A program made the position numbers and the translations under genes. Under the pieces are notes generated by a model. That model had not been told where the DNA came from and made no database searches. It was given only the letters and a program-made list of their open reading frames with translations. From Conoideocrella luteorostrata (taxonomy: Eukaryota > Ascomycota > Sordariomycetes > Hypocreales > Clavicipitaceae), in the NCBI GenBank assembly GCA_032433595.1, contig JASWJB010000003.1, positions 124,001 through 188,000 on the forward strand: a DNA stretch of 64,000 nucleotides, read 5' to 3'. This document shows, piece after piece, positions 1-64,000 of this stretch (the stretch's first letter is position 1; each line of letters begins with the position of its first letter).

Positions 1-1837
1 TGTTCGGGATGCATCGAGCCATAACCACACCACACCACACCCGGTCAGATCTGATCAAGCCCAGACCGTCCGGCCGGTTGACGCCTCCCGGACCTGCGCT
101 CTTCTATTCCCTCCAATTACCAACGATGAACGATGCGCTGGAGTTTTTAGGCGAGTCTCTAGCCACGCGAACTCCTTGTTGGTCGTTACAGTCCATGCAC
201 CTCGAACGAGCGCTGCAGCCTTGGTGCGTCGGCAGTCTTACACATTCTCGTCTATTCCAGGGTTTAGTCTTGGAATTCAATTGCTGACTACATGCACACA
301 TGTCCTCAGTTCCCTCCCCCCCCCCCCTCCGAGTCGTGTAGTACTAGCATTTCGCAGATCAGAGTCTGTTCTTCATTCATCGTTGAAGTGTAGGGTACGG
401 AGTATGCCATATAGGGTATGTGATATCGCGCCTGTCCGTGCACACGAACTATCTGGGCAGGGTAGGGTATTTACTGCCGCTGCTCAGATCCAACAGCCGC
501 CAGCTAGGCCAGTGGACAATGCCCTCAACGGGCTGTGATAAAATCATGCACATCTCGGACCATAAACTCTATTTTCCCCCTTCTAATGCTCGATGCGTGT
601 CGCCGTCGCTGCTGAGGCACAAACTGAGCCTTCTGCTACAATACAACAAAAATAGACTGCGCACACAATGGGTTTGCACAAATGTTTGTGGACAGAGTCT
701 GCCACCGTGGCAAGGGCGACCTTCCTGATTGAGGCAAAAGTGAAAGTGAGGGAAGGTGCCAGGCAGTGTGCCAGTGGGGGCGCTGACACGGCAGCAGCTC
801 AAACCGCATCCCCCATCCTCCTCAGCACGTGTTTTGTTGTCTTCTCCCGTCATCCTCGGATTCAGCCTAAACCGGTAAAACCGTCGACTTGACTTGCCCT
901 ATTCGAATGGATACATTCGTGGACACGCCACTCAGTCGCCGTGTGTGTTTTGCACCATCGTCAACGCACTGTGAGATCTGTACGTGGCCGCTTTGCCGTC
1001 GAGTTCGGTGTCCGACAGGAGCTGTGCGGGGGAACGGGGAGGAGGCGGTGGGTGGGTCTGCGGATTCTGAGGAGTGCCATTCTGGTGGCTGCTTATCTGC
1101 AATGTCGGATATTTCCTCTTTTGACCGTCCCGCACAGCATGTGGCCCTTACTAGCGTCTTGCTCTCTCGAGCCGCACACATCCCCCTGGCTTCTGGGCTG
1201 CTTTTTGTGATGCCTTATTCATCACTTTGCCATGGCCGGGCATGATTCAGCTTGTAGGTATCCTTACTCCGTACTTGAGAGTAAAGAGTATGGTTCCTCT
1301 TCGAGCCCCACCTTTTCGGACTCCAGAGCAGATTTATGTCCCCAGATCTGCTGGAATAATCTCGTGTATGCTAGTTGAGCTTTGCTAGAAAATGTAAGAC
1401 TGGACTAGTTTAGATGGCCTATCACCGACTGCCCGGGATGCTGCGGGCCTCAATTATGGAGCGATCCGAAAAAGATACCCTTTCGCGTGCCAGCAGGGAA
1501 CGATCCGGGCCAACGAACCAACATGTCTGTAACATCATGTCACAATTACATTGGTCAGCATTTATGGCTGCAGACCGGCTCCCGAAGATCCGTAGTAATC
1601 AAAGGGAAGATATACGCCAGGAAGGTAGTCATGGGTATTCTACAGTCAGTGGTCAGATACTCTCCCCTTGGCACATAAGAATTCAAGCTCCATATAGTTG
1701 TGTCATCACTTGAGAACTTTATAGTATCTACATTCTTTGTTGACAGTGTTGAATCACCCCAAGCTTTCGTCACAGCCCACCTTAAATCTCTTTACTTTCA
1801 ATCTTGCAACATCACACACCACGACGAATCTTTGATC
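1..1837. other. Non-coding region upstream of NRPS-1
   Basis: I see no supported gene here. All open frames are short, overlap on both strands and lack recognisable motifs. The stretch holds a 12-base C run (316-327), two copies of the 9-mer TACTCCGTA or its complement (396-404, 1265-1273), one CGG-N3-CCG palindrome (1006-1014) and an imperfect one (1317-1325). The frame of NRPS-1 is open from 1700, but its first ATG is at 1838, so the 5' leader and promoter of NRPS-1 probably lie in the last several hundred bases. Confidence 0.7.
1006..1014. promoter_or_regulatory. CGG-N3-CCG site upstream of NRPS-1
   Basis: CGGTGTCCG inside TTCGGTGTCCGAC, 824 bp before the NRPS-1 start. A second, imperfect copy, CGGACTCCA, lies at 1317-1325 inside TTTTCGGACTCCAGAG, 513 bp before the start. 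Together they are weak evidence for the same control as the other cluster genes. Confidence 0.3.
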
Positions 1838-4800
1838 ATGTCAGCCATCATGAACGACAGTTCTGACACTGTAGTCTTGGGCCATACTCAACAGAGCAAG
1901 CCACTGCTCAATGCTGAATTCAATGGGCTGGAAGTCAAGATCGGCCCCGTATCTGTCTCGTCTCGCGAGGTTACCGAGACGGATAGTATGACAGAAGACA
2001 TCACATCAGCAGATTCAGCATCCGAGGAAGACCTTGCGTTTGATGACCTTCAAGTCAAGAATGCATTCCTCGCCAAATTTCCTCAGAACTCCCTCGGTGA
2101 TATCGAAGACATTTACCCTTGCACTCCACTTCAGGAAGGTATTTTGATGAGCCAAACGCAGGAGACGGAGGACTACATCATTCGCGCCACGATGGAGTTG
2201 CATGCCGTCAACGGTGCGACTTTCGACCTGAAGCGACTCCAGAAATCATGGGAGAGCATCGTCCGGCAGTCAAGCATTCTAAGAACAGTTTTCGTGCAGT
2301 CAACAAGCGGAGATGGATTGTTTCAACAGGTCGTTTTGAGGCATGTACCAGTCATGATCCATGAGATTCAAAGCGAAACTCTCAACGACATCACAACCAG
2401 GAAGACGGCATGGGAACATGACCGTGTTGCTCCACATTGCTTGACATTCTGCAAGTCTTCACAGGGCCCCGACGGTCTTCAGCTTGAGATACATCATGGG
2501 GTCTCGGATGCCATTGCCAGCATGAAGATTCTCCACGAGCTCATGCGGCTCTACGACGACCCCAGCCAAAGGTTGAGAGGAGTGCCCTTCCGAAACTTTG
2601 TTCAGCATCTTCAGAGTAGTTCAGATGAGGAAAAAAGATTAAACTACTGGCAAGAGTTTCTAGCCGATTCCCAGCCATCCATGTTCCCTGCGCTTCGAGT
2701 TGGTCTGGCAGAAAGACCCACCCAGCGACGACGTCGGCAAGTTTTACTGAACCGGGAAGGGGTTCTGGGCTTGGTCAAGAGCTCCAACGTTAGCTTCTCT
2801 ATGCTTTTTCACGTTGCGTGGTCCGTATTACTGCGCGAATACCTGGCCAAGGATGATGTTTCCTTCGGCTACATCTCTTCTGGTCGTCACAATGTACCGC
2901 TTCCTGACATCCAGGAGGCCCTGGGCCCCTACATCAGCATGATGATTGCTCGAGCTCGAATGGATCATTCAACCACTCTCATGGACCTTGCCAGCCAACT
3001 TCGTCAGAACATTGCGAATTCGGGTAGTTATGAGCAATGCTCGCTGGCGTCTATCCAGAGCAAGATGCAATTTAATGGCGGACTGTTCAATACGTTGGTG
3101 GACGTTCAAAGACGGCCAAAGCTTCGGTGCACGTCCGAAGAAATCAGTCTGAATCTCATTCATGTGCACACCGTCGCAGAGTACGATGTTGTTATCAATA
3201 TCGAAGACACAGGCGACGAGCTCCTTGCCGCCCTGGACTACAAAACTGACCTCCTCGGCGAGGCCGATGCTGAAAACATCATTAGCTGCTTCACCACGAT
3301 TGTTGATCAGTTCATACAAGATCCTCGACGGAGGATTGCAGAGCTGAATCTATCCAGCGAAGCCCACTATAACCGACTTGCGCATTGGAACGGTGCTGCT
3401 TCTCTTCATGTGACCAATGCATGTGCCCATGAGCTCTTTGAGGTAGAATCTGCCCGCCATCCCGACGAGTTGGCAGTTTGCTCTCTTGATATCGACTTCA
3501 CATATAGGCAGCTGAACCTCTTGAGCGCCCGTTTAGCAACGCATCTGGTATCCTTGGGCGCAGGTCCAGGGATCTTGATCCCATTTTGTATGGAAAAATC
3601 GCCATGGGCAATTGTGTCCATGATGGGAGCCATGAAAGCTGGAGCGGCCTTCGTACCAGTGGATCCTTCCGCACCCGCTAATCGGCTCCGAGGTATCTTT
3701 GGGGACACGAGCGCCACAATTATTATAGCTTCGCCTTCCACTCTGTCGACAGTGGAACAGGTGCGGACCGACCAGACTATCTTTGTCGTAGACGAGGGTT
3801 TCACTACGGCTCTTGGAGATGTAGATGTCAAAAGCACACATGCTGGTGCTCACGCTTCCGTCGGCCCTCAGGATACGGCATACGTTCTCTTCACTTCTGG
3901 ATCAACCGGGAAACCGAAAGGCGTAGTCGTTCCTCATCAGGCCCTCTGCTGCAGCATGTACGCCCACGGGCCAGCGACAGGAATCGAGAGGACTACCAGG
4001 GCTCTCCAATTTGGTTCCTATACCTTTGACTCTGTCATTGCCGAGATATTTACTGTACTCGTTCACGGTGGCTGCGTCTGCGTTCCTTCTGATGAGGACC
4101 GTATGAACAATGTACCAGGCTTCATCAAACAGCTCGACGTCAACTGGGCCATGTTGACGCCGACATTCGTCCGAACGCTTGATCCGAAATCTATCCCAGG
4201 CGTTCGCACTCTGGTGCTTATTGGGGAGGCGGTGGACAAAGATTGCCTGGATACCTGGCTGGGTAGAGTCCGGCTCTTCAATGGATATGGCCCAACAGAG
4301 ACGACTGTCATTTGCGTTGCCCGCCAGTTCCCGGAGAACTCTCAAACAGACCCTACCAATATTGGCAAACCCGTTGGCTGCAGAGCCTGGGTGGTTAATC
4401 CGGCAAATCACAACAGTCTTTCCGCTATCGGGGCTATAGGGGAGCTTGTTGTGGAGGGTCCGAATATTACCAGAGGCTACTTGGGTGATCCCGACAAGAC
4501 ATCAAAGTCCTTCATTGCTAACCCGTCCTGGGCATCTTTCTTCCACTCACCCTCGTCCACACCTTTTACCTTTTATAAGACGGGAGATTTGGTAAGGCAA
4601 CTAAGCGATGGCTCACTCAAGTTCTGCGGTCGCGCGGATAGCCAAGTGAAGGTAAACGGACAAAGACTTGAGCTTGGCGAGGTTGAGACCCATCTATTGA
4701 ATGACGTTTCCACCGTCCAGGTTCTTGCCGAAGTGCCTAAATCTGGTGCTTTCAAGGGACGACTGGTAGCTGTACTGTGTCTCAGTGGCGCGTCAGAGCT

Positions 4801-7800
4801 CCAGAAACAAGAAGATCTCGCAGAATTACAGCTCATAGCCAGAGAGCACTGGAATACAGCTGCCGGTATGTGCGGCAGTCTGAACGACAAACTTCAATCA
4901 GCGTTGCCAGCGTACATGGTGCCGACGGTCTGGATTCCTGTACAGAAGATGCCACTGTTGCCCTCTGGCAAATTGGACAGACGCCAAATACGCAGTTGGC
5001 TGTCAACCATCGACGGCGACACGCTCAAGGCCGCCAACGAGTTTCAGACAAGCGATGTTGGGCAAAGCGGTGAAGACGAGAAGCTATTCCGCGAGAATAC
5101 AACCGCCAATCAGCTTCGAAAGCTTTGGGCCCAGGTTCTCAGCGTTCCGGAACATACCATTTGCTCCTCGAACGCTTTTCTCTCTGTTGGAGGAGACTCT
5201 ATTTCGGCAATGAAGGTTGTTTCTAAAGCTAGGGCTCAGGGTATTTCCATCACTGTTCAGGAAATTCTCCAGCACCGCACGATTGCCGCACTGATTTCTC
5301 ATCTTCAACAACAAGAGGCTATTTCTGAGGCATCTGAAGCACGGGGGCAGCAGCTTACTGAATCAAAAATGCCCTTGATGCCAACAACCGGATCGGGTGG
5401 TTCAAATTTCGAATTTTGGGGCATGGCTGGCCGACCAAACCAACCTGGACGCACCCTTTCGTCTGCCTTTGAGATGGACCCGAAGACAACGTCAGCTTTT
5501 CTAGAGGCAGGCCACGAAGCCCTTCGCACCGAACCCATTGAACTACTGATAGGCATCGCACTGTATGCCTTTAAAATAAGCTTCAAGGGCCGCCATATAC
5601 CCATCATCTTTACCGAAGAGTACATCAGGTCAGAGCAACTAGCTGATGATGACTCTTTCTTGCTTCTCCCTGTAAGTGTTGACTCCACAGAATGTACTGA
5701 TATTTCGCAGACCACGAGACTAGTCAAAGACATCCGGCGAACTCTCCTTCAAGATGTTGGCCGTGTCGCATGTCATCATCATAACGAAAGCGACCGCAGC
5801 GAGAAGGAGATACTCTTCAAGTATCATGGGTTACGTCATATCCATGAGTTTGACAGCGATTCAAAGGAGGAGAAACCTGAAGGCCCTAGGCCCTCTCTCT
5901 TTGAAATTTCACTGCTCATGCAAAATGGCAGGCTTTCGTTTACCATTGAGTGGTCGTCGGACATGACACATCAGGATGGTATTCGCAATTGGATCGAGAC
6001 ATGCCAGTCCGCCATGCGAGATTGCGCTCACGGCGGCTTGCTAAAGTCACTGGCTTGCCGTAGTGATTATCCCCTTGTGTCGTGCGACTACAACACCCTT
6101 GATGACTGCATGCAAAGACTTCTGCCTCGCAGAATTCATGAAATTGAAGATATCTTCCCCTGCTCACCATGCCAGGAGGGTATGATTGTCAGTCAAATCC
6201 GGTACCCTGACAGAAACCTTTACAATCACGAAACCACGTGGCAAGTGTCATCCCGTACGGGAGACGCTGTCGATGTTGGTCGACTTGAAGCTGCATGTGG
6301 GGTTGTTATTCAGCGACACCAAATATTGCGAACCGTGTTCTGCGAGGTCGAGGGGCAGCAGTTCCCGTACATCCAAGTCGTCTTCAAAGATGCAGCCTCT
6401 CTCAAGGTACAAATTTCTACGTCGGATCTGCCTGCGAGCAGTCTTGTCGTTCCTAAGCCCAGCGTTGTTGATTCCTCTCGATTCCCTTATCATTTGGCTA
6501 TATGCAATTCTCCTGAGGGTGTTTCCTGCAAGTTCATCATAAACCACGCCCTACTCGATGGCTCTTGTTTGAGAATTCTGATACAAGAATTGTCACTTTT
6601 GTATAACCAGGTTTCACTTCCTTCACCGCCCCTCTACGGGAGCTTCATCAGTCATTTATCATCTAATCCTCTCGACAAATCATATGCCTATTGGAAGTCT
6701 TTGCTACAAGATGTAGGGTCATGTCATTTTCCAAGTCTAAACAGTGGTGACGAATCCGAAGCTACGCCTGGTCGGCTGGAGGTTGCAATTCCATCTGATC
6801 AAGTTAAAGCGCTGCGAGAGTTCTGCAGGGAACATGATGCTACTATCGCGGCTTTTATGAACATGGTCTGGGCTCTGGTGCTTCGAACATATATCGGCGG
6901 CGATGCTGAGACAGTGTGTTTTGGGTACATGGCCTCCGGTCGAGACGTCCCGGTGCCGGGTGTCCATGAGATGATGGGCCCTCTGCTGAACATGCTCGTG
7001 CAGAGAGTCGATGTGCAGCCTTCTACGACAGTTGCCTCCTTGGTCCAAAGTGTTTACGATGGACTGGTGAGGAACCTGCCCCACCAAAACTGCTCACTGG
7101 CAAAGATTCAGAGCAATCTTGGACTTGGAGGGCAGGGCCTTTTCAACACTTTAGTAAATGTGCAAAAAGTTTCTTCAGTTCACCAAAGTGATGTGTCACC
7201 TGTCATTGAGTGGGAACTTATGGGAGAGGGTGGCCCTGCCGAGGTAAGACTGATCCACCCGTTCTGTGATTAACAGCATAATTCTCTAACGCGGATTTTA
7301 TATAGTATGATGTTATATTTGGTGTTGTAGACTCGGATCAAGGCATCAACGCCGATCTTCTCTATTGGACATCGTGTATCTCTGAGTCGCAAGCGGCGGA
7401 TCTCAGTGAAACCCTATTGCAGGTTATTAGTTCTCTGTTGCAAGCTCCTAGTCAAGCGCCGATCAGCGAGATTCAGGCATTTTCTCAGAAACACGCTCGT
7501 CAGCTTCGCGAGTGGAACTCGCACAACCCACACGTTGTTGATTCGTGTTTGCATCAATTGTTCGAGGAGCAAGTGCTGCTAAATCCCGATGCGCCGGCAA
7601 TATGTACTACAGGAACGGAAGGAAACTGGACATATGCCCAGCTGCACGATTACTCTACTAGATTCGCTACCCATCTCCAATCTTGCGGAGTTGAAACTGG
7701 AATGGCTGTACCATTTTGCTTCGACCGATCACCGAGCACAGTTGCCAGCATGCTTGCTATATTGAAGTCTGGAGGCGCATGCCTGGCTCTGGACCCCTCC

Positions 7801-10800
7801 TATCCAATCCAACGACTGAAAGCCATCATCGGCATAACTCATGCAAGGGTCATCGTCTGCGAAGAGAAATATGCTGACATATTTGATGACCTACTGGACG
7901 ACGTCCAGATTGTCAAAGTTAGCCCTCAGCTCTGGACTAGTATCCCCGTCGCCACAGACTACAGGGCGTCGGTCACGCCAAGCGACCCTGCATTTGTAAA
8001 TTTCACTTCTGGCAGTACCGGAGTACCAAAGGGTAATATTCTGGAGCACAAGTCTATCGCTTCCGCACTTTGGCATCATAGAACCATTGATCCCCTGGGT
8101 CCACAGACCCGAGGTCTTCATTTTGCCTCTTACACCTTCGACATGAGTTTTGCTGAGATTCTGTTGCTACTCTGCTCTGGAGGTTGCCTCTGTATTCCCA
8201 CAGAATACGAGCGCCTTAATAGCTTGGCGGCTACGATCAACAAGCTCAACGTTAACTGGGCGTATCTCACCCCAACAGTGGCGAGCCTCCTTCACCCATC
8301 TGATGTTCCAAGTTTGAAGACCATTTGTCTTGGTGGTGAACCAGTTCTCGACACATTAGTGACGAAGTGGATGCATGAAGCTAGACTAATTGCGACATAC
8401 GGCCCGTCCGAGTGTTCAATCGCTATTTCTCGCTCAGAAGTTCGAGGTTTTGGTAACGGACAGCTTGGCCCTGCCTCTGGAGGCCTTCTCTGGATCGTCG
8501 ATGCGACCAATCATGATAAGCTCGTGCCCAATGGGGCTCCTGGGGAGCTTCTCATCGAGGGACCCCTCGTGGGGAGGGACTATCTCGATTCGAACTTGGC
8601 CAAGGTTGCTTTCATCGTGGATCCAGCTTGGACGAAGGACTTTCCGGTACCTGGTGTCCCTCAAGTTGGGCGACGTATGTACAAGACTGGAGATATTGTC
8701 CGGTTTAACCAGGATGGGTCCATGGTGATGCTGGGCAGGAAAGCCGAGGATGGTCAAGCCAAGATCCATGGTCAAAGAGTGGATCTAAGCGAAGTTAGCC
8801 ATCATCTAACTGCCAGCGGAATCGTTAAACATGCGGTATGTCTCGTGGCGAAGAAGGGCCCATTTGCTAAGAAGTTGACCGCAATTTTGTCTTCTATGGA
8901 TTTAGCGGAAGCAATCTTGGGATCCACCGACCAACCTATGATTCTGCGAGACGGTCCGGATGCAAGAAAAAGCGTGGTGGAGCTTCGGCAGTGGCTCGAA
9001 GATCGCGTTCCAAGTTATATGATTCCGCGATCATGGATCCTGCTGGAGAAGGTGCCTGTTACGCTCAATGGCAAATTGAACCGTAGAGCCCTGCTTCAAT
9101 GGCTTGACTCTATCGACAGTGAAGCCCATGAGAGCATCTTGTCGTTAAATAACGACGATGAAACACAGAATTCTTCTGCCCTGGCTGCCTTGAGTCCAAT
9201 GGAAGAGGATATTGCCCAGGCATGGCGCCATGTTCTTAATATCCCGGGAGGGCAAGTCACTGTTAACCAAAGCTTTTTCAGTCTCGGGGGGGACTCTATT
9301 GCAGCAATTCAGGTATCTTCGCGGCTGCTCAGCGAAGGTATACAAATATCGATGCACGACATTTTGCAATATCGTACCCTCTCCGAGATTGCGAAGCGGG
9401 CAAAATCAGTCGACATGTCTTCTGCTAAATTTGATTCGGAAGACGAGAAACCCGACATGCCTTTCTCGCTTCTGTCGAGCCGCCTTTCCAGCTCACAGTT
9501 TGAGGACCTGATGGCCAAGGTTGCGCGTAGTCTTGAGGATCGTGGTACAAATGTCGACAACGTTGAAGACATTTACCCCTGCTCCCCGATGCAAGAAGGC
9601 ATATTGTTCAGCTGTGCTAGGCAGAACGACCTTTACGAGCTGGTCAATGATTTCAAAGTCATTCCTAGCTCAGGCCACGGTGCTATTAGCCTTGAAAAGT
9701 TTTGTCGCGCCATTGACCAGGTTGTCACACGACATCAGTCACTTCGTTCGTTCTTCGTAGAGGGAGACGACTTGATTCCTTATATACAAGTAGTACAAAA
9801 ATCTGTGGAGGCGCCAATTGTATGCATTAGCTCTTCTAACCACCAAGAGCCTTTCGGAGCAATGACTACAGACTCTGCGCCACTAAAGGGGCTTGGATAT
9901 CGGTTTGTACTTTGCCAGATTCTCCGTACGGGAGATGTTTACGGCAGACTTGAGATCAATCATGCTTTGATCGATGGTGCGTCGATGAAGAATCTCATCG
10001 AGGACATTCGATTGGCATATGACGGCCTGGTGCCTACTTCTCACTCTCCACCACGATATGGAGATTTTATTAACTATTTGGAAAGTCTTCCATCGGAAAA
10101 GTCACTTGAGCACTGGACCTCAGTCGTGCAAGGGTTGGAACCCTGTATTCTGCCCTCAATCAACACTTCGACAGACAGACAAAGGGTGTGCAAGGCGATT
10201 GACGAGATACTAGCTCCGCAAAACACACAGGCTGTATTTAAATTCTGCAAAAACTACGACACAACTGTCGCCACTGTCATCAGCGCGGCTTGGAGTTTGG
10301 TGCTAAGGGCTTATGTAGGTATGGATACGGTTTGCTTCGGATACCTGACGTCCGGACGTGCCATTCCAGTGCCACAAGCAGAATCAATAATTGGGCCACT
10401 GATCACCATGATGGTTTCTCGGGTCGATCTCAGTCCCAATATGTCCATTCTCGAAGTTACACGTGGTGTCCACGACAGCTTTCTGAGCGGATTGGAGCAC
10501 CAGCATACCCCACTTTCGGCAATACAACAAGCATTTGATGGCGGAAATCAGCGTGGGCAAATGTTCAATACAGTCGTCAACGTGCTGAAAGGGGATCTCA
10601 AATTAGCTGACGCATCGCCCTCAAGCATAGAGCTTGAGGTTTTGGACGCTCAAGGTCCAACTGAAGTAAGTTCTTACTAAATATCCGCCGGCTGATCATA
10701 CTTGCTTACTGATGACTGTTTTTACTCTAGTATGATGTTTCACTAGATGTTATCCACACAGATGAGAACATTTCTTTAAGCTTTAGCTATTGGACCTCCT

Positions 10801-13800
10801 GTTTATCCGACGAACAGGCCAATCTCATGCAGAATACACTTATCCATGTTCTTGACAGCCTAGTCCAGGATGCATCTGTCAAGGTTGGAGATTTGGATCT
10901 GTTCAGTGAGGTTCATAGATCCCAGATCATGCAATGGGCAAGTGTGATGCCTTCAACGATGCAGACTTGTGTGCATGAGCTGGTGGAGAGGAAAGTTGAG
11001 GCACAACCCGATAAAGATGCCATCATAACGTCTGATATGAGCATCAGCTATCAGGAGTTGGACCGTCTCGCCTCATGCTTTGCTGCCCATCTCGCTTCCT
11101 TGGGCGTTGGACCCGAAGTTATGGTACCGTTTTGTTTCGATAAATCGCCATGGACCATCGTGGTGATGTACGCCATTCTCAAAGCGGGCGGCTCTTGTGT
11201 TGCTCTCAGTCCGGAGTTCCCGGACTCAAGGCTAGTCAACATGATTGAGGCTACTCAAGCAGCGCTCGTCATTTGTGACTCAAAGCATGCCTCTAGGCTT
11301 CAACCATTGGCTTCGAAGGTAATTCCTATCGATACATCAAGCGCTACGGTCAGCGCAATGCTATCTTACTTCAATTCTCTTCCCGGAAAATCGCAATGTC
11401 GAGCACAGTCGCATCATCCAGCTATCATTGCTTTCACCTCTGGATCAACTGGCACGCCAAAGGGCATCATCTTAACACACGCTTCCTTGAGCACCAGTAT
11501 TTTTGCCCACGGCCCCTTGGTTCACTTATCTGAAAGCAGTCGTGTTCTTCAGTTCTCCTCGTACACATTTGACGCCAGTTTAGAAGAAATATTTACTACG
11601 CTTGCGTTTGGAGGTACCATTTGTGTCCCCACTGAGTATGAGAGAATGAACGAACTATCATCCTTCATCAAAGCAAATCGAGTCAATTTTGCTTCTTTGA
11701 CACCCACCGTGGCCTCGTTGCTAAATCCTGAAGAACTGCCGTTGGAAACGGTTGATATTGCTGGTGAAATGGTTCCTCAAAATCTGGCCAGCAAATGGGC
11801 GGCTCACACGAACCTGGTGGTTACCTATGGGCCAGCTGAGTGCTCTATCATCAGTTCTGGAATGCTTATTGATCCTAATCATGTTCAAAACGGCACTCTT
11901 GGAAAGCCTGCTGGTACTTTGATGTGGATTGTCGATGCCAAAGACCATAACAAACTTGTGCCTATCGGCTGTGCAGGAGAGATTCTAATCGAGGGACCTC
12001 TGCTGGCACGTGGATATATCAATGACGAACAGACAGAAAAAGCCTTCATCTTTGATCCTAGCTGGACAAAAGCATGTCCGGTTCCTGGAGCGGACAACCG
12101 CCGTCGAATGTACAAGACTGGCGACTTGGCCCGGCATGAGCCTGACGGTTCAATCATCTACCTGGGCCGAATGGATTCTCAAGTCAAGATCCATGGCCAA
12201 CGAGTCGACTTGGGCGAGGTAGAGACAACTCTTTCACGCAATGGAGTAGACCAGTCAGCAGCTATTGTTCCCAAAAATGGCCATTTCACCAAGAAGCTGG
12301 TTACTGTGTTTTCGCTGACCAATATCCCCTTGGCGAACGGCCAGCCTCTCGAAGCCGTCACAGATGACGAGGCTGTTGCAAATCGAATTGCGGATCTAAG
12401 AAAGGCCTTGCAAGGGAGTATACCGGCGTACATGCTGCCACGTGTATGGGTTCCCGTCAAGGCCCTGCCTTTGAATCCTAACGGAAAGCTTGACCGCCGA
12501 ACCGTGCAACGATGGCTCGAGTTGCTGGATGAGAAGACTTGTGAGCAGACTTTTGCTCTGGGTAGCAACATAAAGCCAGTAACAAACCTTTCGAAGATAG
12601 AGAAACTGCTCGTCGCTGTGTGGTCCCGCGTTTTAGGCATTCCAGAAAACACGGTCGGCGTAGACCAGCCATTCTTCACACTTGGAGGTGACAGTGTTGC
12701 TGCTATTCAGGTTGCATCGCGCCTAAGATCTGAAGGAATACGCTTGGCTGTTCACGATATTTTCCGTCATCGTACGATCTCAGCACTAGCTGACATAGTC
12801 AGACGCGACGCCCCAGAACTAGAAGGCATCACTAACCCTACAGATCCGGAAGACGATTCGTTTCCCTTAACTCCTGCCCAGGCCATGCATTTCAAAACAC
12901 ACGCTGATCAAATCGGAAATATTTCTCAGACTTATTTCTTCCAGCTCAAGAGAAGAGTCAGCTTGACTGAGATGAATGACGCATTCGTGGCATTTCATGA
13001 GCGGCATCCCATGCTGAACGCACGGTTCAAGCGCGACGCGAGTGGCAATTGGTCGCAGAATCTAAGCAGGGGGGATACAGAGCCGTTGAAACTGAGCAGT
13101 GCCCAATACAGGTCAACTGAAGAGGCAATGTCCTCATTTCTGTCTACGGAGACATGTTTGAACATCGAAACTGGGCCTATCGTGACTGCATGCGTTGCGG
13201 ACATCGGCGCCACAAATGCTGAAGCGAGTCAATGGCTGCTCGTGGCTATGCATGAGCTCATTGCCGATAGAGCATCATGCCAAATTCTACTCAGTGATTT
13301 GGAAGCTACGCTATTGCATGAGTCCTCCAGCCCTGAGTCAACCTCGTATCAGGCCTGGGTTCTCGCGCAGCAAAACACTCGACGAATCCAGCCGTCTAGC
13401 AAATATTTATCTGTTGATTCGTCGGTTCAGTATGGCTTCAGTGAGTATTGGGCTATGAACCCTCAGCTCAACTCTTCCAGTAGCACCATGGTGTCGGAAT
13501 TCACAATCGACCAGGATGCAACATCTCTTATCTTCGGCAGAGCCAACGATGCGCTAAGGACCGAGCTCATTGAATTACTTCTTTCTGCACTATCCGCCTC
13601 TTTTTCGAGCACCTTCACGGACCGCCCGCTACCAAAGATATTTAGCGTGAATAACGGTAGAGATATGAAGGACAGTAACATTGATGTCTCTCGGACCTTT
13701 GGATGTTTTACGACCGTGGTGCCAGTATGCGCAGAGAATATTCATATGTCAGCTTCTAGCAAGAGTGCTCCTGAGTCAAAGTTCGCTCAGATGCTGAGGA

Positions 13801-16800
13801 CAATCAAAGACCAGTATCGCTTACATTACTTCAACTTTACAGGGGCTGAAGAGATGGAGGTACTCCTAACCTACATCAAATACGAATCTTTGGATAATCG
13901 CTTATTCCAAGAGGCACCTCTCGGAAACGCGTCCTATCAACAAACATTAAGAAGACGAGCTTTCTTTGACGTGACAGCGACATCTATCGGAGGCCAGCTA
14001 TGCTTCAAGTTTGAGTATAGCAAGAACATGGCACATCAAAACGCCATCAGCTCTTGGATCCGAAGATTTGAGGAATTGCTTTGTACGACTGCTCAGGCCC
14101 TCGTACATGCCTCCCCCGTGCCTACTTTATCAGACTTCCCACTTTTGTCCATCAAAGATTATGCCACGTTAGATAGCGTGATTGAGAGCTGCAAGTCTCA
14201 GGCAAAAGTATACGACCTCGCCTTGATTGAATCTATTCATCCTTGCTCGCCGATGCAAGAGGGCATCTTGTTCAGCACTTCTCGAGCCTCCAGTATTTAC
14301 GACGCACAAGAGTTCTGGAGGGTGCTTCCGAAGTCTTCCGATACGACTGTGGATCCATACAGGCTCAAAGCAGCTTGTGAAAGTGTCATTTCTCGTCATG
14401 ACATCCTTAGAACGCATTTGGTCGAAGCCCATCATGGAAATACAGCTTTTGTTCAAGTAGTTCTCAAGGAAGTTAATGCTCCAATAGTTGTGACTACTTT
14501 CAAAGACTTGGATGATTTGATGAGCCAACCACTGCCCCAGTTGCATGAGGCAGGCACTCTCCCTTATCTATTCACGTTATGCAAACTAGCAACCGGTGAT
14601 ATCTATCTGCGTCTGGATATAAGCCATGCCCTGTCTGACGGCGTGTCAACTGGGATCTTGATGCGTGATCTCCTACAGGCCTATGGTGGCCAGCCTTTGT
14701 CAATGGGATCCACCTACAGAGATTACATATCTCATCTCGAGTCTCAATCCAAAGACAATACGCTCGAATTCTGGAAGCAAAACCTGAAAGACGCAACGCC
14801 GTGCCACTTCCCGCTTCTCAACGAATCTGAAGTCAGCAGCCCACCTGAGCATCGAAGCACCAGCGTGAAGCTTTCTGCTGAACAAAAAGACCGAGTGCGC
14901 GAATTTTGCAAACTGCACAATACGACGCTAGCCAATTTCATGTCCGCTGTTTGGGCACTGGTTCTTCCATGCTTTTCCGACGCTTCCTCTGATACAGTCA
15001 CTTTCGGATACTTGGCGTCTGGTCGCGACATCCCGCTGGCTGACGTAAATGAAATTTTAGGACCAATGATTACAATGTTGATCCGCAATGCCAATGTCAG
15101 GCCTGAAATCACGGTGTTGCAACTTATTGAAAGCATGCAACAAGACTTCATCCAGACTTGGCCACATCAGCACTGCTCATTGGGTGAGATTCATCATGCT
15201 TTGGGGCTCAGTGGTACACCCTTGTTCAACACAATCGTAAATTTGGGCAACGCGGGTGGCTTCAAACACGTCCCTGAAAGCGTGCCGGGTGATATTCTAT
15301 TTATGCCTGAGAATGTGCAGAGCCACAGCGAGGTAAGTTCTAAAGGTTCCAGTGCGCTTAAAAATACACATTTAGTCAAGCTCTTTTGTCTACATTTTTC
15401 TATTTGTGGATCTAAATTTGATTACATATGCTGACCTAAGTCTCCTGGCCGATAGTATGACATTGCTTTCAATATCCTTGACTCTGACAAAAGCTTCTGG
15501 CTGACGCTGGGTTACTGGGATCGCTGCCTCTCCGAGGATCATGCTAACGTTTTGTCCCATACCGTTCAAGCAGCTATTTCTTCAGTGCTTGAGAACCCGG
15601 CTCAGTCTGTTTCTAGTGTAAAGCTGGTAGATGAGTTCCACATGAACATGTTTCAAACCTGGAACGCTGATATCCCTGAGCCGATATTGGACTGCATTCA
15701 CGACGCCTTTGACAGACAAGTTAGGTTGCAACCAGAGGCCCCTGCTGTCTGTTCCATTGATCCGAAGGTGTTACTCTCATATAAGCAATTGGACAACATG
15801 GCCACCACTCTGGCAAAGGATCTACAAAACCTCGGCGTGGGTCCCGAGTCACTTGTACCATTTTGCATGGATAAGTCACCGTGGACACCAGTGGCGATGA
15901 TTGCTATTCTCAAAGCTGGGGGTGCTTGCGTTGCCCTCGACCCAAAACAGCCCATTCTGAGACTCAAGGCCATCATTGAGGCTTCAAGTGCCACTGTGGT
16001 TGTAGCATCGCCACAGCATCAAGGACTTTTCGCCGGCATTGTTCCTAATATAGTTGCGGTTGGAGAGGACTCTCTGTACTGCCTCGATGTTCAAGTCCAG
16101 GCTCCTCAGCATGCACCAGCAACTGCTCAGACAAATCACAACAACCCAGCCTTCGTCATCTTCACTTCTGGAAGCACAGGAACTCCCAAGGGTATAGTAG
16201 TCGAACACGGCGCGTTTTGTTCAAGTGCGCGATCTCACGCGCCTATTCTAGGCCTTAAGCGTGGTACAAGAGTCTTGCAGTTTGCTTCTTACACTTACGA
16301 TCTAAGCATTGCAGAAACCTTCACTACTTTGATGGTCGGTGGCTGTATCTGTGTTCCATCCGAGTATGATAGACTCAACCGGCTTGCTGCCGCTATCAAT
16401 GCAATGGAAGTGGACTGGATGTTCCTTACCCCAACGGTGGCCGCCTTCTTGCAACCAGAGCAGGTGCCATTGGTCAGAACTCTCGTTCTGGGAGGAGAAC
16501 ACGCAACTCATAACAACTTCTCGGAATGGGGCGGCAGACCAGGTATCTGCCTCATCAACAGTTACGGCCCGGCCGAGTGCTCCATCTGGACGAATGCCAA
16601 CGTGGGCGTTAAGACGACGTCGGACATTTCTAATCTCGGTCGCAGAATGGGCTGTTCACTCTGGGTTGCTGATCCCCGCAATCACCATCGACTCTTCCCT
16701 ATGTATGCTCGGGGAGAACTGATCATTGGTGGGCCAACGTTGGCGAGAGGCTATCTTCATGACACCGTCAAGACTGAAGCAGCATTCATTCAGCCGCCAG

Positions 16801-19800
16801 ATTGGTATGGAAAGAACGACGAAGACGGCCAACGACTTTACAAATCTGGTGATCTTGTTCATTACACTCTGGACGGGTCTCTATCTATCCAGGGCCGCAA
16901 GGACACCCAGGTCAAAGTTCATGGACACCGCATTGAACTTGACGATATTAACAGCAACATGGCGAGTATTTCGCTGATCGAGCATGCGACGACTCAGCTC
17001 CCTCGTACTGGTCCACTAGAAGGTCGTCTTGTTGCAGTCGCATCGCTCAAGGAGGACAGGCCTGCAGCAAGTGCCCAACAGCAAATTCTAAAGGTTATTA
17101 CAGACCCAAATCACACGCAAAATACCGCCTCTAAACTTAGACAAATCAGATCTGAGTTAGAAAAGCAGCTGCCCAAGCACATGCTTCCAAATGTTTGGAT
17201 TCTCGTTGAGAAGATGCCTTTACTCTCTTCCGGAAAGTTGGATAAACGCACAGTCAAAACCTGGCTGGATGACATGGATGACGAGACGTACAAACAGACA
17301 AAGTCAATGTCAACTTCAGATATTGCATCGACTCTGGACCTACCCGAGAATGAAACTGAACAAGCTTTGCAGCAGGTCTGGTCCGAAGTGTTGAAGTGTG
17401 AACGTGCAACTGTGGGAGCGACTGTCAGTTTCCTTAGCTTGGGAGGAGACTCTATATCGGCAATGCAGGCCGTCTCCAGGGCCCGTAACGCCGGCATCAA
17501 TATATTTGTCCAGGATATTTTCAGACTCAAGACTATCCGCAAGCTTGCAGAGCAGGCAGTTGTTGCGGGAGCAGTCGACCTACCGACATCCACGCCTGGT
17601 CGTTTTGGGTTGTTACCAGCCAAGGGAGGACAACAAATCGAACAGCTCATCAACGATTGTGTTTCCAATCTCCGTCTTGATGAAACCAATGTCAGCATTG
17701 AAGATATTTTCCCCTGCTCCCCAATGCAGGAAGGTATTCTAATTAGTCAAGCAAAGTCTCCAGACCGCTACCACGTGCGGGCACTGTTTGAAGTTTTGGT
17801 TCAATCAACCGAGCTTGTCGACGTGAGCAGGCTGGAGAGAGCGTGGATAAAAGTGGCCAAAAGACACCAGGCCTTGCGCTCCGTGTTCTTAGAAGGAGCT
17901 CTTGATGATGCGAGCGTACTTCAAGTCGTTTTGGACAGTGTCACTGTTCCAGTACTGAAGCTGGAATGCGACAAGCTCGAGGACTTCACGGAATCCGTTG
18001 AAGTCAATGAATACGCAAAGCATGGTCCGCCGTACCGGTTCTCCATCTGCAAGCTTCCTTCAGGGGTCGTTTACTGCCATTTGGCTATGACCCACGCGCT
18101 TGATGACGGTTCCTCTATGCGTGTGCTGCTCCGAGATGTATGTATGGCGTACGATGATTTGCTCCCAACGGGAGAACCACCGCTGTACAGCAATTTTATC
18201 TCGTACATCCAACGACAGCCAAAGGAAGTCGGCCTCAATTACTGGAAATCCTACCTAAATGGGGTCGTTCCTTCGAATTTCCCGGCATTAACAACTAGTG
18301 TATCGTCTCAGCCAACTGAGGACGGTATCGTCGAGCGATGGATCGAAGGAGATCAGGCTGGCGCTCTATTAAGACTTTGTGAGGAACACGACATTACTGT
18401 CGCGGATGTTTTCAAGACAGTCTGGGCAATCGTTCTAGGCTCGTTCCTCGGTGCCGAGTCTGTGTGCTTCGGCTACCTTGCTTCAGGTCGTGATGCTCCC
18501 GTAGCTGACGTCCATAATATCATGGGACCCCTCATTAATATGCTTATTTTCCACGCGAACATTGAGAAGTCGAAGTCGCTGGTTGAACTTTGCAAAGAAG
18601 CAAATGACTCTTATCTGCACGCACTGCCTCATCAACACTGCTCACTCAAAGAGATTCTCCACGCAACCCGTGGGGCTGGACAGTCTACGAGTCTTTTCAA
18701 TACTGTTGTGAACGTGCAAAAGGGAGTGACAAAATTCTTTGTCGATGAGCAAGATTCCACCGCTCACAGAACTATTGATCTCCGCAGCCGTGTCTTTCAT
18801 GATCCTACTGAGGTAAGTTTGTCCTACCCACTCTGACCTTTTTCGCTACATTTGTAAGACTCCTCGTCGTCCCCATCGCGCTAATACAATATGTGCGAAT
18901 ATAGTATGAGCTTAGCATTGATGTGCAAAACTTTGAGAGCTCAATGCTTTTCCTTATGAACTACTGGACGTCTCTTCTGTCAGCGGAACAAGCTAACGGG
19001 CTTGCCGACCTTGTCCTGGCTGTCGTGAATCGCCTCCTTGATGACCCTACTCAAACTGTTGGCCAACTTGACCTCTGCACCAGCGGTGACCTGGATGTGA
19101 TGTCTGGTTGGAACCAGAGCCCGCTAGTCGAAATAGACCGATGTCTCCACGACGTTATCGCAGAGCAAGCATCTTTGAAACCCGATGCCACTGCCATCAT
19201 CTCCGATGAAGGCTCTCTTACTTTCCGCCAACTCAATGAAATGGCCAACAGGCTAGCACATTACCTCAAAGAACTTGGAGTTGGCCCTGAAATAATTGTC
19301 CCTACCTGTTTTGAGAAGTCTATCTGGGCCATTGTTGCCATGCTTGGTGTGCTCAAAGCTGGTGCCGCATGTGCCGCTCTTGAACCCGCACATCCATTGG
19401 AGCGCTTGCAAACAATTGTGAAGGATACACATGCACCATTTATCCTCAGCTCTCGTGTTCAAACCACACTCGTGGCTCAAATCGGTCTACGGGCGGTTCC
19501 TGTTACAGAGAGCTCACTAAACAGCCTTCCCACGGTGCCCACGGCGCCAAGTGCCGACGTTAAGCCCGACAACAAAGCTTTCATCGTTTATACCTCTGGT
19601 AGCACCGGAACTCCAAAGGGCGCCATACTTGAGCACCGCAACTTGTACGCATCTTCCCGAGGTTTTGGTACTTTTGGAATGAACAGCGAATCCAGAGTAG
19701 CTCATTTCTCTTCCTACGCCTTCGATGTTAGCATCGGAGAGACAATGCTTGCTCTGACACATGGCGCGTGCGTGTGCATAATTTCGGAAGAAGACCGTCT

Positions 19801-22538
19801 TGGAGATCTCACGGCGGCACTCAACAGGCTTCAAGCGACATTCACGCAGTTAACTCCGACTGTGCTGCGCACCTTGGAGCCTAGTGAGCTGCCTTGCATG
19901 AAAACAGTGGTGACGGCTGGCGAGCTCCTGACTGACGACATTATTAACAAATGGGCTGATAGGGTTCAATTGTTCAACTCATATGGGCCTTGCGAGTGTG
20001 CCATCAACTCTACTGGAAGCAAGCTACTCAAGGTGGGCGCACGTGGTGCGCTGATCGGGAAGCCTCTGCAGTCCCGACTCTACATCGTCAACCCCGAAAA
20101 TGACCAGCTCTTGGTTCCTTCTGGTGCTGTCGGCGAATTAGTGGTCAACGGCCCGATTGTAGGACGCGGCTATCTGAACAATCCGGACAGAACCGAAGCA
20201 GCATTCATGACGGCACCTCCGTGGGCAAGCACATGTGGGGTAACTGGTCGATTCTATAAGACAGGAGATCTAGCTCGTTGGACTTCAGACGGCAGCATCC
20301 ACTATTTGGGACGCAAGGATGTTCAGGTTAAGATCCGGGGACAGAGAATCGAGCTTGGTGAAGTGGAGTGTCAGATTGCGGAGAAGGCAGGATCGGCTTT
20401 CAAAGCCGTGGTGGCGGCCGTTCCCGGAGGTGGAATATTAAAGCAGCGATTGATAGTGCTCTTATCTCTTGGAGATAACGCGCCTCGAAAAAGCGGTTGC
20501 ATGTCTATGATTGAAGACCCTGACCTCAGATCAAGGGCCATGGGAGAGATTTCCGACTTGAGGGAGGCGGTCAAGAAGAGTTTGCCACGACATATGGTAC
20601 CTGGTGTCTGGATACCCGTGCACAATGTGCCCAAGCTACCTTCAGGCAAGACAAACCGAAGGCTTATCAACCAGTGGCTTGAAGACATGGACCAAGAGTT
20701 GCACGCAGAGGTCACGACAAGTTCGCAGCAGAAGGTGATTCCACCCAGCTCAGACATGGAAGCAATGCTTCAGCGCATATGGGGAGACTTGTTGCATCTC
20801 GACGCTTCAACTATCAGTATGGATCAGAGCTTCTTCTCCCTCGCTGGCGACTCTGTGCTGGCTATGCAACTCATGGCTCGCTGCCGTGCTGAAGGTGTTA
20901 TGGTGAAGGTGCGAGATATCTTCCAGCACACCACCATTGCAGCCCTCGCTCCTTACTGCACTTGTTCTGTAGATATTGAGGCCAAGCATAACATGCAGGA
21001 TGATGGTCTGTCACGGACATCTTTGTCGGCAATTCAGGAGAGTGATCTCGATCTTGGGCTCAATATGTCCAACATCGAAGTTGTCTACCCGGCTTCTCCC
21101 ATGCAACGCAGCATCCTCAGCGTTCAGAAAACACAAAAGAACGCATGGTTCGCCAGCTTTATAGTGGAGGCTAGTTTATCTTCTAGGTCTGGATCATCCG
21201 ACTTGGAGGTCCTTGCAGAAAGCTGGCAGAAGGTTGTCAAGCGTCATGACATACTTCGCACCATCTTCAAAGCCGAGAAGAATACGGGTCGTTACTACCA
21301 AGCAGTGCTCAAAGATTTCGATGCTCCTGTCTCCTACATCACAGCTGAAACATCAGACGATCCTGCGGACATCTTTAATCTCTTCCCTGATATGCCGGAA
21401 GGTGATGTGCCACATCACCACATAGTTCTTGCAGAGACCACTTCTGGAAGTCGTATTTTCATGCAGCTGCAGATTAGCCATGCTCTATATGATGCCGTAG
21501 GCATATCAGTCCTGTGGCATGATCTCCAAGTCGCGTACTCCAGCATTCGACGGGATGATGTCGCTTTCGGCGACTGTCCCGCTGTTTCATACCAAGGGTT
21601 CATATCGTACATTGACGGTCTATCGAAGTCAACGGCTATCAGCTACTGGAAGAATCACCTAACTGGCACCAAACCGTGCTTTTTCCCGTCTCTGACGATG
21701 AAACAGTCGGACCAACTACCCTCTATCCCGCCTCCCTCTGTCAATGGATCATTTGCAAGCGTTTCTATTCCCATCGACAGAACGAGTAGGATACGGACCT
21801 TCTGCAAACAGCAAGCTGTTACGACTGCCAACCTCTTCCAGGCTGCTTGGTCTCTTGTACTACGTCATTTCACTGCATGCGATGATGTGAGCTTTGGATT
21901 TATGCTCTCCGGGCGTGACGCTCCCCTGCCCGAGGTTGACAGCATCCTGGGCCCCTTGATCAACCTCCTACCTTGCACGGTCAAATCTAGCAACCATAAG
22001 ACCATTGAGTCTTTATTGCGAGACTTGCAGTCCACCTACGCCGAGACTCTAACGGTAAGTCGTAATTTCATGGTTTCAAATAGTCACTGTGCCGGCTCTT
22101 ATCAGGTCTAGTTCGAAGGCTAACTTGTACACTCTCACAATCTAGAATCAGAACTGCTCCCTCGAAGAGATTCGAGAGGTGATTGGAATCAAAGGGCCAC
22201 TGTACAACACCTTCCTGAACATGCAGCGCGTGACGAGACAGGCGCCTTATTCCCAGAGTAGCGTGCAATTCAATGAAGTTAATGCCTTTATGGCGGACGA
22301 GGTATGTGCTGCTGTCGTACCCCAACCCTTCAGCACTTCACAGTGGCTAACAATCCAGCAGTACGCCATATCTGTGTATGTCTCGGATGCTGGTGATGAT
22401 ATTTTTATGGAAATGTCTTACTGGACATCAATTCTAAGCGATCAGGATGCAGAAATGGTCGGTCAGGCTCTCCTACGAGCATTGGACGTTTTGTTTATGG
22501 CCAAGCCGACCGACTCGCCATTGTCTTTGAAGCTTTAG
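1838..22538 (+). CDS. NRPS-1: five-module non-ribosomal peptide synthetase, C-A-T-(dE)-C-A-T-C-A-T-(E0)-C-A-T-C-A-T-C
   Basis: Cytosolic multimodular synthetase that would activate five amino acids and join them on carrier arms. Exons read as 1838-7243, 7306-10665, 10731-15332, 15456-18812, 18905-22054, 22146-22301 and 22362-22538; every junction is phase 0, total about 6735 residues. Approximate residues: C1 90-515 (HHGVSD at 219), A1 530-1060, T1 GGDS 1118, epimerase remnant 1190-1430, C2 1433, A2 1886, T2 2462, C3 2555, A3 3005, T3 3574, degenerate epimerase 3632-4062, C4 4089, A4 4540, T4 5119, C5 5204, A5 5660, T5 6221 (AGDS, not GGDS), C6 6300 to the end. All six C domains keep the second His and the Asp of HHxxxD. 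The final C suits fungal release by macrocyclisation. The N-terminal C lacks an upstream module, so a starter (acyl-accepting) role or intake of a chain in trans is possible. Hand-read specificity codes: A1 DSAMVIGVIK, A2 DMAYCGTIAK, A3 DAESDATIIK, A4 DLAFVGSIWK, A5 DVGQVASINK; I assign no substrates. Start: the first in-frame ATG; a second lies at 1850. Confidence 0.93.
5402..6130 (+). other. Truncated epimerase-like remnant inside NRPS-1 (residues about 1190-1430)
   Basis: Between T1 and C2 lies about 240 residues with the signature of the C-terminal half of a fungal epimerization domain: a block like ALRTEPIELLIG, then the site of the EGHGRE motif, here degenerate (EEYIRSEQ), then a late-E-like block. 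The N-terminal half, which carries the HHxxxD motif, is absent, and the normal epimerase length is about 450 residues. Seen: half-length and no catalytic His. Inferred: an internal deletion left an inactive linker. It stays in frame with the domains on both sides. Confidence 0.75.
12859..14155 (+). other. Full-length but catalytically degenerate epimerase domain in NRPS-1 (residues about 3632-4062)
   Basis: After T3 comes a complete-length epimerase-like domain. It opens with FPLTPAQAMHF, the usual LTPIQ-type start. The HHxxxD motif reads HELIAD (nt about 13249), so the second His, the catalytic base in this superfamily, is Glu. The EGHGRE motif reads SVNNGRD. The ALRTELIELLL block and the FGCFTTVVPV block (usually VGWFT) are still recognisable. 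Known of the family: epimerases need the His and the Glu of EGHGR. Inferred: module 3 probably does not epimerise its residue. Confidence 0.75.
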
Positions 22539-23335
22539 GTAGAATGGAAATGCAACACTATCTATTATATCCCATATTAATCGGTGGGCGGGATGGATTG
22601 TGGTATTTGTTATTTTTACTTTTGTATGTTTTATTTTCATAGAGGAGAGTGGTACTATCGGTAGTATGATGATTAGATGTGCGTCTGCAGAGTAATCCAT
22701 AACATCGGGTCAAGTTTGTATTGGAGTTTAGTTGATTAGTTGACTTCTAAACATCATAGTACCTTCTTTTTATCGACATTGCCAACGTAGGCAGTTGTAT
22801 TCTAGATCATGGACCGGCATCTCACCGGATTGACGGCTTGGCTGCTTGTGTCTTAACTAGTTGCACTTCAATCCTGCCCCGAAGCTTAGCTTGCGCAGAT
22901 TTTTCTACTAGTTTCCGGTACTTTCTGATATCAAGAGAACCCATTATGACATTTTAATTCATCTGCTTGCTCTGTGACCATGCCGTTACAGCATAGGAGA
23001 GACGAGCGGCTTCACCAAAGCCACCTGCTTCATCCTCTCGACCTACCTTGCATATTCCACAAATAGGAACTCATTTCGTTTTCTACAAGTTCTGAAATAA
23101 TGGCTCCCTCATAGTTTCATTGAAAATTTGCCCGGATGTTTAGCTGCCCGGCCGAATATCGCCATAGGGCTTCACTTCGGCGACCTCCTCTTGAGCCTTT
23201 ATAAAACTGCTCAACCGTCCAGACCTGGTGCTTTCCCATGTCGATGGAATGCTTCTCTTGGAGCTCACTCTAATTTTGTCGCTATCAGCTAGATCGAAGC
23301 CTTATCACGCATTGAGAGCCGCGATCTTGGTCTGC

Positions 23336-23349
23336 TCACGTGCACGTGA
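23336..23349. promoter_or_regulatory. 14-bp palindrome with two overlapping CACGTG boxes
   Basis: TCACGTGCACGTGA is its own reverse complement and contains two CACGTG E-boxes sharing a base pair of spacing. E-boxes bind bHLH factors in fungi. It lies 940 bp before transporter 1 and 800 bp after NRPS-1, so its target gene is not clear. Confidence 0.4.
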
Positions 23350-24139
23350 CGTATCCGCCACGGCGATACTCTAATACACCATTCTTCTCCGCACACTATA
23401 ACTTCTTGTTGGAAATTTATTAAAAATAAATTAAACAAAGGGCAAAAAGGAAAATAAGTCCTATAGTAGTCCGTATCTTGTGATGGCGCGTTTGTTTTTC
23501 TTTATTTTTAATATTGTTTAGGGTAGGGGGTAGATCTCGCTGAATTTATGCTTAATACTATTCATCGCTCATTAAATGGCATTCTACATTCTATTCCGTA
23601 TCAGCATTTTAGACGTTCTACACTGCAAGCCACTGTTCAACCCTGCGCTTCGTACTCTGCAGTAGTTCATTGTATGACTTGCCAACGCTTCGTCTCTAAA
23701 CTGTTTACCCGGTCGTATTATGGTGCCTGGTTGCATAATCCTGTGGAGAAGTTCATCCAGCCACCCCCACTTCTTGTCCGTCAGCATCATTCGTGATTGT
23801 GCTTACTGAGACCCTCACGCCGGCTTATCTGCGGGGTCTTTTCAATTATGTAGCTAGGCGCTGGCGCATGGAATGGGAAGGTGCAAAGCGGAGGCGTTTT
23901 AGTTTCCACTTGACGCGTAGAAGAGAGTAGCGGGAACTTTTGGCACTGCTTCGAGATAGTAGTACGATATTCCCGTGCGTCTGACACCACGGACCCTTTG
24001 TTTTTGACTGGTCTCTGTGGGGGCTTCGATTAGTGGACCCCACGTCTACATACAGTAAGCTGAGTGGTGGAATTTTTAGCCTGCAGAACTTGATTGGATC
24101 GCCAGGGCAGGGTGTGTACTCCGTATTTAGTGCAGCTTT

Positions 24140-24148
24140 CGGACTCCG
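24140..24148. promoter_or_regulatory. CGG-N3-CCG palindrome upstream of ABC transporter 1
   Basis: CGGACTCCG sits within the longer near-perfect palindrome TTTCGGACTCCGAAA (24137-24151), about 140 bp before the transporter ATG. CGG half-sites in inverted order are the usual target of Zn2Cys6 regulators. The same core recurs upstream of the small repeat-peptide gene (57584). Confidence 0.45.
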
Positions 24149-24287
24149 AAAAGGTGCGCTAGGTCAAAAACTGCTAGGCTTAGGGCTTAGAGTCGATACA
24201 TATATCTGCTGTAGATGGTCAATGGCATGTGCACGATTTGGGAAAACGGTCGATGCGCCGCTGTTCTTCTGTTGCGCCATCTAAGAC

Positions 24288-27200
24288 ATGAGTTCAAACA
24301 CGTCAACTTGTCTCACCGGCGCCGACGACTCGTTCGGTCCGCGAGTGAATGTCGCATGCCGTGCTTTCGACTTCACGATAAAGTTTGAAGATCTGATCCT
24401 CGCTTGTTTACCCTCGGCCGTGTTCCTGCTCTTGCTCCCGCTGCCAATATGGCTGCTGTGGAGATCACAGCAATGCGTCAAGCGATCTGTATCGTTATTC
24501 ATTAAGCTGGTATGTCCGAGTAGATGGTGATGACAACAATGCATATTTCGACTTGCATTCTCGATATCTCAGTAGCTAATGAGAATCATGCATTAACTTC
24601 AGGTCATCATCGGGGCTTTGTTAATCTGCCAAATCGCCTTCCTCGCCTTAAGAATATCCGGCTCGCATATTGACCGTAGTCATGCCTCCCTCGCAGCAGA
24701 CGTTTTACAAATTGTATCTGTGGCCAGTGCGCTTCTCTTGTCATACATGAATCACTGTCGCTCTGTCCGACCCTCGACCTTGCTCATCCTCTTTTTCTCC
24801 GCGCGGACACTAACGGATGTGGTGCGTGTGAGGACCCTGTGGCTTATCCCAGAAGCAAGAGATACAAGTATCGTGCTCTCCCTGAGTCTGGCGTTGGTCT
24901 TGGTTGCACTGGTTGCGGAGTCTGTTGAAAAAGACTCGATCCTGACCGGATCGGCCGAGAAACCAGCTACTCCAGAGCCATTCAGCGGGTTCTGGAAGCA
25001 AGCGAGCTTTGTTTGGCTCACTGCGACATTCCGCCGTGGGTATACACAGGTCCTTTCTGTGCATGATCTGCCGGAATTGGATCCGAAGCTTGACAGTGAG
25101 GTTATTGGCCGGGAACTACAAGAAGCCTGGGCAAAAACAAGTTCGTCATCAAGGCTATTCCGCTGCTTTATAGGCCAGCAAGGGGTGTACTGTAGCCTGC
25201 TAACATAAGTAATGTCTAGACAAGAAGTCTGCCAAGTATGCACTCTTTCGAGTATGTCTGAGAGCCTACTTTTGGCCATTCTTATCCGGCGTGATACCAC
25301 GATTGTGCCTCACGGCCTTCACCTTCTGCCAGCCCTTCCTCATCAATACGATTGTTACCTGGGTTGGCTCTACCCACGCTTCCATGGCCTTTGGTAAAGG
25401 GCTAATTGGGGCAACTGCCCTTGCTTACGCTGGTATGGCTGTAAGTTAGCACACAAAGTAGAGAGGAGATATTGATAGAAGCTCAACACTAACGGATATT
25501 GCTCTCTCTGTCAAGGTATCAACCGCTCTATATGAGTATCGCTCAATTCGGTTCGTGATCCGCCTGCGTGGCGGATTGATCAAGCTAATCCACAGCCAGA
25601 CCGTCCGTGCAAGGGCCGTAGATCTTGGTGAAATCACCGCAGTCACTCTGATGGGAACTGACGTGGAGCGTATCGCAATTGGTTTCCGATACATCCACGA
25701 GATCTGGGCATGCTGCATCGACGTCGTCATTGCAGCCTACCTTCTTGGCAGGCAAGTTGGTTTGACTTGTATCATGCCTATTGTAATAATATTTGGTGCG
25801 TGCGCTGCTGCCAGCTGCTCTTGCGAAACCCACGATAACGTCAGCTAACTCGTCGCCCGCGTGACTCACAGTTTTTATTGGGGCCACACTTCCACTCTCT
25901 GCGTCTACTAGTACCGCTCAGCGACTCTGGGTAGAAAAGGTCGAAGATCGGCTGCGCCTTACCTCCCATATGTTGGAAAATATCAAAGCTGTGAAGATGC
26001 TGGGACTGTCCCAAAAGCTATCATCAATAGTTCAAGGTCTTCGTCACGCCGAAATTGTGGCGTCAACTGCCTTTCGAAAGCTGCTCATTTGGAGAATTGT
26101 TCTTTGTAAGAACGCCCCATCGCCAAGCGCAAGTAATAATGACTGACAAGAGTATGTATAGCCCAGGCACCAGTGGATCTAGCTCCGATAGCAACGTTCA
26201 CCTTGTACGCCATTATCGCAGTCGTAAGAAAAGATGACTCTCTGCTGGCCGCCCAAGCTTTTACGTCATTGTCTTTGGTATCTCTGCTCACAACTCCTGT
26301 CTTGACTCTCATCCAATCAATACCTGCTGTCGTTCAGTGCATGGGATGCTTTGACAGAATGCAAGAATACTGTAGCGCTCCGTCTTCTCCCGTTAATGAC
26401 GATGAGCAGATTCAGGATCTTGAATTGCCTGACAGGTCTTCTGAGAGCCTAGAGAAAGTGTTGGCTCGATCACACTCGCGAGGCTATTTTGTAGATATCC
26501 GCAATCAGGACTATGGATGGAAGGATACCAAAGGCCCAGTTCTGCTAAATGTTAATCTTAAGATCCGCCATGGTACTTTCACCATCGTAGTAGGCCCGGT
26601 TGGTAGTGGAAAGTCGACTTTGCTTGGGAGCATTCTTGGAGAGACTTTGGTTACTGAAGGTAGCGCTGAGCGGAACTTTGGCACTGTTGGCTATTGCTCC
26701 CAGACACCGTGGATGCAGAGTCACACTATCCGTGAGAATATTGTTGGCAGCACGGTGTTTGACAAAGATTGGTATGCCACAGTCATATGGGCATGCGGAC
26801 TTGAAGGCGATCTGTCTCGGCTTGCACAGGGCGACAGAACCGCTGTGGGAAACAATGGACTGAAATTGAGTGGTGGACAGAAGCAACGGATCGTGAGTCC
26901 GCTCCGAGCTTCTCTCAAATCTCCTCTACTGCTTAACTAACTAATAGTGATAGGGACTGGCTCGAGCTCTGTATTCGCGCTGCAAAGCGGTTCTCCTCGA
27001 TGATGTATTTAGCGGAGTCGACGCGACAGCCACGGAGAAGATTGCATCGCGTCTCTTCGAGGCCAATGGACTTTTCAGAACGATGGGGACCACCGTTGTT
27101 CTTGCCACGCATTCGAGTAAGTGTGCAACGAACAAGATTAAGACATAAGGGGCTATTGCTGATCAATCTGCTCGCTTCCTAGACGTCTTCTTACCATTTG

Positions 27201-29826
27201 CGGATCAAATTGTTGTTCTTGCCGATGGACGTATCATTGAGGATGGTGCACTGGAGGATCTAAGAAGTAGTAGTGCCTACATCAAGGATATGAAAGTCGC
27301 ATCGCCCAGCTCGCCGACTAAAGATCCGATAAAACCTAGCGACAAAGTGTTTGACCCTAGTTTCTCTTCCAAGGCCGGCGGAGATGATCAAGATGATACC
27401 CCTTCCGACACTGCCGGATCAACGTTGAATGAGGAAACGGGTGACGATACAGATCGACAAAAAGGCGACTATTCCGATTATACGTATTACTTTAAAGCGA
27501 CAGGACTTCCGGCAGTTATTGCCTTCTTTGGGATAGCCATTTTCTGGGCCTTTTGCCGCCAGTTTCCCAGTAAGTCTCTCCGTAACTCCTTGCAAAAGTG
27601 CCGCAGCTGTGAGGATGGGAAACATTTTGTGCTGAATACATCGTGAAACTAGCTGTATGGGTAGAATGGTGGACAGCTGCTAATGAGCGAAACCCCAACA
27701 CTGGACTTGGAATGTACCTTGGCGTATACGTTTTCCTTGGGGTTATCGGTGTGCTCTTTATGACTATCGCGTGCTGGTGTGTGACCAGCCAATCCGTTTG
27801 TTTGCGTTCATGGCGAAGCTAACACGTGACGACTAGGCTCATGTTTATTAGCATGGTCTCACGATCATCACTAAAACTACACGAGGACGTCTTGACAGCC
27901 ACAATGAAGTTAGCTGCTACCACCCCGAAGAAAAAAAATTTTTTAATGAATCCTTGATTGGTATGAAGTTGCTAACTCTCGTCTAGGGCGCCATTGCAGT
28001 TCTTCCAACGTGTTGATCTTGGTAATATTACCAATCGGTAAGCCATAATTACTGTCCCATTATACATCTTTTATATTTGTTCAGCTTGGTTGAAACCCGC
28101 CACTTTGCCCATTGCTGTGCCTAGGAAGGCTGACCGTGGAATTTCGTGAATTAGATTTAGCCGAGACATGGACCTTATTGACATGGACCTTCCCATGCAA
28201 GCTCTCAACTTTCTCGCTGGTAAGACGTCTGTCTCAAAAGATAAATGTGCTCAATCTAATGCGGTAGTGAACCAGCATCTGGCATCTGCGCAACCCAAGT
28301 CGTTATCCTGGCCGCATACGCGAAGTATATGGCTATCACCATCCCCTTTGTAGCAGGACTTGTCTACTTGATGCAAAAGTTTTACCTGAGGACATCACGG
28401 CAGCTCAGATTATTAGACATCGAAGCTAAAGCCCCCCTCTATACGCACTTTCTCGAGCTAGTAAGTGGTGCGGCGACAGTTCGAGCTTTCGGTTGGCAGA
28501 CTACTTTCGACGCAGCGTGTGTGTCGTTACTCAACTATTCCCAACGCCCTTTCTATCTGCTCAACTGCATTCAGCAATGTCTTCAGTTTTTCCTAGACAT
28601 GACAGTAGCTGTGGTCACTGTCTCGCTAATGACCATGGTGGTCTTCATGCGCGATTCGTTTGATCCTGGGGCTGTTGGTGTGGCTTTGGTTATGGTCATG
28701 ACCTTTAACAGCAACCTCATGCTACTCATTCGATTTTGGACGTTGATGGAAACATCCATAGGCGCCATTTCGCGAATAAAGACATATGTTGCGACGACCG
28801 AGCCGGAGGAAAATGACACTGATGTGCAGCCACTTCCTTCCGAGTGGCCGTCTGCAGGGGCTGTTCAACTTTCAAAATTTGAAGCCGGTCACTCGTGAGT
28901 TCTTGCAGATTCTTCTTTATAGTCGATAATGTAACATCAGCAGTTATTTTGCAGAGGACTGAATGCTAACTTGCTTCCTTCCACAGGATGGCTGCAGCTC
29001 CGATCTTGAAGGGCGTCACAATGTCGATCAAACCAGGGGAGAAAATCGCTATTTGTGGTCCGTCAGGAAGCGGCAAGACTACGCTGGCTCTATCTCTTCT
29101 GCGAATGGTCGAAACTCAACAAGGGAGCATCAGCATTGATGGGGTGGATCTCGCCATGCACAGCCGTGCTGAGGTCCGTCAGAGAATGAACGTGGTCACT
29201 CAGGAGCCGTTCATAATGCCTGGGGATGTCAGGTTCAACATTGATCCGCTCCAGAGCGCATCAGACGATATCATGGTTTCCGCGCTGCGTAAACTGGGGC
29301 TGTGGGACGTAGTGAAGGATGAAGGAGGGCTTAGCATGCCCTTAAATGCAACCTCGTGGTCAGCTGGCCAGAGACAGCTCCTCTGTCTGGCGCGTGCTAT
29401 GGTACGCAGTGGCAAAGTACTCATTCTTGATGAGGCTACCAGCAGGTAAGAGTTTTCCTTTCTTCGTGTGTGTGAACTAGAGTTGTACTTGCGGGCTGTG
29501 TGGGAATATCTTTAAAGATTCCATCCATTTTCACAGCATCCAACCACTCGTCCGGCTTCTGCTGTTCTGCCCGTAATTACTGCTAACAAAACCTTCGATG
29601 ATGCAGCGTTGATAACGCTACCGAGGAGACGATACAGAATGTCATAGAAACGGAGTTTGCGACCCACACGGTGCTGGCTGTAATGCACCGATTAAGATTC
29701 ATTCATCGTTACGATCGTGTCGCTCTACTTGAAGGTGGTGTACTGGTCGAGTTTGATAGCCCGGCGGCTTTGTTATCTCGCAAATCGCGGTTTGCAGACC
29801 TCTACCATTCTGGAAATCACACATAG
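24288..29826 (+). CDS. ABC transporter 1, ABC-C (MRP-like) family, full length with TMD0
   Basis: Membrane exporter with two transmembrane domains, two nucleotide-binding domains and an extra N-terminal bundle. Fifteen exons: 24288-24509, 24603-25140, 25220-25440, 25516-25795, 25872-26105, 26162-26892, 26954-27116, 27183-27569, 27653-27776, 27837-27908, 27987-28037, 28155-28219, 28276-28894, 28987-29445, 29607-29826; all phases agree, giving 1461 residues, normal for ABC-C. NBD1: Walker A GPVGSGKS about residue 643, signature LSGGQ about 734, Walker B AVLLDD. NBD2: Walker A GPSGSGKT about 1259, signature region WSAGQRQ about 1359, Walker B LILDEATS. The first exons encode hydrophobic helices before the linker (TMD0). 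The donor of intron 2 (gttcgt) is weak but is followed by a good tgctaac branch site. Likely role: export of a cluster peptide or self-protection, inferred from position between two synthetases. Confidence 0.92.
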
Positions 29827-30313
29827 TTGCAAGGCCCCATATCATAAGCTCTCTTGTAGTATCAAGTAATCGGTGTTGATATTCTTAGACCTCTCATACG
29901 GTGATTGATAGAGAAAGACGATACATGGACGTTTAAGCTAAATGCATTTTCTCATTCCATTATCATGTTCTGCTGGCTGAAATCATTTGAGAGTAAAAAG
30001 GTTGTGTTGTATGCTTGTTTATTTAATTATTGTCATGCTTATTCCACCCTGAAAAGTCTATGAGTCCTTATCAATCTTCGTGCTGAAGCCGACCCAGTAT
30101 TTCTTTCCTATCGCCGTGAGCCTGTATATTCTCGCTTGTGTGACGCATGGATTCTGAAGAACGGTGGCAGGATTGAGACCGAGTCCATATTTGTTCTTTG
30201 CACTTTGTGCTGGTGGACGTACTGACACCTCAGTACTGTGAGTTTGTTGACGACTATGCCTGTGAACGACATGGAACTCTGTCGGCTGACCAGTGCCAAT
30301 ACTCTCATACTCT
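29827..30313. other. Shared 3' region of the two convergent transporter genes
   Basis: Only 487 bp separate the stop of transporter 1 (+) from the stop of transporter 2 (-). The stretch is AT-rich and holds no open frame with recognisable features. It must contain both polyadenylation regions, on opposite strands. Confidence 0.6.
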
Positions 30314-33300
30314 CTATAATGAAGCAAGCCGGTTTTCACGTAGTTTACCAGCTGCCGCCAGCGCAGAATGGACCGCGCCTTCACCTTCACGAGCAATCAC
30401 TTGGTAAAAGTAGCTATCCTGCTGCTTTAGCAACTCTTCTGGTGCGCCACTTTCAACAATACGCCCGCTATCCATTGTTATAATGCGATCCATCCATGTA
30501 AGGGTAGCCGCGCGGTGGGCGACAGATACGACGGTTGTGCCGGCCGGCAGAGCTTCCAACGCGTCTTGAAGAGCAGCGTCTGCGGTGAAGTCGACGTTGG
30601 CCGAAGCTTCCCCACCAAAAAATGTTAGCCATTTATTCCTCAATTCCGATTGAGCTTATTAATGTGTGATGACATGGTGGATGGATAAGGGATGGGATAG
30701 ATGGCTCGTGGTATAGACATCGTGACTTACCTTCGTCAACGAGTAAGATTTGAGGCTTCATTAGCAGCACACGAGCTGCACAAATTAATTGGCGTTGTCC
30801 AGCCGAAAGGTCTAAAGCTTCCGAGGCAAGTTCTCTCGACAATTCCTCTGCCGAACTGACGAGCGATGGACTCAGATGGCACACCTTCAATGCTTCCAGA
30901 AGTGCTTCGTCGCTGTGGCAGCTAGCTGGGTCTAAGTTCTCTCGGATCGTGCCTTTGAACAAGAGTGGCTGCTGTGACAAGGTACATACAAGCGCACTTC
31001 TTAGCTTTTGAGGATCCACGGAGGAGATATCGGTGTCACCTATTGTGATATTGCCGCTGCTGACGTCCACAAGCCGGGCCAAGGTAGATATCAGTGTCGA
31101 CTTTCCACTGCCTGTCCGGCCAATGATGCCGACCCGCTCTCCACGATTTATTGTCAACGTGACACTGTCTAGAGCGGGGCTCAGCCGTCCGCTATATACG
31201 ACCGAGACATTTTTGTAACGAATTGCATCGAATTCCTTTGGAGGCTTAGGCGCTGCATCGTCTGAGTGGTTCCTCTCACGTGGAATGCTTTTGAAGTATG
31301 TCTTCAAACGCTCGATGGAGTTCATTTCAATCTGTAATTCAGTAATGGCCCAGGTGAAAAGGTAAATGCTGCGGGAGATGGTGGTGGCGTTACTGAGAGC
31401 CAGACCAGCTTGGGTGCCGGTCAGACCTACGCTGCTGTTCGGGTCGGTGTATACGACGAGCATCGCGGTAACCAGAAGAAGTAGCACGGTTGACAACTCA
31501 GCGCGGAAGGTGACCCACGTATCTAGAGATTTTCGACAGATCACGGCCGACATGTAAGTATCGAGCGCTTGATCGTGCTTGTCGCTCATGAAACCGTCTG
31601 CCCTAAAAGCCCTGACAGAACTGATGCCTCGGAGAGACTCGCTCACGATGCTGAGCACCGGTGAATGTAGGATTGAAGCTGACCGTTGCACCTCTCGCGC
31701 AGCGCTACAGAAAAAAAGAAATAGGCAACTCTTGTTAGCAAAGATGACTGACTGCCTTGGGAGCCTGAAGGCATATTGCCATGCTTCAAGGCATTTGCTA
31801 ATATATGAAAGTGTTATACAGTACACTTACACAGCAAATTGTAGCTGGTACCAGCATGCAACTAGAACAGATGGAATGGCGGCTGCCAGAGTAACTGGGG
31901 CGGCAGCGGCCACAAGGGCGACAGCAGCAATAAGTGCGCTCCCAGCAGCTATTATGCCGTCGATAGAGTTCATGATGAACACATCCATCGACATCACGTC
32001 GTGTGTAAACCTGTTTAGGATGCGACCAACAGGCTGGCGGGAAAAATAAGAAATCGGAGCACAAAGAACGTTTTCTACAATGGTTCCATGAATCGTGCGG
32101 CTTGCACGGAGGCTTGAAAATACCAAGACGACTCCAAGAAGAGCTGATAGCGGCCACAAGTTAGTCTGAGGCAAGATACGGAAAGATTCAACACTTACCA
32201 GCAATCAGGCCCGGCGAGACAGTCAAACCTATGAAAGTTCCGAGATACTGGCCTCCTTTCAAGTGAAATGCATCGTCGATCCACCATACGAACCAATAAG
32301 AAGACATTGTCTTGGCTCCAGTAAGCAAGGCTGTCAAAGCACCAATGAGAACTACATCGAGCAATCCACCAGCACATGAGGCATAGAACTTCAAGGTATC
32401 AAAACTGACAGCACCTTTGGCACGCTCCTCTTCTTCGAACACGTCCTCGTCCGTCGACTTTGTCTCATGTGTCACGCTAACCGAAGCTGTTTCAGGCTGC
32501 GTTTCTTCACCAGAGCTGGTATCCCCATCGCTTTCATCAATTGGATCGGACGATTCGTTCATATGCGTATCGGCAGTTTGACGATATTTTCCCCAGAGTT
32601 CAGGAGTAGCTACAAAGTCGGTACCCGTGCCGGACCAGACAACTTTGTTATCCTCAACCACAACGGCATGATCACATCGCGGAATAAAGCTCTGGTGCAA
32701 AGTAACAAGAACCACGGTTTTCTCCAAGGCACGGATGGTCTTGAATAGTAATTGTCTGGTCTTAGCGTCCACAGCGGCAAATGGGTCATCAAGTAACAGT
32801 ATGTCAGAATCAGAGTACAAGGCCCTGGCTAACGCGATCCGCGCACGCTGACCACCACTTAGATTGTTGCCCGATTCGCCGATAGCTGTGCTGCCTGTGC
32901 CAAAATCTTCATGCAAACCACATGCCTCGAGAATGGCGTAATAACGTGTCGCATCAAATGGACTCGCAAAGACGATGTTTTCTTGTAAGGTCCCGGAGAA
33001 AACCCACGCGTCTTGAGCCAAGTAGGACACATTGCCACTGACGCTACACGAGCCAGACTCTGTGGCGATATCCCCGAGAATGGCACGCAGAAAAGTCGAC
33101 TTTCCGGCTCCTGTAGATCCCACGACAATAGTTAGCTGCTTGGGGGCAATCTTTAGGTCCCCTACTCTTAGCACGGGGCTAGCAGTTGAGGACTCGTCTT
33201 TAGGGGCTGCATGAGAGAAAGAGGCTTCTTGGAAGATGATTAACCCTTCCATTTCTTCATGTTTCTTCTCCGCTAGTAGAGATTCCTCGGCCTTTAAGAA

Positions 33301-34655
33301 ATCCCGTACCCTGCAAAAGCTTGGCCAGGTAGCAAACTGCCGAGTTATGGCCAAGGAGGCGTTAGATATGGGTTGGTAAAGCATGCCAAAATAGGTTAAT
33401 GCAGGGAAAACCACCGCTGCAGTCAGATCGTGACCCATAAGGTAGTAAGCTAAGAATGCCACGCCGGCGGCGAAGCCACTCACAGCCTGGTTAACGGCTG
33501 TGAAATAGGCAAAGGAAAGGACAAGATACTAGTAAATGAAATTATCAGTTTTGTTCAACGATTGTAGCTGCTTGACGTGCTTGTAAGACTTACTTTGCGC
33601 AATGCGCCGGTTTGCTTTGTGCGAAATTCGCTAATGCGTCGACGGAAGATCATTTCGTAGCCGAGGGCCTTCACACTACTGATGCCGTAAAGAAGCTCAC
33701 GCAAAGCGCCCAGCCGGCTGTCATTCGTCATGATATAGGCCATCTGAGCGCTTCGCATTCCTTTGTTGGCCCAGGACTGAGATGCAAATACCACAAGAAC
33801 AAGTGCAAATCCTGAATGATGAGGAAAGCTTAGCTAGAGGTCATGACTTATCGTCAAATACGTCTGACATGCAACTCACCGAACAGCGCAGTTGGGCCCA
33901 TGATGGTAACGGTGAGGACAGCGATGCCAACAATCTGCAAGGGCGCACTCCATACGTCGTGGACCTTTAACATGTAGTTGGCCAGGTTGTCAGCATCAAC
34001 TGAGCTCATGTTGATGATGCGCTCAGGGGGGTGCTTGGCACGGGCCGCGGGAGATAGCTTGATGCTCTTCTCAAAAATGGCCGAGCGTAGCATCAGTTCC
34101 ATCCACGCGTAATGAACCCGGCACAATTGATCCTTTGCGCGACCGAACACTGTGGCAGCCAATGTCACCAGAACAAGCCCCCAGGCAAGGAGCGGTTTAT
34201 GAGGGTTCTCAAGAAGCTTATGAAGTAACAGAGGTGAGCCAATAGTGGCTGCTGCGGAGAGCGTCTTACTCAGTTAGCGCTGGACAGTTCACAGTCTGAG
34301 GTCACGGCAGTACAAAAGACGGTCGGAGTCAATGAGAGTCTGAACATACCTCCAAGATAGCCCCGGCAAGGAGCATGCCACCTGTGTGTTTTTGCATCAG
34401 AAACTTGAGAGCCGCTGAGTGTTTGGCCTGTAGAGGAGTGGCCACATCACGTAAACGGGCTGAGGCGCACGAAAAAACTGGCAGCCAGTCATCCTCCATA
34501 GTCTTAGCCTTGCATATCCGCGAGACCAATCGACCTAACCACCACTGCACAGGAGAAACGCTATACAACAACGGGTCATTAGCTACATTGCTATCACGCA
34601 CATGGTCTTGGTGCTGCAACTCTTGGCTGTCTGTTGGTCGCTCCTGAGCCGCCAT
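30314..34655 (-). CDS. ABC transporter 2, ABC-C family, short form without TMD0
   Basis: Second exporter of the MRP class. Exons in gene order on the minus strand: 34655-34350, 34264-33880, 33811-33594, 33528-32199, 32143-31831, 31704-30731, 30606-30314; phases agree and give 1272 residues. NBD1: Walker A GSTGAGKS about 440, signature LSGGQ about 526, Walker B LLLDDPFAAVD. NBD2: Walker A GRTGSGKS about 1045, signature LSAGQRQ about 1148, Walker B ILLVDEASA. The protein begins directly at the cytosolic linker before TMD1, so the TMD0 bundle of transporter 1 is missing, as in the short MRPs. Intron 4 has a tempting acceptor after only 33 nt; I chose the one after 55 nt, behind a gactaac branch site. 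The frame extends upstream of the ATG to a TTG (34661), but 34655 is the first ATG. It is divergent to NRPS-2, which suggests a shared promoter region. Confidence 0.9.
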
Positions 34656-35229
34656 TGCCAATATGCTTTGCCGTAATTTCGTATTTGCAGAAGACAGTTA
34701 GGCAATTCAGGGCCCCAAAGCGGCGATCATCCAGCTGATGAAGGATAATTGCCGAAACTTGACGGCTACCGGATGTGCAATGCCAGAGGAGGAGGATTCG
34801 GAAGGCACCGTTAAGGAAAGAGAGGAAACGGATGAGGAATGCGCCCGTGGGGGTCGTGGCATTGTTATTCGGCCGGGCCAGCTTTTCGCCCCACCAGATG
34901 TACCGCAGGTCACCGAACCTGCCCTGGCGTCGGATGCGATAGCCCCATTCCCTGAAATGCAATCTTACAATATGTGCCCGTTCTGGGTGTAAAATCGCCG
35001 ATACTATGACTATTTTCTGTCGCAACTATTATCGGTATATTAGTTCTGTTTTAATTGTTGCCGTTATGCTTGCTCCTGGTGCTTAGTAACACGGTTGTGA
35101 CTTAACACGGTGGGTGCTGCCTAGTAGGGAGTACATCACACTGCATATGATGAGAAGATAGCGAGCCAATCAGCTCTCGAAGAAGTCTGCGAGGGCCCTG
35201 ACCAACGAAAGCTGAAAATGGGGCCGTGC

Positions 35230-35238
35230 CGGAGTCCG
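35230..35238. promoter_or_regulatory. CGG-N3-CCG palindrome in the divergent promoter region
   Basis: CGGAGTCCG is the reverse complement of the CGGACTCCG site found upstream of transporter 1 and of the repeat-peptide gene. It lies 575 bp before transporter 2 and about 900 bp before NRPS-2. A single 6-of-9 match has little weight; the shared spacer is what makes it of interest. Confidence 0.35.
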
Positions 35239-35718
35239 TAACTCTTTTCGACCTGCCAAATTCGGGGATATATGGGGCGGATTTTGCTGACATCCATAGC
35301 ACTTGACCACTTTGGGTGAGGTCTGGCGGAAGTGAGGCGTGCGAACGGAGTACATCGAGACCAGCCTGTTCTGGATGCGGGGCGACGTGAAATTTGCGGC
35401 TCGGCCAATCTGAACCTCTGCGCCGTCATGGGCAACTGCGGCTTCGACGGCGGGAACGCCTATGCAGAATTAAATCTACCAATTATATCTACGAGTAGGA
35501 CTCCGGACGGTGTACCGGGGAAGCTCGTGGTAGTAACGCCCGATCGCTATGACACGTAAGAAGAGGCTTTTTGGATGTTGACAGGCTGAATATGGGCCGT
35601 GGTGAAGCCGAAATGGAGTAAGCCGCCACCGATGTCAACCGGAGACAATCCACATATGATTCGCTCTGCGCGCACATTCAGCTCCCCGTCGATTCCCGGA
35701 AACCCGTTGAAAGAAGTA

Positions 35719-35727
35719 CGGAGCCCG
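35719..35727. promoter_or_regulatory. CGG-N3-CCG site upstream of NRPS-2
   Basis: CGGAGCCCG, 406 bp before the NRPS-2 start codon. The half-sites match, the spacer (AGC) differs by one base from AGT. Possible target of the same regulator as the other sites. Confidence 0.3.
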
Positions 35728-36132
35728 TCAAATTTGCATGCTGGTTGTACCTATACAACATGTGTAAGCCTAACCCGTAGTTTGTGTCCTAACAGACTAT
35801 GACGCAGACAGACGACGTGTTACTCACGGTAGTCGGCCCTCCCCCATAACGCTGTCCGGAATTATTCAGTCAGATTGCAATGGAATCCCTGACTTCTAGT
35901 TTGAGTCTTGCCGTCAATCAATTAAATGCTCTTGCGTGCCAGACACCTCGCTGGCACTCAATGTTTTTTTGAAAGTGACCTAGGCTGTAAATATCTTTCA
36001 AGATTAGACCAGACGTCGCTTCACTCTAGACATAGTCTTGCTTAACCGAGCATTTCAGCAATTTCTTTCTGGCTTAAAACCTGCTCCTAGAATTGAAAGC
36101 ATTATTATCTTTAGAGAGACAAGGTATCCGCA

Positions 36133-39100
36133 ATGCACAAAATGATTCCAGACACTGAGGCATCTCTCTCGCCGGGACTATGCATCGACGCCTGCTTCCG
36201 GACCGTGGTGGCGCAACATGACGAAGATATTGCTATCAACTACGAAAATTTCGATAAATTGAATTACGGACAGGTGAGTAAGTATATTGACCTCCTTGCT
36301 AATGATCTTAGATGCCAAGTCTCGCACGGACAGCTCGTGGCTGTCCTTCTCCCTCGCTCCCCTGCGCAAGTTATTGCTATCCTGGCGATTCTCAAGTTAG
36401 GTGCCATCTATGTGCCAATCAATCCCGAGTTGCCCAAGGCTCGAATTGAAAGCCTAATGCAGTCAATACCGATTGAGTTTGCCATCTGCCTGGCGGAAAC
36501 TCAACATCAGCTCCCACAAAACATTTTGCCCTTAAGGCTCAACGGCAAATATGGCCATGAGTCTCGGATCAAGCTTCCAGCCAACCACTTGTACGTGGGA
36601 AATTGGCCAAGTATTAAGTGTACCGATGTTGCAACCGTCTTATTTACATCAGGCAGTACTGGAAAGCCAAAGGCTGTCAAACTTACTCACAAAAACTTGA
36701 TGCCGCAGGCAAGATTGCTGGCAACAGAACTAGGGCTGAGTAGCTCCAGATCTGTGTTTCAGTTTTCATCCTGCTCTTTTGACGTGCACCTGCTTGATAT
36801 ACTATCAGCACTTCTTTCCGGTTCCCAGCTTCACCAGGCATCTCAAGACGCTACTTTGACGGATCTGGCGGGACAGATCACAAGCTTGGGCTCAGATACT
36901 GTTCAGCTGACCCCGAGTGTCATATCAACATTACAGCCGGATAGCGTTCCTTCCATCACGTGCATGGTCACTTGTGGAGAGCCTTGCACAGAGGAGATCA
37001 TAAATGCGTGGAGCGGTCGAATAACGCTGTTAAATGTCTATGGTAAATAATCACTGGAGCTACCCGTGCATTATATTTTTGACTTCTGCTGATCTGGAGT
37101 GTCATGCAAGGACCCTGCGAAGCTCCAACAACCAACATCAAACGGCTTCAACGTGGAGTCTCACCCAGCTGTGTCGGAAAGCCAGCGTCGTACGCAAGGA
37201 TTGCCGTCGTCGATGACAGGGGACAGCTACTTCCTGCCGGCGAAATAGGCGAAGTCCTAAGTAGCGGTGAGACAGTTTCTGAAGGATACTACAATGGCGA
37301 AGCACAAGACAAGTTTGTTCGAGCAGTCCAAGGTGCAAGCGATCCAACACCATCAGACCGGTGGTATGCAACTGGAGACTTTGGCTTTGTTGACGACTCT
37401 GGAGAGCTGCACCTACGCGGTCGGGCTGATGACCAAGTTAAAATCAACGGACAGGTATGATTCTATCTTCTATTATCCATGCCTTCAGACGTGTGTTCTA
37501 TTCACAGTGACATGTTAAGAAATGAGCTTTCGACAATTTTCGCGCATAACCATAAATAAAAATTTGCCCAGAGGAACCTTCTTACTAATATATCTCGATA
37601 ATCTTCCAGCGTATTGAATTAGGAGAAATTCGGGAAACTGTCCAAGCGGTTCCCGGTTGCGGACGTGCTGTGGTTATCGCCCACACTATCAACAAGCGTG
37701 TCGGACTTTACGCTTTTGTGTCCCCAAAATCCAGCTTTGAAGATCAAGATAGCCAAATTCAGTTGGCATATGGCTTTGAAACCCTCAGGAAAGAAATTTT
37801 TACTGCCTGCAAAGCCAATCTGCCCGCTTACATGGTCCCTCGGGTCATAGTCATTGGGCATATTCCCCAAAGCATCAATGGCAAGGTCGACACCTCCCAG
37901 ATTCGGGCCTTCTTAAGCACTCTTCCAGGGCTTGACGAGACAGGCTTTGAACACTCCGATCACCTTACGGATTTCGGCCGCCAGGTTGCTGGTATCGTTC
38001 GACAGCGACTACAGCAAGTGGTTCCCGCAAGAGATGACCTGCTGGAGTGGGGATTCAATTCGATGGATGCAGTATGGGTCATCCAGAAGTTGTATGAGCG
38101 TACTGACCACCGACTCTCCATCACGGACCTGCTCAATCACCCTACAATTCAGTCGATTGCGGATCTGCTAGATTCATCTAGAAAACTCTCCTCCAGACTG
38201 GGTACTGTTGAACCAGAGCAAACAAACTCCTATCTTGCTTCGCCCGGACAGGAAAGCATGTATCGAGCCACGAAATCTTTTGGAAATAACATGTATACGG
38301 TCAGGATCGGGTATGAGCTTTCTGGAAATGTTGATACAAACCGTTTCTTACATTGCATTCGAACTGTATACACCAAGCATGAAATCTTCAACACAACGTT
38401 CAATGAAACAAGAACAAGCTTTGAGGAGGTGGAAGTCACTGCCAAGGTGAAACATTCTCATTATACACCCTCTGTATCATCATTGTCCTTCAATCAGGCA
38501 TGTTCAGCTTATAATTATGCTATGTCGGCCGGAACATCTTTGATCAAGACTATATACGACCAGGAGGTGAACCGAGAAACGGACTTTGATCTTGAGGAAG
38601 GCTCCGTTGCGCGGGCGACAATATACCAGACCAATGAAGAAGCGAGCCAATGGCTTGTGATTCTTACATTCCACCACATGGTAATCGACGAGTATTCAAG
38701 CAACGCTTTCTGGTCCGAGGTGATGGATGAGTATCTAGGGAATGCCGTTAGACCCTCGGCTGCTCCTTCAAAAGCGCTGGAATACAGCCAGTACGCAAAA
38801 CTTTATCGGGGATTAATCGAGTCACGGCATGCATCAGATATGGAATGGTGGCGCAATACGTTTCGAAATTATAGACCTGAAGCCTTGTTTTGCGATCTAG
38901 TCGGAGAATCAACTGAACTGTCGATAACAGGCAGTACCGCGGCAAATATACACTGGAAGACGCTGCCCCAACAACAAGCCGCCAGGTTGACAGCACGGAG
39001 AGGAGCCAAGGCTAACGCATTCGGGGCTTGGCTATCTTTTTCTCAGCTGTTTCTATCTCGAATAACTGGAAAAACAAATTACCTGATGGGTATCCCGACA

Positions 39101-42100
39101 TCAACTAGATCTGTTGATCCCCGTTTTGTTGGCATCATGGGATATTGTATGACACTTGCAATCCTCCCTGTTTCTCTCGACCTCGACCAAGAGAGCTTAA
39201 CATTCGAGGCGACTACTCTGGAGAAGTACCGGGAGTGTGTGGACCACGATCAACAAGTCGAGAGCATCTTGAGCTGGCTTGCAGCGGAATGCAAAACAGA
39301 ACACAAGATCAAATTGGACGCTTTGTTCGTGTATCACGACCCACTGGACACGCATCTTGACTTTGAAACTTCGGGGGTTCAATACAGAAAGCTCGAAGAT
39401 CCGACGGGTGGGAGCCATTTTGACTTGATCATCCACATAGACAATTCGGGGTCCTCGGTAAAAGTCGGTTTTGAATACCGTACTTGCCCATTCAGCAAGA
39501 AGTTCGTTGAAACACTTGCAGAAGCCTTTTCTGACTTCGTGGTCGAGCTTTCCAGTCGTTCTGAGGAATCAACCGTCAAGGAAATTATAACACAAACGCC
39601 TTCACAGGCTCTTCAACTTTCCATTGATGCTTGTACAAGGCAGCCTGGGCCAGTTGTACAAGAGCTTCAAAGACGTGGTCAAGACCTCAGCGTCCTGGAC
39701 CACATCCGTATTACTGCATCTACACACCCGACAGCTGTCGCTATTGCAATCGAAGGACGCGATGTCACCTACCAAGAGCTTATTCGCCTAACTTGTAGCG
39801 TTGCAACGCAGTTACGTGGAGAAGGCGTCAAAATTGGCGACGTTGTGGTCTTATTTATGGACAAAAGTGTCGAGTACCTAGTTTCAGTACTAGCAGTAAT
39901 TCAAGTTGGTGCTTGCTTTGTGTCTTTTGATACGTCTGCTACACCGGCTGTCCTTGACTCGAAGCTAGGAGTGCTGAACCCAGCCATGATACTCACTAAG
40001 GCTGGCGACGTGGATGGGGAAAGAAGATACCTGGTTTTCGCTACCCCAACGATGAAAAGAGTCGTTATATCGACTCCTCAGAATGGTTCTTACGTCTCTG
40101 TTGCTTCTGATGTTGTTTCACCAGTGCGGACGTCAGCTGATGCATACATTGCTTTTACTTCCGGCTCAACTGCTGAGCCAAAGAGCTTCCGCATCTCTCA
40201 CGGCGCCTTAACTTCGTCCATATGCAGTCAGGTCGAGGCTCTAAATATCAGACGTGGGCATAGAGTAGCCATGCTTACCAGTTTATCATTCGACGTTTCT
40301 TTGATGGAGGTTTTTTGCACCTTCCTCGCAGGTGCCACGCTGGTTGTGGCCCCACATGATCAGTTTATTACTTCACTTGAAGAAACACTCAGACATATGG
40401 CCGTCACTCACGCTATTGCCACGCCTACAATGATAAGTGCTATCGAGTCACCTTCTGCAGTTCCATCGTTAAAGTCTATTGTCCTTGGTGGTGAACCGGT
40501 TCCCAGCGCTCTATACGATCGATGGTGGGGTTTGGTGGACATTCAAATTTCGTATGGACCAGCTGAAACCACGATCGCAACTCACGACTTTGTTGTCACG
40601 ACAAAGCCGATAACCACGGCTTGCACCATTGGCAAACCATCCCCCTCAGTCCGCGCTTTTGTTCTGGATTCTCAACATAACCCTGTGTTCCCTGGTATTC
40701 CAGGTCGCTTGTTCATCGGCGCCGCGGAGAGAGGAAATGGTGACCAACTAACGTCTGGTTATATTTCCCCACAATCTGCAAATGAACGATTGATTGTTCA
40801 CCCAGTCTTGGGTAAGCTGTATGACACCGGAGATATCACACGATACGACCTTCAAGGAGTATTTACACTGATCGGGCGTACTGATGATCAGGTGAAAATC
40901 TCAGGTGTCCGGTTCAATATCAGTGATGTTGAGAAGACTATTGATGTCCATGTGGAGGCTCAACAGAGATGTGCAGTAGTTGTTTCTCATGCTCGGCCTG
41001 ATGAAAAATTGCTGACTTGTTTTGTTGAGTTTCCGGACACCGAGGGTTCCTTGATAGCCCTACCCGACAACGGGGCGGGTGATTCTTCCCTCGTAATGTC
41101 AATCACCAATATTCTCTGTGACAATCTTCAGACACTGCGAGATTGCATATCGACAAAACTTCTTCCAGCAATGGTTCCCAGATGCTGGTTTCCCGTCAAA
41201 AAAATGCCCGTGACACGCACAGGGAAGATAGACCGGCGTCGACTACATGATCAGCTCGTGTCAATCTATCAGCATGGCATCAACATCAATGTATATCACA
41301 GCCTCACGATGCCTGCTATTGCTACTGAGCGGGAGACGGGAACCAATGACAACCCACGTTGGGATTCTCGTATCGCGCGGTCCTCTGGCAGAGGCAGTGC
41401 TCTGTCTGAGTCTGGTGAAGAGGAATTGGACGATAAGCTAATGCAAGCCCTTGTCGCGGCCTGGGTTGAGGTCCTGCCCATTGGTGATGCGCTCGTGGAC
41501 TCTAACCGGTCTTTCTTTAAGTCAGGGGGTGACAGTGTGTCTGCTATTCGCTTCTGCGCACGGGTGAGAGGATTAGGTGTCCGCGGATGTACAGTCGGAA
41601 AGATGCAATCTAATCCCTGCCTCTCGCGGCTCTATGATGTTCTCGCCTATGATAATGCCTCCATGTTGTCCCGGAAGTCACATATAGCATCATCTGATCA
41701 TTCACCTACAGAACACACCTTCAGAAGCACATCTCCCTCCTCAGTATCGTCGAGGCCAACACTCTCAGAGTACTCCGCTCTTAAATTTCCTGGAATGGTG
41801 ACCTTTACTCCCCTCAGCACATCGGGACAATCTACTCCTACTTCCGATAAAGAAGAGAAGGGGCCAGCTGATATATTCCGACACCTGAAAAGAGAAATGG
41901 ATACACAAGCCCTTCTGAAACAAATCACTGATGCGGGTATAAACCAAGACGACATTGATGTTGTTTACCCGCCGACTTCCATGCAATCCTCCATGGTGCA
42001 ACAGTCCCTGCTGAAGCCGGACTCAGGCGTATACCACAGTCAGCTCATACTACATCTTGAAGGTCCCATACAGAAGTCGAAGCTTAAAAGGGCGTGGAGG

Positions 42101-45100
42101 GAGGTCTGCAACGCAAATCCTTCTCTTCGCACCATTTTTGTGCCTCTGGAACGCGGCCACGCACCAGGGGTTGCATATTTGGCGGTGGAGCTGAAAGCAA
42201 ATACCCGTGAAGCTGTTTTCCGGGACTTCTCTCTCCCTTTGCCGTCACCCGAAGCGTTCGAGAAGATCTTAGACAACGATATGAAGCTCGGAATTGAAGT
42301 TACTACCAACATGCACAGAATGACCTTCATAGAGCAAGGTTTAGGAACGTTCACGCTGTTATTTACGTGTCATCACTCTGTTTTTGATGGCTGGAGCACT
42401 GCTACCTTACTGAAACAGCTTGGTGATGCCTATTCTGAAGGTTTGCCCTTAGAATTGAATAGATCTAACGCTGGGTACTTTGCGCAGCAGCTGACGCAAG
42501 ATCGGAGCTCGTCGGAGGCTCTTTGGAGGCAACACCTGGCCGGTGTCCAGTTTCCAAGGCTTACCCAGCGAGCAAATGCTATGAACGGACCAAGACACTC
42601 GAAATTGGAGGCAAATATTTCGGGTTCCCTTTCGAAAAGTACCCTCCGAGCACGCGCTGAAGCGCTTGGTGTTACCCCATTCACAATGGTACAAGTCGCC
42701 TTTGCACTAGCACTTGCCGAGCCGTGGGAGCAGGCGACTTCTGTCCGGACCGGATTTTGGACGGTTACCAGTGGAAGATCGCATCATACAGAGGATTTGA
42801 ACTCAATTGGCAACTTCCTGAACACAGTCCCGTGTGTAGTAGCCCTCTCATCGCGCATGAACTTGCGTCAATGCGTCCAAACCACGTATAGCACGTTCAG
42901 CAAGATGTCAGAACACGATCATGTTCCGACTCCAGACATTATGCGCTGTTTTGAGTCGCCTCTTAGCGAAATTGATGCCCTTCTGGTGTTTGAAAATCAT
43001 CCAGATGCTAGCAAGCCGCAACTCAACTTTGGTCAAAACATTCGGCTCGTGGCTGTCGATGGCAGAGAAATCAAGTCTCCCTTTCACTCTTGTCGTCGAA
43101 CCTGGTAAAGATGATGTCAAGATCACAGCTAAGTTTAATGAGGCGCTGATCCAGTCTGGTTCGGTCAGACGAGTCAGTAATCGTTTCGCGACAATCCTGG
43201 ACAACATTCTTTCGTGTGCCGACCTTGATGAATGCAGTGTCTCCAACTTCAGCCACGATTATGACTACACGGAGCAGCAGCTGGCATTGCAGCAAGCATT
43301 AGACATGAACCAGAGATCGACAAACAAAAGCACCCTTGTGTCTCTATTTCGCGAGTGTGCTGCTAAATACGGCCAGAATAGAGCACTGTCAACTGGCTTG
43401 TCATGGCTAACCTATGCCGAACTAGACGCTCTCACCGATCGGTTGGCTCTGCACCTTTTGAATTATGGCAATGAAAATTCCAAGGTTATCCCGATTGTTC
43501 TCGAAAAGAGCCCTTGGATGGTCGTTGCGATGCTTGCAGTCTTGAAAAGTGGGCGAGCATACTGTCCGCTTGAGTTCGACGCACCGAAACACAAGATCTC
43601 TTTCGCCGTCAAAAAGCTCGGTGCTACTGTGATCATTACAAGCGAAGATGGATTTGCCAATTTAGCGAGCATAGGAACTTGGGGTCAACCCCAAATCCTG
43701 GTAGTTGACAAATTTCGGACCGTCTTGGATAATGCCGCAAGTAACACTCCCAGCGGACCGGTGTCAAAATTGCCCATGATACACCCAGACATGCCATGCT
43801 ACATTATGTTCACATCAGGGAGCACTAGCAGTCCAAAAGCATGTACCCTTACGCATGGCGCGGTTGCCAGTGCTGTGCAAGCCGCTGTGCCTATCTATGG
43901 CATTCAGCCATCGTCTCGCATATTGCTGTTTGCTAATTATGTCTTTGATGCTAGTGCTATAGACATATATGGTTCCCTTAGTTCGGGCTCTTGTCTGTTT
44001 CTTCTACATGATGATAAGCTCAAATCTGACCTTATCGGGCACATGAACCGCCTTCAAATCAACTGGGTACATCTCACACCAACGGTTCTTCGAATCCTGT
44101 CCCCGGATGAGATTCCCAGTCTTAGAACTGTTGTGCTGGGAGGAGAGATGATGCCATTGGACTTGCTCAATACGTGGGCGAAGCGAGTTGACGTTGTCGC
44201 CGCGTACGGCCCAACTGAAGCCGCCATCCAAGTTCTTACCTTCCGCCCGACTAGTTATCCTGTGGAACAGATCAGCTACACCGCTCTCCCGGGAAATTTG
44301 GTAATTCTTGTGAATGATCGCCACGAGATTTGCCATCTTGACGAGCCCGGGGAGATCCTTGTTGCTGGAAACCAACTGTTTGCAGGGTATGAAGGCAACA
44401 CCTTTGCCACTCAAGCCGCCTTTACCCATGTTCCTGCTTTTGGTCATCGCCTATTCTACAAGACAGGTGATCGGGGTTTCTATTCGCACGTCGGTCAAGA
44501 TGGCAAGCCATGTATTCGTATCCTTGGTCGTATAGATGACCAGATGAAAATTTCGGGCATGCGAGTGGTACCAGAGGAAATCGAGGAAGTTATCAACACA
44601 GATCCAGATGTGGTTTGCTCCGCCGTGGTCACAAGTGATGGAAGATCTCTACATGCTCTGGTTGTGGCACGTAACGCAACCCTAGATCTCCTGCGCCTCA
44701 CGACCCTCTGCCAAGAGAAGCTTCCCGAGCGATTGCAGCCGGTGATCTACCAGATTGATGAGATCCCCCTCCTGGCAAGCCGCAAAGTGGACCGAAAAGC
44801 TTTGAGAACATTCGTGAATAATGCACTATCTTCGAAGTCTAGCGCCATCGCAAAGTGTACAATGAGGCAAGATTCTCCTCGGAAAAATGAAATTGCCACA
44901 GTTGTGGAGGAAGCCCTTGGTGCGAAAGTGCTTGATGTTAACACATCTTTGTCGAGCTTAGGTTTGGATTCGCTCGGTTTCATGCGCCTCCGACATTTGA
45001 TAGCTGACCATTTTCAACTACCGGATTTGACTTACCGTCAGCTGCGCAATGGCGCGACGATGGCGGGGATAACCGAGCTTGTGGAGGCCTCGTCTCTGTC

Positions 45101-48100
45101 AGCCATCCTCAGTAACGATGAGATGTCTGATTTGAACGCTGGCGAGGCGTTGATGACCAAAATACCCAGTCGTCAGCCTTCTTCCACACCAATTCGACGC
45201 ACTGGAAAATTTCCAGCTCTTCTAAGTCAACTAGCCATGTGGATTGCGCAAGAACGCCTACAAGATGCGACATATAACGTCCAGCGGATCTGGCGCTTCA
45301 ACGGCGTCACGGCGCAGCGTGTGATGTCTGGGCTTCTTGATGTCTTGCATCACCTCGAACTCTTTAGAACGACATTTGACTTTGACGTCTCAACTGGGAA
45401 GCTATATCAAATTGTTCATGATGAGATTCTCGTCAAGATTCAGTTCTCCAGCACCCCGCACACTTGGGAAGCTGACTTGCCGCCAGAGCTTGTGATTCCG
45501 GACAACTGCGCACTTATAGATCTAAAGAAGGGACCCTTGGCAAGTTTTCATGTCATGACCGATGGCAAGAGTACGCTCCTTCACTCTACTATACATCACA
45601 TTCTGGTGGATGAGTTAACAAGTGCGCGACTGTTCAAATTTATCAGGCTTGCTTGCATGGACACTTCTGAGCAATGTATTTTCGATGGTACATCGCTCAC
45701 TGACCTTCTTACAGGCCACTCTGCGAGCCGTCCAAAAGACAACAGCTTTGATGAGTGGAAGTACCGGATGCAAGGTGCTAAAAGTATCGCTCCAATGCAA
45801 CGGTGCTATGACAGCTCGTACGATCAGACTCGACAAACGATACAATTTTCTTCAGTGGCTGCAAACAAAGGCTCCTTGCCATTTGTAGATTTGTTGAGTT
45901 GCTTTCACGCTGTTCTTCATCGCTACGCTAGGTCTAACGATGTCACCACAACAATTCCTATTTCAAGCCGTGGCAAGTTGCCGCTTCGGTTCTCGCAACA
46001 CGTAATGGGTAACTTGACCCACACCGCACTTCTTCGCAGTCGCTTGGGTGATGAAGATTCGCTTAAGGACCTCATTAAACATATACGGGAAGGCGTGGAT
46101 CTTGCGTTAGAGTCAGACATGGCCATTAACACGGTTGCTTCGGCTTGTGGTCTTGACCTCACTCAGTTCGATATTCAGTTTGTTCTTCATGATGCCCAGG
46201 CTTATGACAGTTTGTCGTCCGACATGACTGATCTGACGCTGGATATCATCTCCCCGGAGAGGCCAATGCTGGACTTGATGTGGCATGTCTTTGTACATTC
46301 AGAGTGCCTGGAGATTCTAGTTCAGTTCAACGAGCGGAAATACCCGAAAGCGGACATTGAAGTCCTGCTCAATGCGTGGACGAAACTCATAGACAGGCAT
46401 GACAACACCAGATCCGCCAAGCCTCTGAATTTGGTATTGTCAACGTTGATCCCTGAAAGTGTCTTCCTGAGAGATTTTCGTTCTAGTATTGAAACGACTC
46501 AAAAAGAGTCTTGCCCTGCGACCCCAGTTATGTTGAGAGAGATGTCTTCTCCGACGCAGGATCGTATTTCGATGATAGATGAGACAGTCTCCTCCAAATC
46601 AGCGAACATTTACGCGGCGGCTAGCGAACGGACATCACGACTACTGTCCCTCATCACCGAGTCGCTCCGTAAATCGCTGGGTGTCGCAGATGTCAATCCA
46701 GATAGAAACCTACGAGAAATCGGCCTCGATTCATTTGCCGCTATGTCCTTCATTTCATTTATGCTTCGAGAAGAGCCAGAACTCGAGATCAGTCTTCGCG
46801 CAATCACGACGTACCCTTCCGTGCGACTGCTGGCTGCCCATCTCGCCGAAAACACAAATACCGCATTGGAACTTCACGACAGCCGATCAAGGTTCAGTGC
46901 CTTGATAAAGGACTCTCTATCTAAGTCTTTGGGTGTTGAGTCTATCACTGAGGACCGAAACTTGCGGGAACTCGGATTGGATTCGTTTAGTTGCATGGCC
47001 TTCATTGCTAACATGCTCCGACACGACCCTGAAATGAGTATCAGCATGCGCGACATCATGCACTGTCCCACAGTTATGGCTCTAATTGATAACATTACGG
47101 ACCAAATGCTAGCAACGGGAAGCGATCCTTTGCTTGCCCTCGACCCGAGTGACGACGAAAGCTTCGTGGTCTTACAGCCGAATAGAAGCACAAATACGCA
47201 GCAAGGTTTGGCGAGCTCCATGCAGAAACGATTCTATCTTCTACAAGAACAGCTTGGAGATTCAACTTACAGCTTGCCAAGTGCCTACCGTCTGCACGGC
47301 GTTCAAATGTCATACGTGATAACATCCCTCGAGCATATTGTGAAGGAACATGATATTTTCCGAACACATTTTGACTTTACAGATGACAGTACACTACTGC
47401 AAATAGTCAACGAGTCAGAACAACTGGAATCTGTAGTTCATGATCTTAGTGGACTGAGCGAAAAAACTGCCATCGAAGAAGTCGCGAGACTCAGCTATGA
47501 AGAATGCGTACGCGAATTCAACCTTACCGAAGGACATCTCGTGCGATGCACTGGCTTTATTCTGCCCGACGGAAAGCAATACTTGATTTTGAACTTCCAT
47601 CACTGTGTTGCGGATGAGCAAACTATCAGTGGAGTTTGGGCGGAGCTTTGCGCTGCTGTTGCCGAACAAGCTGACGCAGATGAGACCATCGAAACCCAAA
47701 CATACCTCGATTTTTCACATCGACATCACGAGATACTCAAATCGGACAAGGTGCTGACAGCCCAGAGATTCTTTAAGGACCTTTTTGGTAGTCCCGAAAG
47801 CCTCTATGGCCTCCCTGCTAGGCCGACTTCTGAACTAGCAGGCTACCCTGACGCTATTACGGTAAACTGCTCAGCAACCTTTGACTTTGACCCTGTGGAC
47901 TGGGCATACGAGTTTGGTTCGACTCCTTTCACAGCTTACTTGTTTACCTTCCAGCTTCTTCTCAGCTTGAGGTCACAAACTAGGGGATCATCGGTTTTGA
48001 TTCCTGCAACTTGCCGGGGACCTCGTGAACAGAACCTCTATGGATGCTTTATCAACACTCTTCCCGTAAAATTCAGCAAGCTGAAGGAAGGCTCATCCAT

Positions 48101-51100
48101 ACTCGACAATCTACAATTTTTTCAAAATCGCCTAACCCAAACACTGGAATACTCTGATATACCGTTTGAGAAGCTACTCGAAACCCTAGGCTGTGACGCC
48201 GGTGACTTTGATACTATGTTCACGTATCATAATGTCCCCGCTGGAGCAAGGGAACAAGTCAGGGCCATTCAACCCTGCAAGGAAATACTTCCAGAGGTTA
48301 TGCCAGGAATCTCTGCGAAGTTCCCCCTGGCCTTTACCATTACAAGAGAAATGAAACCAGATGGGAAATCGAAGCTGGGCATGAGCGTTGAGTTTAACCC
48401 AGACCGCGTGTCAGAAGCCGAAGTTTCTGAGATTTGCCTAGAATATGAGTCTTTATTGCGCAGAATTCGAAGCATAGGGCTATTCATCCATCTCTCTAAT
48501 CTTGAGGGACTTTGTGCTGACGTAAAAGCACCGAGATACCCAGAGCTCACCTCGCGAGGAAGAACCAGCGTGAATGATGCCACTGAGTCTGCAGCGCTTG
48601 AGCTAAAAGTGAACTCTACTTCTCAGCACCTTGAAACACAGCCAATCCAGAAGGTTCCTGCTTGGTTCCATGGTACGCCTAATCTCATGGTGGAATCAAC
48701 TCCCTTCGCCGACGTACAGGTTATGGAGCAAGCCAGAGTAAGACCCTCGGCAACTGCCATAATTTTCGAAAACGAGGTATCTGTATCTTACAAAGAAATG
48801 GAACATATGGTTTCCGGCTTGGCTCACTATCTATCTGCTTGTATTGGGCAGCAGAGCATGCTGAATCGGGCCATTTGCATCGTTGGAGACGCATCCGTTG
48901 AGCGCGTAATTACAATCCTGGCAATCATGATGTCGGGCGGTGCTTATGTTCCAATTGAGCTGATCAACCCCGTGGATTGGAACATGACAATTATTCAAGA
49001 CTGCGAGCCAGCCGCTGTGGTATTTATCCCTGAGAAGGAACCTCTGCGAATTAATCTAGCTTCTCAACTTAAAAGCCGACTTGCAGGAGTGGGAGTGTCT
49101 TGCCTCGGCATACCAACTCCACTTCCAACGTCACCAACCCCCCTAATCACCAAAAGACTGCCAGAGCATTTAGCCTACGTCTTGTACACAAGTGGTTCCA
49201 CCGGAAAGCCGAAGGGTGTAGCTATTCAGAATTATGCGCTCCGGAATGCGACAGTCGCGCTCCGTCCTTTGTACCGCCTAGCACCAAATAAGCGATTGCT
49301 CCAGCTGGCACCTTGGACCTTTGATGTCTCTGTTATCGACATTTTCGGCACTTTGAGCGTTGGGGCAACACTTTGCATCGGCCGCAAAGATTGGATGCTG
49401 GCGGATCTTCAAGACACAATGGCTACACTGAAAATCACACACATCGCCACCACACCAACGATTGCCGGTGCCCTGGACGCAAATGCGCTTCCGGATGTTG
49501 AGTGCCTGGATATTGGGGGGGAACCGATGACGGAGCTGTGCAGAGAGGTTTGGGCCGCCAAAGCGACACTCTTCAACATTTACGGACCAACCGAAGCCAC
49601 CGTCGATGTCCTGGGCCGCCAATGCTTTCCAGACACCGACATTGCCAATATCGGTCGGCCCTTGGAGAACGTGTTTGTTTATGTACTAGACGAAAATCTC
49701 AACCAGGTTGGCATAGGTGAGGTTGGTCAGCTAGCCTTGGGGGGTGATCAACTAGCACGGGGCTATCTCAAGGCGCCGCCTGGTCCACAGGCATTTCAGG
49801 ATACTAAGCAATACGGTCGCATCTACCTGACTGGGGACTGTGCTCGTTTCGAGACGGATGGAAGTATCGTCTGCCTGGGTCGTATGGACACTATGGTCAA
49901 TCTGCGTGGCTTGCGCGTCGAGCTGGGTGCGATGGAGAGTGCTGCAAACAAGGTGCTTGATCAAGGAAAAAGTATTGCAATGATGATTAAGCGTCAATCA
50001 GGTGACTGTCTGGTGGTTGTTTTTACAGATTCCACCATCCACGCAAAAGGTGCTTTGCAAACCATTTCCTTGGCTGGTCTCGCAACTCTTCTCGTTCGAC
50101 TGCAAACCTCAATGAAGACTGAATTGCCGCCATACTTCATGCCATCCTTATGGATCCCAGTCAAGGATATTCCTATGAACAATAACGGCAAGCTGGACAG
50201 AAAGGCAGTGAAGAAACTTGTTGTCGAGCTATCCGAAGAAGAGCTTGATAGATATCTTCCTCAAGCTGCGACAAATGATAAGCTTGAAGAATCTAACCAA
50301 AGGCAACCCACGATGGGCTCCGTAATTGCATTATCCAACGTGGAGTCTGCTGGACAAACAAGTACCAGAGCAGACGATATTGCCGAGCCCGGCGTGGTCG
50401 AGGTCCGAGGTTCCACACCAACGACCAAATCTCTTCCGGTTGAGAACCCGCCGCCTGGTGATGGTAACCGAGTCCAGGTGGCTATCAAAGCTGCAATTGG
50501 AACCATTCTTGGTGTTAAGACTCTACAAGGCAGTAGCAACTTCTTCTCCTTGGGCGGTGATTCAATATCTGTGATCCGACTGCGGTCAGCTTTTACCAAA
50601 GCCGGACTCAAATGCAAGGTAAAGGACATCTATCAGAATCCAACCGTTGCAGATCTAGTGAGATTTTTTGGTGGCACAATCGCGAGTGAGCCATTTGACG
50701 TGGTTGAGGCTGTGAGCACACCTATTACGACAAACATGGCGGTGCACACTCCCACACTCCCTCCTCTCGGTAACACACCGACCACGAAGGACCGCATACA
50801 AGGAGCCTTTCAAGAAATTCTGGGGAACCGTCATATCTCAGACGAAACCAGCTTTTTCACCTTGGGCGGTGATTCTATTTCTGTCATTAGGCTTCGAACA
50901 ACCCTTACCAAGATGGGATTCAAACTCAAAGTCAAGGATATTTATCAGTACCCCACCATCAACGCACTAATCGAATTCATCGATCCAGCCGGTTCTAAAA
51001 ATTGTGACGCGGGGGCTGTCAGTACATTGTCGGGAACTTCACGGTCAACTACTGATGTAGAGAACCATATGGTCAGCAGTCCCATACCCTTTACGCCTAT

Positions 51101-54100
51101 CATTGACTGGTTCTTCGCCTCCGAGAGAGCCAATGAAGACTGGTTTAATCAAGGTCACGTCATCAAACTGAACAAGAAGCACAGGTTCGAGGACTTCCGA
51201 CGAGCTTGGTGTGATATCGTTGAAGCCCACCCGATGTTACGCCTAGTAGTATCAAGACACTCAACTGAAAAGAAGGACCAAACAATATGTATCCCCATGC
51301 AAAACCTCGGTCACACCAAATTTGTCACCAAGACCTTGTTATCTATGCAAGAGCTTCCAGCGGAGCTAGAGAAGTTGCAGTCAAGTCTGGATCTTACGAG
51401 CGGACGTATCTGCGCCATTGGCGGGTTCCATGTTGGCGATCAACTGTATTGCGCAATATTCGTCCATCATTTAGCCATTGACATAGTTTCTTGGCAAGTA
51501 ATCTGGATGGACCTGGATGATCTTCTTCAAGGAATTCCTATCGCGTCGGAGTTTTCTTCTTTTGCAGAGTGGGCCGACTATTTGACTGTAAAGGCCCGCG
51601 CACAAAACCCCACTACGTCGCCTGATTTTAGTCGCGGATCTTTTCTTACAGCGGAACAGAAAAATCACCTCTCGGAGAACGCCGAGGGATCTGGAGACTT
51701 CATGAGTATTAAGGTGGATATTTCTACGCTTCAACTGAGACATGGAAATGCAGAACCCGTTGACATGATACTGGCTGGCCTAATCTTGGGGCTTAGTAGC
51801 TGGCAAAGCGAGCTGCCTCCAACAGATAAGGTTCAACTTCACTTTGAGTCTCATGGTCGAGACTTAAATCTCGAGGAGCTCGACTTAACAAGAACTGTTG
51901 GATGGTTTACACGCATCATTCCCATTATTTTCAATGTACCTGTGGCGGGTACAGTTGGCGACTTCGCCTCAGCAGTTGAACAGACACGACGGCGTGCAAT
52001 GGCTAGGGTCGACTTGTCCTCTGCTATCGAAACTGCACCAGTTGATGGAATGATCACGTTCAATTACCTAGGACAGAGATCTCAGAAGTCGATGTACACT
52101 TCATTTGACAACATAGACATGGACCTGGGCATGTATCAGGACCCAACAAACCGACGATTCTCAATCTTGGATATCGAATGCGGCTTGAACCATGCGGGAG
52201 AGTTGGACCTCGGCGTCTTCTACAGTACCGCTATCCATAGAGCTGACGAAGTTCGCGAGCTATTGGATATGTGGGCGCAATGCATCCGCCGCATTGCTGA
52301 AGAGCCGCAGCTGAATATTGCTCATGTTCATTCAAGTAGCCTTTCCGGATGCATCGGTAGCCATCCCAAGCCTCCAGCACATCCCATCGAATACATTATT
52401 CCTCAATGCATGCAAAGCCAAGCTAATGCCATCGAGGATGGTATGAGAGACTGGAAACTCAATCCCGAAGATGTGGAAAAGATGGCACCTGCCACTGATG
52501 GACAGGCATCAATGCTTTTGGCTAGCCTCGGATCCCGATACTATACGCACTCGTACGACTACGAAACGAGCGACACTGATACTAATGTTGCACTACTCGA
52601 ACATGCTTGGGCTGTCGTCTTGGAACGACACTCTATCTTTCGAACCGTCTTTGTGCCTCTTGCTCCTCACACAACTACTCACGGAAAGGGGTTAAGTCAA
52701 GATGGCATTCGGTTGGTACAAATCACTCTTAAGCCAAGAGCCATTGCTACTCCATTAGTACAGATGGACAAGCCGTCCAAGCCGATGCAAGCAAATTTCG
52801 GAAAGCAGCTGTCAGCACTTTACATTCACAGGTCTCCTGATACCAATCAAGTCCTCTGTACTTGGACTTGTCACCATGCTCTCATCGATGGTTCTTCTAT
52901 GCGCAAAGTGTTAGATGAGGTTCGAAGGATCTACATTGGCCAAACCCTTCCACCCCAAATAATTCAATTCAGCGACATCGCATTATCCCGCTATGAACGA
53001 GGACTCTTGGAAAACACAGACTTGGACTTCTGGCAATCCCAGATGCGCGATGTTGAGCCGTCTATATTGGCAAATCCCTTGTGTGCTGATAAGTCACCAG
53101 TTACTATGAATACTTCAACTTACAAAGCCTCCGACGACCAACTCCACCGATTCTCCTTTCCCGTGAGTCCTGCTCAACTCCAGGCAGCTGCTTCCTACCA
53201 TCATACGACAATGCCTCTTCTATTCCATGCCGCTTGGGCTCTTGTGCTGTCGACTTATCTCTCTACATCTGACGTCGTCTTCGGTACGGTGGTCTCTGGG
53301 CGTCGTGGGGCGGATATTGAGTGCATACAGGACGTTGTCGGGCCATGCATTAACACCGTCCCACTCCGAGTGTGTATCGACTGGACGCACGAACTATCCT
53401 CTTTCATCGAACAGGTCACTGATCTCTTCTTGGATATCGCCGAACATGAAGATGCGTTGTCGCTTAAGCAAATTCATGACCTTTCCGGAAAGAGCCGTCT
53501 TTTCAATACTACGCTTATTACCTCGTATCCTCCGCCAAAGCCAGAAGCGGCCGTTCACCCCGAATTCCAGCTCATGCTCAAGGACATGGATGAGGTTACA
53601 GACGTACCATTACTCATTAAGTTAGCATGGGATGATAGTAGCGTTTTGGTAAATGCGCGCTTGCATGGAGGAGAAGTCGAAGAACAACAGCTTCATCGTA
53701 TCATGGGAACTTTCCGCATTGTGCTCCATCATATTGCAGAAAGTAGATGCGGCATCAAAAAACAGCTCTGTGATCTCGACTTGATGGACGAAGGGCATCA
53801 TAAGTTGATTGACGGGCTTATCTCTGGGCCACAGCTCCCCAGGCAATACGAAAGCCTAACATGCTGGCAGCTCTTAGAGAATCGTTCCAGACAGTCACCA
53901 CATAAAACGGCTGTAGAATTCTACCGGAAGAAGGGACAAAAGCCAGTCGTCTTAACTTACAAAGCTCTACTCAGCCTTGTTGAACTGGGAACCAAAAGGC
54001 TCCGAGCGATCATCGAGTTAGAGCCCAAGTCAAGAATAGCAATATTTATGGACAAATCTATCAACATGGTTTGTGCTATACATGCAATTCACAGAGCGGA

Positions 54101-56401
54101 CTGCGCTTATGTAGCGTTGGACACGGACAACCCTCCAGCGCGTACAGAGCTTCTCCTTGAGCAAATCAAACCATGCGCCATTATTTGCTCGAGGGAAACC
54201 CAAAGCTTGCTGCCCCAAACATCTCTAGAGGGTAGCAAGTGTCCGATCATCACAGCTGAAGACCTCTTCAGTACACTCACCGTGTCCGTAGCCGATAGCT
54301 CTACTTTACCTCAGCCCACTGCTACATCAGACGACACTGCAGCTATTCTTTTTACAAGCGGAACTACAGGTACACCCAAGGCTGTGATAATGCCGCATCG
54401 TCAGGTTGTTGGCTATGGTGTGATGATGGGGGAAGCAATCGAGTACGATAGTGACGATCGCGTGTTCAGCTTCGCACGCCTTGTCTTCGATGTTTCACAA
54501 AGTGATATATTCGGAAGCATCTATGCTGGTGCTACACTCATCCTTGCTCCTCAAGAAGAGACCATGTCTAGGCTTCCTACGCTGCTACGAGAGTCGGGTG
54601 CAACAAGCATCAACGTAACACCTTCGATCGCCTCTCTTCTCTATCCTGATGCGCTCCCTAACATTCGATCTCTTTGCCTGGCAGGAGAAATGGCAACAAA
54701 TGCCGTATATGAGAGATGGTCGCCAACGGTTCGCGTTATCAATGCGTACGGTCCTACTGAGGCAGTGGTTATCTCTTGGCAACACGCCAGCGCCTCAACC
54801 GATCCAAGATGCATCGGAAGGCCAAGTGTCGGAATGCAAGTACATATCTTGGATGAAAATATGAGGCGAGTTCCTATAGGCAGTATTGGGACAATTTGGT
54901 GTTCCGGGAGACAACTGTCAGATGGATACTACTGTCAACCTGGGGAAACATCGCAGGTATTCCGGGACAACCCCTTCGGACAGGGTCTGTTGTATAACAC
55001 CGGTAAGTACATCTATTGTTCTGACTTGGTCTTTTGACAAGATACGTTGACCGATTGACTAACTTGATTGTAGGTGATATGGGATCGTATAGTTCAAGTG
55101 GAGAGATAATGTACCAGTCGCGGAAGGATCGCCAGGTGAAGTTAAACGGTCGCCGTTTAGAGCTTGGTGAGGTTGAGAAGACTTTGTCAACGCAAAACGT
55201 TCACACAGTGGTACTCGCACTAGACTCTGACCTTGTTGCCTTTTGTTGCAACATAAGTACAGCCGAGAAAAGCAGTCTAGGACGTGACGACAGTGATAGG
55301 TCATGGCTAGACTATGGCATTCCAGAGATACTCACAACTCTGAAAGCAAGGGCTTCGCAGCTGCTGCCGAGTTTTATGATTCCGAGGAGTTTCGTACCTG
55401 TCGTCGCCATACCTCTCACAGGTAATGGCAAAGTGAACCAGTCCAAGCTACATGATATCTACACGCAATGGAAGGCACGGCATGGTTTCGAAGCCGACAA
55501 CTCTCTCAAGATGAATGGTCATGAATTGGTTTTGGAGGCACGAAGTAACGCTCTGTCACCATACGACACAACAAAAAAGCATCAACCGCTTAAACGGCAG
55601 CAGCAGAAATGCACCATTGACTGGTCCCAGCGTGATGACGACTGGGAGGATTACTTCCTCCCATACCTCAACCCCAACAGAGCATCAAACAAGCAGATGC
55701 GGCACCAAATTTTCGCGTTCTTTGCCATCACCGGCACGTCCAAACAACATAGCGTATTGGCACCTTATCTGCCGTCGTTCGACCTTGTTGGCGTCGAGAA
55801 TGTTTCCTTCCATCAGCCAGAGCACTACAAGTCGCTACAAGCGATTGCCGTTGATCACTGTGCACTTCTACGTCAAAGACAGCCTCGGGGGCCACACCTG
55901 TTGATTGGATTCTCATTTGCCGGCCAATTAGCATACGAAGTTGCCAACGAGCTACACAAAGCAGGCGAGGATAACGTTTTCGTGGTTCTGATCGATTCTG
56001 CGGCACGTGAACGCACACCAACGAGGCCGGGAGGTGTTACAGATGCTGAATGCGAGAAGTATTTCAAAGTTCCCAGTGCACTCGAGGCAACGACAGCCGG
56101 GTCCGATGTCGTCGAGTATCGCCGTCTTCTCCTACGACAGATTCGCCACAACATACTGCTACATGACAAATACGTACCACGCTCATTTGATGGCGATACA
56201 CTCATCATCCCGCGCTTGCCGAATGAGAACGAAGCCTGGAACGGTGACGAGACGAACGGTTACGGCGAGTTCGTCTCGCATGCACGGCTGACTGTGCGAG
56301 GCGTAACCGCAGCTGATCATTTTGCCATCATGGAGGAGGAGCAAGCCCTTCGCAAGGTCGGACAAGCGGTTGAGGAGTTTTTGACAGGTTTTCTGATATG
56401 A
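36133..56401 (+). CDS. NRPS-2: A-T-C-A-T-C-A-T-C-T-T-C-A-T-T-E-C-A-TE synthetase, with an apparent +1 frameshift
   Basis: Peptide synthetase with five A domains. Exons: 36133-37042, 37111-37454, 37610-55002, 55074-56401. The third exon changes frame near 43.07 kb; skipping one base there makes the total exactly 6658 codons. Approximate residues: A1 1-540, T1 566 (GFNSM), C1 625 (HHMVID 774), A2 1114, T2 1723, C2 1867 (HHSVFD 2007), A3 2330, T3 2869 (LGLDSL), C3 2951 (HHILVD), T4 3455, T5 3539, C4 3621 (HHCVAD), A4 4123, T6 4733, T7 4837, E 4910 (HHLAIDIVSW, ESHGRD, intact), C5 5376 (HHALID), A5 5840-6340, TE 6426-6657 (GFSFAG at 6494, late His in DHFAIME). No carrier domain lies between A5 and TE. 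The A3 core motif is altered in A2 (TSGSTAEPK) and A3 (TSGSTSSPK). Hand-read codes: DVLQVCVTTK, DVMIVGSIAK, DAIHVGAIQK, DVIADGIVDK, DVSNCAAVIK. The N-terminal A and the TE suggest a self-contained line. If the frameshift is real, the protein stops after about 2245 residues. Confidence 0.88.
43055..43090 (+). other. Apparent +1 frameshift within condensation domain C2 of NRPS-2
   Basis: Upstream, the frame that encodes A1-C2 runs to a stop at 43106-43108. Downstream, the next frame begins to make sense at about 43080 (LPFTLVVEPGKDD) and continues for 12 kb. The two pieces are consecutive parts of the C-terminal lobe of one C domain, so no protein sequence is missing, only one base is extra. 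Runs at AAA (43067-43069) and CCC (43078-43081 region) are likely places. No GT-AG intron of workable length restores the frame without losing conserved residues; the nearest candidate is 34 nt. Confidence 0.8.
46630..47100 (+). repeat. Tandem carrier domains T4-T5 of NRPS-2
   Basis: Two consecutive carrier domains of the xGLDSF type, serines at nt about 46730 and 46980. They share the pattern SLxKSLGVxxxxxDRNLRExGLDSF and similar flanks, so one is a copy of the other. They sit between C3 and C4 with no adenylation domain, so their loading must come from another A domain. Confidence 0.85.
50475..50985 (+). repeat. Tandem carrier domains T6-T7 of NRPS-2
   Basis: Two consecutive GGDSI-type carrier domains behind A4, serines at nt about 50562 and 50874. 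The cores are nearly identical (LGGDSISVIRLR, then KVKDIYQ in both), which points to a more recent copy than T4-T5. The pair stands directly before the intact epimerase domain. Confidence 0.88.
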
Positions 56402-57548
56402 GGTTATAGTCCGCTATTGTCGTCAAACAGTGCATAGGATGAGGGCTAGGAAACACGTTTTTTATTCATTTTTTTATTCATATTAGAAGACAATGATTTC
56501 GCACCGTCAAAGCACCAGTCATGGAATGTTTCACGTCCGTAGCACTCAATAGACATTTCTTATGTATACACCACAGTGCTCTCATAGAGCGGATGTATGG
56601 CATTAGGAAGAGCCATCCGGAGACAAATTCAGGATAAGAGACTGCTCTACTGGCTTTTTTTTTTTTTTTGGTTTTTGCTAACGAGAGCACATGGAGCGCT
56701 TGTGACTCCCTATTTGAGGTCGCGTCGCTCCATTGAGCTCCGTCCCGCTACTTCCAACTTTTCTCTGCAGCCTCCACACGCTGCAAATATAGAAAACCTC
56801 AAATGTCGGGATAAACATAACTTATAGCCAAGTACAGCTACATTCTTGTTCACGTGTCGGCGTCTCAACTACAGATATGGCCAAGTATATGCGTGAATGA
56901 TCTGTCCTGTGAGCACGGTTTTCATATCCAGAAATTAGCTATCTCATTACTTTTTTGGAAAAGTCAGCTGATTGCAGAAAGGCCTTGTTACGTGTTTAGC
57001 GTCAGCAATCGCGAGTATACAGATGTTTGTTGGGCAGTTGTTGCCCACATTGTCTCGGAAAATTCGGAGTCATTTCTGCGCCGCGGGGTTTTTCTTTCCC
57101 TACTACCTCTAGGTGACCTTGGCCTCTAAGGTCCCAATATAGCTAATTACTGATCGATAATCCATCCGGACTATCCGGTATGAGTATGCTACAGGTGTAA
57201 AGTCATGGGTGCCAGGTAGAATTACTGCGCCATGAGTGCTTCTTCTGCCCCTTCAGCTGCTACACCAACGGACGGCAGGAAAGCCGTCTCAGTTCAGCCA
57301 CAAGAGAGCCTTCGGATGCGTTATATCTCGGTTTCCGTAATATATTGGCTGTTCCTTGGGATAGAATTACGGTCAGTCTGGCTCGGGTTATAGACCGCTA
57401 ATCGCATTAGCATTGGGGTTAGTCATGCAGTTTCGTGAAATCAAAATCGTGAATATGAGCATGAAAACATCATTTCTTATCGAAGGAACCTTAAATCAGA
57501 CACTCTTTCATTTACCTGTGCTTAAATTTGGAAGGTCAGGTCACATGA

Positions 57549-57626
57549 CGGAATCCGAATAACCACATCCCTAATGTTTCGTCCGGACTCCGAAATGTCC
57601 CCACGACAGGTTCCTTTCGGAATCCG
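57549..57626. promoter_or_regulatory. Array of three CGG-N3-CCG palindromes
   Basis: CGGAATCCG (57549-57557), CGGACTCCG (57584-57592) and CGGAATCCG (57618-57626) lie within 78 bp, spaced 35 and 34 bp apart start to start, which is close to three or a little over three helical turns. They are 350-427 bp upstream of the start codon of the repeat-peptide gene. Inverted CGG half-sites with short fixed spacers are typical of fungal Zn2Cys6 activators. With even base composition one match is expected per 4 kb, so three in 78 bp is unlikely to be chance. Confidence 0.6.
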
Positions 57627-57848
57627 GATACATACCCTCCAGAATAGCTTGACTTAAGGGAGAATGTACTATGGAGGACTGAGTAATCGCAAAGAAATGT
57701 TTGAAGTTCGACCTGAGAGCGGAGGGGTCGGGCATCGGGCCACTGCACTGCAGCTTCGAAGGAGTTCCCAAATGCCGCAACTAGGGTCATCGCCGGTTGC
57801 GCGCGGAATACCAGCTCTGTAGTTAACGTCGACACTATCATCTCGGGG

Positions 57849-57856
57849 TATAAATA
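57849..57856 (+). promoter_or_regulatory. TATA box of the repeat-peptide gene
   Basis: TATAAATA, 120 bp upstream of the ATG at 57976, followed by a pyrimidine-rich stretch and a CA-rich leader, as in strongly expressed fungal genes. Confidence 0.6.
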
Positions 57857-57975
57857 TCGAGCCTACCTCTCCTCAATGCTTTCTGGTCTAAACCACAGAC
57901 ACACAACAAAACAGTTTCCCAATAGCCAACCCAACCCACCATTAAATTTGCGCCCCGATTGATAAACACGATAAA

Positions 57976-58433
57976 ATGGCACTTTCAACTCTTGTTACCT
58001 GCTTCCTGGCTCTCTCCGGCATCTCAGGAGCGCTGCCAAGTAAGTCTTTCGGATGCAATTCATGATACAAGAACAAGACTTGCTCACACAGATCGTTAGC
58101 CGTCCAGGTGGGTACAGAGGTTCGAAGGTGTGGACCTCTGGAGCATTGCATTGACGGAGTTGAAGGTAAGTCTAGTATCACTTCAATGCCAAGCTTGGAG
58201 CCTTATTTTATTGAAACCTTCATAGTGGTTCAAGAAAAGACGACCACTAAGCGATGTGGACCGCTCGAGTGGTGCCCTGACTCCGCAGACCAAGGTCAGG
58301 ATATCATTATCATTATCAATATTGATTCATTTACTAACGACCTTCTGTAGTTATCCAGGCGAGTGCACCCGTCCGGAGATGCGGACCGCTCGAGGTATGC
58401 CCTGACAGCGAGCCAGAGGCGAATGATAAGTAG
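57976..58433 (+). CDS. Secreted precursor with three Kex2-flanked CGPLExC repeats (candidate KEP/RiPP-type peptide gene)
   Basis: Four exons: 57976-58039, 58100-58165, 58226-58294, 58351-58433; all three introns are phase 1 (60, 60 and 56 nt), giving 93 residues. Exon 1 encodes a signal peptide (MALSTLVTCFLALSGISGA, residues 1-19). Exons 2, 3 and 4 each encode exactly one repeat: a V-Q-containing spacer, a dibasic pair (RR, KR, RR), then CGPLEHC, CGPLEWC or CGPLEVC, followed by an acidic tail (IDG, PDS, PDS). Cleavage after the dibasic pair by the Golgi protease Kex2 would free peptides that begin with Cys and can close a seven-residue disulfide ring. This is the layout of fungal Kex2-processed repeat proteins and dikaritin RiPP precursors, but the core does not match any family I know. 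The first acceptor of intron 1 is skipped because it leads to a stop; the donor of intron 3 (gtcagg) is weak. No UstYa-like oxidase is nearby; a P450 is. Confidence 0.8.
58100..58433 (+). repeat. Three-fold exon repeat encoding CGPLExC
   Basis: Exons 2-4 of the precursor gene are paralogous units separated by introns in the same phase. At DNA level the core TGTGGACC(G/T)CTxGAG is conserved in all three, with the second and third most alike (GGACCGCTCGAG in both). The symmetrical phase-1 borders mean that any exon could be copied or lost without breaking the frame. Confidence 0.8.
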
Positions 58434-58733
58434 TTATGGCGCCGTGGCAAGAAAGCAACCCGAGCTTTGGTAGCAATTCTTGCAACGGCGATGGGTTTGC
58501 TCGCGCCATATCACAGAACCCTAGGTCATTAGTATAATTACTTTACAAGGTTGTCTTCTTTGGTTGCAATCTAGACTTGTAATCAATGCAACGTACTTAA
58601 AACCTAAAATTAAATAGCTAATGACAGCAATCCGAGACCTAAGTCATACATATTTTTAATGTCGTCAACATATCTCTCCTCCTGTGCGGTAAATGTCTTT
58701 CAAGCCGTACTATTGTCACTATACAAGTGACAC
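58434..58733. other. Short 3' region between the repeat-peptide gene and the P450 gene
   Basis: 300 bp between two convergent stops (58433 on plus, 58734 on minus). AT-rich; no gene seen. It should hold the 3' ends of both transcripts. Confidence 0.6.
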
Positions 58734-60565
58734 TCACATGTTACGTAACCTCTGTGCAAACTTGACACTGAGCCCGTTTGACTTACTTGTGGGAAATAAA
58801 ATCAATAAACCGTCTTCATGTCCACTTTGTTCATCCATATTCGCAAAGCAAATGTCTAACTGGGAGAATATAGTAGCTAAAGTTATATGAATTTGTGCAA
58901 GTGCTAGTCTGGGTAGTTGTTAGTAATTATTCCCATATACAAAATTATGGATACATACTCTTTCCCTAAACAGCGTCTACTTCCCTTTCCAAACGTGCCA
59001 ATATATTTTTCAAGATCTTTTGCCCCAGGTTCAAGCCAACGCTCTGGCATGAACTGTCCGGCTTCTGGAAATATATCTTCGCTAAGGTGATTAAACTTTG
59101 GAGTCATGCTCACCGCGACCTACAAATCGATAAGTCAATGCAGGACATAAGATGAGTAAGGAAACGTACACCTTTAGGTATCTGCCACTCTTCAAATATC
59201 ATTATGGAATTGTTGTTCACACGTGGCGACCGATAAGCACTGCCTTGTTCAAGTCTGCTTTCGCTTAGCTTGTATTTGCTGTAGATAGCAATATGGAAAT
59301 CTTGGCATACCTAAAAGTCTCCAAAATGATACTTCTCTAAATAAGGTCAATAAATTTTTTTGTATAGTTTATTTTAAAGGACGCACTAACCAAATACGGA
59401 AACTGCTCCAACTGCTTCATAGTTAAGTTTTTATTCGATGGAGATAACTTGTTGTCAAGCTCAGCCTGCAGACGCCGATAACATGACGGATTACTCAGAA
59501 GATGAAATGTTGCAGTGATTAAAATGTTAGCGGTTCCTTCTGTACCAGCGATAAGCGCACCAACTGCCTCAGCGTGTAAACGTCCAAAAGCTTTGTCCAC
59601 GGGCAAAAGTTCATCGCTAGCCAGGATTACGTCGATTAAAGCATTTCCGGTTTCTGATTGGTCGCGCATCACGCGAGCTTGTACAGCATTTTGAATTCGT
59701 ACACTAATATCCTTACAAACTTTAGTCAAAACGTTGTAAACTGTGAAACCTAACAACATACCTTTTGATAATGAAGTAGCGATTCCAAACTTGGAGTAAA
59801 AAACTGGCCACACCAGCGCCATAATCCAGTGAGTACATAACCAGTAAATCCTGCTTGTCTTATAACGGCTAAGAGCCAGAGAAAGGCGCTGCATGACTTG
59901 TGAAAGTGATGTCCAAAATCGGGTGAGTCAATAAGGTTGTGGGAGGAGGAAAAATAAAAGGAGGTGACAATATCACTCCCAACACTTCGATACCCATCCG
60001 AGAGATTAATTGTTTTTCCCGTGCCCGCAGCACATTTTAGTCTCTCACAGAATTTTTTCACCACCTCACAAATGAACGGCTCAAGTTGTTCAATTGATTT
60101 GCGTGAAAAGTGTCCATGTATAGCCGCATGACGTCGACGATGTAATTCGTGTTCTGCAGTTGTGACTAATGCCGGTCCCGCATTATAATACCAGTCATAT
60201 TTATCAAGTTTGGGAGTAAGGTAAAATTTGTTGTAGAATTCTGGACTGTCAATATGCAGCTCATTTGGACTAATGCGTATAATCGGCCCTATGTAACTTA
60301 GTACTTATGCTCATTACGTGGGTTCTCTATTTCTCTCACCATATCGTCTGTGGAGGTCTTCAATTTTCAAATGATACTCTGAATTCTTCACGCAATCATA
60401 ATAGAATTCATACCAAAGGGTAAGCGCGGCCAACTTAGGTCCAGGAAATTTCGCCAGGGGGCTGAAAACCAGACGGTACACAGCCAAGACAATCAGCCAT
60501 GAGATAGCAATGCCGACCACAGGCAGTGTCCATCCGCGGTCCATTAGGATTTCGTAAAACTCCAT
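58734..60565 (-). CDS. Cytochrome P450 monooxygenase, fungal microsomal type
   Basis: Seven exons on the minus strand: 60565-60340, 60288-59762, 59711-59391, 59336-59311, 59254-59170, 59119-58959, 58908-58734; the phases close to 506 residues, the usual length. An N-terminal membrane anchor (residues about 12-32) is followed by the hinge FPGPK. Motifs in order: I-helix AGTEGT (306-311; the family usually has AGxDTT), ExxR as ETFR across an exon border (364-367), PERW (about 422), and the heme loop FGKGSRRCLG with the Cys ligand near 444. Exon 4 is only 26 nt, which explains why single open frames look broken. The gene is richer in A+T than the synthetases but all signature residues remain. 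It would oxidise a small substrate at the ER membrane; tailoring of a cluster peptide is inference from position only. Confidence 0.87.
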
Positions 60566-63500
60566 CTGTCAGCAGATTGTAATTTCGTATTAATAAATCT
60601 TGAAAATTAATCAAGGGTAATGTATAATAAGAGTTTGTCACAACTTTTAATAAATGGTTATTAATTTACATAGTGTATAACTAACGGTAGCTTGGAATGA
60701 GGTTTTCATTTATACCTAGATCCCGTTAATTAAAGTTTTTTTCAGTATCGTTGGACCTCTAGCCTGAGCCGCACTATTCGAAGATCGCCGGCATGTGAAT
60801 TCCTTATGATATCAGTGTTGCCATGCAGCTCACCTGCTAAATACATTACGAAGTTGAGGATCGTTATGGCGATATGATGTAGAGTGTGGATGGTCAATCC
60901 TTGCAGAGTATCTAACTAGTGTGGGCGCTACTCAAGTTAAGATAAGTAATGATGTCACATGTGGTAATCAGGATGTTCATCTACTAGTATAGTTTGCCCT
61001 TATTTTCCGGCTAAACTAAAATACTATCACTAATAACAGAAAATTTTAAGTTTAACAGACACTAGCTAGATTACCAGGATGTCAATAAATCTGATGTCAT
61101 GATGACTTATGCATAAATAATAGATATCACTAGCGAGCGCGAGGAAGGGTTGCAGACCCGCAGTGTCGTAGGATATTCGTTCAATTTACCACCCGACAAG
61201 GCTACCGGGGTTATTCAAAACTCAAACCTTGCTGGCTCGTGGTATGTCGTGGCACCATGCTTCGTGAACCTTCGTAAACTTGCTTTTACCGGCTGTGCAG
61301 GGGTGTCACCTCAAATGAGTAGCTAGAAAACTACGCTAGAAAACGCTGCAACAAACCCATATTTTGATACGCACACCTCACCTCCATCCCCCTACCACAC
61401 AAAAATACGGCCTTTTTTTTTGGCCCCTAGAATGATGCTCTACACACGAAAATTCGTGATTAATTTATTCGCGTTATTTAAGAGGTACTGCAATGCGTGT
61501 AGTCGGGTGCCTCAAGCAAAACCCCCCCGTGAGCCGTCCGCCACGTGGCGAACTACAACTTTCAACACCGCCACAACTTCGCCATATTTATCATCAAGAC
61601 ATTCTATAATTATTGATATTCCTGGGATTATACTTGCTATGCACTCCTACACCACTATTATCGCGCTTTAAGACGAAAGCAACGGTGACCTTGAACAAGT
61701 CTACTTTAGATGGGTCTGTGATTTATGCGGTATGGAGGCTTAATTAGGCTAGATGTGGATTACTGCGTTTTCTAGTGTCCTATTTCTCAGCTCCGAGTAA
61801 GACTGTCCCCAATCCGGATACTGCGTCAGACCGGAGAATCTGGATATGCTGACCTTTCTGTATTGGATACATAAAGAAATTTAGAAATTGGAAGGCTGTC
61901 ATTCTCCCTCTACGAACAATAAATCTGGGCCGAAATGACTTGCCCGTTGACCGGTGGCTCTGGCTGTAAGGTGGGTCGATGAGTGCGAAATATTCCATAC
62001 TCGAAGCATGTGACATCTATCTACGTTGACAGATTGCGATGTGTCGCATCAGACGGTAGGAGATTGCAAAAAGCTACCAAGTTGACTACTCGTGTGATGT
62101 ATCTTGAGATGAGACACGGTACTACGACATATATGATCTACAGAGGAACCTTGTTATCGACGTCACCAGTAAAGAAAAAGATGTCTACATTTGAATTAAA
62201 ATCATACGAAGGATTCCCAGCAGTGTGGATACTGCAATTCTCAATTCCCCGAAACCCTCTGTTAGCAGGTACAGGGATAGATCTGTGTAAAACGTAGTGG
62301 GGAAGCCAGCATGAGATCGATGGTTGCGTCAGCAGCCATGAAAATATACTGATCGTCAAAACAGCCACTTGTTTTCCACCAGAAATGCCTCCCTTCATAA
62401 AAGAGTTCGGTATTCTGAATCAACTTCGACATGCGATTTTGTCCGATGCTAGATGCCCTATAAACGTGCAGTAGTTACGTAGATCCAACGCCGATCATTA
62501 GGTTTGTACCTCATTAACTGCGGAGGCAGCAAGCTCATGAATTACGACGTGGGACTAATCGGGGCTAGCGGCTCTCAAGGTGATGTTGATGGTGTGCGAA
62601 TCTCGCTGTAATAAAGGTTGATCCTCTTTGCCCAATATGCAAAGAGTTGCCTTATATATTCTGCAACTATCATGCAAAATTCAGGCAACCGACGGTTCCG
62701 GGCTTATACTGCGCTGAAAGAAAAATGTGGACATCTTCTTGGCAGTGCATACGCCCACTCATAATTACTGATCGGCGGGGCCGCTCACGTATGGTCTGAA
62801 TCCTGTACAATGGCGCTGGGTACCCCGTGCAGCTAGTGACTGGAATTTCAACAAAATACGTGGCTAAAAAGTCGTCCTCAGGCAGCTGAATGAGTGCACC
62901 CACAGGGAGAATTGTAGTGCGGAGGCATTGCGATGAGTGCATCGATCAGCCATTGCGACAAAATTTAAAAACTTAATTTATCTCCTAGATTTGTTGTGTA
63001 GAATATAAGCCCTTATTGCAGCTACTGGAGTAACAGTTCAGTACACTTTTGCTCCGTCGTCAAGTGGTAACTTGTTCCGACAAGGTTCCGACGAGGCACA
63101 TTTCACGTATCTAGACACCCACTTTCCCCACTGTTGCCCCTTTTGCCCCTTTTTTTCATGGGCATTCGGTAACACGGGGGTTGACGGGTAACACCTAATC
63201 GCCCGATAATGAATTTATTGGTCGGCTGCCCTTATCGAAATTGAGGAGATAGGAAAAAACACTACGGAGTAGTTCGGAACTAAAATAACTATACCACACC
63301 TGCTGGAGTAGCAGACATCCAGCAGTATCAGCTCTCCCACACGACAGCACATGTTGCGCCACAGAACGAGAAAAACCTTATCAAGTACTCAAATGCCTTG
63401 TTCCAACAAGATGCTTTTTTTTTTTAGAGAAAAAAAAAAAAAGTCGCGCCACGCCCCGCCACTATACTAGTAGTTGAAAGGAGGCTTCTAAGTTTAGGAC

Positions 63501-64000
63501 AGTATAACTCTGGGAATGGGCACATGGGTTTCTCTTACTAACGAGTACCCTATGAATGACCAAGTGTTCCTGTCGGAAGTGACAGTATGGGCGTGAATTG
63601 GAAGGGTTCAAATATATTTAAATTAATAAACGTGATAATGATACATAATGATGAAGATTAACGAAGAATGATGATCTTATCCCTCCTTCCAATTCCTGTC
63701 CAAATGCTTCCTTTTATGCCTGCCTCTGATATCTCGTACTAGTACTCCTCGTATCCCCGCATTATTGGCCTTTCCGAGGCTGTAACCAAATTCCTCCGAG
63801 ATATTCAATAGTCTTCCACACTATGGACTATCCTATCCAATAATTCCCCCCACCCAGCACACTAAAACTGCTACGGCGTTAATATGGCCATCGGAGCTTC
63901 TGGCATTGGATGAAACGATCAATGGCTACTTTAGCGGACTTTAAATGGTTGGCAATAAGAACTACGCCGTTGCGTTTGGTAACTGCACGCCTAAATTTGC
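60566..64000. other. AT-rich flank without supported genes
   Basis: No gene found in 3.4 kb. Open frames are short and none has a domain I recognise. At 61144-61322 a frame without Met reads as a coherent stretch containing GSWYVVAPC, perhaps a relic. A 12-bp palindrome around CACGTG lies at 61539-61550. TACGGAGTA lies at 63263-63271. T11 (63415-63425) and A13 (63430-63442) could pair as a hairpin. This may mark the cluster edge next to repeat-derived DNA. Confidence 0.6.
63415..63442. repeat. Poly-T / poly-A inverted repeat
   Basis: Eleven T, a four-base AGAG spacer, then thirteen A. The two arms are complementary and could form a hairpin. Such runs can also be a tail of a decayed retroelement; no element body is visible. 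Confidence 0.45.

Follow-up and report, generated by a model that had tools for sequence, protein, structure and literature searches.

Introduction

In the parts of the published surveys covered here, Kex2-processed repeat proteins (KEPs) are fungal precursors with a signal-like leader and repeated cores separated by KR or RR, from which short secreted peptides are expected and whose functions are largely unknown (PMC6339444, PMC7329392, PMC9769878); the portion of Vogt 2022 considered (PMC9769878) describes the expression of KEPs in Pichia pastoris and reports that no specific function was found for the KEP peptides examined. Two detection filters are given in the corresponding sections: that of Umemura 2020 (PMC7329392) takes at least three tandem repeats of at least eight residues between Kex2 sites, and that of Le Marquer 2019 (PMC6339444), meant to cut false positives, takes at least three similar fragments after the C-terminal one has been set aside. 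In dikaritins, the core needs a Tyr (Phe in victorin) for side-chain cyclisation, according to the sections of PMC9233826 and PMC7329392 considered, and EDYxI is the core given for ustiloxins and phomopsins in the covered part of PMC6339444. Passages of PMC6339444 also describe the two-cysteine alpha pheromones of Sordariomycetes, which have a Kex2 layout, a WC...PCW frame and XA or XP dipeptides that are removed by Ste13.

Here, a short gene of Conoideocrella luteorostrata is compared with these systems. It lies in a window of 64,000 nucleotides, the whole stretch of DNA that was analysed, which corresponds to positions 124001-188000 of contig C3 in a 46.4 Mb assembly. Its product looks like a member of a real peptide family, apparently undescribed.

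Structure of the precursor gene

The precursor gene occupies positions 57976-58433 of the window, on the plus strand, and its four spliced exons code for a protein of 93 residues (MALSTLVTCFLALSGISGALPTVQVGTEVRRCGPLEHCIDGVEVVQEKTTTKRCGPLEWCPDSADQVIQASAPVRRCGPLEVCPDSEPEANDK), in which a signal-like leader is followed by three copies of [K/R]R-CGPLExC. Splicing reproduced the coordinates, the four exons, the length, the three repeats and the acidic tails given in a preliminary description of this DNA, and the dibasic pair that it had placed directly before each CGPLExC is present in 3/3 cores.

A TATA-like box (TATAAATA, 57849..57856, plus strand), which is a consensus match only, precedes the ATG by 119 bases; a sigma-70 promoter and terminator scan, whose model was not built for fungi, gave no match. 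Exon 1 (57976..58039) comprises the ATG and the signal-like leader (MALSTLVTCFLALSGISGA, then LP), as indicated by the splice model, by hydropathy and by alignment with the leader of a Trichoderma guizhouense relative, in which SGA/LP of the window protein stands opposite AVA/YP. This leader is hydrophobic, with a 12-residue mean of 2.17, whereas stretches that begin beyond residue 22 do not exceed 0.64. After intron 1 (58040..58099), exon 2 (58100..58165, from the splice model) carries repeat 1, i.e., VQVGTEVRR and then CGPLEHCIDGVE, with the dibasic site RR at 58123..58128 and core 1, CGPLEHC, at 58129..58149. Intron 2 (58166..58225) splits the first V of exon 3 (58226..58294, also from the splice model), which contains repeat 2, VVQEKTTTKR and then CGPLEWCPDSADQ, with KR at 58249..58254 and core 2, CGPLEWC, at 58255..58275. 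Likewise, the first V of exon 4 (58351..58433, splice model) is split by intron 3 (58295..58350), and this exon codes for repeat 3, VIQASAPVRR followed by CGPLEVCPDSEPEANDK and the stop, with RR at 58374..58379 and core 3, CGPLEVC, at 58380..58400. All these features are on the plus strand; the dibasic sites are supported by the sequence and the splice model, and the cores by the splice model and a genome pattern scan.

The introns are of 60, 60 and 56 bases, GT-AG and in phase 1 in 3/3 cases; intron 3, placed from both the sequence and the splice model, contains TACTAAC, while introns 1 and 2 come from the splice model and have alternatives. Since every intron falls behind the first base of a codon, one whole unit sits in each of exons 2, 3 and 4, with the layout x-[V/I]-Q, spacer, [K/R]R, CGPLExC, x-D-[S/G] and acidic tail. 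At the DNA level, the repeat is of 29 bases, with spacings of 126 and 125, and the reference copy shares 72 and 86 percent identity with the other two.

The four-exon splice model does not follow from the DNA by itself. Free enumeration gave 516 open models with three introns; the three cores are intact in 28, and in 18 of these 28 a dibasic pair precedes every core. When introns 1 and 2 were restricted to GTAAG donors, 46 models were obtained; four of the 46 keep the three cores, all four keep the three dibasic pairs, and they differ at spacer edges only. The model used here, picked with the help of the repeats and the relatives, is preferred because its leader and units match the annotated proteins of the spliced relatives, which have the same leader-unit layout.

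The DNA pattern C-x-P-[L/F]-E-x-C occurs 23 times in the 46.4 Mb assembly, compared with 14 matches for the reversed control. Gly is found at position 2 in only three of the 23, and these three, all in the precursor gene, are the only ones behind a dibasic pair. A search of the genome with the window protein and the T. guizhouense relative recovered the precursor gene only and no second gene.

Relatives in Trichoderma

Among 5.8 billion proteins, one relative was found (four candidates), A0O28_0007590 of T. guizhouense, with an E value of 5.0e-17 and 47 percent identity over 97 percent of the window protein. In a two-sequence profile search, six of 2976 candidates then reached an E of 10 or lower. 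Three of them are named Trichoderma proteins, with E values of 1.1e-27 to 3.6e-56 for a profile that included the top match itself; besides A0O28_0007590, they are CFAM422_006629 of T. lentiforme (50 percent identical over 94 percent of the window protein) and GGI35DRAFT_439991 of T. velutinum (39 percent over 95 percent). The number of units per precursor is four in T. guizhouense, three in T. lentiforme and two in T. velutinum, compared with three in the window.

The other three proteins (P0004, P0005 and P0006, one of which is named T. pleuroticola) are weak profile matches that cover 23 percent of the query, with E of 0.30 to 0.45. Their first 21 residues are as in the Trichoderma precursors, after which they seem to read through intron 1. 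When they were back-translated in another frame, five motif placements were obtained, in 3/3 proteins, against 0.0005 per set of three in 2000 shuffles; in this other frame, P0004 fits the relatives in two runs of 22 consecutive positions, one of them with the stop, and P0005 and P0006 in runs of 16. After DSKL[P/S], at which the fits end, there is room for a phase-1 donor, as judged from the amino-acid letters. From their sequences, P0004-P0006 look like intron-retaining, frame-shifted models of the precursor gene; the fits up to a phase-1 end suggest that the one-unit exon may predate the split of the window fungus and Trichoderma. On the other hand, short EPVAPV spacers that are without the x-x-Q start seen in the window link several of the T. 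guizhouense and T. lentiforme units, suggesting that copies may also multiply inside an exon. By their sequences, units joined in this way may lie in a common exon, which argues against a pure exon-duplication story.

Searches elsewhere gave no further members: viral contigs scanned with the T. guizhouense protein had 24 pattern matches and no relative, and the sequences of the Protein Data Bank only one match, with E 0.29. In Pfam, the window protein had two matches far below the cut-off and three relatives none, and no NCBIfam match was found for four proteins.

Conserved cores and predicted peptides

Across the 12 units of the four species, R at -1, K or R at -2, C1, P3, L4, E5, C7 and D9 are invariant (12/12). 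Position 8 is variable, and the spacers vary in sequence and in length. The only cysteines past the leader are the two of each core, and Tyr and Phe are absent from 12/12 core peptides. Position 6 of the ring is V in six units, H in three, I in two and W in one; that it would be the only variable ring position does not hold for the family, since position 2 is G in 11 units and Leu in one. Loss of the sites and cysteines with retention of the spacers, which the preliminary description had named in advance as evidence against itself, is the opposite of what was observed, as the dibasic site and both cysteines are kept in all 12 copies. Its proposal of a secreted multicore precursor of the Kex2 type, in which the conserved ring sequence starts with Cys, is supported.

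One correction concerns the products: Kex2 and Kex1 alone would yield peptides of 20, 21 and 16-17 residues from the window precursor, within a family range of 16-21, instead of bare seven-residue rings. For their disulfide forms, the computed [M+H]+ values are 2155.9998, 2183.9736 and 1800.7415, or 1672.6465 for the third peptide when its last Lys is removed. Net side-chain charge is negative in all eight peptides computed (the window's three, with two lengths for the last, and the four of T. guizhouense). A P-domain, as is typical of Kex2, is present in one gene of the genome. For the T. guizhouense relative, AlphaFold2, run with three sequences aligned, predicted a leader helix at residues 3-19 and gave a mean pLDDT of 42.6, with residues 25-110 all below 50; a weak indication, from a model built on so few sequences, is that no sign of a folded cysteine-rich domain appears after the leader.

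Genomic setting

Two large NRPS genes are located upstream of the precursor, at 1679-22108 and 36115-56398 of the window, with ABC transporter frames between them. The main open frames of the second (37589..56398, plus strand, identified by Pfam domains) end with a thioesterase frame, leaving 1.6 kb to the precursor ATG. Tail to tail with the precursor and 300 bases downstream is a cytochrome P450 model on the minus strand (58734..60565; Pfam p450, E 4.5e-45), around which the flank is AT-richer (GC 0.425 at 58-60 kb). Decay of the P450 gene was considered and set aside: the frames break in the AT-rich stretch, yet a seven-exon model reads through 506 residues without a stop.

In the P450 search, the 7998 candidates sharing most words were scored and 729 relatives obtained. 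Among the best 120 of these 729, the best-scoring full-length relative is 38 percent identical, a partial one from Pseudogymnoascus is 51 percent identical over 68 percent, and no Trichoderma name occurs. A link between the precursor and the NRPS and P450 genes is unsupported, because the P450 has no close Trichoderma relative among these matches although the precursor gene occurs in that genus. The precursor had been proposed to form a single system with the two synthetases and the P450; this proposal is not supported, and a system with the P450 was rejected on the strength of these matches. The position of the gene beside them is probably incidental. The open frames inspected in six stretches around the window looked unrelated, except for upstream frames that were PKS-like by eye; the one UstYa match on C3, 77 kb upstream of the precursor, is about 7 kb from these.

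Other repeat precursors in the genome

UstYa (DUF3328) gave 60 exon-level matches in the genome, one of them on C3, and tyrosinase 16, none on C3. Thirty UstYa loci (about 1.5 kb on each side, several covering one gene) were scanned, and a Kex2-type repeat frame was found in two, indicating that the pairing of UstYa with a precursor exists in this genome. The figure of 2/30 is a lower bound, because the scan passes over units that are split by introns, such as those of the window gene. Two L059 frames and an overlapping L064 frame, also flagged, were judged not to be such precursors.

One of the two precursors (L025, C54 near 24463, and C54:21864-22545) is ustiloxin/phomopsin-like, with eight units around KTVEDYFIGADKRD, and lies beside a UstYa match that has tyrosinase matches at 1.9-2.6 kb. 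The other (L012, C604 near 8612-9172), also beside a UstYa match, has four units ending in ADAF between KR sites, and its repeated core contains Phe and no Tyr. C54:117619-126436, where UstYa matches are densely packed into 9 kb, is a candidate large RiPP cluster.

The L064 locus (C13:19338-20045) codes for an alpha-pheromone-like precursor, with four WCYRPGQPCW copies, a divergent WCWRINQECW copy and spacers such as KAKREAEAESNEKR, typical of alpha pheromones. Dikaritin-like and pheromone precursors are therefore both found in this genome, and the window gene, which differs from them, looks like neither.

Interpretation of the precursor

The reading that we consider likely is that of a KEP-type precursor, belonging to a small family that also occurs in Trichoderma, which releases ring-first acidic peptides as extracellular signals or effectors. 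That the product instead remains whole, as a small secreted cysteine-rich protein (SSCRP) with uncut dibasic pairs and with cysteines folding the repeats together, is unlikely: UniRef labels the T. guizhouense relative "SSCRP protein" (a label only) and two to four copies are a low number for a KEP, but a dibasic pair stands directly before C1 in 12/12 copies amid spacers of changing sequence and length, the cysteines past the leader are confined to two per core, Pfam and NCBIfam have no match above the cut-off and AlphaFold2 gives no confident fold after the leader, a weak argument with three sequences aligned. It is quite improbable that the gene is a RiPP precursor of a new dikaritin-like class, whose cores would be modified by the adjacent NRPS and P450 enzymes. 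The Kex2 multicore layout is indeed that of dikaritins, and the NRPS 1.6 kb upstream and the stop-free P450 model 300 bases downstream would be at hand; however, the sole UstYa match on C3 is 77 kb away, the contig has no tyrosinase match, no core contains Tyr (neither Tyr nor Phe occurs in the 12 core peptides) and the best 120 of 729 P450 relatives include no Trichoderma name. Dikaritin identity was rejected on the first three grounds, and the kinship with dikaritins first suggested for the gene does not extend beyond the layout. The missing UstYa is the common case for KEPs, because DUF3328 genes accompany 22 percent of the KEP genes in the data of Umemura 2020 (PMC7329392) considered here.

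The two-cysteine alpha mating pheromones of Sordariomycetes share the Kex2 layout with two cysteines per unit (PMC6339444, part covered), but such an identity is very improbable for the window gene and was rejected, as the genome has its own WCYRPGQPCW precursor on another contig, C13, and the window cores are without the WC...PCW frame and begin with CG-PL instead of XA or XP. A chance open frame or a decayed gene, for which the shortness of the gene, the many open splice models and the AT-richer flank could be invoked, is hardly credible in view of relatives in three named species (E 5.0e-17, and 1.1e-27 to 3.6e-56 by profile) and of sites that are invariant in all units; a chance repeat is ruled out by the Trichoderma relatives, short of an annotation artefact common to all of them.

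For the favoured KEP-type precursor, the leader would send the protein into the ER, where a Cys1-Cys7 disulfide ring would close in each C-x-P-L-E-x-C unit. Kex2 would cut after the RR or KR directly before the first cysteine and Kex1 would trim the basic pair; we infer this processing because the sites are conserved in 12/12 units and the enzymes are known. The acidic peptides that would then leave the cell, three in number and ring first, would be about 20, 21 and 16-17 residues long, and no dedicated modifying enzyme would be needed for them. By analogy, given the invariant ring scaffold with its variable sixth residue, their most likely use would be that of an extracellular signal or effector peptide, and one-unit phase-1 exons would let the copy number shift by exon duplication. 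A bolder proposal, which is possible and is advanced only tentatively, is that the gene belongs to the founding family of a class of fungal secreted ring peptides, in which Kex2 makes the N-terminal Cys of a Cys1-Cys7 ring on an invariant C-x-P-L-E-x-C-x-D scaffold with one variable residue per copy, peptides are gained or lost by phase-1 exon duplication, and the products serve Trichoderma and its kin as a hormone or as a cross-kingdom signal. Trichoderma is a genus used in biocontrol; the small size of the family, its rigidly conserved core and its presence in this genus make deletion and peptidomics practical.

Comparison with known systems

The precursor is a KEP by concept. Compared by repeat number and length with the filter of Umemura 2020 (PMC7329392), the window protein is borderline, with repeats of 20, 21 and 17 residues, the last bounded by the C-terminus. 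By direct count, the core fragments before the C-terminal one are two in the window protein, three in T. guizhouense, two in T. lentiforme and one in T. velutinum; thus, with two fragments versus three, the window precursor falls below the filter of Le Marquer 2019, which is a detection filter and not the KEP concept. A low number of units (two to four), split by introns, puts such genes at or under the repeat filters, and surveys may miss them; a second way in which the family may be missed is suggested by the 3/6 proteins of the profile search that match the gene when it is read in a shifted frame.

Among the conserved cores that the covered part of Le Marquer 2019 (PMC6339444) names, C-x-P-L-E-x-C-x-D does not occur, and the Trichoderma RiPP of PMC7099791 has, in the section considered, another core, KKAHPYEEP. 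In one open full-text library, a scope that leaves out supplementary KEP tables, no description of CGPLE cores or of the locus tags of the relatives was found.

Compared with its uncharacterised relatives A0O28_0007590, CFAM422_006629 and GGI35DRAFT_439991, the window precursor has a related leader and the same units, in a number that changes from four to three to two among them. Like ustiloxin, phomopsin, asperipin and the other dikaritins, and like the epichloecyclins, it is a multicore precursor and a presumed Kex2 substrate; unlike them, it has no UstYa match nearby, its cores are without Tyr and the ring is presumably formed by a disulfide. With the alpha pheromones of Sordariomycetes it shares a Kex2 precursor and two cysteines per repeat, whereas their WC...PCW frame and the dipeptides removed by Ste13 are absent from its cores. 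It resembles the KEPs, as they are described in the parts of PMC6339444, PMC7329392 and PMC9769878 covered, in the signal-like leader, in the repeated cores separated by KR or RR and in the short secreted peptides expected; it differs from them in that the family has two to four units, each window unit corresponds to one phase-1 exon and the ring starts at the cut site, and these one-unit exons, the ring sequence beginning at the cleavage position and the fixed scaffold that varies at residue six are what is unusual in the family.
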